A DNA stretch of 45,923 nt, taken from a virus. The stretch is taken from IMG/VR virus record IMGVR_UViG_3300040808_001640, positions 1 through 45,923 of that record, one strand, 5' to 3'. Of this stretch, positions 1 to 45,923 are shown piece after piece (positions within the stretch are counted from its first letter, which is position 1; each line of letters starts with the position of its first letter). A program made the position numbers and the translations under genes. The notes below the pieces were generated by a model that saw only the letters and a program-made list of their open reading frames with translations, did not search any database and was not told where the DNA came from.

Positions 1-421
1 GAAACATTCCTCTAAATGTGTATGATTTAATCACATTACCATTTCGGTCTAACTGATCAACAAAGGCGTCAACTTGATAATCTACTGGATTTGTTAATCC
101 TTCGTTATCTGACATATTGTTGATACCATTTAACCATCTTTCGTATGCATTACGAATTAAGAAGTTAGTATCATTTAGAATTGTAGTTGTCCATGTAGCA
201 AATGTTCTATCACCTGCAACATATAACTCTCTTCCTCTAAATGGAATAGCAACTTCGGTTACTGTCATACCTGGTAAAGATGTAGATGTAGTTAAGAAAG
301 ACATACTTTCAGTCTCCCCACCTACAGCTGCATATCCAGGGAAAGGCATTGTCACTCTGAATTGGTTAGCACGAGCGCCGCCGCCTCTTAACTTAGCTTT
401 AAAGTCATTTATATTTGGCAT
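1..421 (-). CDS. gp19: Tail tube protein, T4 gp19-like (partial, C-terminus beyond window)
   Basis: This gene encodes the subunit of the inner tail tube, through which DNA passes in a contractile-tail phage. The reading frame starts at an ATG at 421 and stays open to base 1, giving 140 visible residues; T4 gp19 is 163 aa, so only a short C-terminus is missing. The N-terminus reads MPNINDFKAKLRGGGARANQ and continues with FRVTMPFPGY, a typical T4-type tube start. A strong ribosome-binding site (AGGAGG) lies six bases upstream. It follows the sheath gene by 8 bases, the T4 order 18-19, which supports co-transcription and the assignment. The identity rests on family resemblance and gene order. 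Confidence 0.85.
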   Translation of the reverse strand, partial: MPNINDFKAKLRGGGARANQFRVTMPFPGYAAVGGETESMSFLTTSTSLPGMTVTEVAIPFRGRELYVAGDRTFATWTTTILNDTNFLIRNAYERWLNGINNMSDNEGLTNPVDYQVDAFVDQLDRNGNVIKSYTFRGMF

Positions 422-429
422 GATTCCTC

Positions 430-2337
430 CTACGCTCCTACTACTTCTTCAAATGCAACACCTGTTCTTGTCGCAACGAATTGTAGTTGTATAAAGTTAA
501 TTGATCTGTTAGGTTTAACAAATATATCCGCTCTAAACTCATTTCTATCAATGACATCACCAGTATTATTTGATGTATCACAAACTACTAAAAAGTCTGT
601 AACACCTCTTCTACCTTGTACATCTCTTAGGAATGGTTCTACGATATTTCTAAATTGTGCTCTTGTGAACTCATCATTGAACTCAAACAATTGAAATTTA
701 GAAGCCGTAGAGATTGCTTTTTCTAAAGTGATAAACAATCTTCTAACGTTTATTCTATCAAACGCACTTGGAGTAGATAAACCAGTTTTATCACCAAACA
801 AGATTGTACCTTGTCCTGGTAAAGTAACTACTGGATTTATTCTAGCTCTGTATAACTCATCTCTTTGTGTTTTTGATGGGTTGTATGCTAACTTAACAGC
901 ACCTCTAATTACTCCTCTGTTGAAACCAGCAGGTGAGAACCATGAGTCTGCGATTAAGTCTGTTCTTGCAGCCAAACCAGCAATATCACCATTTAATGGT
1001 ACATATCTAAACACGTCATTGTATTTGTCGTAAGTATATTTGTAACCACTATCAAATACAACGTATGAAGATGATCTAATACCATCAAAGAAAGCTTTAA
1101 CGTTTGTTGTTTGTGTTGTTGAACTTGTAACACCAACTACGTCTGTTCTTTCTGGTGAAGCAAAAACGATTGCGTCTTTTCTATTTTCAGCAACTGTAAT
1201 AAGGTTATCTATGTGAGTAGCGTCACCTTTTCCAGCAATGATTAAGTTTATATCTACAGTATCAGCGTCTTGGTATCTTTCATATGCAGTTTTTAATTCT
1301 GCAACTGAAGCTGCTGATCCGTCAGCACCACCACTTAAACTTGCGTCATTAAGAGTTGAAACAGCAGTAAATGTTAATCCTAAAGCAGGATCACCCCAAT
1401 TACCAGCTGCACCTGTTGACTCGTGAGCAGTCCAATAAATGTATTGTGATTTATTGTAGATTACATCTTTGTAATAGTTTGAATCACCTTGTGGTGTTTT
1501 AGCATCACCTGCTACTGATACTGAGTCATATACTTCTAATACTTCCCCAGCAGTACCTGTAATACCACCATCTTCATCAACCACTACTACGTGTATTTCA
1601 TCATTTGATCCACCTCTTGCTGAAGTGTATGCTGATGTTCCTGGAGCACCTGATACTAAATCATAGTATCTCCATCTTCTTCTTATTGTTGAAGCATCAG
1701 CTACAGCAGTATGTAAACCACCTGTACCTGAAGGATGTCTTACGAATGTTAAATCATTTGTTGCAATTGCAGTAATTCTGTATTCGTATCCACCTGCTTC
1801 TCCAAAGTTTATAATATCACCTACGTTTAATGCTGAACCATCATCTACTGTAATTGTTGTATCTCCAACTGCTGTTGAAGCATCATCTACTGTAGTTGCT
1901 GAAGTATTTTCGTAAGCTGATGCTGTGTTAGGACATATTGAAACTTTAATATTATTTCCCCACGCACCTGCAGTTCTAGCTGCCCATAAACCGTCTGGCG
2001 TAAAACCGTCATCATAATCTGAATTATTTTTAATTAGTGTTGCACCACCGCCACTAGCAGTAGCGTTAAATGCACCTGTATTTGTTGCTCGTACAACTCT
2101 TAAACTTGATGAGTATTGCAAGAAACTTGCAGCACTAAAAAAGTATTCAAAAGTGTTAGAGTCAGGCTTACCAAATGTTTCAACTAATTCTTTTTCAGAA
2201 GCAATAGATACTACTTCATCCATTGGTCCTTGTGAGAATTGTCCTGCAATAGCACCGATCGTTGTAGCTACTGCTGGTATTACGTTTGTTAAGTCTTTTT
2301 CTTGTACGACAACACCTGGTGAAACTTGAAATGCCAT
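430..2337 (-). CDS. gp18: Contractile tail sheath protein, T4 gp18-like
   Basis: This is the sheath subunit that polymerises around the tail tube and contracts on infection. The 635-aa length is close to T4 gp18 (659 aa). The N-terminus (MAFQVSPGVVVQEKDLTNVI) has the SPGV..E.D pattern of phage sheaths, followed by the GAIAGQFSQGP strand. The C-terminal part contains the conserved FRNIVEPFLRDVQGRRG region, near residues 560-580, and the NRSINFIQLQFVATRTGV ending, both typical of sheath C-terminal domains. The middle, about residues 110-340, is Ser/Thr/Gly-rich and probably forms the variable surface domains. AGGAG lies upstream of the ATG. A late-promoter-like box lies 50 bases further upstream, so sheath and tube probably form their own late unit. 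Confidence 0.95.
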   Translation of the reverse strand: MAFQVSPGVVVQEKDLTNVIPAVATTIGAIAGQFSQGPMDEVVSIASEKELVETFGKPDSNTFEYFFSAASFLQYSSSLRVVRATNTGAFNATASGGGATLIKNNSDYDDGFTPDGLWAARTAGAWGNNIKVSICPNTASAYENTSATTVDDASTAVGDTTITVDDGSALNVGDIINFGEAGGYEYRITAIATNDLTFVRHPSGTGGLHTAVADASTIRRRWRYYDLVSGAPGTSAYTSARGGSNDEIHVVVVDEDGGITGTAGEVLEVYDSVSVAGDAKTPQGDSNYYKDVIYNKSQYIYWTAHESTGAAGNWGDPALGLTFTAVSTLNDASLSGGADGSAASVAELKTAYERYQDADTVDINLIIAGKGDATHIDNLITVAENRKDAIVFASPERTDVVGVTSSTTQTTNVKAFFDGIRSSSYVVFDSGYKYTYDKYNDVFRYVPLNGDIAGLAARTDLIADSWFSPAGFNRGVIRGAVKLAYNPSKTQRDELYRARINPVVTLPGQGTILFGDKTGLSTPSAFDRINVRRLFITLEKAISTASKFQLFEFNDEFTRAQFRNIVEPFLRDVQGRRGVTDFLVVCDTSNNTGDVIDRNEFRADIFVKPNRSINFIQLQFVATRTGVAFEEVVGA

Positions 2338-2386
2338 ATATGTTGTTCTCCTCTTATTAGCTAATAGGTATCATTAATCTCGTGTA

Positions 2387-2394
2387 TATTTATG
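2387..2394 (-). promoter_or_regulatory. Late-promoter-like box (CATAAATA) upstream of sheath gene
   Basis: On the minus strand this reads CATAAATA, one mismatch from the T4 late consensus TATAAATA. It sits in the 60-bp gap before the sheath gene and leaves a leader of about 45 bases. The gap also holds a perfect 12-bp palindrome (TATTAGCTAATA, 2355-2366) in that leader. The promoter role is inferred from position and similarity to the exact boxes elsewhere in the window. Confidence 0.45.
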
Positions 2395-2397
2395 ATA

Positions 2398-3276
2398 TTA
2401 AAAATCTTTACTGGCTATACTATAATAAGGTTTTAAATTATAAACATTATTGTAATCAAATGCTATTCTATGTAATAATCGTTCTTTCATACCATCAAAA
2501 GACCATCTTTTGTGAATACTTAACCATTGTTCAGAAATTACTAAATCATTATCTTCCCAATTATGATGATAAATATATTTTTCTTGTGTGCAATGATCTA
2601 TTAAAAAAGTTTTTAACTCTTCCCATTCTTTCTGTGTAACTCCTTCAAACACACTATGTACTTGATTAAATGGAAAAAATAATCCTTTTTTACCCTCTAT
2701 ATTAGTATGTACCAATTTTGTAGGCCTATCAAAATCTACTGGAACTTTTGTACTGTCTAACAACATTTTACTAAATTGATCTGTACTTCCACCCGTAGCA
2801 TAAACTATCTTATCTAGTTTTTCTTTCATTTCTAATGTGAGATCATTATATGCCATCTCTTGGTTTATCCAACTAGTTTTTGAACCTTTACTTCCCTTTA
2901 CTGAATACAACCAAACGTAAGGAAATCTATGTATATTTTTATCATGTACATGGTGTGTGTGCCATTTAAGTTCTTCTTCATGTCCAAATAAACCTTGTTC
3001 TCCTTTTTCGTTTAGCTCTCCAGTAACTCTTACAATACCTGGTGCTATCAATATTCTTTCGGTTTCAGCTTCATTATCACCATGATGCCATTTTACCTCA
3101 CCAATACTAGATGTGATTTTTTGTTGATCTTCTATTGTTAAATTTTGATTTTTAAAAACAACAACATAATGTTTGTTACATAACTTAGCAACCTCATATA
3201 ATTGTTCCAATGTTAAATTTTTTATATCTTCCTTTATTGTAATTGTCCAACCATTATTATGTATTATAGTGTTCAT
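2398..3276 (-). CDS. TauD/TfdA-like Fe(II)/2-oxoglutarate dioxygenase with altered metal motif
   Basis: This 292-aa protein resembles the TauD/TfdA dioxygenase family, which couples 2-oxoglutarate decarboxylation to hydroxylation of small substrates. The C-terminal half matches well: HHNWEDNDLVISEQWLSIHK (ending at residue 256) corresponds to the family's H.W..GDLV..DN....H segment, and RLLHR (266-270) supplies the 2-oxoglutarate-binding arginine. The distal metal histidine would be H255. The proximal motif, normally WH(T/S)D, reads W105-H-T-H108, so the usual aspartate ligand is a histidine. The substrate is unknown. The start ATG overlaps the gp17 stop as TAATG, with GGAG just upstream, so it is translationally coupled to the terminase gene. 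Its place between genes 17 and 18 breaks an otherwise T4-like order and marks it as an inserted auxiliary gene. Confidence 0.75.
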   Translation of the reverse strand: MNTIIHNNGWTITIKEDIKNLTLEQLYEVAKLCNKHYVVVFKNQNLTIEDQQKITSSIGEVKWHHGDNEAETERILIAPGIVRVTGELNEKGEQGLFGHEEELKWHTHHVHDKNIHRFPYVWLYSVKGSKGSKTSWINQEMAYNDLTLEMKEKLDKIVYATGGSTDQFSKMLLDSTKVPVDFDRPTKLVHTNIEGKKGLFFPFNQVHSVFEGVTQKEWEELKTFLIDHCTQEKYIYHHNWEDNDLVISEQWLSIHKRWSFDGMKERLLHRIAFDYNNVYNLKPYYSIASKDF

Positions 3277-4910
3277 TATAACATTTCTCCTTTTCTAATT
3301 GTCACTGGAGTCCATCGTTCTCCTGAGTCGTCCTGAAAACTATCATCATCTAAACCATCATCCATAAACCCGAATGGTGCCATATCTTGTTCTATTGCAT
3401 TTTGTTGTTCTTCATACATTCTAGCACGTACATCTTGGTCTGTCATTTCTTTAAAATATCTTTGATTTGTTATCCATGCAAATATGACACAACACATAAC
3501 TAAATCATCATTAGAACCTTCTTCAGCTTGCCAACCACTACCTCGTCTTACAAATGTTGACAATTCTTGTATAGTATGAAAATCTGGTATAAGCATTTTG
3601 TCACCTTCAAGTAAAGACTTTAAGTTTGAACAACCTATACGTTTTACTTGTTTGGTCATACGAACACCTAGTTGTGTTCCTCGTTTAGAAAAACCACCAC
3701 CTAATACTTGTCCTGCTCTACCTTTCATCATACACATTAATAGATTTGTATATTCTAATTCAAACTGTAAAGCGTCTGCTATTTGATGACCTAAATCATT
3801 TACTTCAACACAAACATGAGCATTGTTATATTCTTTTGCAACTTTTTCTATTGTGTGTGGAAATAATATAGGTTTAATTTCATTATCTCTAAATTTTGCA
3901 ACCATTTTATATGGCATTTTTGAAACATCAAATACCGTAAAGGCTGAATAATCTCTTACAGTACCACGAGCAACGTCAACTGTCATAACATAATCTTTAC
4001 CTTTTTCTGCTCTTTCATACATATCTAAACCTGCGTTTGAAACTAATGGTGTGTTGTGAGATAACGTTCTTAATTTTGATGGATTAATTAAGGTATCAAC
4101 TGATCCTACAAATTCACACTCAAACTCGGTAGCAAATTGTGCCTCACTAGTGTTTCTTATTGTTTCTTCTTTCCACTTATCATCTCTACCTGGCACTTCA
4201 GACCAATGTACTTCAATAGGTTTATAATCATTTCTTCCATGTATTGCGTCATTCCATAGTTTATAAAACATATTCATTCCATGTGGCGTAGATACAATCA
4301 TTACTTTAGATTTTTTACCAGAAGAAATTGTAGGATAAACTGAACTAAAAAATTGCTCAGATATATTGTTAGGTATGAAAGCAAACTCATCAAGGAATAT
4401 GATATTAAATGAACCACCTCGAATAGCAGAACTTGATGTTGCGGCCGCAAGTATCTTTGAACCATTTTCTAATTCAAGTGAACCTTTGTTCCAGTTTAAT
4501 ACACCTTGTTGTAACCATTTAGGTAAGTTTTCATACGCAAGTTGAAGACGACCTAATAAATCTCTAGCAGTAGAACTTTTGTTGGCAAGTATGGCCACAT
4601 TTATATTATCGTTAAATATAACTTGATGTAATAGATATGCAATAATGGTAGTTGATTTACCTGACTGTCTAGGTAATTTACAGATAGAAAAACGATTATC
4701 ATGGAATGTCTTAACCATTTTTTCCTGAAAACCGTACATATTAAAAGGCACTAGACCTTCATCAATGTTTACAATTTTAGTATATGTCTTTACAAAATGT
4801 ATAGGATTTTCCATACATTTAGCAATCTCTCTTATTTGTTCTTCGGTGTATTCTTGTTTGAGATTTGCTTTGTAAAGATTAGGATTACCTAAGTATGCTT
4901 CACTCATCAT
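3276..4910 (-). CDS. gp17: Terminase large subunit, T4 gp17-like (packaging ATPase and nuclease)
   Basis: This is the DNA-packaging motor that cuts concatemeric DNA and pumps it into the prohead. In the N-terminal ATPase domain I see Walker A LPRQSGKST (residues 79-87), Walker B IIFLDE (about 170-175, D174/E175) followed by FAFIPN as in T4, and the coupling motif STPHG (207-211). The C-terminal RNase-H-like nuclease keeps its acidic residues: D312 in VDVARG, E369 in VCVEVND and D468/D469 in SNDDLV. The length of 544 aa is a little shorter than T4 gp17 (610 aa). It overlaps the gp16 gene by 11 bases, which suggests coupled synthesis of the two terminase subunits. The acidic tail near residues 515-530 is Asp-rich. 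Confidence 0.97.
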   Translation of the reverse strand: MMSEAYLGNPNLYKANLKQEYTEEQIREIAKCMENPIHFVKTYTKIVNIDEGLVPFNMYGFQEKMVKTFHDNRFSICKLPRQSGKSTTIIAYLLHQVIFNDNINVAILANKSSTARDLLGRLQLAYENLPKWLQQGVLNWNKGSLELENGSKILAAATSSSAIRGGSFNIIFLDEFAFIPNNISEQFFSSVYPTISSGKKSKVMIVSTPHGMNMFYKLWNDAIHGRNDYKPIEVHWSEVPGRDDKWKEETIRNTSEAQFATEFECEFVGSVDTLINPSKLRTLSHNTPLVSNAGLDMYERAEKGKDYVMTVDVARGTVRDYSAFTVFDVSKMPYKMVAKFRDNEIKPILFPHTIEKVAKEYNNAHVCVEVNDLGHQIADALQFELEYTNLLMCMMKGRAGQVLGGGFSKRGTQLGVRMTKQVKRIGCSNLKSLLEGDKMLIPDFHTIQELSTFVRRGSGWQAEEGSNDDLVMCCVIFAWITNQRYFKEMTDQDVRARMYEEQQNAIEQDMAPFGFMDDGLDDDSFQDDSGERWTPVTIRKGEML

Positions 4911-5373
4911 TTACCTTTTTAAAATCTTTATCTTCTTCACTTTGAACTTGTGTGTTTTTGTTCTTTAACATTTTATGTAATTCTGCTGATGAACCCACAA
5001 ACAAGGCCTGTTTAATATTTGTATTATTTGTTTTATTAGGAACGTCTTTTAATGTTTTAAGTTTGCCTTGTAAGTCTTGTAACTTATCAACTGTATCAGC
5101 AACTTGTTTAATAAGATTGCCTGCAACTTCGTAAGCACGAGGATGTTGACTTTCATTTGCAATATCAAGTATGCCTTGAATTGCGTCTTGGCCTCTTTCG
5201 ATTAGATTATAATAGTTTTCTCTACTGTATTTGTAATCATTATCCACATCTTCTTTTTCTTTGTCTTCTATTCTAGGAACAGGTGGAGTATATTCTTTTT
5301 TGACTACAGCCTTTGTAACAGGCTTGTCGTTAGAGATACCAAGGGCTTCGTTTATTTTTTCGTCTATGCTCAT
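4900..5373 (-). CDS. gp16: Terminase small subunit, T4 gp16-like
   Basis: This is the small terminase that recognises viral DNA and regulates the gp17 motor. The 157-aa protein matches the T4 gp16 plan (164 aa). It has an acidic or proline-rich N-terminal stretch, then a helical hairpin from about residue 47 to 110 containing DYKYSRENYY and SQHPRAYEVAGNLIKQ (T4 has DSPRHMEVFATLMGQ at the same place), and a C-terminal ALFVGSSAELHKML that parallels T4 ATVFMGSPTELMDEI. The helices are coiled-coil-like, as expected for the oligomeric ring. It lies between gp15 (2-base gap) and gp17 (11-base overlap), exactly as in T4. Confidence 0.92.
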   Translation of the reverse strand: MSIDEKINEALGISNDKPVTKAVVKKEYTPPVPRIEDKEKEDVDNDYKYSRENYYNLIERGQDAIQGILDIANESQHPRAYEVAGNLIKQVADTVDKLQDLQGKLKTLKDVPNKTNNTNIKQALFVGSSAELHKMLKNKNTQVQSEEDKDFKKVNDE

Positions 5374-5375
5374 AA

Positions 5376-6176
5376 TTATGCGTCACCATCTGTACTCGGA
5401 TCGTAATTTTTAGAGTCCGTATAGGTACTTATAGTTGTTGTAAACCCGAAGTCATCATTTGCGTCAGCTGATGTGGGATCTGGTACAACAACAATTCTTT
5501 CTTCTCTTTTAGGATCTCCTGATGTATCTGTATATAAATCAGTTTGTGTTTCTTTAATAACACTTTTAGAATAAACAGGACCATACAAATATGTTTTAGC
5601 GGTAAAACCTAAAGTATAGTTTACAGCTCTTCTTGTTGTAAATGCACCATCATATGTGTCTTCATAATTGACACTATTTAAAGTTATAGGTACATCTCTT
5701 TTAATACCCATTTCAGGAATTGCATTTATAGTTACTGTATAGTCAGGTTGAAAATATGGTAGCAGTTGTTCTATTATTTGTAGTCCATCTTCAGCTGTAG
5801 CAGTAAATGAGTATAAATTGAATGATATGTTGTAAGGTACAGGATTATATTGATAATACATTTTACTTGCGTCTGATGTATTAACATTTTTAAATTTACC
5901 AATTCTTTGTAACTTACGAGATGAATCATATCCTATGCCTGATATTTCAAAACCCATACGTGGTAAAGTTATAGCCATTTCTCTTTGATCTAAATTAGGT
6001 TGTTGCTCTAATCTTACTAAAAACTTTTCTTTTGGTGAATATGCTAATGGTACCTTTATCTTTTGAACAACATCTCCATCACTATTTGTTCTATGAATAA
6101 CAATGTTATTAAAAATTGTACCAAATGCTACAACTACTTTTCTTAATGACTCGTGGTAAAATTGTTTTCCAAACAT
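5376..6176 (-). CDS. gp15: Tail sheath stabiliser / tail terminator, T4 gp15-like
   Basis: This protein caps the tail tube and sheath and forms the site where the head joins. The 266 aa (T4 gp15 is 272 aa) share the MFG.....S.R start, SGDG/KIKVPLAYSPKEKFLVRL near residue 40-55 (T4 FIRVPITYASKEHFMMKL), the central QYNPVPYNISFNLYSFT, the EQLLPYFQPDYT segment near residues 136-147 (T4 EQILPYFQPHFN) and RRAVNYTLGF (T4 RRRIEWSLTF). The acidic, Thr-rich C-terminus after about residue 215 is variable. Start and gp14 stop overlap as TAATG, so translation is coupled to gp14. Confidence 0.95.
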   Translation of the reverse strand: MFGKQFYHESLRKVVVAFGTIFNNIVIHRTNSDGDVVQKIKVPLAYSPKEKFLVRLEQQPNLDQREMAITLPRMGFEISGIGYDSSRKLQRIGKFKNVNTSDASKMYYQYNPVPYNISFNLYSFTATAEDGLQIIEQLLPYFQPDYTVTINAIPEMGIKRDVPITLNSVNYEDTYDGAFTTRRAVNYTLGFTAKTYLYGPVYSKSVIKETQTDLYTDTSGDPKREERIVVVPDPTSADANDDFGFTTTISTYTDSKNYDPSTDGDA

Positions 6177-6946
6177 TATTCGTCTACCTCACCAAATGGA
6201 TTACGTTCCGTAAAATCTAATATATCATCATCTTGCGAATCATATGTATCATTGTCAGCATAATCTCTTGTTTGAGTGGCTAAATTAAAATCATCATTTT
6301 CTAATATTGCATAGTTATAGTTACCTAATATTGAGTCACTTGACTCAAGTAATAATCCACCACCATCTTCTAAAACTAGTTGATTTTGTAATTTATCTAG
6401 CGATAACTTGTCATCAGCTTGATCAATTTCTGGCATACCAGTATTAAGTTTTTCTGAACTATATTCAAATCTAGTTGTTTTTAATTTGTAAACTGGCAAG
6501 TTACCTAATTGAAAGAATGGCTCTTGATCTTCAACAAACTGTATTTCAAAAAAACTATTCATCAAAGGAACGTAAATAACATCACCTTCATTAGGTCTTC
6601 CTGTTTTTATAAGTGTTGCCATATTATCAACTTGATTTTGCCAACGTCTTTTTGAAATTACAAACGTTGTGTCTTCTCTTATTTCTAAACCAAATTTAGA
6701 TACCAATTCTTGTTCACCTGCAAATCCTTCAGTTGTTTCAACATACATTTCTAGCATATATGATTGATCAAATTTAGAAAGAGTATCCTCTCCTAAAACT
6801 AAATCGTGGTTAACAAGTGTTCTTGGTAAATAGTAACAATCGTGGCCGTAAATTTTTAGGCCTTCTATGATTAAATCTTCGTGTAATCTTTTTTCAGCAT
6901 CGTTTCCGATACCGTTACCGCCTTGAAAGTAATGATTGACTGGCAT
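6176..6946 (-). CDS. gp14: Neck protein, T4 gp14-like
   Basis: T4 gp14 forms the neck with gp13 and completes filled heads before tail joining. This 256-aa protein equals T4 gp14 in length and keeps several segments: VNHYF near the start, EGLKIYGHDCYYLPRTLVN near residues 28-46 (T4 ESIQMRGVECYYVPREYVS), LVLGEDTLSKFDQSYMLEMY, EGDVIYVPLMNSFFEIQFVE at 119-138 (T4 [20 protein letters not shown]) and PFFQLGN. The C-terminal quarter is highly acidic and less conserved. It begins 4 bases after gp13 and overlaps gp15 by one base. Confidence 0.94.
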   Translation of the reverse strand: MPVNHYFQGGNGIGNDAEKRLHEDLIIEGLKIYGHDCYYLPRTLVNHDLVLGEDTLSKFDQSYMLEMYVETTEGFAGEQELVSKFGLEIREDTTFVISKRRWQNQVDNMATLIKTGRPNEGDVIYVPLMNSFFEIQFVEDQEPFFQLGNLPVYKLKTTRFEYSSEKLNTGMPEIDQADDKLSLDKLQNQLVLEDGGGLLLESSDSILGNYNYAILENDDFNLATQTRDYADNDTYDSQDDDILDFTERNPFGEVDE

Positions 6947-6950
6947 GTCA

Positions 6951-7766
6951 TTATCCTATCATATATGTTACAGGCGTTTCGTATGTGCCTCTTATTTCTT
7001 CTTCTAATTTTCTTATGTCTTCTTGTGCCTCTGAAAATAACTGTTGACCATTTAGTGATACTCCACCAATCATAGTCACACCATTAAATTTTGAAAGGTT
7101 TGCACCCCATTGTCTTTTAAATAAGGCTGTGACATATCTTTTTAAGTATATATCGTTATAAACATCTGTCATAACTGTAGGGTCTAGTTTTCTAAAACAT
7201 TCAATTACAAGATACTCACCAACTGTAATATCAGTCTTCCAATCCATGTCTATAAACAACTTATTGTTATATTGATTAAATCTGATAGGTTTTTCACCAA
7301 CTAATATATGATCTAAAAAATCTAAATGTTTCATTACCATTTCGTAATGAATAATTGAAGTAGATGAAAAATCATATAGATCATTTAATCTCATTTGATA
7401 TCGTATATCAAACATATTTTGATTACCTCTATTTGATAGAGGAAATATTCTTGTAACTGCTAATACAGCTTCTGGTACTACTATGAAATTATTTTGTTCA
7501 GTCCATGCAGTGGTTACAGAATTTTTAGTTATACTTGAAGACGTATCTCCATCAGGAGATTTAATTCTATCTACGTCTGCTTGAGTTACTTGATATTTTA
7601 GATATGTTCTTTCAACACCATCATAATGATATTGAGCAAAGTATTGTAACGCTTCATCTAATCTATCTTCTAATTGATCGTCATCCGCATTAATTTCAAT
7701 AACAGGCTTACCTAATGTTCTTAAAGCGTACTGTTTTAATTGTTCTCTACTTGCTGGGTTGGCCAT
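6951..7766 (-). CDS. gp13: Neck protein, T4 gp13-like (head completion)
   Basis: Partner of gp14 in the neck that seals the filled head. The 271-aa protein matches T4 gp13 (309 aa) at both ends: the N-terminal LKQYALRTLGKPVIEINADD (T4 [20 protein letters not shown]), the ALQYFAQYHYDGVERTYLKY segment near residues 36-55, and the C-terminal KRYVTALFKRQWGANLSKF and GGVSLNGQQLFSEA (T4 GGVTIDGQRLIEEA). The central loop region is shorter than in T4. It is the first gene after an exact late box (TATAAATA, 7783-7790) and probably heads the 13-14-15-16-17-TauD unit. An AAAGGA ribosome-binding site precedes the ATG. Confidence 0.94.
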   Translation of the reverse strand: MANPASREQLKQYALRTLGKPVIEINADDDQLEDRLDEALQYFAQYHYDGVERTYLKYQVTQADVDRIKSPDGDTSSSITKNSVTTAWTEQNNFIVVPEAVLAVTRIFPLSNRGNQNMFDIRYQMRLNDLYDFSSTSIIHYEMVMKHLDFLDHILVGEKPIRFNQYNNKLFIDMDWKTDITVGEYLVIECFRKLDPTVMTDVYNDIYLKRYVTALFKRQWGANLSKFNGVTMIGGVSLNGQQLFSEAQEDIRKLEEEIRGTYETPVTYMIG

Positions 7767-7782
7767 ATTAATCCTTTATTAC

Positions 7783-7790
7783 TATTTATA
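7783..7790 (-). promoter_or_regulatory. T4-type late promoter box TATAAATA for gp13 unit
   Basis: The minus strand reads TATAAATA exactly, 16 bases before the gp13 ATG, in a 98-bp gap (7767-7864) that holds no convincing gene. In T4 this octamer is the whole late-promoter recognition element, read by the phage sigma and sliding clamp. With a start point a few bases downstream, the leader would just hold the AAAGGA ribosome-binding site. Confidence 0.7.
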
Positions 7791-7864
7791 TGATTTTCCA
7801 TCTAGCAATTACACGTACCTATAGTAATCACAAAATAACGTTTTATGATGTAGATTAATAATTT

Positions 7865-10132
7865 TTACGTTGCAGAACCGTATAACGATTTAACTACAGA
7901 TCCAGCAGAGTCTAAAATCTGTAACTGAACAGCACTATTCAAGTTTGATGAAGTCAAACCAGAGATTGTGTTTGAACCAGCAGCAATCGTTTTGTTTGTC
8001 AACGTTTGAGTACCAGTTAAGTACGTAATATCAGCTGTATCAGATAAATCAGTTGAAGCGATTGTGATGTTTGCACTACCGTCAAATGATTGGCCAGCAA
8101 TTGTTCTAGCAGTTTCAAGTGTAGTTGCTGTACCAGCATTACCAGTTGCGTCACCAGTTAGGTTACCTTCAAAAGTTGAAGCAACAATTGTACCACTTGC
8201 AATTGTTAAATCACCAGTGTCACTTGCAGTTGCAGTTGTAGTACCAAATATAAACTTATCAGCACTTTCATCCCAAGCCATAATCGCATTGTCACCAGTA
8301 CTTCCTCTTTCGATTAAGATACCAGTATCGTTAGCGTTTGAAGCTGCACCAGAGTTTAATTCTATTAAGTTATCTGTAATAGTTGTATTTGTAGATGAAA
8401 CAGTTGTAGTATCACCATTTACAGTTAAGTTACCTGTGATTGTTGCATTTCTACTAACTGTTAAATCTCTAGCAACTGTAAGGTCACCATCTGGAGCCAA
8501 TGTTAAAATAGTGTTTAAAGTTCCACCACTATCTGTACCAGACCACGTAGTACTTTGTCCGTGAACTTGGTTTTTGAAGTGCCATCCACCGTTTGCTGTT
8601 GGATATGATGAAATCACTTGACTTAAACCACCATTATAGTAGTTGAAGTATAGATCCATAAACCCTTCAGAATTGTTAGTTGTATCACCTAATGTAATTC
8701 TAGCATTAGATGACGTTGCGTAAATTTCATAACCTCTTATAATATTATCAGATGTAAGGTTACCTATAACTTGAGTAATACCATTACCATTTGGATCTAA
8801 AACGATATTTCCGTTAGTATTTGTTGATGAAATTGTGTTACCATCAATTGTAATGTTATCTACGTCTAATGATGTTAAACCAGATAAATCTGTATCACTA
8901 GCACCTAAAGCAACTGTAGTAGAACCAATAGTTACACTATCATTTGTTAAAGATGAATTACCAATATTTGATAATGTGTTTGAAGAACCACTAATTGTTT
9001 TATTAGTTAATGTTTCGCTACCAGCCAATGTAACAAACGAACCATCACTTAATGCACTATTAAATTCAGCAGTTGTACCACTTACTGTATTGTTTGTTAA
9101 ACTAATAGTTTTATTAGTTAATGTTTGAGAACCAGTTAATGTTGCAACAGTACTATCAATATCTAAAGTAATTGTATCTGTTGTAGCAGTTGATGTTAAT
9201 CCATTACCACCAGCAATTGTGAAAGTATCTGTACCAACTGTGATTGTGTCTGTACCACTATCACCAGCAATTCCCATATTTGAAGATATAGAAGCTGTAC
9301 CAGCAGCAGTTAATCGTCCTTGAGCGTCAACTGTAAATGTTGGAATTGCAGTTGAAGAACCATAAGAACCAGCAGTTACAGCTGTGTCGTCTAGTGTTAC
9401 TGTTAATGTGTTTGATGAACCAGATGTGCTAATAGCAGTTCCACCAGCAACTGTAAATGTTTCACTATCTAAATCAATTGATAATGCACCACCAGAGTCA
9501 CCTTGGAAGTCTAAATCAGAAGCTGTAACTTGAGCGTCAACATATGCCTTAATAGATTGTTGAGTTGCAAGTTGTGTAGCAGAGTCAGATGCCATATTGT
9601 CTTCATCTAATATAGCAGTACCTGAAACGCCTGTGTTTAATACAGCACTTGTTAAAGTTTTGTTTGTTAAAGTATCTGTTGTCGCTTTACCAACTAATGT
9701 GTCAGTAGCGTCTGGAAGAGTAATTGTTCTATCAGCAGTAGGGTCACCTGCTGTTAAAGTTAATTCGTAATCGTCACTTGTACTACCTTCAAATACTAAT
9801 TGATTTTGTACTTCAATAGTAGTTGAGTCTACAGTAGTAGTAGTTCCTGATACTGTTAAGTTACCTGATACTGTTAAGTTATCATCAACTGTAACTGTAC
9901 CACCAGCTGAATCTATAGTAAGATTTCCTGATGATGTATCTATTTCGTTATTTCCTGTTACACCGATTTGAATGTTTCCTGATCCATCTCCAATGGTTTC
10001 ACCACCTGCAGTAGATCCATCGTGTAAACGAAGTTTATTTAAATCTGTATCTACCGTTAATTCACCGACTGAACCTGTATAGGCATCGTTTTCAGCAGTA
10101 GTACCTCTTCTTAATTGTAAAATTGTTGGCAT
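7865..10132 (-). CDS. Tail fibre / adhesin with Mtd-like N-terminus (755 aa)
   Basis: This is a probable trimeric fibre involved in host recognition. The N-terminus (MPTILQLRRGTTAENDAYTG, then VGELTVDTDLNKLRLHDGST) matches the short domain found at the start of many phage fibres and of the Bordetella phage tropism determinant. The body is Ser/Thr/Gly/Asp-rich, with four 'TLTNKT' segments and repeated VSGNLTV-type beta strands. A less repetitive stretch at about residues 455-545 (containing YEIYATSSNARITLGDTTNN) may be a globular receptor-binding or folding domain. The C-terminal LQILDSAGSVVKSLYG is shared with the 272-aa fibre at 42255-43073. GGGAGAGAA precedes the ATG and a late box lies further upstream. 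Which receptor it binds cannot be told from the sequence. Confidence 0.85.
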   Translation of the reverse strand: MPTILQLRRGTTAENDAYTGSVGELTVDTDLNKLRLHDGSTAGGETIGDGSGNIQIGVTGNNEIDTSSGNLTIDSAGGTVTVDDNLTVSGNLTVSGTTTTVDSTTIEVQNQLVFEGSTSDDYELTLTAGDPTADRTITLPDATDTLVGKATTDTLTNKTLTSAVLNTGVSGTAILDEDNMASDSATQLATQQSIKAYVDAQVTASDLDFQGDSGGALSIDLDSETFTVAGGTAISTSGSSNTLTVTLDDTAVTAGSYGSSTAIPTFTVDAQGRLTAAGTASISSNMGIAGDSGTDTITVGTDTFTIAGGNGLTSTATTDTITLDIDSTVATLTGSQTLTNKTISLTNNTVSGTTAEFNSALSDGSFVTLAGSETLTNKTISGSSNTLSNIGNSSLTNDSVTIGSTTVALGASDTDLSGLTSLDVDNITIDGNTISSTNTNGNIVLDPNGNGITQVIGNLTSDNIIRGYEIYATSSNARITLGDTTNNSEGFMDLYFNYYNGGLSQVISSYPTANGGWHFKNQVHGQSTTWSGTDSGGTLNTILTLAPDGDLTVARDLTVSRNATITGNLTVNGDTTTVSSTNTTITDNLIELNSGAASNANDTGILIERGSTGDNAIMAWDESADKFIFGTTTATASDTGDLTIASGTIVASTFEGNLTGDATGNAGTATTLETARTIAGQSFDGSANITIASTDLSDTADITYLTGTQTLTNKTIAAGSNTISGLTSSNLNSAVQLQILDSAGSVVKSLYGSAT

Positions 10133-10170
10133 TGTTGTTCTCTCCCTTTTTTTAACAAACTAACTTGTAT

Positions 10171-10178
10171 TATTTATA
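10171..10178 (-). promoter_or_regulatory. T4-type late promoter box TATAAATA before the 755-aa fibre
   Basis: Exact TATAAATA on the minus strand, about 38 bases upstream of the fibre ATG at 10132, in an 81-bp non-coding gap. The position and the exact match to boxes at other unit starts support a late promoter. Confidence 0.7.
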
Positions 10179-10183
10179 ATAAT

Positions 10184-10197
10184 GAGTTGTTTAACTC
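10184..10197 (-). terminator. Possible weak hairpin after the 84-aa gene
   Basis: GAGTT and AACTC pair around a 4-base loop, 17 bases past the stop of the 84-aa gene and just before the next late box. The 5-bp stem is followed on the minus strand by an A/T stretch rather than a clean T run, so termination is uncertain. Confidence 0.25.
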
Positions 10198-10213
10198 CCT
10201 TTGTTTTTAATTT

Positions 10214-10468
10214 TTAAATATAACCAAAATCAACTATTCCAACTGCCGCAACAATTGTTCCCATATCAATAATATCGAAACCTGGATTTTCACAATCCGT
10301 TATTACTTGTTCTAAAGAAATCCCAAAAGCATCTACTGGTGAATTATTAACCCCAGCTTCACCACCACTCAAATAAATTGTTTGTACTGCTGATTTGTCT
10401 AAAGAAGTAGCCTTCATTTCAGCAAATCTGACTTTACTACTATCTATGTTGTTTCCTATATAAGCCAT
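10214..10468 (-). CDS. Small virion-associated protein, unknown (84 aa)
   Basis: I do not recognise this 84-aa protein. It starts MAYIGNNIDSSKVRF, which resembles the short N-terminal attachment segment (MAYIGN..) of marine phage fibre proteins. The second half is hydrophobic and acidic (VITDCENPGFDIIDMGTIVA), with one cysteine. There is no signal peptide or clear membrane helix. It follows the 110-aa gene by 9 bases, inside the fibre region, and probably shares the late message from the box at 10826. A structural or fibre-accessory role is inferred from context only. Confidence 0.6.
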   Translation of the reverse strand: MAYIGNNIDSSKVRFAEMKATSLDKSAVQTIYLSGGEAGVNNSPVDAFGISLEQVITDCENPGFDIIDMGTIVAAVGIVDFGYI

Positions 10469-10477
10469 TTAATTTCC

Positions 10478-10810
10478 TTATGTTGAAATATCATCTACTG
10501 TACTTACAATAACATCAAGTGAACTAGCAGTATTAGAAACGACTTTTAAAACGTCTCCACTTTTTACTACGTATTTAGCCCCACCATCTATTACTTGTAA
10601 AGCACCACCACTTTGAATTGGTGCACCTTTAACAAGGTACACATCATTTGAAGAGTCAGCATCATTTAATATTACATCAACTTTTATTTCAGCCGCTGTA
10701 ATATTAGCGCATCCTATACCGATTATTGTGTCATAACTATCAGCCGTAAATACTGTTGTAGCTGAGGTTCCAACGTTTCTTGCTGTGTATCTTCTAAAAT
10801 TCTGTGCCAT
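10478..10810 (-). CDS. Small beta-rich virion protein (110 aa), unknown
   Basis: The 110-aa product has the look of a small beta-sandwich decoration or fibre-hinge protein. It starts MAQNFRRYTARNVGTSATTV, then alternates short hydrophobic strands (TIIGIGCANITAAEIKVDVI) with polar turns and ends VSTVDDIST. Similar small proteins sit among the fibre genes of marine T4-like phages, but I cannot name a family with confidence. It is preceded by GAGAGAAA and an exact late box at 10826-10833, so it heads a short unit with the 84-aa gene. Confidence 0.65.
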   Translation of the reverse strand: MAQNFRRYTARNVGTSATTVFTADSYDTIIGIGCANITAAEIKVDVILNDADSSNDVYLVKGAPIQSGGALQVIDGGAKYVVKSGDVLKVVSNTASSLDVIVSTVDDIST

Positions 10811-10825
10811 ATTTTCTCTCTCTTA

Positions 10826-10841
10826 TATTTATATATTTATA
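10826..10841 (-). promoter_or_regulatory. Tandem TATAAATA late-promoter boxes before the 110-aa gene
   Basis: Two adjacent exact TATAAATA octamers on the minus strand, at 10826-10833 and 10834-10841. The second overlaps the stop codon of the giant fibre gene (TAA at 10837-10839). The first is 15 bases before the 110-aa ATG and is the better candidate. Confidence 0.65.
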
Positions 10842-13800
10842 ATGCAATTGCCATAGCAATAGCAAAACCTTTTGTTGCTCTGTTGTCTATTTGTGTTTGA
10901 ATACTTGATGTAACACCATCTAAATAATCAAATTCAGTATTACTTACTGATCCAGATGAAATCTTAGCAGCATCAATACCTGTTGTTAATTGACTGTCTC
11001 CAATATTTGATATTGTATTACTAGAAGCGTCAATTGTTTTATTAGTTAATGTATCAGTAGAACTTGCTGTTATATAACTTGTTAAATCACTTGTCAACGC
11101 AACTGTACCAGTTGAGTCAGGTAATGTTATATTTCTGTCTGCTGTTGGGTCAGTAACCGTTAGTGTTGTTTCAAAATCGTTTGCTGTTGATCCTTCAAAG
11201 ATTATATCTGTACCTGCTTTTAATTCTAAGTCACCAGCATATGATACAGCAACTCTTTCAGCACCGGCAGAGAACATTCTAACTCCACGTCCTGCCGCGG
11301 CGTTAAATAACATAATTCCACCATTTTCTGAAATATACGATTGATTATCTCTGAATTGTAATTGTCCACTACTAACCATTTTCAATGATGTATTAACATC
11401 TGGTGTTGTAAGTGTTTTGTTTGTTAAAGTATCAGTTGATGAGGCAGTAATATAAGACTGTAGATCACTAATTTGAGATTCTGTTACACTTAATGCTGCC
11501 TGGTGTTGTGTTACTGAACTTTCAGTTATATTTGCGTCAGGAACATTAGCCCAAGTTACTGAAGATGTCAAGTCGTTTGTTTCTGTAAACGAAGTTAAGT
11601 AACCAGCATCATTTGTCCATTGTGATATATTACCAGATTTATTTGTTAATGTATCTGTACTTGAAGCAGTAATATAACTTGCACCATTTGTTAACTGATT
11701 ATTATTTGTAGGAATATCACTTGTAAGTGCTACTGTACCTGTACTTGTTGGTAATGTCAAAGTACCTGTATTTGAAATTGTAGCAATTACTGGACTAGTT
11801 AAAGTTTTATTAGTTAACGTTTGTGTTGCGTCATTTAAAGTTATATTTGATGTATTAGATAAATCTGTACTTGCAATTGTTATATTAGCACTACCATCAA
11901 ATGATTGACCAGCAATTGTTCTAGCTGTTTCTAATGCAGTAGCTGTAGCAGCATTTCCTGAAGTATCTTGGTTACCAGAAGTATTAACGCCTGGTAAATT
12001 AATATTAGCGCTTCCGTCAAATGATACACCACCAATTGTTCTAGCAGTTTCTAATGCAGTTGCTGTATCAGCATTACCTGTAACATCACCTGTTAAAGCA
12101 CCTTCAAATGTACCAGCAACAAATGTTTCAGAACCAACAGTCCATTTATCTGATGTTTCGTTCCATAATAATGTTTTATTTGTATCATCACCACGTTCTA
12201 TTTCAATACCACCATTTTCTGTTGCAGAACCTGTAGCATTACTATTTAAAGTAATAGTGTTATCAGCAAGATTTATAGTTTCTGTATTTACTGTTGTTGT
12301 TGTACCACTTACTGTCAAATTACCAGAAACAGTCATATTATTAAACGTTACATTATCTGTAGTTGATAGTGATTGATCTGTAATAGTGGCAAAACTTAAA
12401 GCACCAGAGCCATCTGTTTGTAATACTTGGTTGGCACTACCATCGCTGGTTGGAAACTTGTATGCGTTGTTAAATGTAATAGCACCACTATCGTTACCAT
12501 CAATCTTAAATTGCACATCACTCAAATTACTGGCATCAACTGATGTACCGTCTGTGGTAACCGCAACCGTAAACTGTGTTCTCTCAGCATCATTGCTGTT
12601 GTCAAAAGCAAACTGTCCACCAACAATAAGTGCTGAACCATTATAGTATTCGTGGTTACTTCTAAATAGATAATCACCTGATTGTATAGCACTTGGTGAG
12701 GCAATTGTACCTCTGTATCTTCTTGTTCTTACATCTGGAGCGTCAGCACTATCATTGTACTGCTCCATACGAATTTGTGCTGTTTGAGCACCTTCGCCTG
12801 TCATATGTAATGTTACTTCAGGTGAGGATTGATTGATACCTAATCTATTATTACTAGCATCAACTGCTAAAGTGCTGTCGCTTACAATACTAGAACCATC
12901 TCCACCAACAACAAGTAATTCGTTAGCAGAACCTAGTGTAATACCAGTAACACCATCCAAATAGTTAAGTTCCGTAGCAGTAGCAGTCAACGCAACTGCT
13001 TCGTTTATGTTTGGACTAGTAAGTGTTTTATTTGTTAAAGTATCTGTACTTGAAGCTGTTATGTAAGAACCTAAATCAGAAATTTGTGATTCAGTAATAC
13101 TTAATGCAGCCTCGTGTTGTGTTACACTTGATTCTGTAATGTTAGCATCGGGTACGTTTGCCCAAGTAACAGAAGCAGTTAAATCATTAGTTTCAGTAGT
13201 TAAATAACTACTATCGTTAGTCCATTGTGATATGTTACCTGATTTATTGGTTAATGTATCTGTACTTGAAGCAGTGATATAAGCACCTAAGTCAGAAATA
13301 TCAGACTCGGTAATTGTAATTGTGTTATTAGCACTATCTATAGTTTTGTTTGTTAATGTTTGAGTTCCAGAGTTTGTTGTAACTGTACTATCAATATCTA
13401 TTGTTAATTGTTTAGTTAAGTTATCAACTGTTGTGTCAATACCAGTTCCGCCAGTAACTTGTAATGACTCACTATCTAAATCAATAGAAGCTGAACCTGT
13501 ATCAGCTGTTAAGTCAAAATCTTGTGCTGTGACTTGGTCATCTACATATGTTTTAATAGCTTTCGCAGAAGCAAGAGTACTATCATCTGTAGTTAAAGAT
13601 ACAGATAAATCAGTTTCAACAACACTAGAAGCAAAATCAGCAACTTCTATATTAGATATAGAGTTACCTGTTCCATTAGCGTCAAAAGTTTTGTTTGTTA
13701 ACGTGTCTGTTGTAGCTCTACCAACTAATGTATCAGTTGAAGTAGGTAATGTTAATGTTCCTACGTTTGTAATTGTGTCAATTACTGGACTTGTTAAAGT

Positions 13801-16800
13801 TTTGTTTGTTAATGTTTCTGTTCCTGCTAATGAAGCAAATGAACCGTCAGACAATGCACTATTAAACTCAGCAAGTGAACCAGAAATTGTATTACTTCCT
13901 AAAGCAATAGTTTTGTTTTCTAAAGTATTAGCAGAGTCCGCTAAAATGTACGATTGTAAATCTGAAATATCAGCTTCAACAACAGTAATTGTGTTACTTG
14001 CAGTATTGATTGTTTTACCTGTTAATGTTTCAGTACCAGCCAATGTAGCAAATGAACCATCTGATAAAGCACTATTAAATTGTGCTGTTGTACCTGTTAA
14101 AGTATTATCTGATAAGTTAATTGTTTTGTTTTGTAATGTATCAGTACTGTCAGTAAGTATGTAAGATTGTAAATCAGATATATCTGCCTCAACAACAGTA
14201 ATTGTGTTGTTAGCAGTATCAATAGTTTTATTAGTTAATGTATCTGTAGTGTTTCTACCAACCAATGTGTCCGTAGATGTTGGTAAAGTAATAGTTCCTG
14301 TATTTGAAATTGTAGCAATTACTGGATTTGTTAAAGTTTTGTTTGTTAACGTTTGTGATCCTGTTAATGTCGCAACAGTTGAATCAATATTAAACGTTAC
14401 ATTGTTTCCTGAACCAACTGTATCAATACCAGTTCCACCAATAAATGATAACGTTTCAGTATCTAAATCTATTGCTAATGAACCACCTGTATCTGCTTGA
14501 AAGTCTAGGCCACTAGCAGTAACTTGAGCGTCAACATAAGCTTTAATTGCTTTAGCAGAAGCCACGGTATTATCACTAGCAGATACCGAAGCTAAATCAG
14601 TATCTAAAACACCAGCAGCAAAATCTGCCACTTCAATATTTGTAATTGAGTTACCAGTTCCATTTGCGTCAAATGTTTTATTTGTTAAAGTATCTGTAGA
14701 TGAAGCAGTAATGAAAGCAGAATTAGTATTATCGTAATTTGCTAAATCATTATCAACAACTAAATCAATTGTTCCATCAGCGTCTTGGTATGTAGCAGTA
14801 ATAAGTGTTTCTGTGTTACTACTAAACATTGCACCAGCAATGTCTTGTACTCTTTCAGCGTTTAGAGTTACAGCACCAGATGTTACTGTAAAGTCTGTAG
14901 AATTAAATGAAGCAACACCTTTATTAGATGAAGTAGCTTCTTCAGCAGAAATTGTTAAAGTGTCTGTTGCAGATACAACAGCGTCAATTCCTTCACCTGA
15001 AGTAATAGTTAATGTGTTACCTAAATCTAAATCTTGTGTATTTGAACCATCAGAAATTGTGATCTTACTATTTGTTAACGAGCTGTTTCCAATATTTGTT
15101 AAAGTATTTGAAGCACCACTTATTGTTTTGTTAGTTAATGTTTCAGTTGTATCTCTTAATACAATTGTACCAGAAGCGTTTGGTAAATTAATTGTATTAT
15201 CAGCAGTAGGATCAACAGTTGTTAAAGTTGTTTCGTATGCGTCAGCACTTGCACCTTCAAATACAAATGCGTTTTGAATATTAACTGCTGTTGAGTTAAC
15301 TGTAGTTGTAGTACCATTAACTGTTAAATTTCCTGTAATTGTAGTGTCACCTGTTACAGATAAATTGTTTCCAATTGTAACATCATCTGGTAAACCAATT
15401 GTTAAAGTATCACCAGATACACTTGTTTCTATTTCGTTTGTAGTTCCTGAAACTGTAATTGTATCGCCTAAATCTATAGCATTTGTACCACTATCACCCG
15501 AAAGTGTAATTGTAGAATTTGTTAATGAAGCATTACCGATACTTGTTAAAGTATTTGAAGCACCACTTATTGTTTTATTTGTAAGTGTTTGTGTGCCTGT
15601 TGTAGTTACAAATGAACTTGGTAACGTTACTGTATTAGATGATAAATCTAAAGTAGTTGCTAATTTAGCAACAGTAACAGCGTTGTTTGCAATTTTACCT
15701 TCAGTTACATTTAAGTTAGCAATTTTAGCTGTTGTAACTTGGTCATTGCCAATGTGTTGAGTATCAATTGAACCATCTACGTAATGCTCTGAATTTATAC
15801 TGTCATCAGCAATTTTTGTTCCATCAACTGAGTCAGCACCTAATTTAGCATTAGTTACAGCCAAATTATTTATTTTAGCAGTAGTTACAGCAAGATTATT
15901 TATTTTATTTGTTTCAACAGCAGAGTCTGCTAATTGTAAAGTATCAACTCCACCATTGTCTATGTTAAGTGTAATAGCATTTCCACTACTTGCACTTGTT
16001 AATCCTGTCCCACCTAAAACTGAAAAAGTTTCTGTGTCTAAATCTATTGAACCAGTACCACTATCACCAGCAATTGCTAATCCACTAGCAGTTACTTGAG
16101 CGTCAACATAAGCCTTAATTGCTTTTGCTGAAGCAAGTGTGTTATCACTTACAGATACACTTGAAAAAGTTGTATCTAATACACCAGACGCTAAGTCAGC
16201 AACTTCAATATTTGAAATTGAGTTACCTGTACCATTTGCGTCAAAAGTTTTATTAGTAAGTGTTGATGTAGATGAAGCTGTTATGAAACCAGAAGATGAG
16301 TTATCATAGTTTGCTAAATTACTATCTACAACTAAATCTATTGTACCGTCAGCATCTTGGTAAGTTGCTGTAATTAATGTTTCAGTATTTGAACTGAACA
16401 TTGCACCAGCAATATCTTGTATTCTTTCTGTTTGTAAAGTAACATTTCCTGAAGATACTGAAAAGTCTGTAGCATTAAATGAAGCCAAACCTTTGTTTGT
16501 ATCTGTAGCGTCTTCTCCAGTAATTGTTAAAGTATTTGAAGCAATTTCTGTAGTAATACCTTCACCGTTTGCAATTATTAATGTTTCTCCAAGAGCAACA
16601 GCGTCTGAACTTGAATCACTTCCTTGAATAGTAATTGTAGAATTACTTAAAGATGAGTTATCAATATTAGATAAAGTATTACTTGAACCACTAATTGTTT
16701 TATTAGTTAAAGTATCCGATGTAGCTCTTCCAACTAATGTATCTGAACTTGTAGGAAGTGTTAATGTTCCTGTATTTGAAATAGATGAAATAACAGGAGT

Positions 16801-18543
16801 AGTTAAAGTTTTATTTGTAAGTGTTTGTGAAGCATCAATCTCAACAAATGTTCCATCACTTAAAGCACTATTAAATTCAGCAGTTGTACCTGTTAAAGTA
16901 TTACCTGAAAGATTAATAGTTTTATTAGTTAAAGTTTTAGTGTTATCAGTTGATATAACATCACTGCCACCTAATGTAGCAGTTGTAGCTTCTAAATTTG
17001 CAACTAACGTTCCTGTTGTAATTGTTAAATCACCAGATGTTGCACCAGTAAATGTACCAGTACCAACTGTAAATTTATCTGTACTTTCATCAAATCCGAT
17101 AAATGCGTTATTACTATCTCCTCTTTCAATTACGATACCAGCGTCATTAGCAGGTGTTCCTGTTGTACCAGTTGCTAACTCTAATATTGAGTCTGAAACA
17201 GTTGTGTTTGTAGTATTAACTGTTGTAGTAGTTCCATTTACAGTTAAGTTACCTGTAACTGTTAAATTTCTACTTACGCTTAAATCTTGTCCTATTGTTA
17301 CATCATCTGGCAAACCAATAGTTAATGTATCACCTGATTGTGATGTTTCTATTTCGTTTGATGTACCTTCAATTGTTAAAGTGTCACCTAAATCTATTGC
17401 TTGTGAACCTGAGTCACCAACAAGTGTAATTGTAGAATTAGTTAAAGACGTATTAGCAATGTTACTTAAAGTATTACTAGAAGCGTCAATTGTTTTATTT
17501 GTTAACGTGTCTGTTGTAGCTCTACCAACTAATGTATCAGTTGATGTAGGTAGCGTCAATGTACCTGTGTTACTGATTGTAGAAATAACTGGTGATGTTA
17601 ACGTTTTATTAGTTAACGTTTCTGTTCCTGCTAAAGAAGCAAATGAGCCATCTGATAAAGCAGAGTTAAATTCTGATAAAGTACCAGTTAAAGTGCCTTC
17701 AGATAAATCTAAAGTAATTGTATTATTAGCACTATCAATAGTTTTATTTGTAAGTGTTTCTGTTCCTGCTAATGAAGCAAAAGAACCATCTGATAAAGCA
17801 GAATTAAATTCTGCCAATGTACCTGTTAATGTGTTATTTGTTAAACTAATTGATTTATTAGTTAATGTATCTGTTGTATCTTTTAATACAATTGTGCCTG
17901 AAGCGTCAGGTATATTAACTGTTCTATCTGCTGTTGGATCAGTAACAGATAAAGTTAATTCGTTTGCGTCAGCTGTTGCACCTTCAAAAACAATGTTGTT
18001 ATCAATTGTTAATGTTGTAAATGCACCAGGTGAACCACCACCAGATACATCTGATAAGAAAGCAACTGTACCACTAGCATTTTGAAAAGTAATTGTTCTA
18101 TCGGCAGTTGGATCTGTAACTTCTAAAGTTGTTTCATAGTCATCATCTGTAGAACCTTCAAATATAATTGTATTTGAAATAATAGGATCAGTTAAAGTTT
18201 TGTTTGTTAAAGTTTGTGTAGTGCCAGAAAATAAAGTATCTAATTGTGATAATGTAACTCTACCTTCAGTTCCACCATCTGATAATAAAATTTGATCACT
18301 AGCCGCAAGTGTTGAACTTGTTAGATCAGTAGCATTATCAATATTTACAATAGCCTCAACGTTACCAAATTCTAAAGCTGTACCAGCAGAGTTGACTTTT
18401 ATAACCTGACCTGTAGTACCAATAGATAAAGAGGCACCAAGACCTCCGTGCGATAGATCAATAAATTCACCTGATTGATATTCGGCAAGACCTGATACTT
18501 CAGATCCATTAAACGTTGCTCGTATTGGAGTTTTAGCACTCAT
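10837..18543 (-). CDS. Giant repetitive tail fibre / adhesin (2568 aa)
   Basis: This is a very long fibre protein, the largest gene in the window. The N-terminus ([20 protein letters not shown], then [20 protein letters not shown]) is of the type that anchors marine phage fibres. The rest consists of degenerate beta-strand modules; I count about 26 copies of TLTNKT or close variants, plus longer repeated cassettes such as [15 protein letters not shown] and DPTADRTI. Near residues 1890-2010 the repeats are interrupted by a different domain ([40 protein letters not shown]) that may be globular. It ends [11 protein letters not shown]. The length suggests a long trimeric fibre contacting the cell surface. 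It begins 5 bases after the 152-aa gene. The composition is Ser/Thr/Asn/Asp-rich with almost no Cys. Host specificity cannot be inferred. Confidence 0.85.
13390..13700 (-). repeat. Fibre cassette copy A, nearly identical to 20240-20550
   Basis: This stretch of about 310 bp encodes the [17 protein letters not shown] to [14 protein letters not shown] module in the giant fibre. The same module occurs in the 798-aa fibre at about 20240-20550, with long identical DNA runs by eye. It looks like a segment exchanged between fibre genes by recombination or duplication. Confidence 0.7.
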
Positions 18544-18548
18544 TTACT

Positions 18549-19007
18549 TTATATTCCTTCCATTGTTGGCATATGGCCTGGTCTAATTGTTTGTATTGAT
18601 GTTCCATTTGCAGTTGTGAATGGTAAATAATATGATTGTACAACAACGTGGTCCAAAAATCCATTAACTGTAGTCATATCTTTATTATTTACAAGAGCAA
18701 GAGTAGTTTCAGTTCCATCTGTTTTTGTAAATGGCACTCTTTTGCCAACATTATGTTGAAAATCATTTTTCCATTCACTACCATTATAATTTAAAATTTG
18801 ACTAGGTAGTTGAGTTGTGAAATTTGTATCAGTTAAATCAACTAATGCACCATTACCAGCAGCAGCCGCACCACCTATTTCTTTTATAACACCAGCGTCA
18901 TTGATAAAAAACTTTTGATTTGAAGTATCAATCGCAACCTCTCCACTTACAAGATCACTTATAGTTGGAGTGCCCGTACCTCTTTTAAGTTTAATAACTG
19001 TCGCCAT
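18549..19007 (-). CDS. Short fibre/tail protein with Mtd-like N-terminus (152 aa)
   Basis: The N-terminus MATVIKLKRGTGTPTISDLV, followed by SGEVAIDTSNQKFFINDAG, is the same short anchor domain that starts the 755-aa and 798-aa fibres. The remainder is a compact domain: YNGSEWKNDFQHNVGKRVPF, then NGFLDHVVVQSYYLPFTTAN and the end PGHMPTMEGI. It has no TLTNKT repeats. It may be a small fibre, a fibre tip or a connector to the giant fibre encoded 5 bases downstream. The start follows TAGGAAATAT, a usable ribosome-binding site. The function is inferred from the N-terminal domain and neighbours. Confidence 0.75.
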   Translation of the reverse strand: MATVIKLKRGTGTPTISDLVSGEVAIDTSNQKFFINDAGVIKEIGGAAAAGNGALVDLTDTNFTTQLPSQILNYNGSEWKNDFQHNVGKRVPFTKTDGTETTLALVNNKDMTTVNGFLDHVVVQSYYLPFTTANGTSIQTIRPGHMPTMEGI

Positions 19008-19032
19008 TAATATATTTCCTACTTAATGACGA

Positions 19033-21429
19033 TTAGTAAGTTCCGCCGTCTAAATCGCCGTACGTAATATTACTACCGTCTGATTGTAAAATTTTACCAC
19101 TTGCACCAAGTGTTAACTTATCAAGTGTGTTTGAACCACTAGCGTATAAAATATCACCAGTAGTATATGAACTCTGTCCAGTACCACCATATACTTCACC
19201 AATAACATCAGCATTCCAAGTACCTTGACTAATAGTTCCTAATGTTGTAATTGATGTTTGACCAGCATAAGTTGATTTAATCTGTAATGCGTCAGATGAT
19301 ATTTCAATCGTACTGTCGTCAACAGCAACATCTATTTGATTACCAGTTTTTGTTAAACCATCACCAGCACTAATTTGACCAGCACCAGAGAATTGAGAAA
19401 ATGTAATATTTGTAGTACCAAATGTTGGTGTGCCGTTATGTGTAGCAACATAACCATTGTCAGCATTTGTAGAACCTTGTTCAGCAAAGAAGAAAGTACC
19501 ACCAGTTAATTCTGAAGCTGTATCAGCATCTGGACTTCTTGTTAATACGTATGCACTTGAACCATCACCTGTTGTAGTAACTGTATAGATACCGTTTTGT
19601 GTGTTGTCAGTTTGATCTTTTAATAATACTCTATCACCTTGACTTAAAGTAACACCGTCAATTGCAATAGCACCATTTGAACCAGCAGTAATTGTTCCTG
19701 CACCGTTATCATAAGTACCAGAAACTGTAGAAGTTGTAGCAACTCTAACACTATCTTTTACATCTAAACCATTTGCAACACTATCAACGTATGCTTTTGT
19801 AGCAGCGTCTTGGTCTGAAGATGGATCACTAACGTTTGTAATTCTACTGTTGTTAACATCAACTGAACCAGAACCTTTTGGATTTAATACCAGGTCAATG
19901 TTAGTATCACTACCTGTTGTAGCAATCTCTACACCATCACCAGTAGCTGCGTTACTAACTTGTAATTCATTAACAGCACTTGCAGTTGTTCTTAATAGAA
20001 TTAACTCGTTACCATTTGCGTCAGCAAGATAACCAGCGTCAGCAAATTTAGGTGCTGTAAGTGTTTTATTTGATAGTGTTTCTGTTCCTGCTAATGTAGC
20101 AAAAGAACCATCAGACAATGCACTATTAAATTCAGCAATAGTACCTGTTAAAGTACCTTCAGATAAATCTAATGTTAAAGTGTTGTTTGCACTATCAATT
20201 ACTTTGTTTTGTAAAGTTTGATTTCCTGTTAACGTAGCAACAGTACTGTCTATATCTATTGTTAATTCTTTAGTTAAGTTATCAGTTGTTGTATTAATAC
20301 CAGTTCCACCAACAAATGATAATGACTCACTATCTAAATCAATTGAAGCACTACCTGTATCAGCACTTATATCTAAATCTTGTGCTGTAACTTGATTATC
20401 AACATAAGTTTTAATTGCTTTAGCAGAAGCAAGAGTGCTGTCATCTGTAGTTAAAGATACGGATAAATCAGTTTCAACAACACCAGACGCTAAGTCAGCA
20501 ACTTCAATATTTGAAATTGAGTTACCAGTTCCATTTGCGTCAAATGTTTTATTTGTTAAAGTGTGTGTTGATGAAGCTGTTAGTACGTCAGCGTGTGTGC
20601 TGATTGTAATTGTATCACCTGAAACTGAAGTATCAATATTTGTACCACCAGTAAATGTTAATGTGTCTGAACCTAATGCAACACCATCGTCTGTACCACT
20701 ATCAGCAGCAATATCTAAAGTTGTTGATATTGTAGCCGTACCAGCCGCTGTTAAACGACCTTGTTGGTCAACAGTAAATGTTGGAATTGCAGTTGAAGAA
20801 CCATAACTACCTGGAGTTACAGCAGTGTCATCTAAGTCTATTGTAACTTCGTTATCTGTAATAGATGTAGTAATTCCTGTATCACCAGTAAACGTTAAAG
20901 TTTGACCAGTAGTAAATGTGTCAGTACCACTATCACCAGCAATTGTAAATGAACCTGATGGAATAGCAGCAAAACTTAAATTACCAGAACCGTCAACTGT
21001 TAAGAATTGACCATTTGAGTAAGTACCTGGAAGAGTATAAGTAACGTCTGAAGCTAATGAGTTGGGAGATTTAAGAGCTACAAAATGTGCGCCGTTATTA
21101 GTACCTTCGTTTAATTTTATTGTACCACCTGTGGTAGCATTATTACCAATAAGCAATTCATCAATTGCTTTATTAGAATCTACTACTAAACCAGAAGACG
21201 CAGTTAGCGTTCCTGGTGTGTGGTCTAAAAGTTGTGTGTAATATCTACCACCAATTTCTATTGCTGAATTAGATGAAGATGTTGGATCACCAATGAATAA
21301 CCTATAACCATTACCACCAGCACCATTATCGGTTGCTGAAGTATCATAGACATAAGCTAGTTCCCCTTGGTTAAGGCCGCTGGGTGCATTAGCACCAGTG
21401 GTTCGTTTAATTTTGATTATTGTTGCCAT
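19033..21429 (-). CDS. Tail fibre with repeat modules (798 aa)
   Basis: This fibre starts with the same anchor type (MATIIKIKRTTGANAPSGLN, then QGELAYVYDTS). The middle repeats modules seen in its neighbours: GSYGSSTAIPTFTVDQQGRL (also in the 755-aa fibre), the [17 protein letters not shown] cassette (also in the giant fibre) and three TLTNKT-like segments. From about residue 520 it changes to SRITNVSDPSSDQDAATKAY, then RVATTSTVSGTYDNGAGTIT, a pattern common in phage fibres and probably a beta-helical tip. It ends in a short GILQSDGSNITYGDL-like strand. GGGAGAGA precedes the ATG. It probably forms a late unit with the 76-aa gene upstream and the 152-aa and giant fibre genes downstream. Confidence 0.85.
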   Translation of the reverse strand: MATIIKIKRTTGANAPSGLNQGELAYVYDTSATDNGAGGNGYRLFIGDPTSSSNSAIEIGGRYYTQLLDHTPGTLTASSGLVVDSNKAIDELLIGNNATTGGTIKLNEGTNNGAHFVALKSPNSLASDVTYTLPGTYSNGQFLTVDGSGNLSFAAIPSGSFTIAGDSGTDTFTTGQTLTFTGDTGITTSITDNEVTIDLDDTAVTPGSYGSSTAIPTFTVDQQGRLTAAGTATISTTLDIAADSGTDDGVALGSDTLTFTGGTNIDTSVSGDTITISTHADVLTASSTHTLTNKTFDANGTGNSISNIEVADLASGVVETDLSVSLTTDDSTLASAKAIKTYVDNQVTAQDLDISADTGSASIDLDSESLSFVGGTGINTTTDNLTKELTIDIDSTVATLTGNQTLQNKVIDSANNTLTLDLSEGTLTGTIAEFNSALSDGSFATLAGTETLSNKTLTAPKFADAGYLADANGNELILLRTTASAVNELQVSNAATGDGVEIATTGSDTNIDLVLNPKGSGSVDVNNSRITNVSDPSSDQDAATKAYVDSVANGLDVKDSVRVATTSTVSGTYDNGAGTITAGSNGAIAIDGVTLSQGDRVLLKDQTDNTQNGIYTVTTTGDGSSAYVLTRSPDADTASELTGGTFFFAEQGSTNADNGYVATHNGTPTFGTTNITFSQFSGAGQISAGDGLTKTGNQIDVAVDDSTIEISSDALQIKSTYAGQTSITTLGTISQGTWNADVIGEVYGGTGQSSYTTGDILYASGSNTLDKLTLGASGKILQSDGSNITYGDLDGGTY
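20240..20550 (-). repeat. Fibre cassette copy B, nearly identical to 13390-13700
   Basis: Second copy of the fibre module, here inside the 798-aa fibre. The two copies share the [20 protein letters not shown] peptide exactly, against a background of much looser repeats. Confidence 0.7.
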
Positions 21430-21449
21430 TTAAAATCTCTCCCTATTTT

Positions 21450-21680
21450 TTAAAATGTGCCACCGTTTAATATTAAATTTCCACTTTCAGTTTTTATATC
21501 ATTTCGACTTGTCCATTTTTTAGAAGTATTATCATATTGAAGCATTGCACCATCATTTAATGTTGATACATTAACATCACCTAGAGCATTAAGTCTAGTT
21601 GAAGCTGATGGAACAGTAACGGAAACGTTTCTCGGTCCCGAAGTATTATTATTAATTGTAGCTGTTATTCTGTCTGACAT
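21450..21680 (-). CDS. Small fibre-associated protein (76 aa)
   Basis: A 76-aa protein starting MSDRITATINNNTSGPRNVS and containing LGDVNVSTLNDGAMLQYDNT. This L.DV....L.DG..L.Y....W pattern is widespread in phage fibres and usually forms a short beta module. It may be a detached fibre N-terminus or a fibre accessory protein. The gene lies 20 bases upstream of the 798-aa fibre and 28 bases after an exact late box, so it probably heads that late unit. No further function can be assigned. Confidence 0.7.
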   Translation of the reverse strand: MSDRITATINNNTSGPRNVSVTVPSASTRLNALGDVNVSTLNDGAMLQYDNTSKKWTSRNDIKTESGNLILNGGTF

Positions 21681-21707
21681 ATTACCTTATTACTAGTAAG
21701 TTTATAA

Positions 21708-21715
21708 TATTTATA
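21708..21715 (-). promoter_or_regulatory. T4-type late promoter box TATAAATA for fibre unit
   Basis: Exact TATAAATA on the minus strand, 27 bases before the 76-aa gene, in a 65-bp gap (21681-21745). It is followed by an AAGGTAAT ribosome-binding site close to the ATG. It is the likely promoter for 21680 down to 10837. Confidence 0.7.
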
Positions 21716-21745
21716 ATAATAAGGTAATGTAAAACTAGTTAATAA

Positions 21746-21997
21746 CTACTTTTTTTCAGCTTCTTTTGATGTATCAATGCCCAATTCAGTGGCAATAATA
21801 TCATCATAGTGTTTTTGTAAAATAGCAACTTTTTCTAACTCTAAAGACAACTTAACTCTAGTTGCTTGTAGGTCTTGTCTAATGATAATACTATTTAAAG
21901 TTTTTGTATTTAACTCACTTCTTTTATAGTCTTTACCATCAATTGTAAAAGTTTGTTCTTTATTCACATCTGTTTGTGTATTCAATTCACTACTCAT
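21746..21997 (-). CDS. Small coiled-coil phage protein, DUF6447-like (83 aa)
   Basis: This 83-aa acidic/basic protein has two parts. TFTIDGKDYKRSELN (about residues 16-30) forms a short beta hairpin, and a long amphipathic helix follows to the end (QATRVKLSLELEKVAILQKH). The 'xIDGKxY....L' plus helix plan resembles the small phage family DUF6447 of unknown function, common in marine T4-like phages. A role as chaperone or adaptor for fibres is only a guess from location. GGAG lies before the ATG. It sits between the 111-aa gene (15-base gap) and the late box at 21708. Confidence 0.65.
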   Translation of the reverse strand: MSSELNTQTDVNKEQTFTIDGKDYKRSELNTKTLNSIIIRQDLQATRVKLSLELEKVAILQKHYDDIIATELGIDTSKEAEKK

Positions 21998-22012
21998 TTT
22001 ATTCTCCTATTA

Positions 22013-22348
22013 TTAAACGTTTGGTTTAACGGTGATTAAACCTTCAATTATTTTTGTTACAGTACTGTCACTTGCCGTTATATCTAAATCGTAAACATAA
22101 CGTGCTGGTGCGTCTAAAGCTGCAGTTTGAGCTGCAGTTAAAGAAAGTGTTATAACACCTGTTGTTCTATCGGCATCAAAAGTTGTTGTAATAGTGGTTC
22201 TTGTTCTTGTTGAAGCATAACCTAAGGCCATCTTTGCACTTGCAGTATATCCATCTAAGTTTAGTGGGTTTCCTGAAGCGTCCCTTACGGTTACTGCTGA
22301 ACTGAACGTAGTTCCTTGATGTATTACATAATTTGCTACTGCTGCCAT
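22013..22348 (-). CDS. Ig-like virion protein, BppU N-terminal-like (111 aa)
   Basis: The 111-aa protein reads like a single immunoglobulin-like beta sandwich. It has YVIHQGTTFSSAVTVRDASG, then LDGYTASAKMALGYAS, ITLSLTAAQTAALDAPARYV and YDLDITASDSTVTKIIEGLI. The G.(T/D)F...V...D..G.P.(D/N)L.GYTA pattern occurs in small phage head/tail and baseplate proteins related to the BppU N-terminal domain. It probably decorates the virion or sits in the baseplate or fibre base. An exact late box lies only 5 bases upstream of the ATG, which leaves almost no leader (see findings). It marks the boundary between virion genes and the upstream enzyme cluster. Confidence 0.7.
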   Translation of the reverse strand: MAAVANYVIHQGTTFSSAVTVRDASGNPLNLDGYTASAKMALGYASTRTRTTITTTFDADRTTGVITLSLTAAQTAALDAPARYVYDLDITASDSTVTKIIEGLITVKPNV

Positions 22349-22353
22349 AATAC

Positions 22354-22361
22354 TATTTATA
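22354..22361 (-). promoter_or_regulatory. TATAAATA box immediately upstream of the 111-aa gene
   Basis: Exact TATAAATA on the minus strand, ending 5 bases before the ATG at 22348, in the 26-bp gap after the oxygenase stop. In T4 the start point lies a few bases after this box, so the transcript would begin at or near the ATG. Confidence 0.6.
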
Positions 22362-22374
22362 CTTGTTTTTTACT

Positions 22375-23043
22375 TTATTTTTTTGAAAAATAATCATCAA
22401 TATATTTAGGCATTTTCATATCCTTTTTTGATATATATGAATTTTTATACTTTATATATGAATCAGATATTAAATCTTTATACTCTTTATTTGAGTCATC
22501 AGCATCCCAAGGAGATCCCATTGCTAGTGTAAATTTCATAGTATTATCATTATTAACCATAGTGTGAGGCCAATAACCTGACATCATAAAAGGGTGTTGT
22601 AATAGATTTTCATTTATATGATAGTTTTCTTCTTGCCCATTAAAATATAGATTGTCTGTTTGACCTCTTATAACTACTCTAAATTTATGTTCTAGTGTAT
22701 TGTTCGCAAAGTTTTTACGGCTACAATCTATATGTGTTGGATTAGCTTCCTTAGGTAATGTACAAATAACTACGATACGCCCTAAATCACCTGCCCATGG
22801 TTGTACATACTTTTCTATGTATGATCTAATTTCAGGTAATTGATCACTTTCTGACGACCATTGTTTTGTAGTTTTATTTTCTAAAGTATTGCCACCACTT
22901 ACATAGATTGGTATGTGGCGACAGTTTCTAAATTTATCATCAAAACTATTTTCATCTACTATTCTTTCTAATCTTTCAATAAGAGAAACGGTAGTATTAA
23001 ATTTAGGTAAATCCAAATATAAAAATGCTAAGTCATTAATCAT
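22375..23043 (-). CDS. 2OG-Fe(II) oxygenase-like protein (222 aa)
   Basis: This protein looks like a double-stranded beta-helix (cupin-fold) oxygenase of the aspartyl/asparaginyl hydroxylase type. I see a possible H-x-D metal pair at H104-I-D106 (EANPTHID), FRVVIRGQTDNLYF strands after it, and a distal histidine H160 in YWPHTMVNND. The position about ten residues after the distal His, where the 2-oxoglutarate arginine usually sits, is K170 (TMKFTLAMG), so cofactor binding may differ. The target is unknown. The ATG overlaps the preceding oxygenase gene by 8 bases; the Lys-rich C-terminus ends in YIDDYFSKK. It is the last gene of the enzyme cluster before the virion genes. Confidence 0.65.
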   Translation of the reverse strand: MINDLAFLYLDLPKFNTTVSLIERLERIVDENSFDDKFRNCRHIPIYVSGGNTLENKTTKQWSSESDQLPEIRSYIEKYVQPWAGDLGRIVVICTLPKEANPTHIDCSRKNFANNTLEHKFRVVIRGQTDNLYFNGQEENYHINENLLQHPFMMSGYWPHTMVNNDNTMKFTLAMGSPWDADDSNKEYKDLISDSYIKYKNSYISKKDMKMPKYIDDYFSKK

Positions 23044-23512
23044 TTGTTTTTATATCTTCAAAAGGTATGTCATGCAATCCCATATGAAAGACTATTCTTT
23101 CAACTGTAGGTGCTTTTACACCGTGAGCTACTTTTGTATTAATTACTGTCATATTTTGATATAACACTTCCGTGCCGTCGCCAAAATATAAAGGTCCCGT
23201 CATTTCCGTTACTGGAATAACAACTGAACTTTTACTCAATACATCAACGTGTAAAGGTAATTCACCACCAGGAAGAACTCTAAAAAAATTACATCTCCAT
23301 TCTTTAGGTCTTATTCCTAAATAATTCCATATTTTTTTTATTTCTCTTAATAAAGGCCTATCAAAATCTTTTATTTCTTGTACAAAAAATTTATTATTCT
23401 CCCAGGACATATACTCTTTATATAAAACATTACTATCTTCCCACTTATTATTAATATATGATTTAAAAAACTTTTTGTCAGTATTGTAATTAGTTTCAAT
23501 ATAATTAGACAT
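23036..23512 (-). CDS. 2OG-Fe(II) oxygenase-like protein (158 aa)
   Basis: This short double-stranded beta-helix oxygenase has a complete-looking active site. The metal pair is H88-V-D90 in PGGELPLHVD, the distal ligand is H130 in NTKVAHGVKA, and R139 (VERIVFHMG) is placed to bind 2-oxoglutarate. CNFFRVLPGG before the motif is a typical lead-in strand. The substrate cannot be told; phage members of this fold are often suspected of modifying proteins or nucleotides. It overlaps both neighbours by 8 bases, so the run of oxygenases is translated as a coupled set. The length is short for the family but covers the whole core. Confidence 0.72.
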   Translation of the reverse strand: MSNYIETNYNTDKKFFKSYINNKWEDSNVLYKEYMSWENNKFFVQEIKDFDRPLLREIKKIWNYLGIRPKEWRCNFFRVLPGGELPLHVDVLSKSSVVIPVTEMTGPLYFGDGTEVLYQNMTVINTKVAHGVKAPTVERIVFHMGLHDIPFEDIKTND

Positions 23513-24332
23513 CTAAATCCTCTTGTGTCAAAAACGAAATAATAATATGAGCTCTTGTAGTTGTTCCTTTATTCCAAGCACTATGTTTAAGACCTTGATT
23601 TAAAAACCAACACTCTCCTGGTAACATTTTTTGTTCGTGTTTTACACCATTTCTATCAATAACGTGAAAGCCACAATCTTCATTTGTTGTTAAAGGTATA
23701 TGATAACGTACAGAATAGTCAGTATTATAATCAATATGATCACCAATAAATGCACCTGGATCCATAACAGCAATTCTTGCTCTTGTATGTTCAGCTTTAA
23801 AACTTTTTAATACTTCTTCAAGGTATGTTCCTCTTACCCAATCTTTTACTTTATTATAGTGTCGTTCATCTAATCGTGTTTTAGGTATTTTTTTATCATA
23901 AACACGATCTTCCATTTCAGGATTATATTCTGTAAGTGCTATTTGTTTATATGGAGAACCATTAACTTCATACTTTCCATCTTTGTCTTTTACAATATAA
24001 TTTTCATAAGGCTTAACATAACTTCTATAATCCCAAGCCATTCTCTTACCACCTAATGCTTTAGTTATTTGACTTTCGTTTTTATATAATTCAGATTCAG
24101 CCACATCATTATTAACTAAAAATTGATATGCGTCTTCTATTGAAGTAAATTTTAAACCAAATGCTTTTTGTAGTTTTGCTGTTTTGCCACCCACAAGGTC
24201 ACCGTATCCTTCTTTAACTTTCAAATCATCTTCTTGTTCAACTGGCATATTTCTAACAACTTCATTGATACGTTCATAATCAAATGTATATGATAGTTTT
24301 TTAAATGCTGGTAATTGTTCTCTTTTTAACAT
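23505..24332 (-). CDS. Aspartyl/asparaginyl beta-hydroxylase-like oxygenase (275 aa)
   Basis: The C-terminal half (about residues 180-275) matches the aspartyl/asparaginyl beta-hydroxylase family. It has H199-I-D201 in FIGDHIDYNT, YHIPLTTNEDCGFHV, then MLPGECWFLNQGLKHSAWNK with H250, and R260 in TTRAHIIISF. All the expected Fe(II) and 2-oxoglutarate residues are present. The N-terminal 170 residues are Lys/Glu-rich and not recognised; they may bind the substrate protein. The family hydroxylates Asp, Asn or related residues in proteins or free metabolites. It overlaps the GNAT-like gene by 7 bases and the next oxygenase by 8 bases. It is the largest of the five clustered oxygenases. Confidence 0.8.
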   Translation of the reverse strand: MLKREQLPAFKKLSYTFDYERINEVVRNMPVEQEDDLKVKEGYGDLVGGKTAKLQKAFGLKFTSIEDAYQFLVNNDVAESELYKNESQITKALGGKRMAWDYRSYVKPYENYIVKDKDGKYEVNGSPYKQIALTEYNPEMEDRVYDKKIPKTRLDERHYNKVKDWVRGTYLEEVLKSFKAEHTRARIAVMDPGAFIGDHIDYNTDYSVRYHIPLTTNEDCGFHVIDRNGVKHEQKMLPGECWFLNQGLKHSAWNKGTTTRAHIIISFLTQEDLDV

Positions 24333-24841
24333 AATCTTGCCTTGTATTGCTCACTACCATGTGAAACTTGTATCTTTATATCAGATACATTCCAAATAGT
24401 ATTTGTTTTTTGTCCTAAGTTATATATAAACTTTTTAAAGTATCGTAAAGACTTCTCTCTACTAATAAAGATTTTGGAATAGCCTAGTTTTTTTGCTATA
24501 TCTATTTGTTGTAAAACCATTTCGCAAACGTGGTCGTCTGCTATAATTTTTGATGTTCTTCTCATTTTAGGCATTTCATAGTATCTATTTAATATTCTCA
24601 CTTCATTTTTATCAAAGTATTTATCTCTCTTTAATATAGTTGAAAATCCTACAATCTCATCTTTCATTGTGTATATACTAATTGCTTCAAAAGATAACCA
24701 ATTCATATCCACATAATTTTTATAAAGCTTATCCTTACTATCAAAAGTTATTTTACTTAACTGTTGAATTATATCAGGTCTGTCTTTAGGTATAAAAGTA
24801 ATACTTGTAGCTGGTTTATGGCTGTGCAAAGGTTTTAACAT
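24326..24841 (-). CDS. GNAT-like acetyltransferase (weak assignment)
   Basis: This protein has the size and strand pattern of a GNAT acyltransferase. SFEAISIYTMKDEIVGFSTI looks like the central beta strands, and EMVLQQIDIAKKLGYSKIFI the helix and strand after the acyl-CoA site; the classic Q/RxxGxG/A loop is not clear. I chose the ATG at 24841 (start MLKPLHSHKP), because the earlier ATG at 24871 would overlap the preceding gene by 56 bases and lacks a ribosome-binding site, while CGAAAGAA precedes 24841. Small GNAT-like proteins often sit among oxygenase genes in marine phages. The substrate is unknown. Confidence 0.55.
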   Translation of the reverse strand: MLKPLHSHKPATSITFIPKDRPDIIQQLSKITFDSKDKLYKNYVDMNWLSFEAISIYTMKDEIVGFSTILKRDKYFDKNEVRILNRYYEMPKMRRTSKIIADDHVCEMVLQQIDIAKKLGYSKIFISREKSLRYFKKFIYNLGQKTNTIWNVSDIKIQVSHGSEQYKARLC

Positions 24842-25397
24842 AATTATAAAATTCTTTCGTTTTTTTGCCATGCACTAATAAGTGTATTCGTTCTTCATCC
24901 GAATTATTTTCAACATAATGCTCATAATGTATATTTAAAACTACACTCATACCAGGCTCATATTTCAATTCTTTGTTATTTAAAATAAACTTGTTACCTT
25001 CTGGATAGGTAATACTTATATTTAAAGGTTCAAGCCAATTTTGTTCAGGTATATCAATATGTTTTGCAATATAACCTTTAGGTTTTATTACCAAAAATCT
25101 TACATCATCTATACGTGAGTATGGTAAACTTTTTACCCAATTCATAGTATTAGTGCATTTTTCACCTATATCTGTAGTAAAAGGTTTTAATCCTTTTTGT
25201 CTATACTCCCAATGACTATTTGTCTTATCAGAGCCAAAACCATAAAGAGTTACAGCGAACCAATCTTTGTGACCATCTTCTGGTCTATGAATTATTAAAT
25301 TATCTTTTATTGAATTGTATTCTTCTAATATGGTATCACAAGGAACATTAAAGTCCATGGACACCCATTCTGTACTACTATTTCTATCAAAGGTCAT
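24816..25397 (-). CDS. Aspartyl/asparaginyl beta-hydroxylase-like oxygenase (193 aa)
   Basis: A second clear member of the aspartyl/asparaginyl hydroxylase type. The metal pair is H113-I-D115 in KGYIAKHIDIPE, the distal histidine H160 in IHYEHYVENN, and R170 in DEERIHLLVHG. Between them LNISITYPEGNKFILNNKEL and YEPGMSVVLN form the expected beta-helix strands. The N-terminal 100 residues include KDWFAVTLYGFGSD, also a family-like strand pair. It shares one base with the desaturase stop (TAATG), so the two are translationally coupled. This pairing might point to lipid or fatty-acid-linked chemistry, but that is inference. Confidence 0.78.
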   Translation of the reverse strand: MTFDRNSSTEWVSMDFNVPCDTILEEYNSIKDNLIIHRPEDGHKDWFAVTLYGFGSDKTNSHWEYRQKGLKPFTTDIGEKCTNTMNWVKSLPYSRIDDVRFLVIKPKGYIAKHIDIPEQNWLEPLNISITYPEGNKFILNNKELKYEPGMSVVLNIHYEHYVENNSDEERIHLLVHGKKTKEFYNYVKTFAQP

Positions 25398-26026
25398 TAT
25401 ATAAAAAGTTTTTTAGCAACTAATCCTGCAAAATCGTATTTACTTAATTGTACCTGCCCAGGATTTGCGTGATGAACATCATGGTGTCCTTCACCTGCAG
25501 ATAAAATTCCTATCAACCAGTTATATACTGGTTTACCATCATTATGTCCTAACGCATTAAAGATTCCGTAACTTACGAAACCTAACACTAAAGGTGATAG
25601 AACAAACATAATAAACAATGGTACACTTATTAATAGCGTTATAACTGCTGTTGCAATATGCAGTTTTAACCAATGTTTATGAAAAAACATTATACGAGGA
25701 TTCTTATATAGATCCCTTACATAATGCCTAGGTATTTGTTTTACTCTCCAGTTATTTACCAACACATTCCAAAAACCTTTATGTAATGGACTATGTGGAT
25801 CTTCTTCCGTATCTGAATGTCTGTGGTGTATTCTGTGAGCGCCTACCCAACCTAGTGGTGATCTACTACCTGCTAACATAGCAAGATATAAAACAGCTGC
25901 CTCAAACCATTTAGGTGTTTCAAATTGTTTGTGGGCAAATTTTCTATGTAGGCCTATTGACAGACCAAACATAGCAATAAACTGATACCATATAAAACCC
26001 ACCAATAACATAATAAAATATTCCAT
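25397..26026 (-). CDS. Acyl (delta-9 type) fatty-acid desaturase, short form (209 aa)
   Basis: This is a membrane di-iron desaturase that would introduce a double bond into a fatty acyl chain. All three histidine boxes are present: HRKFAH (27-32), HRIHH (64-68) and HHDVHH (181-186, containing HxxHH), with a further NALGH near residue 161 as in acyl-CoA/acyl-lipid delta-9 desaturases. Hydrophobic segments at about residues 3-24, 42-60, 122-147 and 148-158 fit membrane spans. At 209 aa it is much shorter than typical bacterial enzymes (about 300 aa); the N-terminal first hairpin looks trimmed, as in other phage versions. It could adjust host membrane fluidity or a lipid-linked precursor. It lies 6 bases after the 100-aa gene. 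Confidence 0.88.
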   Translation of the reverse strand: MEYFIMLLVGFIWYQFIAMFGLSIGLHRKFAHKQFETPKWFEAAVLYLAMLAGSRSPLGWVGAHRIHHRHSDTEEDPHSPLHKGFWNVLVNNWRVKQIPRHYVRDLYKNPRIMFFHKHWLKLHIATAVITLLISVPLFIMFVLSPLVLGFVSYGIFNALGHNDGKPVYNWLIGILSAGEGHHDVHHANPGQVQLSKYDFAGLVAKKLFI

Positions 26027-26032
26027 AATATA

Positions 26033-26335
26033 TTACTCTGATTCTAAACTATATGATATATTATTGTTAATACAATGTTGCTCACGTTTTGCTGTAAATG
26101 GAGATAGTACTGGATCGTTTGCTATTAAACTTGAGATCGAAATACCATCTTTAACTACAACATGTTTTGTATTTGTTAATCCATCAGCAGTAGTTGTTCC
26201 TGTAAAATCATAACTAATTATATCTCCACTAGTTTTATATTCTTCAAATTTAGCTAAAACGGCAGAGTCAGTTATTTCCCAAAACTGAACATCAGTTGTA
26301 GGTCTTGTCTGTACTAATTTAAAAGTTGTACTCAT
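26033..26335 (-). CDS. Small protein of unknown function (100 aa)
   Basis: I do not recognise this 100-aa protein. It starts MSTTFKLVQTRPTTDVQFWE and continues with an alternating beta pattern (SGDIISYDFTGTTTADGLTN, KHVVVKDGISISSLI), ending in a polar tail with one Cys (HCINNNISYSLESE). There is no signal peptide or membrane segment. The composition is more like a virion or decoration protein than an enzyme. It is the first gene after an exact late box (26412-26419), is preceded by AAAGGAAA, and leads into the desaturase-oxygenase run, with which it probably shares a late transcript. Confidence 0.6.
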   Translation of the reverse strand: MSTTFKLVQTRPTTDVQFWEITDSAVLAKFEEYKTSGDIISYDFTGTTTADGLTNTKHVVVKDGISISSLIANDPVLSPFTAKREQHCINNNISYSLESE

Positions 26336-26411
26336 GTTATTTTCCTTTATTATTAATTTATATAATTGCCGTCAAGTGCATTTTCACCTTTTGAGGCATT
26401 ATAATATTTAC

Positions 26412-26419
26412 TATTTATA
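26412..26419 (-). promoter_or_regulatory. T4-type late promoter box TATAAATA for the oxygenase/desaturase unit
   Basis: Exact TATAAATA on the minus strand in the 88-bp gap 26336-26423, with a leader of about 70 bases to the ATG at 26335. A second, near-match box (CATAAATA, 26421-26428) overlaps the stop of the upstream oxygenase. It suggests that the enzyme cluster is expressed late, with the virion genes. Confidence 0.65.
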
Positions 26420-26423
26420 ATAT

Positions 26424-27041
26424 TTATGAATGTAAAAAGTTGTCACCTATGATTTTATATGTAATGTCATTACTTTGTACATTTAACACTATCATATAAC
26501 TATCTCTAAATGAAAATAGACTATGCATTTTATTAGTATTAACAAAATATGCTCTACCATGTTCAAAATTTAATGTCTTACCATCATGTATAAAATACAT
26601 AAATGGTGGATTACACTCTTTCAGAGGAATCAATATTCTCATACTTTTTTGTTGATCACTAAAAACAGGCAAATCTCTATGAGGTGGAAAATAACCACCT
26701 TCTGGTAAATGTAATATGTGTGATCTGCAAATATATCTCTTCCAAGGATCAACTATTTTTTGTACTTCTTCACTTTTATGATATACGTCTGTTACAGTAT
26801 TAAAATCAGCCTCAGTATAATGTACATTGTTTTCTTTATTATATTCAGGTATTGAGTCTAAATCAATACCATCTAATTCACCGTTTAAACTTGTAATACT
26901 TAAACCGTTTCTCGGTATGTCTTTTCTAGGATTATATTGATGGAATTTAAAGTCTTTAACCTCTTCAAATAACTTATCTGGATTACACTTGAATCTTAAA
27001 GGTATAACATCACCATATGTCAATAATCTACTGTAACTCAT
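26424..27041 (-). CDS. 2OG-Fe(II) oxygenase-like protein (205 aa)
   Basis: Another beta-helix oxygenase-type protein. The H-x-D pair is H121-R-D123 in GGYFPPHRDLP, followed by MRILIPLKECNPPFMYF and the distal histidine H173 in TNKMHSLFSF. At the usual 2-oxoglutarate arginine position (9-10 residues after the distal His) there is Y182/M183; R179 is nearby but offset. The N-terminal half (ISITSLNGELDGIDL-like segment near residues 48-64) is shared in style with other phage oxygenases of this type. The substrate is unknown. The gene is divergent from the plus-strand island, with only 57 bases between the two ATGs. Its own promoter is not obvious. Confidence 0.68.
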   Translation of the reverse strand: MSYSRLLTYGDVIPLRFKCNPDKLFEEVKDFKFHQYNPRKDIPRNGLSITSLNGELDGIDLDSIPEYNKENNVHYTEADFNTVTDVYHKSEEVQKIVDPWKRYICRSHILHLPEGGYFPPHRDLPVFSDQQKSMRILIPLKECNPPFMYFIHDGKTLNFEHGRAYFVNTNKMHSLFSFRDSYMIVLNVQSNDITYKIIGDNFLHS

Positions 27042-27055
27042 ATAGTTATTTAGAC

Positions 27056-27063
27056 GATAAATA
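27056..27063 (+). promoter_or_regulatory. Late-promoter-like box (GATAAATA) facing the plus-strand island
   Basis: GATAAATA on the plus strand is one mismatch from TATAAATA, 35 bases before the ATG at 27099. It could let the island also be read late. It is weaker evidence than the sigma70-like promoter that directly follows it. Confidence 0.35.
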
Positions 27064-27064
27064 C

Positions 27065-27093
27065 TTGACGGTTTTTATAAAATGTGTTATAAT
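27065..27093 (+). promoter_or_regulatory. Near-consensus sigma70 promoter for the plus-strand island
   Basis: TTGACG (27065-27070), a spacer of exactly 17 bases, then TATAAT (27088-27093): five of six matches at -35 and a perfect -10. The -10 ends only 5 bases before the ATG at 27099, so the start point would fall at or next to the ATG and the first message may be leaderless. This is the only such promoter I noticed in the window, and it reads into the 13-kb enzyme island. Confidence 0.75.
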
Positions 27094-27098
27094 ATAGT

Positions 27099-27974
27099 AT
27101 GAAAAATGTAAATATAGTATGTACAACTAAACCTGGTGATGGTCTTCTACATTATAGTTATGAACATTGTTGTTTTCTGAATGATTTAGGTATAAAAGCA
27201 AAACTAATAATTATAAGAGACCATAGATTTTCTGAACAATCTTACATCAATGCTCTAAATGAATGTTATGTCAAATATGAAAATGTAATATTTGATTTTT
27301 ACACACCCACATCAAACGATATAACATTGATTATGGGAAGAAGTCAGCTGACTTTAGCATACTTAAATAAACATACTTACAATAATGATCAACTTCTAAC
27401 TTTACATTTATTGTTTAGTGGCAATCTTATATCTGTATATTCTGAAAATCATGTTAAAGAATATCCTATTGCGTTACAATATTTCAAACCTAAAAAAGTT
27501 TATGACTTATGCGACCATGATGTATATGTTAATGGTATGGGAGAACAATTTGAAAAGATAATAAACTTTAGTATATACAAACCTGTAAAAGAAGATATAC
27601 AATTTAAGTATTTGTTTTTAGGCACAAATGAAATATATTATAGAGAAGTAGAAAAACACATACACAATTATCCTGATCACGGTATTATAACATACAATGA
27701 CAAATTTATAAACCCTAAACTAAACAATCTAATGGTGCCAATCACAAATGTATTAGGTAAGTTTGAAACATATGTCTATACAAAACCTAACTTTGATCCT
27801 GCACCTAGACTATTCATGGAGTTTAGATGGCTCAAAAAAGAGGTCATTTATTTAAGGGATAAATATAAAAAAGATGGAGGTAGTGTTTATTGGAATAGGC
27901 CTGCAATCTGTTTGACAAAACAACAAAATAAAATTGATAATTTAATAAAATGTATAACAATGAAAAATTCATAA
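27099..27974 (+). CDS. Putative GT-B-type glycosyltransferase (291 aa)
   Basis: First gene of the plus-strand island. The N-terminal half has a Rossmann-like alternation (NVNIVCTTKPGDGLLHYSYE, then LGIKAKLIII), and the C-terminal half contains KFETYVYTKPNFDPAPRLFM followed by EFRWLKKEVIYL. The F.....Y.DP.PR...E....K.V pattern resembles the sugar-nucleotide-binding end of GT-B glycosyltransferases found in phages and surface-polysaccharide loci. Donor and acceptor are unknown. No ribosome-binding site is visible before the ATG, which lies directly behind the sigma70-type -10 box, so translation may be leaderless. The 3' end overlaps the first radical-SAM gene by 25 bases. Confidence 0.55.
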   Translation: MKNVNIVCTTKPGDGLLHYSYEHCCFLNDLGIKAKLIIIRDHRFSEQSYINALNECYVKYENVIFDFYTPTSNDITLIMGRSQLTLAYLNKHTYNNDQLLTLHLLFSGNLISVYSENHVKEYPIALQYFKPKKVYDLCDHDVYVNGMGEQFEKIINFSIYKPVKEDIQFKYLFLGTNEIYYREVEKHIHNYPDHGIITYNDKFINPKLNNLMVPITNVLGKFETYVYTKPNFDPAPRLFMEFRWLKKEVIYLRDKYKKDGGSVYWNRPAICLTKQQNKIDNLIKCITMKNS

Positions 27975-28669
27975 ACAAAATAAAACCACAATTATCATCA
28001 TTCTTCCACCAACAATTCTTTACAAGAGATGTCGGAGAAAATCCTGGTGTTAATGTTGATTTATCAGCTAGATGTGGATTAGAATGTCCTAGATGTCAAA
28101 GACAAACTTACTATGCAAATAACAAAGATATACCTGGCCACGATTTAACAGTAGATGACTTCATTAAAATAACTGATATGTTTAAAACAATTAATTTTTG
28201 TGGCCAATTATCTGATCCTGTTCACAACGAATATTTTATTGATATATTAAAATTATGTAAAATGAAAAACGTAGGTGGCACAATTCACAATGCGTCTTCG
28301 TTAAAATCTAAAGAATGGTACATAGAAGCTTTCAAATCACATCCTGATATGAGATGGATATTTGGTATAGATGGTCTGCCTGAAGACAGTTGTTTATATA
28401 GAATTAACCAAGATGGTGAAAAACTTTTTAATATAATGATTGAGTCAAAAAAACATTTAAATACTACGCCTTGTTGGCAATACATTATATTCAGATACAA
28501 TGAAAATGATATAGATGAGGCAAGAGAATTAGCAAAAAAAAATGGTCTAAATTTTAATTTAACCTATTCATCAAAATGGTTTTCTGAAGATGATCTGCTA
28601 AGACCTAGAAACAAAGATTACAGTATATGGTCAGAGCAATATAAGGATAAAGGTTATGACAAAGTTTAG
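27950..28669 (+). CDS. Radical-SAM core protein, copy 1 (lacks its SPASM part)
   Basis: This 239-aa protein carries the radical-SAM signature C42xxxC46xxC49 (SARCGLECPRCQRQT), whose three cysteines bind the 4Fe-4S cluster that cleaves S-adenosylmethionine. It continues with INFCGQLSDP (about 81-90, in the place of the SAM-binding GGEP loop), GTIHNAS and FGIDGLPEDSCLYRINQDGE, a signature of the SPASM-associated branch. The chain stops where a SPASM domain would normally follow, and that domain is encoded separately by the next gene (14-base overlap, +1 frame). It is closely related to the protein at 28994-29650, so the pair is duplicated. The substrate is unknown. It could act on a sugar, peptide or lipid intermediate of the island pathway. 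Confidence 0.82.
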   Translation: MYNNEKFINKIKPQLSSFFHQQFFTRDVGENPGVNVDLSARCGLECPRCQRQTYYANNKDIPGHDLTVDDFIKITDMFKTINFCGQLSDPVHNEYFIDILKLCKMKNVGGTIHNASSLKSKEWYIEAFKSHPDMRWIFGIDGLPEDSCLYRINQDGEKLFNIMIESKKHLNTTPCWQYIIFRYNENDIDEARELAKKNGLNFNLTYSSKWFSEDDLLRPRNKDYSIWSEQYKDKGYDKV

Positions 28670-28997
28670 GCCTAAATGTTTATCATCAACTACACAAATG
28701 GCTATAGATAATAGAGGTAGATTATTACCTTGTTGTTATATTGATACACCTAAATGGATTGAATATCCTGAAATTAAAAAGTTATTAAATGTTAGTGACA
28801 TAAGTAAAAATAAAAGTTTAAAAGATATAATAACTTCAGATGAATGGAAAGAGTTTTATAATACTTTAAAAGAAGGTGATTTAGACAAAATACCTGCAGT
28901 ATGTAAACATCATTGTTTAGATGATGGTGAAGATAAACTAAAAATAGAAGAATGGTTTGATCCATCTGGTAATATGTTTGAAAGAAAAGGTAAATGA
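28656..28997 (+). CDS. Stand-alone SPASM-like cysteine protein, copy 1 (113 aa)
   Basis: This 113-aa protein looks like the C-terminal SPASM/twitch iron-sulphur domain of a radical-SAM enzyme encoded as its own chain. Key cysteines are C8 (RPKCLSST), C26/C27 (GRLLPCCYID), C83 and C87 (VCKHHC). QMAIDNRGRLLPCC is the usual 'G.v.pCc' lead-in, and SDEWKEFYNTLKEG a typical SPASM helix. It probably binds an auxiliary cluster and docks on the product of 27950-28669, with which it overlaps by 14 bases; AAGGATAAAGG just upstream of the ATG is a good ribosome-binding site. A +1 ribosomal frameshift at the GTT TAG stop could also fuse the two, but reinitiation is simpler. Confidence 0.78.
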   Translation: MTKFRPKCLSSTTQMAIDNRGRLLPCCYIDTPKWIEYPEIKKLLNVSDISKNKSLKDIITSDEWKEFYNTLKEGDLDKIPAVCKHHCLDDGEDKLKIEEWFDPSGNMFERKGK

Positions 28998-29650
28998 GCG
29001 ATATATCATTTTATAGAAGATCAAAAAAAGGTATAAACATTGACATAAGTAATAGGTGTCCACTAGAGTGTATGAGATGTCAAAGACAGACCAACTTTAC
29101 ACTTGAAGGCAGAAAAGTTTATGGTCGGGATGCTACGATGGATGAAATTAAAAAGTTATCTGATTATTTTTCATCATTTAATTTCTGTGGTCAATTATCT
29201 GATCCTGTACATCATCCTAAATTTGTTGAAATATTAGAATATCTTTATAAAAAAGGAACACAAGTTACAGTACATAATGCCTCATCACAAAAGCCTAAAG
29301 ACTGGTATATAAAAGCATTTAAAGCCCATACTAAAGCAAAATGGATATTTGCAATAGATGGTTTACCCGAAGAAAGTAATATGTATCGTATCAACCAAGA
29401 TGGTCAAAAGTTATATGAGGTTATGTTAGAGGCAAAGAAACATTTACAACAAACGCCATCATGGCAGTTTATAGTGTTTAGTTATAACGAACACAATTTA
29501 GAAAAGGCAAAACAAATGGCTAAAGATAATGGTTTAATGTTTATTATTTTACATTCATCACGTTGGATGGGAGAAGATGATCCATTAAGACCAAAGGAAA
29601 AAGAATATAATTTAGGATATAAAGGATATATTAGACCTTATGAAAGATAA
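28994..29650 (+). CDS. Radical-SAM core protein, copy 2 (lacks its SPASM part)
   Basis: Paralogue of the protein at 27950-28669, with about half of the residues identical by eye. The cluster cysteines are C22, C26 and C29 in SNRCPLECMRCQRQT. NFCGQLSDPVHH, VTVHNASSQKPKDWYIKAF, FAIDGLPEESNMYRINQDGQ and the end region SSRWMGEDDPLRP line up with copy 1. As in copy 1, the chain ends just where a SPASM domain is expected. The start overlaps the previous stop as ATGA. The two copies may act on successive or related substrates, or form a heteromeric assembly; the sequence does not decide. Confidence 0.82.
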   Translation: MSDISFYRRSKKGINIDISNRCPLECMRCQRQTNFTLEGRKVYGRDATMDEIKKLSDYFSSFNFCGQLSDPVHHPKFVEILEYLYKKGTQVTVHNASSQKPKDWYIKAFKAHTKAKWIFAIDGLPEESNMYRINQDGQKLYEVMLEAKKHLQQTPSWQFIVFSYNEHNLEKAKQMAKDNGLMFIILHSSRWMGEDDPLRPKEKEYNLGYKGYIRPYER

Positions 29651-30014
29651 AAAAGATAAATTAGAAGGTAAATTTGTTGCTCAATGTATGAATGGTAAAA
29701 TGCAAATGGCTATGAGTAATAGAGGTCATTTATTACCTTGTTGTTGGTGCGACCAAGAATGGACATTAAATACACCTTTATTTCAAAAAATGTTAAAGGT
29801 TAGTAAAGTAAGTGATGTAGAAAACATAGATGAAATAGTATTATCAGATGAATGGAGAGAATTTGAAAAAATAATGAAAGAAGGTGAGGCAGGTGACCAT
29901 AGTAGAGTGCCTAGAAACTGTTTATATCATTGTCTAGTTAGACCAAACGATAATATAAAAATAGAACATCATTTAGACGAAAAAGGTAAATCAATAGTAA
30001 AAAACAAAGTATGA
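29640..30014 (+). CDS. Stand-alone SPASM-like cysteine protein, copy 2 (124 aa)
   Basis: Paralogue of the protein at 28656-28997. Cysteines at C16 (FVAQCMNG), C34/C35/C37 (HLLPCCWCD) and C94/C98 (RNCLYHC) match copy 1, with one extra cysteine at 37. SDEWREFEKIMKEGEAG is the matching helix. It overlaps the upstream radical-SAM gene by 11 bases and sits in the same +1 frame relation as copy 1. The most likely role is an auxiliary iron-sulphur partner for the copy-2 core protein. The Lys-rich start (MKDKKDKLEGK) may be a linker remnant from an ancestral fused enzyme. Confidence 0.78.
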   Translation: MKDKKDKLEGKFVAQCMNGKMQMAMSNRGHLLPCCWCDQEWTLNTPLFQKMLKVSKVSDVENIDEIVLSDEWREFEKIMKEGEAGDHSRVPRNCLYHCLVRPNDNIKIEHHLDEKGKSIVKNKV

Positions 30015-30757
30015 AAAAATTAATAGTTAGTGGATGTAGTTGGGGAGATAAAAACTTTATTTCATCATTTCATCCTGAAATGGATTGTGATTGGCCTAAA
30101 TGGCCAGAACTGTTGGCAGAAAAACTAAACATGGAGTGTGTTAATCTTTGTAAATGTGGTGCAGGACAAGAGTATATTTATTCATCTATATCAGATTATA
30201 TACAAAGCACACCTAAAGATGAAATTGGTATAGTTATAGCTGCTTGGTCTACAGCACCTAGACGTTGTTTTCAAGTAAAGAATAAGTGGACAAATGACAG
30301 ACAAGATGTGAAAGGTGATTTAATTTATTGGATAAATAGAAGCATTAGGTATCAATATGCCTTTCAAAATCTTTTAAAACAAGAAAAACTTCCTTACATA
30401 CATTTTCAAATGATAAGTTTATATAGAGGACATTTGTGGGAAATAAACAAACAACAATATGAAAAAAACAACAGTAAAGATTTAAAATTAAATACTAATA
30501 ATATAGTTTTAGGTCCTTTATATAAAAAATTAAAAAATGAAACACTTGAAACCCTAAAAAGCACAAAATACAAATTTAATGATAAACACCTTAATTGGCC
30601 AACTGATGAAGAATTAGGAGGATTTAGTTTAGAGTTTAGTGTGTTAAAAGAAGAACATAAAATATCAGAATTAGATAGGCATCCTAATGCAGCTGGACAA
30701 CAAAAAATAGCTGAATTCATATATGAAAGAGCATTCAATGAAGTATCTGATAGTTAG
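30011..30757 (+). CDS. SGNH-hydrolase-like protein, copy 1 (248 aa)
   Basis: This protein fits the SGNH/GDSL esterase or acyltransferase fold. The N-terminus KLIVSGCSWGD places a nucleophile serine at S10 in the block I position, and ELDRHPNAAGQQKIAEFI near residue 224 is the block V histidine (H224, with D222) near the end. A block III-like GIVIAAWSTAPRR is also present. SGNH proteins in surface-glycan loci add or remove acyl groups; the exact activity here is unknown. Its start overlaps the preceding stop as ATGA. It is followed directly by a paralogue that shares the HPxMD..(W/Y).KWPELL.EKL segment. Confidence 0.7.
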   Translation: MKKLIVSGCSWGDKNFISSFHPEMDCDWPKWPELLAEKLNMECVNLCKCGAGQEYIYSSISDYIQSTPKDEIGIVIAAWSTAPRRCFQVKNKWTNDRQDVKGDLIYWINRSIRYQYAFQNLLKQEKLPYIHFQMISLYRGHLWEINKQQYEKNNSKDLKLNTNNIVLGPLYKKLKNETLETLKSTKYKFNDKHLNWPTDEELGGFSLEFSVLKEEHKISELDRHPNAAGQQKIAEFIYERAFNEVSDS

Positions 30758-31520
30758 TGGCGATAGTAATACAACAGATGACTTTGATTCTATATCTCAT
30801 CCAGATATGGATTTTAGTTACAAAAAATGGCCTGAATTATTATCAGAAAAATTAGGTATGAAAGTTATCAACATGGCTAGGTCGGGACAAGGCAATGAAT
30901 TTATCTATACGACTTTACGAGATGAAATAGTTAAGATAGACGATAAAAGTCAAATTGGTTTAGTTATTGCTGCTTGGTCACAAGCTCCAAGAAAGGATTA
31001 TAAAGAAGATACTATTATGAGGTCAAATTGGAAAAATTTGAGAATTGATACACATGGTAACCTACCGTGGTGGGTTGAAAAGTCTTTAGGACATTATTTA
31101 GATTTTCAAATACTATGTGAGAGATATAATATACCTTATGTTCAATTTCAAATGATAGAACTTTTTGAACATTATTTAGAAGGTATTAAGCCAAGTCAAA
31201 ATGATGTTCATTTTGGAGCGGATCCTAATACTCAAAGTAAATATCCAGGAAATAAAACAAAAGACGAATCAATTATATTAAAATCTATAATGGACTATGA
31301 AAACAAATTAGATACATCTAAATTTATGGGATGGCCTCCTGTACAAAAACTTGGAGGATGGAGATTTAAAGATAAACTTGATCTATGGGAAAATAAAAAA
31401 TCACCACAAAGAGTATCCGTAATTGACAATCACCCAAATAAACTAGGACATATAGCTATTAGTAATAAAATAAATAAGTTATTAAAAGATTATAACATAA
31501 TAGGTAAAGATAATGGATAG
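30738..31520 (+). CDS. SGNH-hydrolase-like protein, copy 2 (260 aa)
   Basis: Paralogue of the preceding gene. It has LIVSGDSNTTDD with the serine at the same place, KKWPELLSEKLGMKVINMAR, GLVIAAWSQAPRKDY and VIDNHPNKLGHIAISNKI with the catalytic histidine. I use the ATG at 30738 rather than 30723: it aligns with the start of copy 1 (MKKLIVSG/MKYLIVSG) and has AAAGAG about six bases upstream. It overlaps copy 1 by 20 bases and the aminotransferase by 8. The two copies differ in the middle, so they may act on different acyl or sugar groups. Confidence 0.7.
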   Translation: MKYLIVSGDSNTTDDFDSISHPDMDFSYKKWPELLSEKLGMKVINMARSGQGNEFIYTTLRDEIVKIDDKSQIGLVIAAWSQAPRKDYKEDTIMRSNWKNLRIDTHGNLPWWVEKSLGHYLDFQILCERYNIPYVQFQMIELFEHYLEGIKPSQNDVHFGADPNTQSKYPGNKTKDESIILKSIMDYENKLDTSKFMGWPPVQKLGGWRFKDKLDLWENKKSPQRVSVIDNHPNKLGHIAISNKINKLLKDYNIIGKDNG

Positions 31521-32565
31521 TTGGTATAAAGATTATATAGCAAACAAAGATGAATACTTAAAGCTTTTTGATAATGTTATGCAAAAAGAAAACGAAAGAA
31601 ACGTTGAATTTTTAGAAAAACATATTTTAAAAATTATTAATAGAAAATATGCTGTAACGTGTGCTAGTGGCACAGACGCTCTACGTTTTGCTCTAATGGC
31701 ACTTAATCTAGGACCTGGCGATGAGATAATGACTACAAACTTTTCTTGGATATCTACAGCCTCTTGTATAACGATGGTAGGTGCAACACCTGTATTTTGT
31801 GATGTTGATTTAGAAACTTATCATATGTCAATTGATAGTATTAAACGTATGTATTCTGATAAAGTAAAGGCAATAGTGTACCCACACCTGTTTGGCAACA
31901 TATCTGATATGACAGAAATACAAAACTTTTGTGAAGAAAAAAATATAAAACTAATAGAGGATGCTTGTCAATCATTTGGTGCAAACAGAAATGGTCAATA
32001 TGCAGGAACATATGGTGACATTGCAACATTAAGTTTTAACGCAAATAAGCCTGTTGCTGGGATTGCAGGTGGTGGTGCTGTTTTATTAGACAACAAAACT
32101 CAAGCAGACTTTATTAGAAAATTAAGAAGACACGGTAATAATGAAGTATTAGGATTTAACTCTAAAATGTTAGCAATCAATGCTGAATTTATTAATTTTA
32201 GAATAGACAAAATGCACGAATGGCAAGATAAGAGATTTAGAATAGCTAAAAGATATGATAATAATTTAAAAGATATAGTTACCCTTCAAAAAATTGATGA
32301 AGGTGTTAATCATTGTTATCACAAATATGTTATTAGAGTTAAAAATAAAGAAATAAGAGAAACCTTAAAGAAAAGACTAGGTGCAGCTGTACACTATCCT
32401 AATCCTATATCGGAAAATGTAATGTATAATTCTATTATACATAGAAAAGATAGCTGCTTGAATAGTCAACAAATATGTGATACAATACTAACATTACCTA
32501 TTCATCCATATTTAACAAATGATGAAATAGATAATACTTGTAATATAATTATGGCAACAGTATGA
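31513..32565 (+). CDS. DegT/DnrJ/EryC1/StrS-family PLP aminotransferase
   Basis: This enzyme family transfers an amino group to a keto sugar nucleotide, giving amino sugars for surface glycans or natural products. Conserved features are CASGTDALRFALMAL (substrate and cofactor phosphate binding), the aspartate D150 and Q153 in LIEDACQSFGA, and the Schiff-base lysine K179 in SFNANKPVAGIAGGGA. The C-terminal HCYHKYVIRV and AVHYPNPISENVMY segments are also typical. At 350 aa it is close to family length. The start overlaps SGNH copy 2 by 8 bases, and the stop overlaps the next ATG as ATGA. No dedicated sugar-4,6-dehydratase is in the island, so the keto substrate would come from the host or from genes outside the window. 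Confidence 0.9.
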   Translation: MDSWYKDYIANKDEYLKLFDNVMQKENERNVEFLEKHILKIINRKYAVTCASGTDALRFALMALNLGPGDEIMTTNFSWISTASCITMVGATPVFCDVDLETYHMSIDSIKRMYSDKVKAIVYPHLFGNISDMTEIQNFCEEKNIKLIEDACQSFGANRNGQYAGTYGDIATLSFNANKPVAGIAGGGAVLLDNKTQADFIRKLRRHGNNEVLGFNSKMLAINAEFINFRIDKMHEWQDKRFRIAKRYDNNLKDIVTLQKIDEGVNHCYHKYVIRVKNKEIRETLKKRLGAAVHYPNPISENVMYNSIIHRKDSCLNSQQICDTILTLPIHPYLTNDEIDNTCNIIMATV

Positions 32566-32879
32566 ATGAAATAATAATTAGTCCATCTTTTAAAACTTTC
32601 TGTTATTTTGATAGTAACAATAATATGATTGACATAACAGATAAAATACCTTTTAGACTTTTAGAGTTAATTAAAAAAATGAAATATATTTTTGGTAATG
32701 ATATAGTGCTTGATAAGTCTTTGATAGCAGATGACATTGAGGACATCTATCATTATATAATAGAAAAGGCCTACGAAAGGCCAGATTATATATTTGAAGA
32801 ATTAAATTTCAAAGATCAAGCCAAACAAAAACTATTAGTAGCATTAAATAAATTCTTTTTTGATAAGTTTACAATATGA
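32562..32879 (+). CDS. Small unknown protein between aminotransferase and radical-SAM genes (105 aa)
   Basis: I do not recognise this 105-aa protein. It starts MNEIIISPSFKTFCYFDSNN and is mostly helical afterwards (IPFRLLELIKKMKYIFGNDI, YHYIIEKAYERPDYIFEEL, then a Lys/Phe-rich end). It has one cysteine and no signal peptide or clear carrier-protein motif. Both ends overlap neighbours as ATGA, so it is part of the coupled operon and is probably a functional partner. A small subunit or peptide substrate of the next radical-SAM enzyme is possible but unproved. Confidence 0.6.
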   Translation: MNEIIISPSFKTFCYFDSNNNMIDITDKIPFRLLELIKKMKYIFGNDIVLDKSLIADDIEDIYHYIIEKAYERPDYIFEELNFKDQAKQKLLVALNKFFFDKFTI

Positions 32880-33724
32880 AAACATTAAAAGAAATACAAG
32901 AAAACTATTTAGCCATAGATTTTTTTATGTCTATGTCTTGTAATAAAGATTGCCATTACTGTACAAGCTATACTTTAGAAATGAGAAACTTGACAGTTGA
33001 TATGGATTTCCTAAAACAAACACTAGACTATTTAAAAAATTATAAGATACGTGTTTGTCTTCTAGGTGGTGAGCCAGGCCTAATTAAAAATTTAGATGAT
33101 GTTATTGCTGAAGTTAAAAGTAGACCTAATCACGTATGTTCAGTACTATCAAACTCCTTTGTACGTAAAAGATATCCACATATACTAAAAGATTCTGATA
33201 TACTTTATATTGAACATAATATATTAGATTTTTATGAAAACGAAATTAAAAAACTTGGTAGTTTAGATTTACTACCACCTTACGGTTTCATACAACCAAA
33301 TGAATACAATAATTACAATCTATGCGTAAAGACACCTAATTATTTTAAATACAAAGATAACTTTCCAGAAGAAATGAAACAGTTAGATCACAAAAATACA
33401 ATGTGGAAATCATTTAATGGTAGAACACCTAATAAAGATGATGTATTGGCAGTACATACTCAGGCTGCAGAAATAGATCGTAAGATGTGTGCAGCTTTTC
33501 CTATGGTGCCTGTTATCAACTTTGAAACAAGAAAGATTGTACATTGTAGTAAGAAATTTGCTAATAATATTATACATTCAAAAACATTTGACATAACACA
33601 GGAGAATATAGACAAGATGATGAATTTTAGATTATTTAAGTATGAAAATTATTGTAAAAATTGTATGGAATGGGTTGAACCTAAAGGTCATTTTCCAGTA
33701 TCAAAATATGCGAGGGTATTATGA
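32876..33724 (+). CDS. Radical-SAM enzyme, third of the island (282 aa)
   Basis: The cluster motif is C22xxxC26xxC29 in MSCNKDCHYCTSY, and LLGGEPGLIKN (GGEP at about 64-67) is a classic SAM-binding loop. The C-terminal third has cysteines in RKMCAAFPMV, VHCSKKF and YCKNCMEWV, fitting an auxiliary cluster domain in the same chain, unlike the split pairs upstream. It differs clearly from those copies in sequence. The reaction is unknown. The position next to the nitroreductase-like and radical-SAM/carbamoyltransferase genes suggests that they act on the same compound. It overlaps both neighbours as ATGA. Confidence 0.85.
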   Translation: MKTLKEIQENYLAIDFFMSMSCNKDCHYCTSYTLEMRNLTVDMDFLKQTLDYLKNYKIRVCLLGGEPGLIKNLDDVIAEVKSRPNHVCSVLSNSFVRKRYPHILKDSDILYIEHNILDFYENEIKKLGSLDLLPPYGFIQPNEYNNYNLCVKTPNYFKYKDNFPEEMKQLDHKNTMWKSFNGRTPNKDDVLAVHTQAAEIDRKMCAAFPMVPVINFETRKIVHCSKKFANNIIHSKTFDITQENIDKMMNFRLFKYENYCKNCMEWVEPKGHFPVSKYARVL

Positions 33725-34407
33725 GTATAACTGATTCATTAAAAAAAAGAGCCCACGTTGTTCATTATAAAAAAGATATTATTCCTACTAGATTACAAAT
33801 AGAGGAGATATTGAGAATAGGATATCCATTAGCAACATCAAAACAAAAAGCCTTTCCTTACAAAGCGTATGTGTTAGGACCAAATGCAGAAAGAAGTAAA
33901 ATTTTATATGACCTATGTGAAGGCAATAAAATAAGTTTTGATGGTGATGTACAGAAAAAAGGATTTACATATCAAGCAAACCCTAATCTATTTCATATAG
34001 CAACAGCACCTTGGACGTTAATATTCACACCAAGAGTTGCTCCAGGTAATCAGTTTGCTAGAGAGCAATGTGCAAAAACAGGCACTAGATGGGAAATGGG
34101 TGAAGAATGGTTTATACCACATGGAAGAGAAAGTTGGGCTATAGAAGTTGGAATGATTGCCAAAACGATCACAGGAGCTGTTTTAGATAAAGGTTGGGAT
34201 ACTTCATATAATATTTGTTTTCCAAAAAACTTACAAAAATGGAGAACAAAAGAAAATCATTTTAAGTTTATTAAGTACACACCATATCTAATACAAACAA
34301 TAGGTAAAGCAGAATTGTATAAGTGGCAAAATATGAAACCAGAAAGTTTAAAAAAAGATACTTGTCCACCTTTTGAGGACATCTTTTCATTTGAGGATGA
34401 CGAGTAA
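33721..34407 (+). CDS. Nitroreductase-like flavoprotein (228 aa)
   Basis: The protein resembles the FMN-dependent nitroreductase fold. KKRAHVVHYKKDIIPTRLQI, followed by EEILRIGYPLATSKQKAFPY, parallels the family start (RRS.R.f......ll.....aPS..N.qPw.f). HIATAPWTLIF and AIEVGMIAKTITGAVLDKGW match the later dimer-interface and flavin helices. The second flavin-phosphate arginine of the start motif is not conserved. Family members reduce or oxidise small molecules and some act in cofactor or natural-product pathways; the substrate here is unknown. The start overlaps the radical-SAM stop as ATGA; the next gene starts 6 bases after its stop. Confidence 0.6.
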   Translation: MSITDSLKKRAHVVHYKKDIIPTRLQIEEILRIGYPLATSKQKAFPYKAYVLGPNAERSKILYDLCEGNKISFDGDVQKKGFTYQANPNLFHIATAPWTLIFTPRVAPGNQFAREQCAKTGTRWEMGEEWFIPHGRESWAIEVGMIAKTITGAVLDKGWDTSYNICFPKNLQKWRTKENHFKFIKYTPYLIQTIGKAELYKWQNMKPESLKKDTCPPFEDIFSFEDDE

Positions 34408-34413
34408 AAACTT

Positions 34414-37287
34414 ATGAGTAAAAAGTTACCTAAACATCTGACTAAAGGAGGACCAGGTGATCAGTATTTGGGCAATGGAAAATTAGATACATCTGAATGG
34501 TTTAAAAATTGTATATTAGATGAATTAGATAAAAGTATTAAAGACCAAGATATATTTTTCTGTGGTGCACCCTTTCAATTATTATTTACAGATATACAAG
34601 GTAATTATGCACCATGCTCGTGGGCTAGATCATCTGAATTTGGTCCTAATATAAGAGATACATCTATAAGAGATTGGTTTGAAAATGATCCTAAACTAAA
34701 TCAATTACGAAAAGAAATGACAACACCAGGCTCTGATTTAAAGTTAACAAAAAAATCGTGTGTATCGTGTATTAAACAAGAAAAACAATATGGCAGATCC
34801 AGACGACAGGCCTCATTAAAGATACAATCTAATGATGATGGTATATGGGCAGGTATAAGAAAGGCAGTTAATCGTTATAAAGAAACAAAAACAGGTCACA
34901 TAAAAGATAGAATTTTTGAAGTGCAAATAAAAGCATTTGGTAATCAATGTAATTTAGATTGTTATATGTGCCACACTTACGACTCTTCTACAAGAACTAC
35001 AACATTGAACTCAAAAGAATTAGAAGGTCAAACGGTTATGAATGTATGGACTCTTAAACACGGTAATGATGTTAAACTTAATCCTTTTAAAGGCCAGATA
35101 AAAGATATTATAGGTCAGATAGTTGAATTTGCACCATACATTTATAATCTTAAATTGATTGGTGGTGAACCACTAGTTATGAAACAATTTTATCAATTAC
35201 TTGACGCAATTATAAAGACAGGCCATGCTCCTCATATGAAACTAAAATTTCAAACTAATATGTCTGTTTTAGGACAAGGTAAATATAGGATTACAGATTA
35301 TATAAGACACTTTCAGTTATTTGAATTTACGGTATCACTTGATGGTATAGGTAAAACAGATGAATATATTAGGCGTAGATCAAATTGGGAAGATATAGTT
35401 AAAAATATAAAAACGGTAAAGCAATATCCTAATGTTCAAATAAATGTAAATGGCACAATATCTTTTTTAAGTGTATTAAGATTTTATGAACTTATAAACT
35501 GGTTTGATGAAAACAAAAAACTATTTAAACAAATTAACTGGTCTAATATAAGAGGACCAGCAAAGTTATGTGCAAATGTATTGCCAGATGATTTAAAGAA
35601 AGTACTTATAGACAAGTACGAAAACTTTCCTGATATTCAAAATATTTTAAAAGAAGATAATGGTGGCCTGTCTTATTTGGATACAATTGACTATCTTTTA
35701 AAAATAGATAAATATTATGAAGGCACTAAATGGGAAGCAAGCTTATTTGATGTCTATCCTGAACTGAAAAAATATAATGGAGAAAAAAGAGTGAAAAAAA
35801 TATATTCCGTAGCACTTAATTTACACGACCACAATACCTATGATGGTGTGTTTCATAATCAAAGAGAAAGATTTACTAGATTTAAACATAATTTACCTTA
35901 TCACGCTGAAGCATATGCTCATCAATCAGATATATTAAATTCTAGCGATTACAGATTAAATGATGAGTTTATTGAAGAATATTGGGATACAAATAAAAGA
36001 GATGGTACAAATGGCATTCTAGCATTTACATATACGTTTGGCGGCATAAGAAAATGCAAAGATAAGTTACCACAAGATATATTTGATTATGACCCGAAGA
36101 AACTATGGGACTATTATTTAAAAGATGATCTTTACTTTATAGATCACCATCAATCACACGCCGCATATGCCTTTCTTAATTCAGGTTTTGAACAATCAGA
36201 TATACTAGCAATTGATGGTATAGGATCAAAATATAGATGTGTGTTTTTTGATAAAAATAAAAACTTAATTGATTTATCTGATAAATTGCCTATTGGTTGG
36301 CTATGGAATCATATGTCAAACTTAACAGGCTTTGGTACACTTGGTGCAAGTAAACTTATGGGTAAAGTAGGATATGGAAAATATAGTGAGTATTATTATA
36401 ATGTATTTGAAACAATACTTGCAGGTGAGATAACCGAAAAAAAACAAGAACACTTTAAAGAAATTAGATTAAATAGTATCGAAGACCTTGCATATACCCT
36501 ACAAAAATTTACTATAGATAAAATAAAAGAACACGTTTATCCATTAAAATCTTGCAATAATCTTTGTATTGCAGGTGGTGTTGCTTATAACGGATATATG
36601 AATGAAGAATTTACTAAACATTATGAAAACGTATTTGTACCACCAGCTGTAGGTGATGAAGGACAGTCAATAGGCACATATCAACACGCTAACTATACAC
36701 TAAACAATAATATACATAAATCAAAAACATTTGCTGGTAAAGAATATGACTATATTGGTAATGAAAAAGTTGATTACAAAGAAGTAGCACAGGCCATCGC
36801 TGATGGTAAAATAGTAGGATGGTTTCAAGGCAAATCAGAAAGTGGCAATCGTGCATTAGGTAATAGATCAATACTTGCAGATCCACGTAATCCAGATATT
36901 AAAGATATTATTAATAGTACAATTAAAATGAGAGAAGACTTTAGACCATTTGCACCAGCTGTATTAGAAGAACATTACAAACAATATTTTGATACAAAAT
37001 TTCCTAGCCCATATATGAGTAGAATATGTAAAGTTAAATCAGATAAAGTGCCAGGTATTACACACGTTGATGGTACAGCCAGAATACAAACAGTTAATAA
37101 AAAATTTAATGAAAAGTTTTACAATATCATAAATGAATTTTACAAAATAACAGGTATACCTATGTTATTAAATACAAGTTTTAATTGCCAAGAACCTATA
37201 GTAGAAACACCTGAACAAGCAATAAGAACATTTAAAAAAACAGCATTAGATTTGTTAGTTATTAATGATTATATAATAAGAAAATGA
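34414..37287 (+). CDS. Twitch/radical-SAM - NodU/CmcH-type carbamoyltransferase fusion (957 aa)
   Basis: Two enzymes are joined in one chain. Residues 1 to about 455: an N-terminal twitch-like cysteine region (C50, C68, C116, C119; LFTDIQGNYAPCSWARSS), then a radical-SAM core with CNLDCYMC near 179-186, IGGEPLVMKQFYQLLDA near 250-266 and FTVSLDGIGKTDEYIRRRS near 304-322. From about residue 460 to 957: a carbamoyltransferase of the NodU/CmcH/TobZ type with DHHQSHAAYAF (577-587), IAGGVAYNGYMN (near 719-730), GWFQGKSESGNRALGNRSIL and EDFRPFAPAVLEE, ending LLNTSFNCQEPIVETPEQAI. The C-terminal half would transfer carbamoyl from carbamoyl phosphate to a hydroxyl. Between the halves is an in-frame GTG at 35791 with GGAGA before it, which may also give a free carbamoyltransferase. 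Confidence 0.9.
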   Translation: MSKKLPKHLTKGGPGDQYLGNGKLDTSEWFKNCILDELDKSIKDQDIFFCGAPFQLLFTDIQGNYAPCSWARSSEFGPNIRDTSIRDWFENDPKLNQLRKEMTTPGSDLKLTKKSCVSCIKQEKQYGRSRRQASLKIQSNDDGIWAGIRKAVNRYKETKTGHIKDRIFEVQIKAFGNQCNLDCYMCHTYDSSTRTTTLNSKELEGQTVMNVWTLKHGNDVKLNPFKGQIKDIIGQIVEFAPYIYNLKLIGGEPLVMKQFYQLLDAIIKTGHAPHMKLKFQTNMSVLGQGKYRITDYIRHFQLFEFTVSLDGIGKTDEYIRRRSNWEDIVKNIKTVKQYPNVQINVNGTISFLSVLRFYELINWFDENKKLFKQINWSNIRGPAKLCANVLPDDLKKVLIDKYENFPDIQNILKEDNGGLSYLDTIDYLLKIDKYYEGTKWEASLFDVYPELKKYNGEKRVKKIYSVALNLHDHNTYDGVFHNQRERFTRFKHNLPYHAEAYAHQSDILNSSDYRLNDEFIEEYWDTNKRDGTNGILAFTYTFGGIRKCKDKLPQDIFDYDPKKLWDYYLKDDLYFIDHHQSHAAYAFLNSGFEQSDILAIDGIGSKYRCVFFDKNKNLIDLSDKLPIGWLWNHMSNLTGFGTLGASKLMGKVGYGKYSEYYYNVFETILAGEITEKKQEHFKEIRLNSIEDLAYTLQKFTIDKIKEHVYPLKSCNNLCIAGGVAYNGYMNEEFTKHYENVFVPPAVGDEGQSIGTYQHANYTLNNNIHKSKTFAGKEYDYIGNEKVDYKEVAQAIADGKIVGWFQGKSESGNRALGNRSILADPRNPDIKDIINSTIKMREDFRPFAPAVLEEHYKQYFDTKFPSPYMSRICKVKSDKVPGITHVDGTARIQTVNKKFNEKFYNIINEFYKITGIPMLLNTSFNCQEPIVETPEQAIRTFKKTALDLLVINDYIIRK
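35779..35793 (+). promoter_or_regulatory. Possible internal translation start (GGAGA...GTG) for the carbamoyltransferase half
   Basis: GGAGA at 35779-35783 is followed seven bases later by an in-frame GTG at 35791, exactly at the junction between the radical-SAM half and the carbamoyltransferase half. Initiation here would give a 498-aa protein starting VKKIYSVALNLHDH (valine read as Met), close to the usual start of this family. It may also be a relic of two genes fused by loss of a stop. Confidence 0.45.
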
Positions 37288-37889
37288 TTGATAAAATAGA
37301 TTTAGATTTATTTAAAAGAATAATACAAGAAGGCAGGCATAATCCTGATATACTAGACTCATATAGTGTAAATCAATTTAGAGCAAAAGGAGCAATAATA
37401 GAATATGTTGAAATGCTAAATGCTAAAATAGATGAAATTGTAATTATGGGTAGTTGGTATGGCAGTATATTTGTACCTGCTTATAAACATATAAAGAAAA
37501 TTACACTTATTGATAAAGATAAAGAAGTTATTAATATTGCTACAAATAGATTGTTCTATGATTATAAAAATGTGCAATTTAGATGTCAGGATATATTTGA
37601 TGATTTAAAACTAAATGAATATAGAAGTGCTAATCTTTTTATAAACACATCTTGCGAGCATATGGCACCTATGAAAGAATGGCCTATGTGGGAATGGATA
37701 TGTAGAAAGAACAAACCATACTTTGCATTTACCTCAAATAATATGTTTGATATAGAAGGTCATATTAATTGCGCTAAGAATATAGAAGAATTTAAAAAAC
37801 AATTACCTGATAATGCTGAAGTTATGATAGAAGATCAAATTAAAGATGAGCGTGGTATTAGATTTTTACTGATAGGAAAGTTTAAATGA
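37284..37889 (+). CDS. SAM-dependent methyltransferase-like protein (201 aa)
   Basis: The protein fits the class I methyltransferase fold. EIVIMGSWYGSIFVPAYKHI is in the place of the SAM-binding motif I, KITLIDKDKEVINIATNRLF contains the acidic residue that binds the ribose, and NLFINTSCEHM is in the motif IV position. The glycine-rich loop (MGSWYGS) is less rich than the classic GxGxG. Small enzymes of this type modify sugars or metabolites, and its place after the carbamoyltransferase suggests that it acts on the same product. It overlaps both neighbours as ATGA. It could also be a non-catalytic Rossmann protein. Confidence 0.6.
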   Translation: MIDKIDLDLFKRIIQEGRHNPDILDSYSVNQFRAKGAIIEYVEMLNAKIDEIVIMGSWYGSIFVPAYKHIKKITLIDKDKEVINIATNRLFYDYKNVQFRCQDIFDDLKLNEYRSANLFINTSCEHMAPMKEWPMWEWICRKNKPYFAFTSNNMFDIEGHINCAKNIEEFKKQLPDNAEVMIEDQIKDERGIRFLLIGKFK

Positions 37890-38749
37890 AAAGAGTAATT
37901 TATAGTTTGTATATTGACATTCCAAAAGAAGAGCTTGATATATTTGATAAAAATGTTTTAAAAGAAGGTGATCCTCCTATAAACTATGTAACAAAAAGTC
38001 AATTTAAAGATAATTATGATGATTTAGTGGCGTGCAAACAAGCTTACGCTTTCGCTAATAATATTGAATTTAAAATGTTTGAGTTTGATTCAAACTATAT
38101 TAATTATCAAAAAAAATTACAAACAAAGTATCCATACTTAACAACCTATAATGTAATTAATTTTTATAAAATACATTTGATGTATGAGTTAGCAAAAAAC
38201 TATGACGAAATACTCTATTTAGATTTTGACGTTGTTCCTATGAAATTTGTAAATTTCTTTGAACATTGGGATTTAACAAAAGGTATAGCAGTATTAGATA
38301 ATTCGGATGCGGTATCAAAAATTGAATCGGTTACAGAAACATCAACAACAATAAGAAGTCCAACAGCAAAATATTATAACGCTCAAGCTATGTTATTTGA
38401 AAAAGGTTTAAGTCCTCGTAATAATGTCATAAACACAGGCATAATTGGGGCAAATAAAGAACATATTGTTAAATTAAAATACTTTGATGATTTCGATAAC
38501 AATCTATCTTTAATGAGTAGTTTAAAAAATGGACACGATATGTGGCCGAAAAAAATAACACACTACTTTGGATGGGATAATGAAACATTATTTTCAGTTA
38601 AATTAAAGGAGAATAATATACCTGTATTATGGTTAGATTCTAAATGGCATTTCTTTTTCTCTAAACAACTTTGGGTACCAGATGAAGTTATAATGTGTCA
38701 TACAATTAATAAAAGATTTGATATTGTTTGGAAAAAATTAAATGCTTAA
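37886..38749 (+). CDS. GT-A-like glycosyltransferase with DxD motif (287 aa)
   Basis: The EILYLDFDVVPM segment has a D113-F-D115 motif at the end of a strand, the metal and sugar-nucleotide site of GT-A glycosyltransferases of the GT8/GT32-like kind. NNVINTGIIGANKEHI is the usual donor/acceptor loop, and HYFGWDNETLFSVKL with WHFFFSKQLW and VIMCHTINKRF make up the C-terminal part. Donor sugar and acceptor are unknown. It is the first of three adjacent genes with the same DxD strand. Its start overlaps the methyltransferase stop as ATGA, and its end overlaps the next gene by 8 bases. Confidence 0.7.
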   Translation: MKRVIYSLYIDIPKEELDIFDKNVLKEGDPPINYVTKSQFKDNYDDLVACKQAYAFANNIEFKMFEFDSNYINYQKKLQTKYPYLTTYNVINFYKIHLMYELAKNYDEILYLDFDVVPMKFVNFFEHWDLTKGIAVLDNSDAVSKIESVTETSTTIRSPTAKYYNAQAMLFEKGLSPRNNVINTGIIGANKEHIVKLKYFDDFDNNLSLMSSLKNGHDMWPKKITHYFGWDNETLFSVKLKENNIPVLWLDSKWHFFFSKQLWVPDEVIMCHTINKRFDIVWKKLNA

Positions 38750-39461
38750 AATATGTACAGTATATTTTGACGGTTTCTATTCACCAGATTACATTACTAG
38801 ATTGCACGATAGCTTAAGAAAAAACTCAACGGTAGATTTTCAATTTGTATGTTTAAGTGATACAGATGTCAAAGCAGATTTAGTTTTACCTTACAATCAC
38901 AATAGTAATATAGTAAAACATTGGCATAAACTAAAATTTTTCAGCCCTCAATTTGCATATCAAAATCCAGGCGATGATATTATTATTATGGATATAGATC
39001 AAGTTATTGTTAATAATATAGATGATTTACTTAATTATCCAGTGAAAGAAAACGAGTTAGTTACATATGGCCAATGGTGGGAAAATAAACTAGGTATCAA
39101 TGGTGGTTTTTATAAGTTTAAATCAGGTAGTTTAAAATTTGTATGGGATGATTTTGCACTCAATCCTGAATACTGGCAATTACATTTCTATAAGGAAGGC
39201 ACCGTACATAAGAAGTATTATGGTGAACAAAATTATGTCAAGTGGAAGATATTAGAACATAAGGCAAAACTAACTAAAACACCTAGTGAATGGATTGCTA
39301 AATACACAGATGATTATAAAGAAAATTTAAAGCTAAATAAAATGTATATGCAAAAGTTTAATACTGATTATATGATATTAGATAAACAAGTAAATGACAA
39401 ACTAAAAGTTATACACTTTACAGGTGTAGGAAGAAAAATAAATGAGAATTATTTGTTGTAG
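38742..39461 (+). CDS. GT-A-like glycosyltransferase with DxD motif (239 aa)
   Basis: This protein starts MLKICTVYFDGFYSPDYITR and has DIIIMDIDQVIVNNIDD with D84-I-D86, the GT-A metal site. LGINGGFYKFKSGSLKFVWD fits the following acceptor-side loop, and KVIHFTGVGRKINEN near the end holds a histidine in the place of the family's C-terminal metal ligand (H..G). It is related in plan to the genes on either side. The target is probably the same glycan or scaffold. It overlaps the preceding gene by 8 bases and the next by 20. Confidence 0.7.
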   Translation: MLKICTVYFDGFYSPDYITRLHDSLRKNSTVDFQFVCLSDTDVKADLVLPYNHNSNIVKHWHKLKFFSPQFAYQNPGDDIIIMDIDQVIVNNIDDLLNYPVKENELVTYGQWWENKLGINGGFYKFKSGSLKFVWDDFALNPEYWQLHFYKEGTVHKKYYGEQNYVKWKILEHKAKLTKTPSEWIAKYTDDYKENLKLNKMYMQKFNTDYMILDKQVNDKLKVIHFTGVGRKINENYLL

Positions 39462-40014
39462 ATTTGGTGAAAAGTTTACTCAATGGCACGTTGACAACTT
39501 AAAACATATGATAGATGAATACTCTGGTCTAAAGTATGATAGTTTTGAAGTTATAGAAAATGATCTATATGGCAATTGGTTCAATAAGCTTCAAATGTAT
39601 GACAGATTTAGAGATGATGAAAATCTATATTTTGATTTAGATTTAGTGATCTATGATAAACTTCCTAATCTTATAAGAAAAAACTTTACATTATTAGATG
39701 ATACGTGGTGGAGAGAACCAGCTCATACACCTTTAAACTCATCAATAGTATCTTGGACAGGTGATGTATCCTACATATGGGATAAATTTAAGAAAAATGA
39801 TGAATTTTTTGTTAGTACATATACTAGAGGTAGTGATGAATGGTATTATAAAAATATTAAATATGAAACATACGATAAAGTATGTCCTTCAATTAAAGAT
39901 TATATCTACCAACAACCATCTCAATTTAGTGTATGTACGTTAGGTCAAATGCACCATCTACAAGAAAAAGGATGGACAGGTTGGTATTCTAATTATTTCT
40001 TACCCATACATTGA
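39442..40014 (+). CDS. Short GT-A-like glycosyltransferase-like protein (190 aa)
   Basis: The shortest of the three, starting MRIICCRFGEKFTQWHVDNL and carrying the strand ENLYFDLDLVIYDKLPN with D65-L-D67. SSIVSWTGDVSYIWDKFKKN looks like the acceptor loop. At 190 aa it is short for a complete GT-A enzyme; the C-terminal end QMHHLQEKGWTGWYSNYFLP may contain the last metal-binding histidines. It is the last gene of the plus-strand island and converges on the minus-strand gene at 39993-40487, sharing 22 bases at their 3' ends. I saw no terminator between them. Confidence 0.6.
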   Translation: MRIICCRFGEKFTQWHVDNLKHMIDEYSGLKYDSFEVIENDLYGNWFNKLQMYDRFRDDENLYFDLDLVIYDKLPNLIRKNFTLLDDTWWREPAHTPLNSSIVSWTGDVSYIWDKFKKNDEFFVSTYTRGSDEWYYKNIKYETYDKVCPSIKDYIYQQPSQFSVCTLGQMHHLQEKGWTGWYSNYFLPIH

Positions 40015-40487
40015 ATAGCCGCTGAAAGAATATCTAATTTATTTTTAGCTTTTCTTAATTCTTTTTTAGCATCCTCATTTGTAGAATCTTTTATAGAGTC
40101 TAATTCAAATAAAGCAAGTTTTAAAGCAAAAACGTGATCGGCGTCATCCTGATCCTCAAACAAAGAAGTTACTAAAGTTGGATAAAATTTAGTATCAATT
40201 TTTTCACTATCCATAATAAGACCAGTTTTTTGTGCAATTCTTATCACAGATTCTTCAAATAATTTTCTTTCATTTTTATGTTTTTGATAAGTCGATTCGT
40301 GCAACTGATCAAGGTTCATAAATTTTGACAGAGCTTTAAACTGCTCTCCATTTTCATCATATGGAATAATAGTAGTAAAAACTTTTTTCTTATCTTCAGT
40401 TGTTGTTTGCACTTCTATATTTTGTCTTTCACTATCTATAAAATATGCAGTTAAAAAATTATCTTTTAAATATTCTTCAGTTATCAT
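39993..40487 (-). CDS. Conserved-looking phage protein of unknown function (164 aa)
   Basis: I do not recognise a family. The 164-aa protein starts MITEEYLKDNFLTAYFIDSE with a beta-type stretch (RQNIEVQTTTEDKKKVFTTI), then becomes helical, Lys/Glu/Asp-rich and coiled-coil-like (ALKLALFELDSIKDSTNEDA, KKELRKAKNKLDILSAA). A soluble accessory or assembly protein is possible. AAGGAG lies before the ATG, and the start overlaps the epimerase gene by 11 bases, so the two are coupled. It belongs in orientation with the virion genes rather than the plus-strand island, whose last gene it overlaps tail to tail. Confidence 0.6.
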   Translation of the reverse strand: MITEEYLKDNFLTAYFIDSERQNIEVQTTTEDKKKVFTTIIPYDENGEQFKALSKFMNLDQLHESTYQKHKNERKLFEESVIRIAQKTGLIMDSEKIDTKFYPTLVTSLFEDQDDADHVFALKLALFELDSIKDSTNEDAKKELRKAKNKLDILSAAIQCMGKK

Positions 40488-41205
40488 TTCGGTTCTCCTT
40501 TATATAATTATATAAGTCAATTTTTGGTGACCATCCAATTGTATTTAGTAGGGTATTATCAGCAAGGTTATCTAATCGTTCAAACGTATTTCCCACAACA
40601 CGTTTACAATCAATTTTAAAATAATCAACCAACTCTATAAGGTTGTTTGTTCTTCCTGAACCTATGTCTGTAATACCCTTTAAGTTTGATTTAATCAAAC
40701 TGTCTATCGCTCTCACTAAATCGTCAACGTGTATAAAATCCCTACTATGATTTGTGTTAATATAAGGAACATCATTTCGTAATATTCTTGGTATTAACAT
40801 TGTATCTCTAGCGTTAGGACCATACACGGTTGTAAATCTCATACCAACACTATTCTCTGGAGCAATTTGCTCAAGGCTATATTTACTCATAGCATATGGA
40901 TTTTTCCAAGGCTCGTGTGCTGTTGATGAACTTGCGTATAAGATTCTTGTATCTTTGAAATAATCAAAAAGTCTTTGACCTGCGATTACATTTTGTTCCC
41001 AATATTCTGTAGGTCTATCTAAACTATCTCGTACACCAGAAAGGCCAGCAAGATGTATAACTAAATCTACGTTATATTTTAAGTCGCAAGTAAGCAGATC
41101 ATTGCCTGTTTGTTTATCCAGACAAATTACTTTGTGATTAATTTTTAAAAAGTTGAATAGGTGTTGGCCTATAAAGCCTTCACTACCAGTTAATAATATA
41201 TTCAT
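40477..41205 (-). CDS. NAD-dependent epimerase/dehydratase (short-chain, extended SDR)
   Basis: This is a sugar-nucleotide-type enzyme. The NAD(P) loop is TGSEGFIG (residues 6-13, GxxGxxG), DLVIHLAGLSG is the next strand, the catalytic pair is Y104 and K108 in NPYAMSKYS, and ASSST (91-95) supplies the active-site serine/threonine. MRFTTVYGPNARD and SRDFIHVDDLVRAI are extended-SDR signatures. At 242 aa it is shorter than the typical 300-340 aa, with a trimmed C-terminal substrate domain. It may supply a sugar nucleotide for the island's glycosyltransferases or the aminotransferase, although it is read from the opposite strand. It follows a late-like box at 41230. Confidence 0.88.
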   Translation of the reverse strand: MNILLTGSEGFIGQHLFNFLKINHKVICLDKQTGNDLLTCDLKYNVDLVIHLAGLSGVRDSLDRPTEYWEQNVIAGQRLFDYFKDTRILYASSSTAHEPWKNPYAMSKYSLEQIAPENSVGMRFTTVYGPNARDTMLIPRILRNDVPYINTNHSRDFIHVDDLVRAIDSLIKSNLKGITDIGSGRTNNLIELVDYFKIDCKRVVGNTFERLDNLADNTLLNTIGWSPKIDLYNYIKENRNDN

Positions 41206-41229
41206 AATTCATAATATAGTTTTTAAATC

Positions 41230-41237
41230 TATTTATT
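41230..41237 (-). promoter_or_regulatory. Late-promoter-like box (AATAAATA) before the epimerase
   Basis: AATAAATA on the minus strand, one mismatch from the TATAAATA consensus, 24 bases before the epimerase ATG and overlapping the stop codon of the 313-aa gene. It is weaker than the exact boxes. Confidence 0.35.
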
Positions 41238-42177
41238 AAGATTTTATAATTCGTAAATAATATGTGTTAGCTGTTACTGCTGAACCATCAGGAAACTCTT
41301 GTGCTCTATAATCATCAATGTTTACAAAACGAGTTTGATAGTTACCAGAACCATTTAAAATAGTATCTGCAATACCAGAACCTCTTGTATTACCTGTTGC
41401 TGTAGTTCCTAACGTGTAACTTAAAGCATAACCGTCAGTAGATGAAGCAGCTGTATATCTAGTCCATTCTTGTAGTAATGAGTCAAATGCAGCCGTTGTA
41501 TATTCTTTAACGTTATTAGAACCATCTAAAAAGAACGGTTCAGTATATGTAGCACTTACACCATCAATTCTATGTAAATAATAGTTTGTAACTGTTGTTG
41601 GTTGGTCAAGTGTTTCAGGAATTGAATCTGCTGAATAAGCACCTGTATCTGCTCTTGTATCTGAAAAGATTGGTGTTGATGATCCTGATACTTCAGTTGA
41701 ACCTGCGACAGAAGCTGAAGTTGAAATATGATATGTTCCAGCTTGTGATGATGTTAACGAACCTGAAGCTAATAAGTCAATTGCAGGATGTAAAAATGTA
41801 TCTTTTACATCTGCCAAAGTCATTGCTTGGATTTGACCACTTGCGTTATAGTACACAGGCCAAGTTTTACCAGTATCACTTGTAGGTGTTACTGAAGCGT
41901 TACTTGAACTAATTTTATCATATGTTACTGTAACTGTACTAGGTTCTGCTGTTGTAGCTTCACTAGGTGTTGAAGTTGTACTTGTTGATTGAGCACCCGC
42001 TTGCTTTCTTGTATCTGTAATACTTCCGATGTTACCACCAGAACCTACAACAGATAAAGTAACACTAGGACTTAATGAATATTGATAAACTGCTCTAGCT
42101 ACGATTGCATCGACCATAGTAGTGTCCATCTCTCGTAAGTTTCCACTTACTTCATATAAAGGTTTTCTTACTGCCAT
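41236..42177 (-). CDS. Virion structural protein, unknown (313 aa)
   Basis: The 313-aa protein is Ser/Thr/Ala-rich and beta-strand-like, typical of marine phage structural or fibre-base proteins, but I cannot name a family. It starts MAVRKPLYEVSGNLREMDTT and has a low-complexity Thr/Ser stretch near residues 60-85. It becomes more ordered later (PVYYNASGQIQAMTLADVKD, FDSLLQEWTRYTAASS), ending VTANTYYLRIIKS. There is no signal peptide. It follows tandem exact late boxes (42236-42251) and lies beside a fibre gene, so late expression with the virion genes is likely. Confidence 0.7.
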   Translation of the reverse strand: MAVRKPLYEVSGNLREMDTTMVDAIVARAVYQYSLSPSVTLSVVGSGGNIGSITDTRKQAGAQSTSTTSTPSEATTAEPSTVTVTYDKISSSNASVTPTSDTGKTWPVYYNASGQIQAMTLADVKDTFLHPAIDLLASGSLTSSQAGTYHISTSASVAGSTEVSGSSTPIFSDTRADTGAYSADSIPETLDQPTTVTNYYLHRIDGVSATYTEPFFLDGSNNVKEYTTAAFDSLLQEWTRYTAASSTDGYALSYTLGTTATGNTRGSGIADTILNGSGNYQTRFVNIDDYRAQEFPDGSAVTANTYYLRIIKS

Positions 42178-42235
42178 AATTTCTCCATTTTTATTCTTGG
42201 TACCACTTTCATTTCAGTAAGTACCTCTTATTACT

Positions 42236-42251
42236 TATTTATATATTTATA
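42236..42251 (-). promoter_or_regulatory. Tandem TATAAATA late-promoter boxes before the 313-aa gene
   Basis: Two exact TATAAATA octamers side by side on the minus strand (42236-42243 and 42244-42251) in the 77-bp gap before the 313-aa gene, leaving a leader of 58-66 bases. The leader contains a short inverted repeat (GGTAC...GTACC, about 42199-42225). The same tandem arrangement occurs at 10826-10841. Confidence 0.65.
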
Positions 42252-42254
42252 ACT

Positions 42255-43073
42255 CTATGCTCCTGCGCCGTAAATTGTTTTTACAACTGTTCCAGTTGAG
42301 TTTAAAATCTGCAAAGTTACTACATTTTTTAACTGATCTTGCCCAATAGCATCATCTGCCATATTTGCTTCGGCTATAGTATCTGAAGCAATCATTGTTC
42401 CAGTTATAACACCAGTACTACCTGTAGTAACTACAGTACCAGTTTCATCTGGTAAAGTAATAACTCTATCTGCTGTTGGATCAACAACTCCTAATGTTGT
42501 TTCAAAATCATCTGCTGTAGACCCCTCAAAAGCAATTACAGTAGATGTATATATGTAACCAGTTGTTATGATATTGTTACTTCCAAAATTAACTTCTCCA
42601 GATGTACTGTTTATTGTACTAGTTGTAATAGTTCCATTAACTGTTAATCCGTCATTTACTGTAACTGATGAACTATCTGATGAACTAATTGTATTACCAG
42701 AAACATCAATAGTGCCTAATTTATGTGTACCTGAACCATTTGCAATAAAATTGCCAGAAATTGTAACATCATTAGGTAGTGAAAATGTAACTGTATCTGT
42801 AGCTGAAACTGTAGCTGTAACTTGATTAGCTGTACTTGCAAAAGTAATTGTTTGAGTATTAGAAACTGTTTCAGTATTTGAGCCGTCAGTAATATCGAAA
42901 CCTAAACTTCCAGAAATAGAAGTATATAACTCATTTACAGCACCAATTACTGATGTTGCACTAATACCAGAATCAAGTGTTGCTATATCTCCAAAATCTG
43001 TTTCAGATAAAGCATTAAACTCGGTTCTAAATTCTTCGAGTGTTTGTGTTGCTGATATTGTTCTTGCAGCCAT
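42255..43073 (-). CDS. Tail fibre-like protein (272 aa)
   Basis: A shorter fibre protein. It starts MAARTISATQTLEEFRTEFN, then SVIGAVNELYTSISG, an N-terminal type seen in marine phage fibres. The body has the same beta modules as the large fibres (AFEGSTADDFETTLGVVDPT, ADRVITLPDETGTVV), and the end LQILNSTGTVVKTIYG matches the 755-aa fibre's end, LQILDSAGSVVKSLYG. It probably forms part of the baseplate or short fibres. Its ATG overlaps the stop of the 73-aa gene by one base (TAATG). Confidence 0.8.
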   Translation of the reverse strand: MAARTISATQTLEEFRTEFNALSETDFGDIATLDSGISATSVIGAVNELYTSISGSLGFDITDGSNTETVSNTQTITFASTANQVTATVSATDTVTFSLPNDVTISGNFIANGSGTHKLGTIDVSGNTISSSDSSSVTVNDGLTVNGTITTSTINSTSGEVNFGSNNIITTGYIYTSTVIAFEGSTADDFETTLGVVDPTADRVITLPDETGTVVTTGSTGVITGTMIASDTIAEANMADDAIGQDQLKNVVTLQILNSTGTVVKTIYGAGA

Positions 43074-43294
43074 TATTTTTTAATTACCTCTTTTAATAAT
43101 TTTTTAATTTCAAATAATTCACTTTTTAAATTATTTATCTCTTTTACTGTATCTCTTAAAACATCATTTTGTTTTTCTCTACCTTTATAACGACTCATAT
43201 AAATTTGATAATCAGATTTATTTACATTTACAATTGCGTTAGAACTTGTATCTCTAACTAAACTTGCAAACCCTTCAACTTGTAATTTTGTCAT
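43073..43294 (-). CDS. Small coiled-coil virion protein (73 aa)
   Basis: A 73-aa protein starting MTKLQVEGFASLVRDTSSNA, then VNVNKSDYQIYMSRYKGREK and a C-terminal leucine-heptad helix (EINNLKSELFEIKKLLKEVI). I use the ATG at 43294 because it lies one base after the stop of the upstream structural gene; the longer frame would need a TTG at 43312 inside that gene. Similar short 'VEG...RD..S.AI.N.D' proteins sit next to structural genes in marine T4-like phages. The function is unknown, perhaps a fibre or baseplate adaptor. Confidence 0.72.
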   Translation of the reverse strand: MTKLQVEGFASLVRDTSSNAIVNVNKSDYQIYMSRYKGREKQNDVLRDTVKEINNLKSELFEIKKLLKEVIKK

Positions 43295-43295
43295 A

Positions 43296-45923
43296 TTAGA
43301 TAGCCAATGCAATTCCTCTCATATCTCTTAATACAGGTGGATATGATGAATTGGTTCCTTTCATTACTATTTTAAGTTGGAATGATGTAAAGTCGTGTAT
43401 ATCGGTTGCTGAATATTTGTATTCTCTAAACGTACTATCATCCTCAGCAGGTGTTATTGATACGTCAGGACTTCCGTCTGTGTTAAATGGTGTCCAACTT
43501 ATATCGTCAAGTTGTCTTTCTTCATCTGGTCCTGAAACTCTAAAATACATCTCTACTTCAGATGTTGCTCTAATGTTTGCAGTCAATCTTATGTCTAATG
43601 CTTTAGAGTTGTTTTCTAAAATAACTGGTTTAGTACAATACACAGCAGCTGATGATGTTCCTAAATTATTTGTATCAGCAAGATAATCTGGAGTATTGCT
43701 TGAAGTAGGGCTATTTAATCTATTTGAAATTGTAAACGCACTCATTCTTTGAGTATCTAATACAGGAGAAAGTTTAGTATTTGTAGTTGTCATTTCTAAT
43801 ATTGTATAGAAAGATTTGCCAACACCTTTTGCTGCAACACCTAATACAGTATCTCCTGACTCATTTATTTCACTTGCAACCATTTGAGGTGATGTGAAAA
43901 ATAAGTTATCATTATGTACAACGGCAAGTTTATTTGCAGCTGATGTCAATGTAAATTGTGTTTCTGATCCGTGTACTGATTTACCTGTAGATGTTCTTAC
44001 AAAATAATCTATAGTTGTGCCAGGTACATTCATTGTTTGAATACCACCTAAATTTAAAACATCAAATGTTCTATTTTGAGTTGCTGTAACTGTAGCACCA
44101 CCAATATCACCTGTTGCAGTTGCTGTACCAGAACCTAAAGTTATATCATAACTGTCTAAAGTTACATTTGAAATGCTTGTATATGTTCCATTAATTGGAT
44201 CTGTAGTAGTATCAATACCATTATAAGTTCCGCTTGGTATACCAGCAATCGTAACATTGTTATCAGTTCCGTGCATACCGTGATTTGGATGGAATACTCT
44301 AATAACTGACGAGCCATTTGTTGTTCTTAAAGGATTATTTTTAAGTGTTCTTGTAGATAAAGTGTCGTTTGTTAATGTGACTGTACCTGTAACTTGACTA
44401 AATTCTGCTCTTCTCAATTTGAATTTCATATCTTCATTTTGTTCAGCAGACCATGTCATACCATTTTGAGATTTAAATAATACACCAGCATAAGGTTGAG
44501 CCGATATTGTTCTATTTGAATCTAATGATGTTTCACCTATTCTTGCTACGTAAGCATTGTAATCTTGTGAGTTAGCCATTACAACAAAACAATACTCTAC
44601 GTTGTTTTGTATATACACTGGACTTGAAAATGTAAATTTAGTTGCAACAGTACCATCTGTACTTGTATTTACATCACTAGGATTTAAAGTTACTTCCGAG
44701 AATGGTAATATTTTTTGTCCTGGATAACCATTAACAACATCTCTAACTTGAACTGTAACTGGTATAGCACTATCTTTCGTACTAAAGAATATATCAATTG
44801 AGGTTAAGAATACTCCACCCTCATCATCAATTAAAAATGTTTGTGCTAAAGGATCGTGGTAACCAACTTGTCTTTCTTCCGTTCTTGTAGATGTTCTTGT
44901 AATAGACTGTGTTTCGGTAACACTTCTCATTTCAACACGAGCTTCTCTACTTGATAAAATAGTTTCTCTTACAGTTTCTAATAAACCTCTTGCAACATAC
45001 TCAACGTTTGCAGCTGTTTCTACGTTTGCATTTGTTAAACTATTTGAAGAAGAACTTGTTAATCTGAATAATCTTTGACCTGTTCTCCATCTAGGATTTG
45101 AACTAGTTTTAGGATCAGGTATTGCAAAAGTACCTTCAACTCTACCATTTGAATCTGTAATTAAATTACCACCCAATGAACCACCATCAGGTGTTACATA
45201 TGAAGATATATCAACATTATCAAAGAATGGATAAACCTTTGTATTTGGTTTTAGTCTTGTTGCAACAAATGTTAATGTTCTACTTCTAATAAAAGGAACA
45301 AATGCAACAGAAACAACTCTATCACCAATTGATGTTCTTACTGTTTCTGGTATTGCAACTGCTCTAATTCCTGTTCTTGTTTGCGATACTTGTTGAGCAG
45401 TAGTTACTTCTTCTTTTGCAATTACTCTCCAACCATGACCACCTCTTTTTTCGTATGTACCAACTCGTCTTCTTTCAGTTTCTATAGGTCTTCCTGTCCA
45501 TGTATCTTGCCATGAATTCCAAACTGTTGACATAGGAAATTCAGATAACTGTCCACTATTACCAGTTTGTCTTGTTAGGTTATCCCAACTACCATTAGGA
45601 TTATTAATAACAAGTTCTGGTGCTCTTTCTGTTTCTTTCCATTCATCTCCTGGAGGTGTTAATTCTATTGAACCTATCCATGTAAATACACCAAACGGAT
45701 TGACGTTGATAGCCTTACTTGCATAAGGTTGATCTATTAAAGTTGCTTCTGTATATGGTAAAGTTATTAAGTCACCAGTCTTTTGATAATTTGATGTTGT
45801 TCTATCAGCTGCAGTAATTTCTGTACCGTCATCATCTCTTTCAATTAACTGTATAGCATCTTCGTGGAATGTAGGTCGCATTTCACCCTTTGCATAGTCA
45901 ATAGAAACTTTATAATCTTTATT
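43296..45923 (-). CDS. Large virion/tail structural protein (partial, N-terminus beyond window)
   Basis: The frame stays open from the stop at 43296 to the last base of the window. Codons upstream of the first visible ATG (45881) encode NKDYKVSIDYAKGEMRPTFH, typical of an internal region, so the true start lies outside; 875 residues are visible. Recognisable segments are PETVRTSIGDRVVSVAFVPF, FVATRLKPNTKVYPFFDNVD and HDPLAQTFLIDDEGGVFLTS, which occur in large structural proteins of cyanophages and related phages, probably of the tail or baseplate region. It is rich in beta strands and Ser/Thr. It ends RGIALAI, similar to the giant fibre's end, FAIAMAIAL. The exact T4 counterpart is unclear. 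Confidence 0.8.
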   Translation of the reverse strand, partial: NKDYKVSIDYAKGEMRPTFHEDAIQLIERDDDGTEITAADRTTSNYQKTGDLITLPYTEATLIDQPYASKAINVNPFGVFTWIGSIELTPPGDEWKETERAPELVINNPNGSWDNLTRQTGNSGQLSEFPMSTVWNSWQDTWTGRPIETERRRVGTYEKRGGHGWRVIAKEEVTTAQQVSQTRTGIRAVAIPETVRTSIGDRVVSVAFVPFIRSRTLTFVATRLKPNTKVYPFFDNVDISSYVTPDGGSLGGNLITDSNGRVEGTFAIPDPKTSSNPRWRTGQRLFRLTSSSSNSLTNANVETAANVEYVARGLLETVRETILSSREARVEMRSVTETQSITRTSTRTEERQVGYHDPLAQTFLIDDEGGVFLTSIDIFFSTKDSAIPVTVQVRDVVNGYPGQKILPFSEVTLNPSDVNTSTDGTVATKFTFSSPVYIQNNVEYCFVVMANSQDYNAYVARIGETSLDSNRTISAQPYAGVLFKSQNGMTWSAEQNEDMKFKLRRAEFSQVTGTVTLTNDTLSTRTLKNNPLRTTNGSSVIRVFHPNHGMHGTDNNVTIAGIPSGTYNGIDTTTDPINGTYTSISNVTLDSYDITLGSGTATATGDIGGATVTATQNRTFDVLNLGGIQTMNVPGTTIDYFVRTSTGKSVHGSETQFTLTSAANKLAVVHNDNLFFTSPQMVASEINESGDTVLGVAAKGVGKSFYTILEMTTTNTKLSPVLDTQRMSAFTISNRLNSPTSSNTPDYLADTNNLGTSSAAVYCTKPVILENNSKALDIRLTANIRATSEVEMYFRVSGPDEERQLDDISWTPFNTDGSPDVSITPAEDDSTFREYKYSATDIHDFTSFQLKIVMKGTNSSYPPVLRDMRGIALAI

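Follow-up and report, generated by a model that had tools for sequence, protein, structure and literature searches.

A Modular Operon with Split Radical SAM Enzymes in a Pelagimyophage Host Recognition Cluster, Predicted to Make and Transfer an Unusual Sugar

Introduction

The host recognition cluster of pelagimyophages was described in 2020 as containing glycosyltransferases and radical SAM (rSAM) gene cassettes (PMC7029224), and it occupies the same place (VrlC to gp14), with fibres and glycosyltransferases, as the gene island analyzed here, although the available part of that paper does not define the operon, its fixed scaffold, the split rSAM enzymes or the fusions discussed below. An analogue is found in Campylobacter phages CP220/CPt10, whose interchangeable module combines five rSAM genes with NDP-sugar-transferase-like genes (PMC2853527); gp080, gp083 and gp084 of these phages are homologues of the rSAM protein of our B pairs (E 1e-25 to 3e-31), but their SPASM part is not split off, an amidinotransferase replaces the carbamoyltransferase/aminotransferase (CT/AT), and their transferases show no detectable homology to G1–G3.

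Pelagibacter phage Mosig EXVC030M, a cultured phage, carries a colinear set of genes (gp82–94; MT647606) on the same strand and between the same flanks, with identities of 59% for A, 76% for R3, 81% for CT, 65% for G2 and 72% for G3. Unlike our island, it has one rSAM/SPASM pair, one SGNH gene, a CT (gp89) without a fused rSAM, an AT (gp87) fused to the small domain sm105, and a different nitroreductase-like gene (gp93); these genes are annotated only, and unstudied. In butirosin biosynthesis, the partner BtrS is a DegT-type aminotransferase. The butirosin pair BtrN/BtrS (for the BtrN reaction, see PMC9012708) resembles R3/AT in placing a twitch rSAM protein (CxxxCxxC plus four auxiliary cysteines) beside such an aminotransferase, whereas R3 is just 14% identical to BtrN and has a phage setting. 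Both domains of the largest island protein are likewise shared with known families (NF033640 and NodU/TobZ/GdmN), and are here fused into one polypeptide.

The initial annotation, to which such a combination in a phage was not known, needs to be corrected in view of the colinear Mosig genes, the cluster outlined in the available part of PMC7029224 and the CP220/CPt10 analogue. The gene order is known from Mosig, but none of these systems has been functionally characterised; the kind is already known, as phage glycan and rSAM cassettes have been reported, and the variant presented here is new.

Island Layout and Genomic Setting

The open reading frame (ORF) listing of the whole 45,923-nt stretch analyzed (the window) places 16 ATG-started plus-strand ORFs of 105–957 aa at 27,099–40,014, with nothing smaller than the 105-aa one between the island genes, and in 200 shuffles of the island the longest ORF never exceeded 115 aa. 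The genes on either side are minus-strand virion genes, and GC/AT skew switches at both borders, which confirms the initial description of 16 plus-strand genes interrupting minus-strand T4-like virion genes; the genes had also been called overlapping, which is true of 14 of the 15 junctions (by 4–35 bp) but not of the remaining one, a 6-bp gap. As dN/dS lies between 0.05 and 0.44 for every island gene, all of them are under purifying selection. An assembly chimera is ruled out, since contigs from two samples (3300040960, 3300043015) carry identical sequence and the gene order recurs widely.

Judged by homology, the window is a host recognition cluster (gp14 to VrlC) of a pelagimyophage, i.e., a T4-like phage of SAR11: gp13, gp14, gp15, TerL and sheath genes are found at 0.4–7.8 kb, the TerL is 70% identical to those of HTVC008M and Mosig, positions 43,296–45,881 match the Mosig VrlC (62% identity across 885 aa), and the cluster contains both tail-fibre genes and glycosyltransferases. 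Genes for 2OG Asp/Arg-type hydroxylases neighbour the island as well. Its downstream flank comprises two minus-strand genes, the conserved m1 (39,993–40,487; function not assigned; in 29 of 30 epimerase-anchored loci) and EPI (40,477–41,205), an NAD-dependent nucleotide-sugar epimerase/dehydratase (PF01370, E 1e-25). Neither a 4,6-dehydratase nor a nucleotidyltransferase is among the island genes, and the sugar donor must therefore come from the host or elsewhere.

A sigma70 extended −10 promoter (TTGACG-17-TGnTATAAT; plus strand, 27,065–27,093) has its −10 element ending 5 nt before the first ATG, and TGnTATAAT occurs within 30 bp of the first gene in 13 of 35 non-redundant homologues (0.12 in shuffles). 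The late motif TATAAATA is confined to the minus strand, where eight of nine occurrences lie within 90 bp of gene starts; with a sigma70-type promoter at the island, purely late, virion-linked island expression is not supported. A possible T4/cyanophage late-type promoter motif, GATAAATA, is nevertheless located upstream of the island (plus strand, 27,056–27,063), and NATAAATA precedes the first island gene in 12 of the 35 non-redundant homologues (1.8 in shuffles), so that late expression of the island may also take place.

Conservation across Related Loci

The island was found in dozens of IMG/VR contigs, and the scaffold order A–SGNH–AT–R3–CT–MT–G1–G2–G3 is held in 61 of 64 non-redundant loci, with variable slots between scaffold genes occupied by rSAM and nitroreductase genes (SGNH is listed among the slot genes too) and with one to four rSAM genes per complete island. 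Co-conservation was counted from two different anchor genes, R3 and the epimerase. Among 44 non-redundant R3 loci, AT accompanied R3 in 36/36, CT in 33/35, MT, G1, G2 and G3 in 29/29, A in 27/28 and SGNH in 28/28; among 30 epimerase-anchored loci, G1–G3 occurred together in 28 and CT in 25, CT never without G1–G3 and R3 never without CT. The island is reduced to two G1, rSAM, G2 and G3 in L181 and L190, where EPI and MT have moved, and no clean empty site was found among the related loci. The gene set, which the initial annotation had proposed to look for in other marine phages, recurs in related loci under strict co-conservation and not as unrelated single copies.

Radical SAM Proteins and Their SPASM Subunits

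Radical SAM enzymes are oxygen-sensitive, and peptides are common substrates of those with a SPASM domain. CxxxCxxC is present in exactly four ORFs of the window, the same four that had been proposed as rSAM core proteins, and rSAM domain matches exceed their cut-offs. Two of these, B1 (plus strand, 27,950–28,669; CGLECPRC, phrog_21308) and its paralogue B2 (28,994–29,650; 52% identical), are each followed by a separate SPASM/twitch auxiliary-cluster subunit, B1s (28,656–28,997; PF13186, E 1.3e-6) and its paralogue B2s (29,640–30,014; 41%). The rSAM cysteines of B1 are invariant in 60 relatives, as are five cysteines of the SPASM subunits, which bears out the two SPASM-like proteins initially noticed, even if only B1s passes the Pfam cut-off and the match of B2s is weak. 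From these motifs, B1/B1s and B2/B2s are predicted to be rSAM enzymes of two subunits each, with the auxiliary iron-sulphur cluster carried by a protein of its own; we know of no characterised split rSAM in which the auxiliary-cluster domain stands apart in this way and is open to fusion with glycosyltransferases.

In relatives, the SPASM half is fused to its rSAM half in some loci and to G2 or G3 in others, a single SPASM~G2 ORF being seen in four contigs (L190, L098, L186, L172) and a SPASM~G3 ORF in L137. A programmed frameshift joining rSAM and SPASM was rejected, since the overlaps vary (mostly 4–23 bp) with two different frame relations, the order is reversed in 11 cases, and genuine single-ORF fusions occur. 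Some Hyphomicrobiales chromosomes also carry the B pair by itself, and in the T4-like contig L097 it adjoins gp23, the major capsid gene, so that such pairs are not exclusively glycan-linked.

Predicted Tailoring Enzymes and Transferases

R3 (plus strand, 32,876–33,724; PF04055) is a predicted BtrN-like twitch rSAM dehydrogenase. All seven of its cysteines (C22/26/29 and C205/224/260/263) are invariant in 29 sequences, and the sugar/cyclitol dehydrogenase BtrN is the closest match both to this pattern and to the predicted fold (4m7t, E 2e-5 for the fold; ranking BtrN > SuiB > anSME > BlsE > SpeY), the model being of moderate quality (pLDDT 73.5; 72–74 for R3 and A) with a TM-score to BtrN of 0.44–0.56 (about 0.45 for the best match). 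The AT (31,513–32,565) is a DegT/DnrJ/EryC1/StrS PLP sugar aminotransferase, as first annotated (PF01041, E 3e-80, 270.6 bits against a cut-off of 19.8), with an invariant lysine at the catalytic position (K179) and scyllo-inositol transaminase and WbpE/QdtB types as top PDB matches; it falls below the cut-off of the PseC equivalog TIGR03588 (189.6 vs. 423.5 bits). The small domain at 32,562–32,879 (sm105) forms the C-terminal end of the AT protein itself in Mosig (gp87) and at other loci, and is by this comparison the detached AT C-terminal domain. R3 adjoins AT in all 36 loci, which suggests ketone formation followed by transamination.

The 957-aa F+CT (34,414–37,287) has an N-terminal twitch rSAM part (NF033640; E 4e-87, 292.9 bits vs. 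a cut-off of 170) fused to a NodU/TobZ-type O-carbamoyltransferase with N and C domains above cut-offs (PF02543/PF16861), an arrangement shared in one polypeptide with 16 distinct relatives; it refines the carbamoyltransferase initially proposed. The HHxxH and C-terminal motifs of this NodU/TobZ/GdmN family member are invariant. The proposed SGNH pair, S1 (30,011–30,757) and its paralogue S2 (30,723–31,520; 36%), is upheld as SGNH-type hydrolases/acyltransferases by invariant S, G, D and H residues (S10, G50, G52, D222 and H224 in S1), though the Pfam GDSL match is below cut-off. The methyltransferase-like label of MT (37,284–37,889; class I) stands on Pfam matches that are weak (PF13847/PF13649), and that of the putative nitroreductase-fold flavoprotein NTR (33,721–34,407) has a PDB profile (3gfa, E 7e-6) as its sole support.

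The three DxD proteins of the initial annotation hold up as glycosyltransferase-type: G1 (37,886–38,749) is GT8-type (PF01501 in 8 of 12 homologues), G2 (38,742–39,461) matches a PHROG glycosyltransferase (phrog_1962, E 8e-14), and G3 (39,442–40,014) resembles G2 by profile, with nothing aligning beyond DxD between G1 and G2 or G3 in profile comparison. The GT-B-like reading of A (27,099–27,974) is backed by its fold, weakly (top PDB match T4 DNA alpha-glucosyltransferase, E 1e-3, TM 0.37); sequence searches assigned A to no family, and PDB sequence profiles gave no informative match for G1, G2 or A. The assignments of G1, G3, A and MT, resting on weak homology or motif, are thus putative. Mosig gp83, which is homologous to A, is annotated as a molybdenum cofactor enzyme; this is unsupported, the A family having no conserved rSAM CxxxCxxC.

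Discussion

All this taken together, the island is probably a modular phage operon that makes and transfers an unusual carbamoylated, aminated and methylated sugar. R3 would oxidise a hydroxyl group of a sugar or cyclitol, giving a ketone that AT would turn into an amine; CT would add an O-carbamoyl group and MT a methyl group, and the SGNH proteins may attach acyl groups or take them off. Further redox changes might be made by the split rSAM+SPASM pairs, the twitch rSAM and the nitroreductase, and A and G1–G3 would assemble and attach the product. Because relatives fuse the SPASM subunit to a glycosyltransferase, the radical step probably takes place on a sugar donor or growing glycan. The target, arguably the least certain step, would most likely be either a glycan of the host envelope or the fibres of the phage itself, leading to altered recognition or a superinfection block. 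The initial annotation had inferred an unusual glycan or small molecule that is made or decorated by the phage, and this is well supported by the strict co-conservation, the SPASM–glycosyltransferase and rSAM–carbamoyltransferase fusions and the BtrN-like rSAM beside a sugar aminotransferase.

A soluble small molecule (e.g., carbamoylated aminocyclitol-like) directed against the host or competitors, and not a surface-attached glycan, is brought to mind by the BtrN-like rSAM adjoining a DegT aminotransferase, which recalls 2-deoxystreptamine biosynthesis (BtrN reaction: PMC9012708), and by the closest CT structures, which include the antibiotic-tailoring GdmN and TobZ; it is unlikely, however, as the most conserved part consists of three to four glycosyltransferase-type genes, the location is a host recognition cluster, SPASM~glycosyltransferase fusions occur, and genes for export or resistance were not noticed. 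The sugar-type AT, the CT and the BtrN fold also make it quite improbable that the rSAM/SPASM proteins and transferases modify virion proteins such as tail fibres (RiPP-like cross-linking/oxidation, then protein glycosylation), and so do the host-type island promoter, which differs from TATAAATA, the late motif found with virion genes on the minus strand, and the bacterial chromosomes carrying the B pair without virion genes, even though the island sits amid fibre and baseplate genes with the 2OG hydroxylases as neighbours, the B pair adjoins gp23 in L097, and B2 finds its best NCBIfam match, albeit far under cut-off, in a family of protein maturases.

DNA hypermodification against restriction (e.g., 5-carbamoyloxymethylcytosine plus glycosylation), one of the roles initially suggested, finds some footing in a phage carbamoyltransferase of the same superfamily that acts on 5hmC (PMC8670742) and in the fold match of A to the T4 DNA alpha-glucosyltransferase, yet it is not supported and seems extremely improbable: PF00303 (thymidylate synthase/dCMP hydroxymethylase) had no match in Mosig and five long related contigs, some possibly incomplete, and 5hmC enzymes co-occur with thymidylate synthase, while carbamoyltransferases beside glycosyltransferases were found in unmodified contigs (PMC8670742). 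ThyX is present in three of these six genomes/contigs, and in a TET search the control was silent.

Returning to the sugar-making operon, it is a tentative, rather doubtful extension that the two-subunit rSAM enzymes are brought to glycosyltransferases via the auxiliary-cluster subunit, so that radical chemistry would act on a glycosyltransferase-bound sugar and cassette swaps would rewrite the SAR11 cell or virion glycan. The loci provide a natural set of split rSAM enzymes in which glycosyltransferases can be fusion partners of a separate auxiliary-cluster protein. Few bacterial groups in the ocean are as abundant as SAR11, and the means by which its phages alter or recognise the host surface are little understood; the operon offers a testable case, as Mosig on HTCC1062 is a cultured phage–host pair with the operon and separable cassettes.

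Genomic Site and Conservation of the Island

The plus-strand stretch at 27099-40014 is tiled by 16 open reading frames (ORFs), all starting with ATG and overlapping at 14 of the 15 junctions (the longest ORF in shuffled island sequence reached at most 115 aa), and is flanked on both sides by minus-strand genes. With sheath, terminase, gp15, gp14 and gp13 in the left arm of the window, a VrlC homologue at its right end (43296-45881; 62% identity to that of Pelagibacter phage Mosig EXVC030M, hereafter Mosig), and a TerL 70% identical to those of Pelagibacter phages HTVC008M and Mosig, the window is a pelagimyophage host recognition cluster, which PMC7029224 describes as the variable region from VrlC to gp14. 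Other minus-strand genes include an ORF with a major-tropism-determinant N-terminal domain (7865-10132; PF18454, E 5e-11) directly past the neck genes; a mosaic fibre-like ORF of 2568 aa (10837-18543), whose segments resemble tail fibres from various unrelated phages, E. coli phages P7 and Goslar and roseophage CRP-207 among them (~70-79% identity across stretches of 75-120 aa); and, in the left flank (22375-27041), a fatty-acid desaturase and Asp/Arg-type 2OG hydroxylases, neighbours that Mosig shares.

The island gene set, which the initial annotation had proposed to seek in other marine phages, recurs in the same order in Mosig (gp82-94) and in dozens of IMG/VR contigs; among 50,697 phage records, Mosig was the sole match for A (a putative GT-B-like glycosyltransferase), R3 (a twitch radical-SAM, rSAM, protein) and the DxD-type transferases G2 and G3. 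At 44 non-redundant loci anchored on R3, it was accompanied by the aminotransferase AT (36/36), the carbamoyltransferase CT (33/35), the methyltransferase-like MT and G1, G2 and G3 (29/29), A (27/28), SGNH genes (28/28) and B-type rSAM genes (22/28). With the flanking epimerase as anchor, a gene that lies beyond the island (40477-41205, minus strand; 30 loci), G1-G3 occurred all together at 28 loci and CT at 25, with CT found only alongside G1-G3 and R3 only alongside CT. The order A-AT-R3-CT-MT-G1-G2-G3 was kept in 61 of 64 non-redundant loci having at least five of these scaffold genes. The genes behave as one co-conserved set and not as unrelated single copies. Several variable slots are taken by B rSAM, twitch-rSAM (F), nitroreductase and SGNH genes; complete islands carry one to four rSAM genes, the window's four being the rich end. 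Every island gene has a dN/dS of 0.05-0.44.

Predicted Enzymes

The functions of all island genes are predictions. The cysteines of R3 (C22/26/29 and C205-x18-C224-x35-C260-x2-C263) are all invariant, and their pattern suggested BtrN ahead of the fold search, in which BtrN was the best match of the predicted structure (4m7t, E 2e-5, probability 1.00) and BlsE and the twitch dehydrogenase SpeY were also among the top ten; the model is moderate and the identity 14%, which supports a BtrN-like assignment without proving it. BtrN oxidises a hydroxyl group of a cyclitol, yielding a ketone (PMC9012708), and the closest structures to the adjoining, invariably linked AT (DegT family) are scyllo-inositol transaminase and the WbpE/QdtB types. 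The simplest joint function would be ketone formation by R3 followed by transamination by AT, which would explain the absence of a 4,6-dehydratase.

The two pairs of B rSAM and separate SPASM proteins are tandem duplicates (52% and 41% identity). Across 60 relatives, the rSAM proteins retain only the three SAM-cluster cysteines, five cysteines are invariant in the SPASM proteins, and, because seven distinct relatives carry both halves in a single ORF, each pair is, on sequence grounds, one enzyme cut in two. Frameshifting between the halves is argued against by variable overlaps (mostly 4-23 bp), two frame relations and an occasionally reversed gene order. The pair is a self-contained unit, since it stands alone in two Hyphomicrobiales chromosomes (L099:9932-10899, there after a GMP-synthase-like gene, and L102:9947-10899). 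In-frame fusions join the SPASM half to G2 (four contigs: L190, L098, L186, L172) or to G3 (L137), and the window and 16 distinct relatives encode twitch-rSAM and CT as one fusion protein; all of these link the radical enzymes to glycosyl- and carbamoyl-transfer steps. Elsewhere, a B-type pair immediately follows a gp23-like capsid gene (L097:9884-11045) on a contig binned as Acidimicrobiia yet carrying T4-like virion genes, and an archaeal ORF (Thermoplasmata MAG, L109:7249-8724) encodes a B-type rSAM domain and an MT-like one in a single protein.

CT is a predicted NodU/TobZ/GdmN-family O-carbamoyltransferase with an invariant HHxxH, the SGNH proteins retain the catalytic S, D and H, G1 homologues match GT8, G2 matches a phage glycosyltransferase family and G3 resembles G2 at profile level, while fold matches hint weakly that A is GT-B-like. 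Related islands include accessory genes for an iron-sulphur assembly protein, a MOSC protein, an adenylate-kinase-like protein and a PP-loop ATPase.

Relation to Known Systems

The initial annotation knew of no described phage system with this combination of genes, which holds only in part. The ingredients and the site are already known: glycosyltransferases and rSAM cassettes are reported in the host recognition cluster (PMC7029224, which, in the part considered, leaves the present operon undescribed), and Campylobacter phages CP220/CPt10 have a comparable interchangeable rSAM module (PMC2853527) with B-type rSAMs homologous to those of the island. That of cultured CP220 (L263, 6291-14874) has five rSAM genes, three of them B homologues, an amidinotransferase and NDP-sugar-transferase-like genes. 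New are a scaffold of fixed order among which rSAM cassettes can move, the split rSAM enzymes with SPASM-glycosyltransferase fusions, and the predicted BtrN-like/aminotransferase pair.

Expression and Possible Target of the Predicted Modification

All nine copies of the T4 late-type motif TATAAATA lie on the minus strand, eight of them no more than 90 bp from the start of a virion-strand gene. Upstream of the island, on the plus strand, stands TTGACG-17-TGnTATAAT (27065-27093), its -10 box ending 5 nt before the ATG, a spacing shared by more than 20 of the 50 distinct upstream regions from homologues; TGnTATAAT occurs within 30 bp upstream in 13 of 35 non-redundant regions (0.12 expected), which suggests transcription by the host polymerase, probably early, with a near-leaderless first gene. 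Upstream of this element lies GATAAATA, enriched in relatives (12/35 versus 1.8), given which late expression is possible.

DNA modification, one of the purposes initially considered, is disfavoured, because PF00303 enzymes were not found in Mosig or five long relatives, while ThyX is present in three of these six. As to the remaining targets, the host recognition cluster site and the host-type promoter slightly favour a change to the host envelope (superinfection exclusion) over decoration of the virion.
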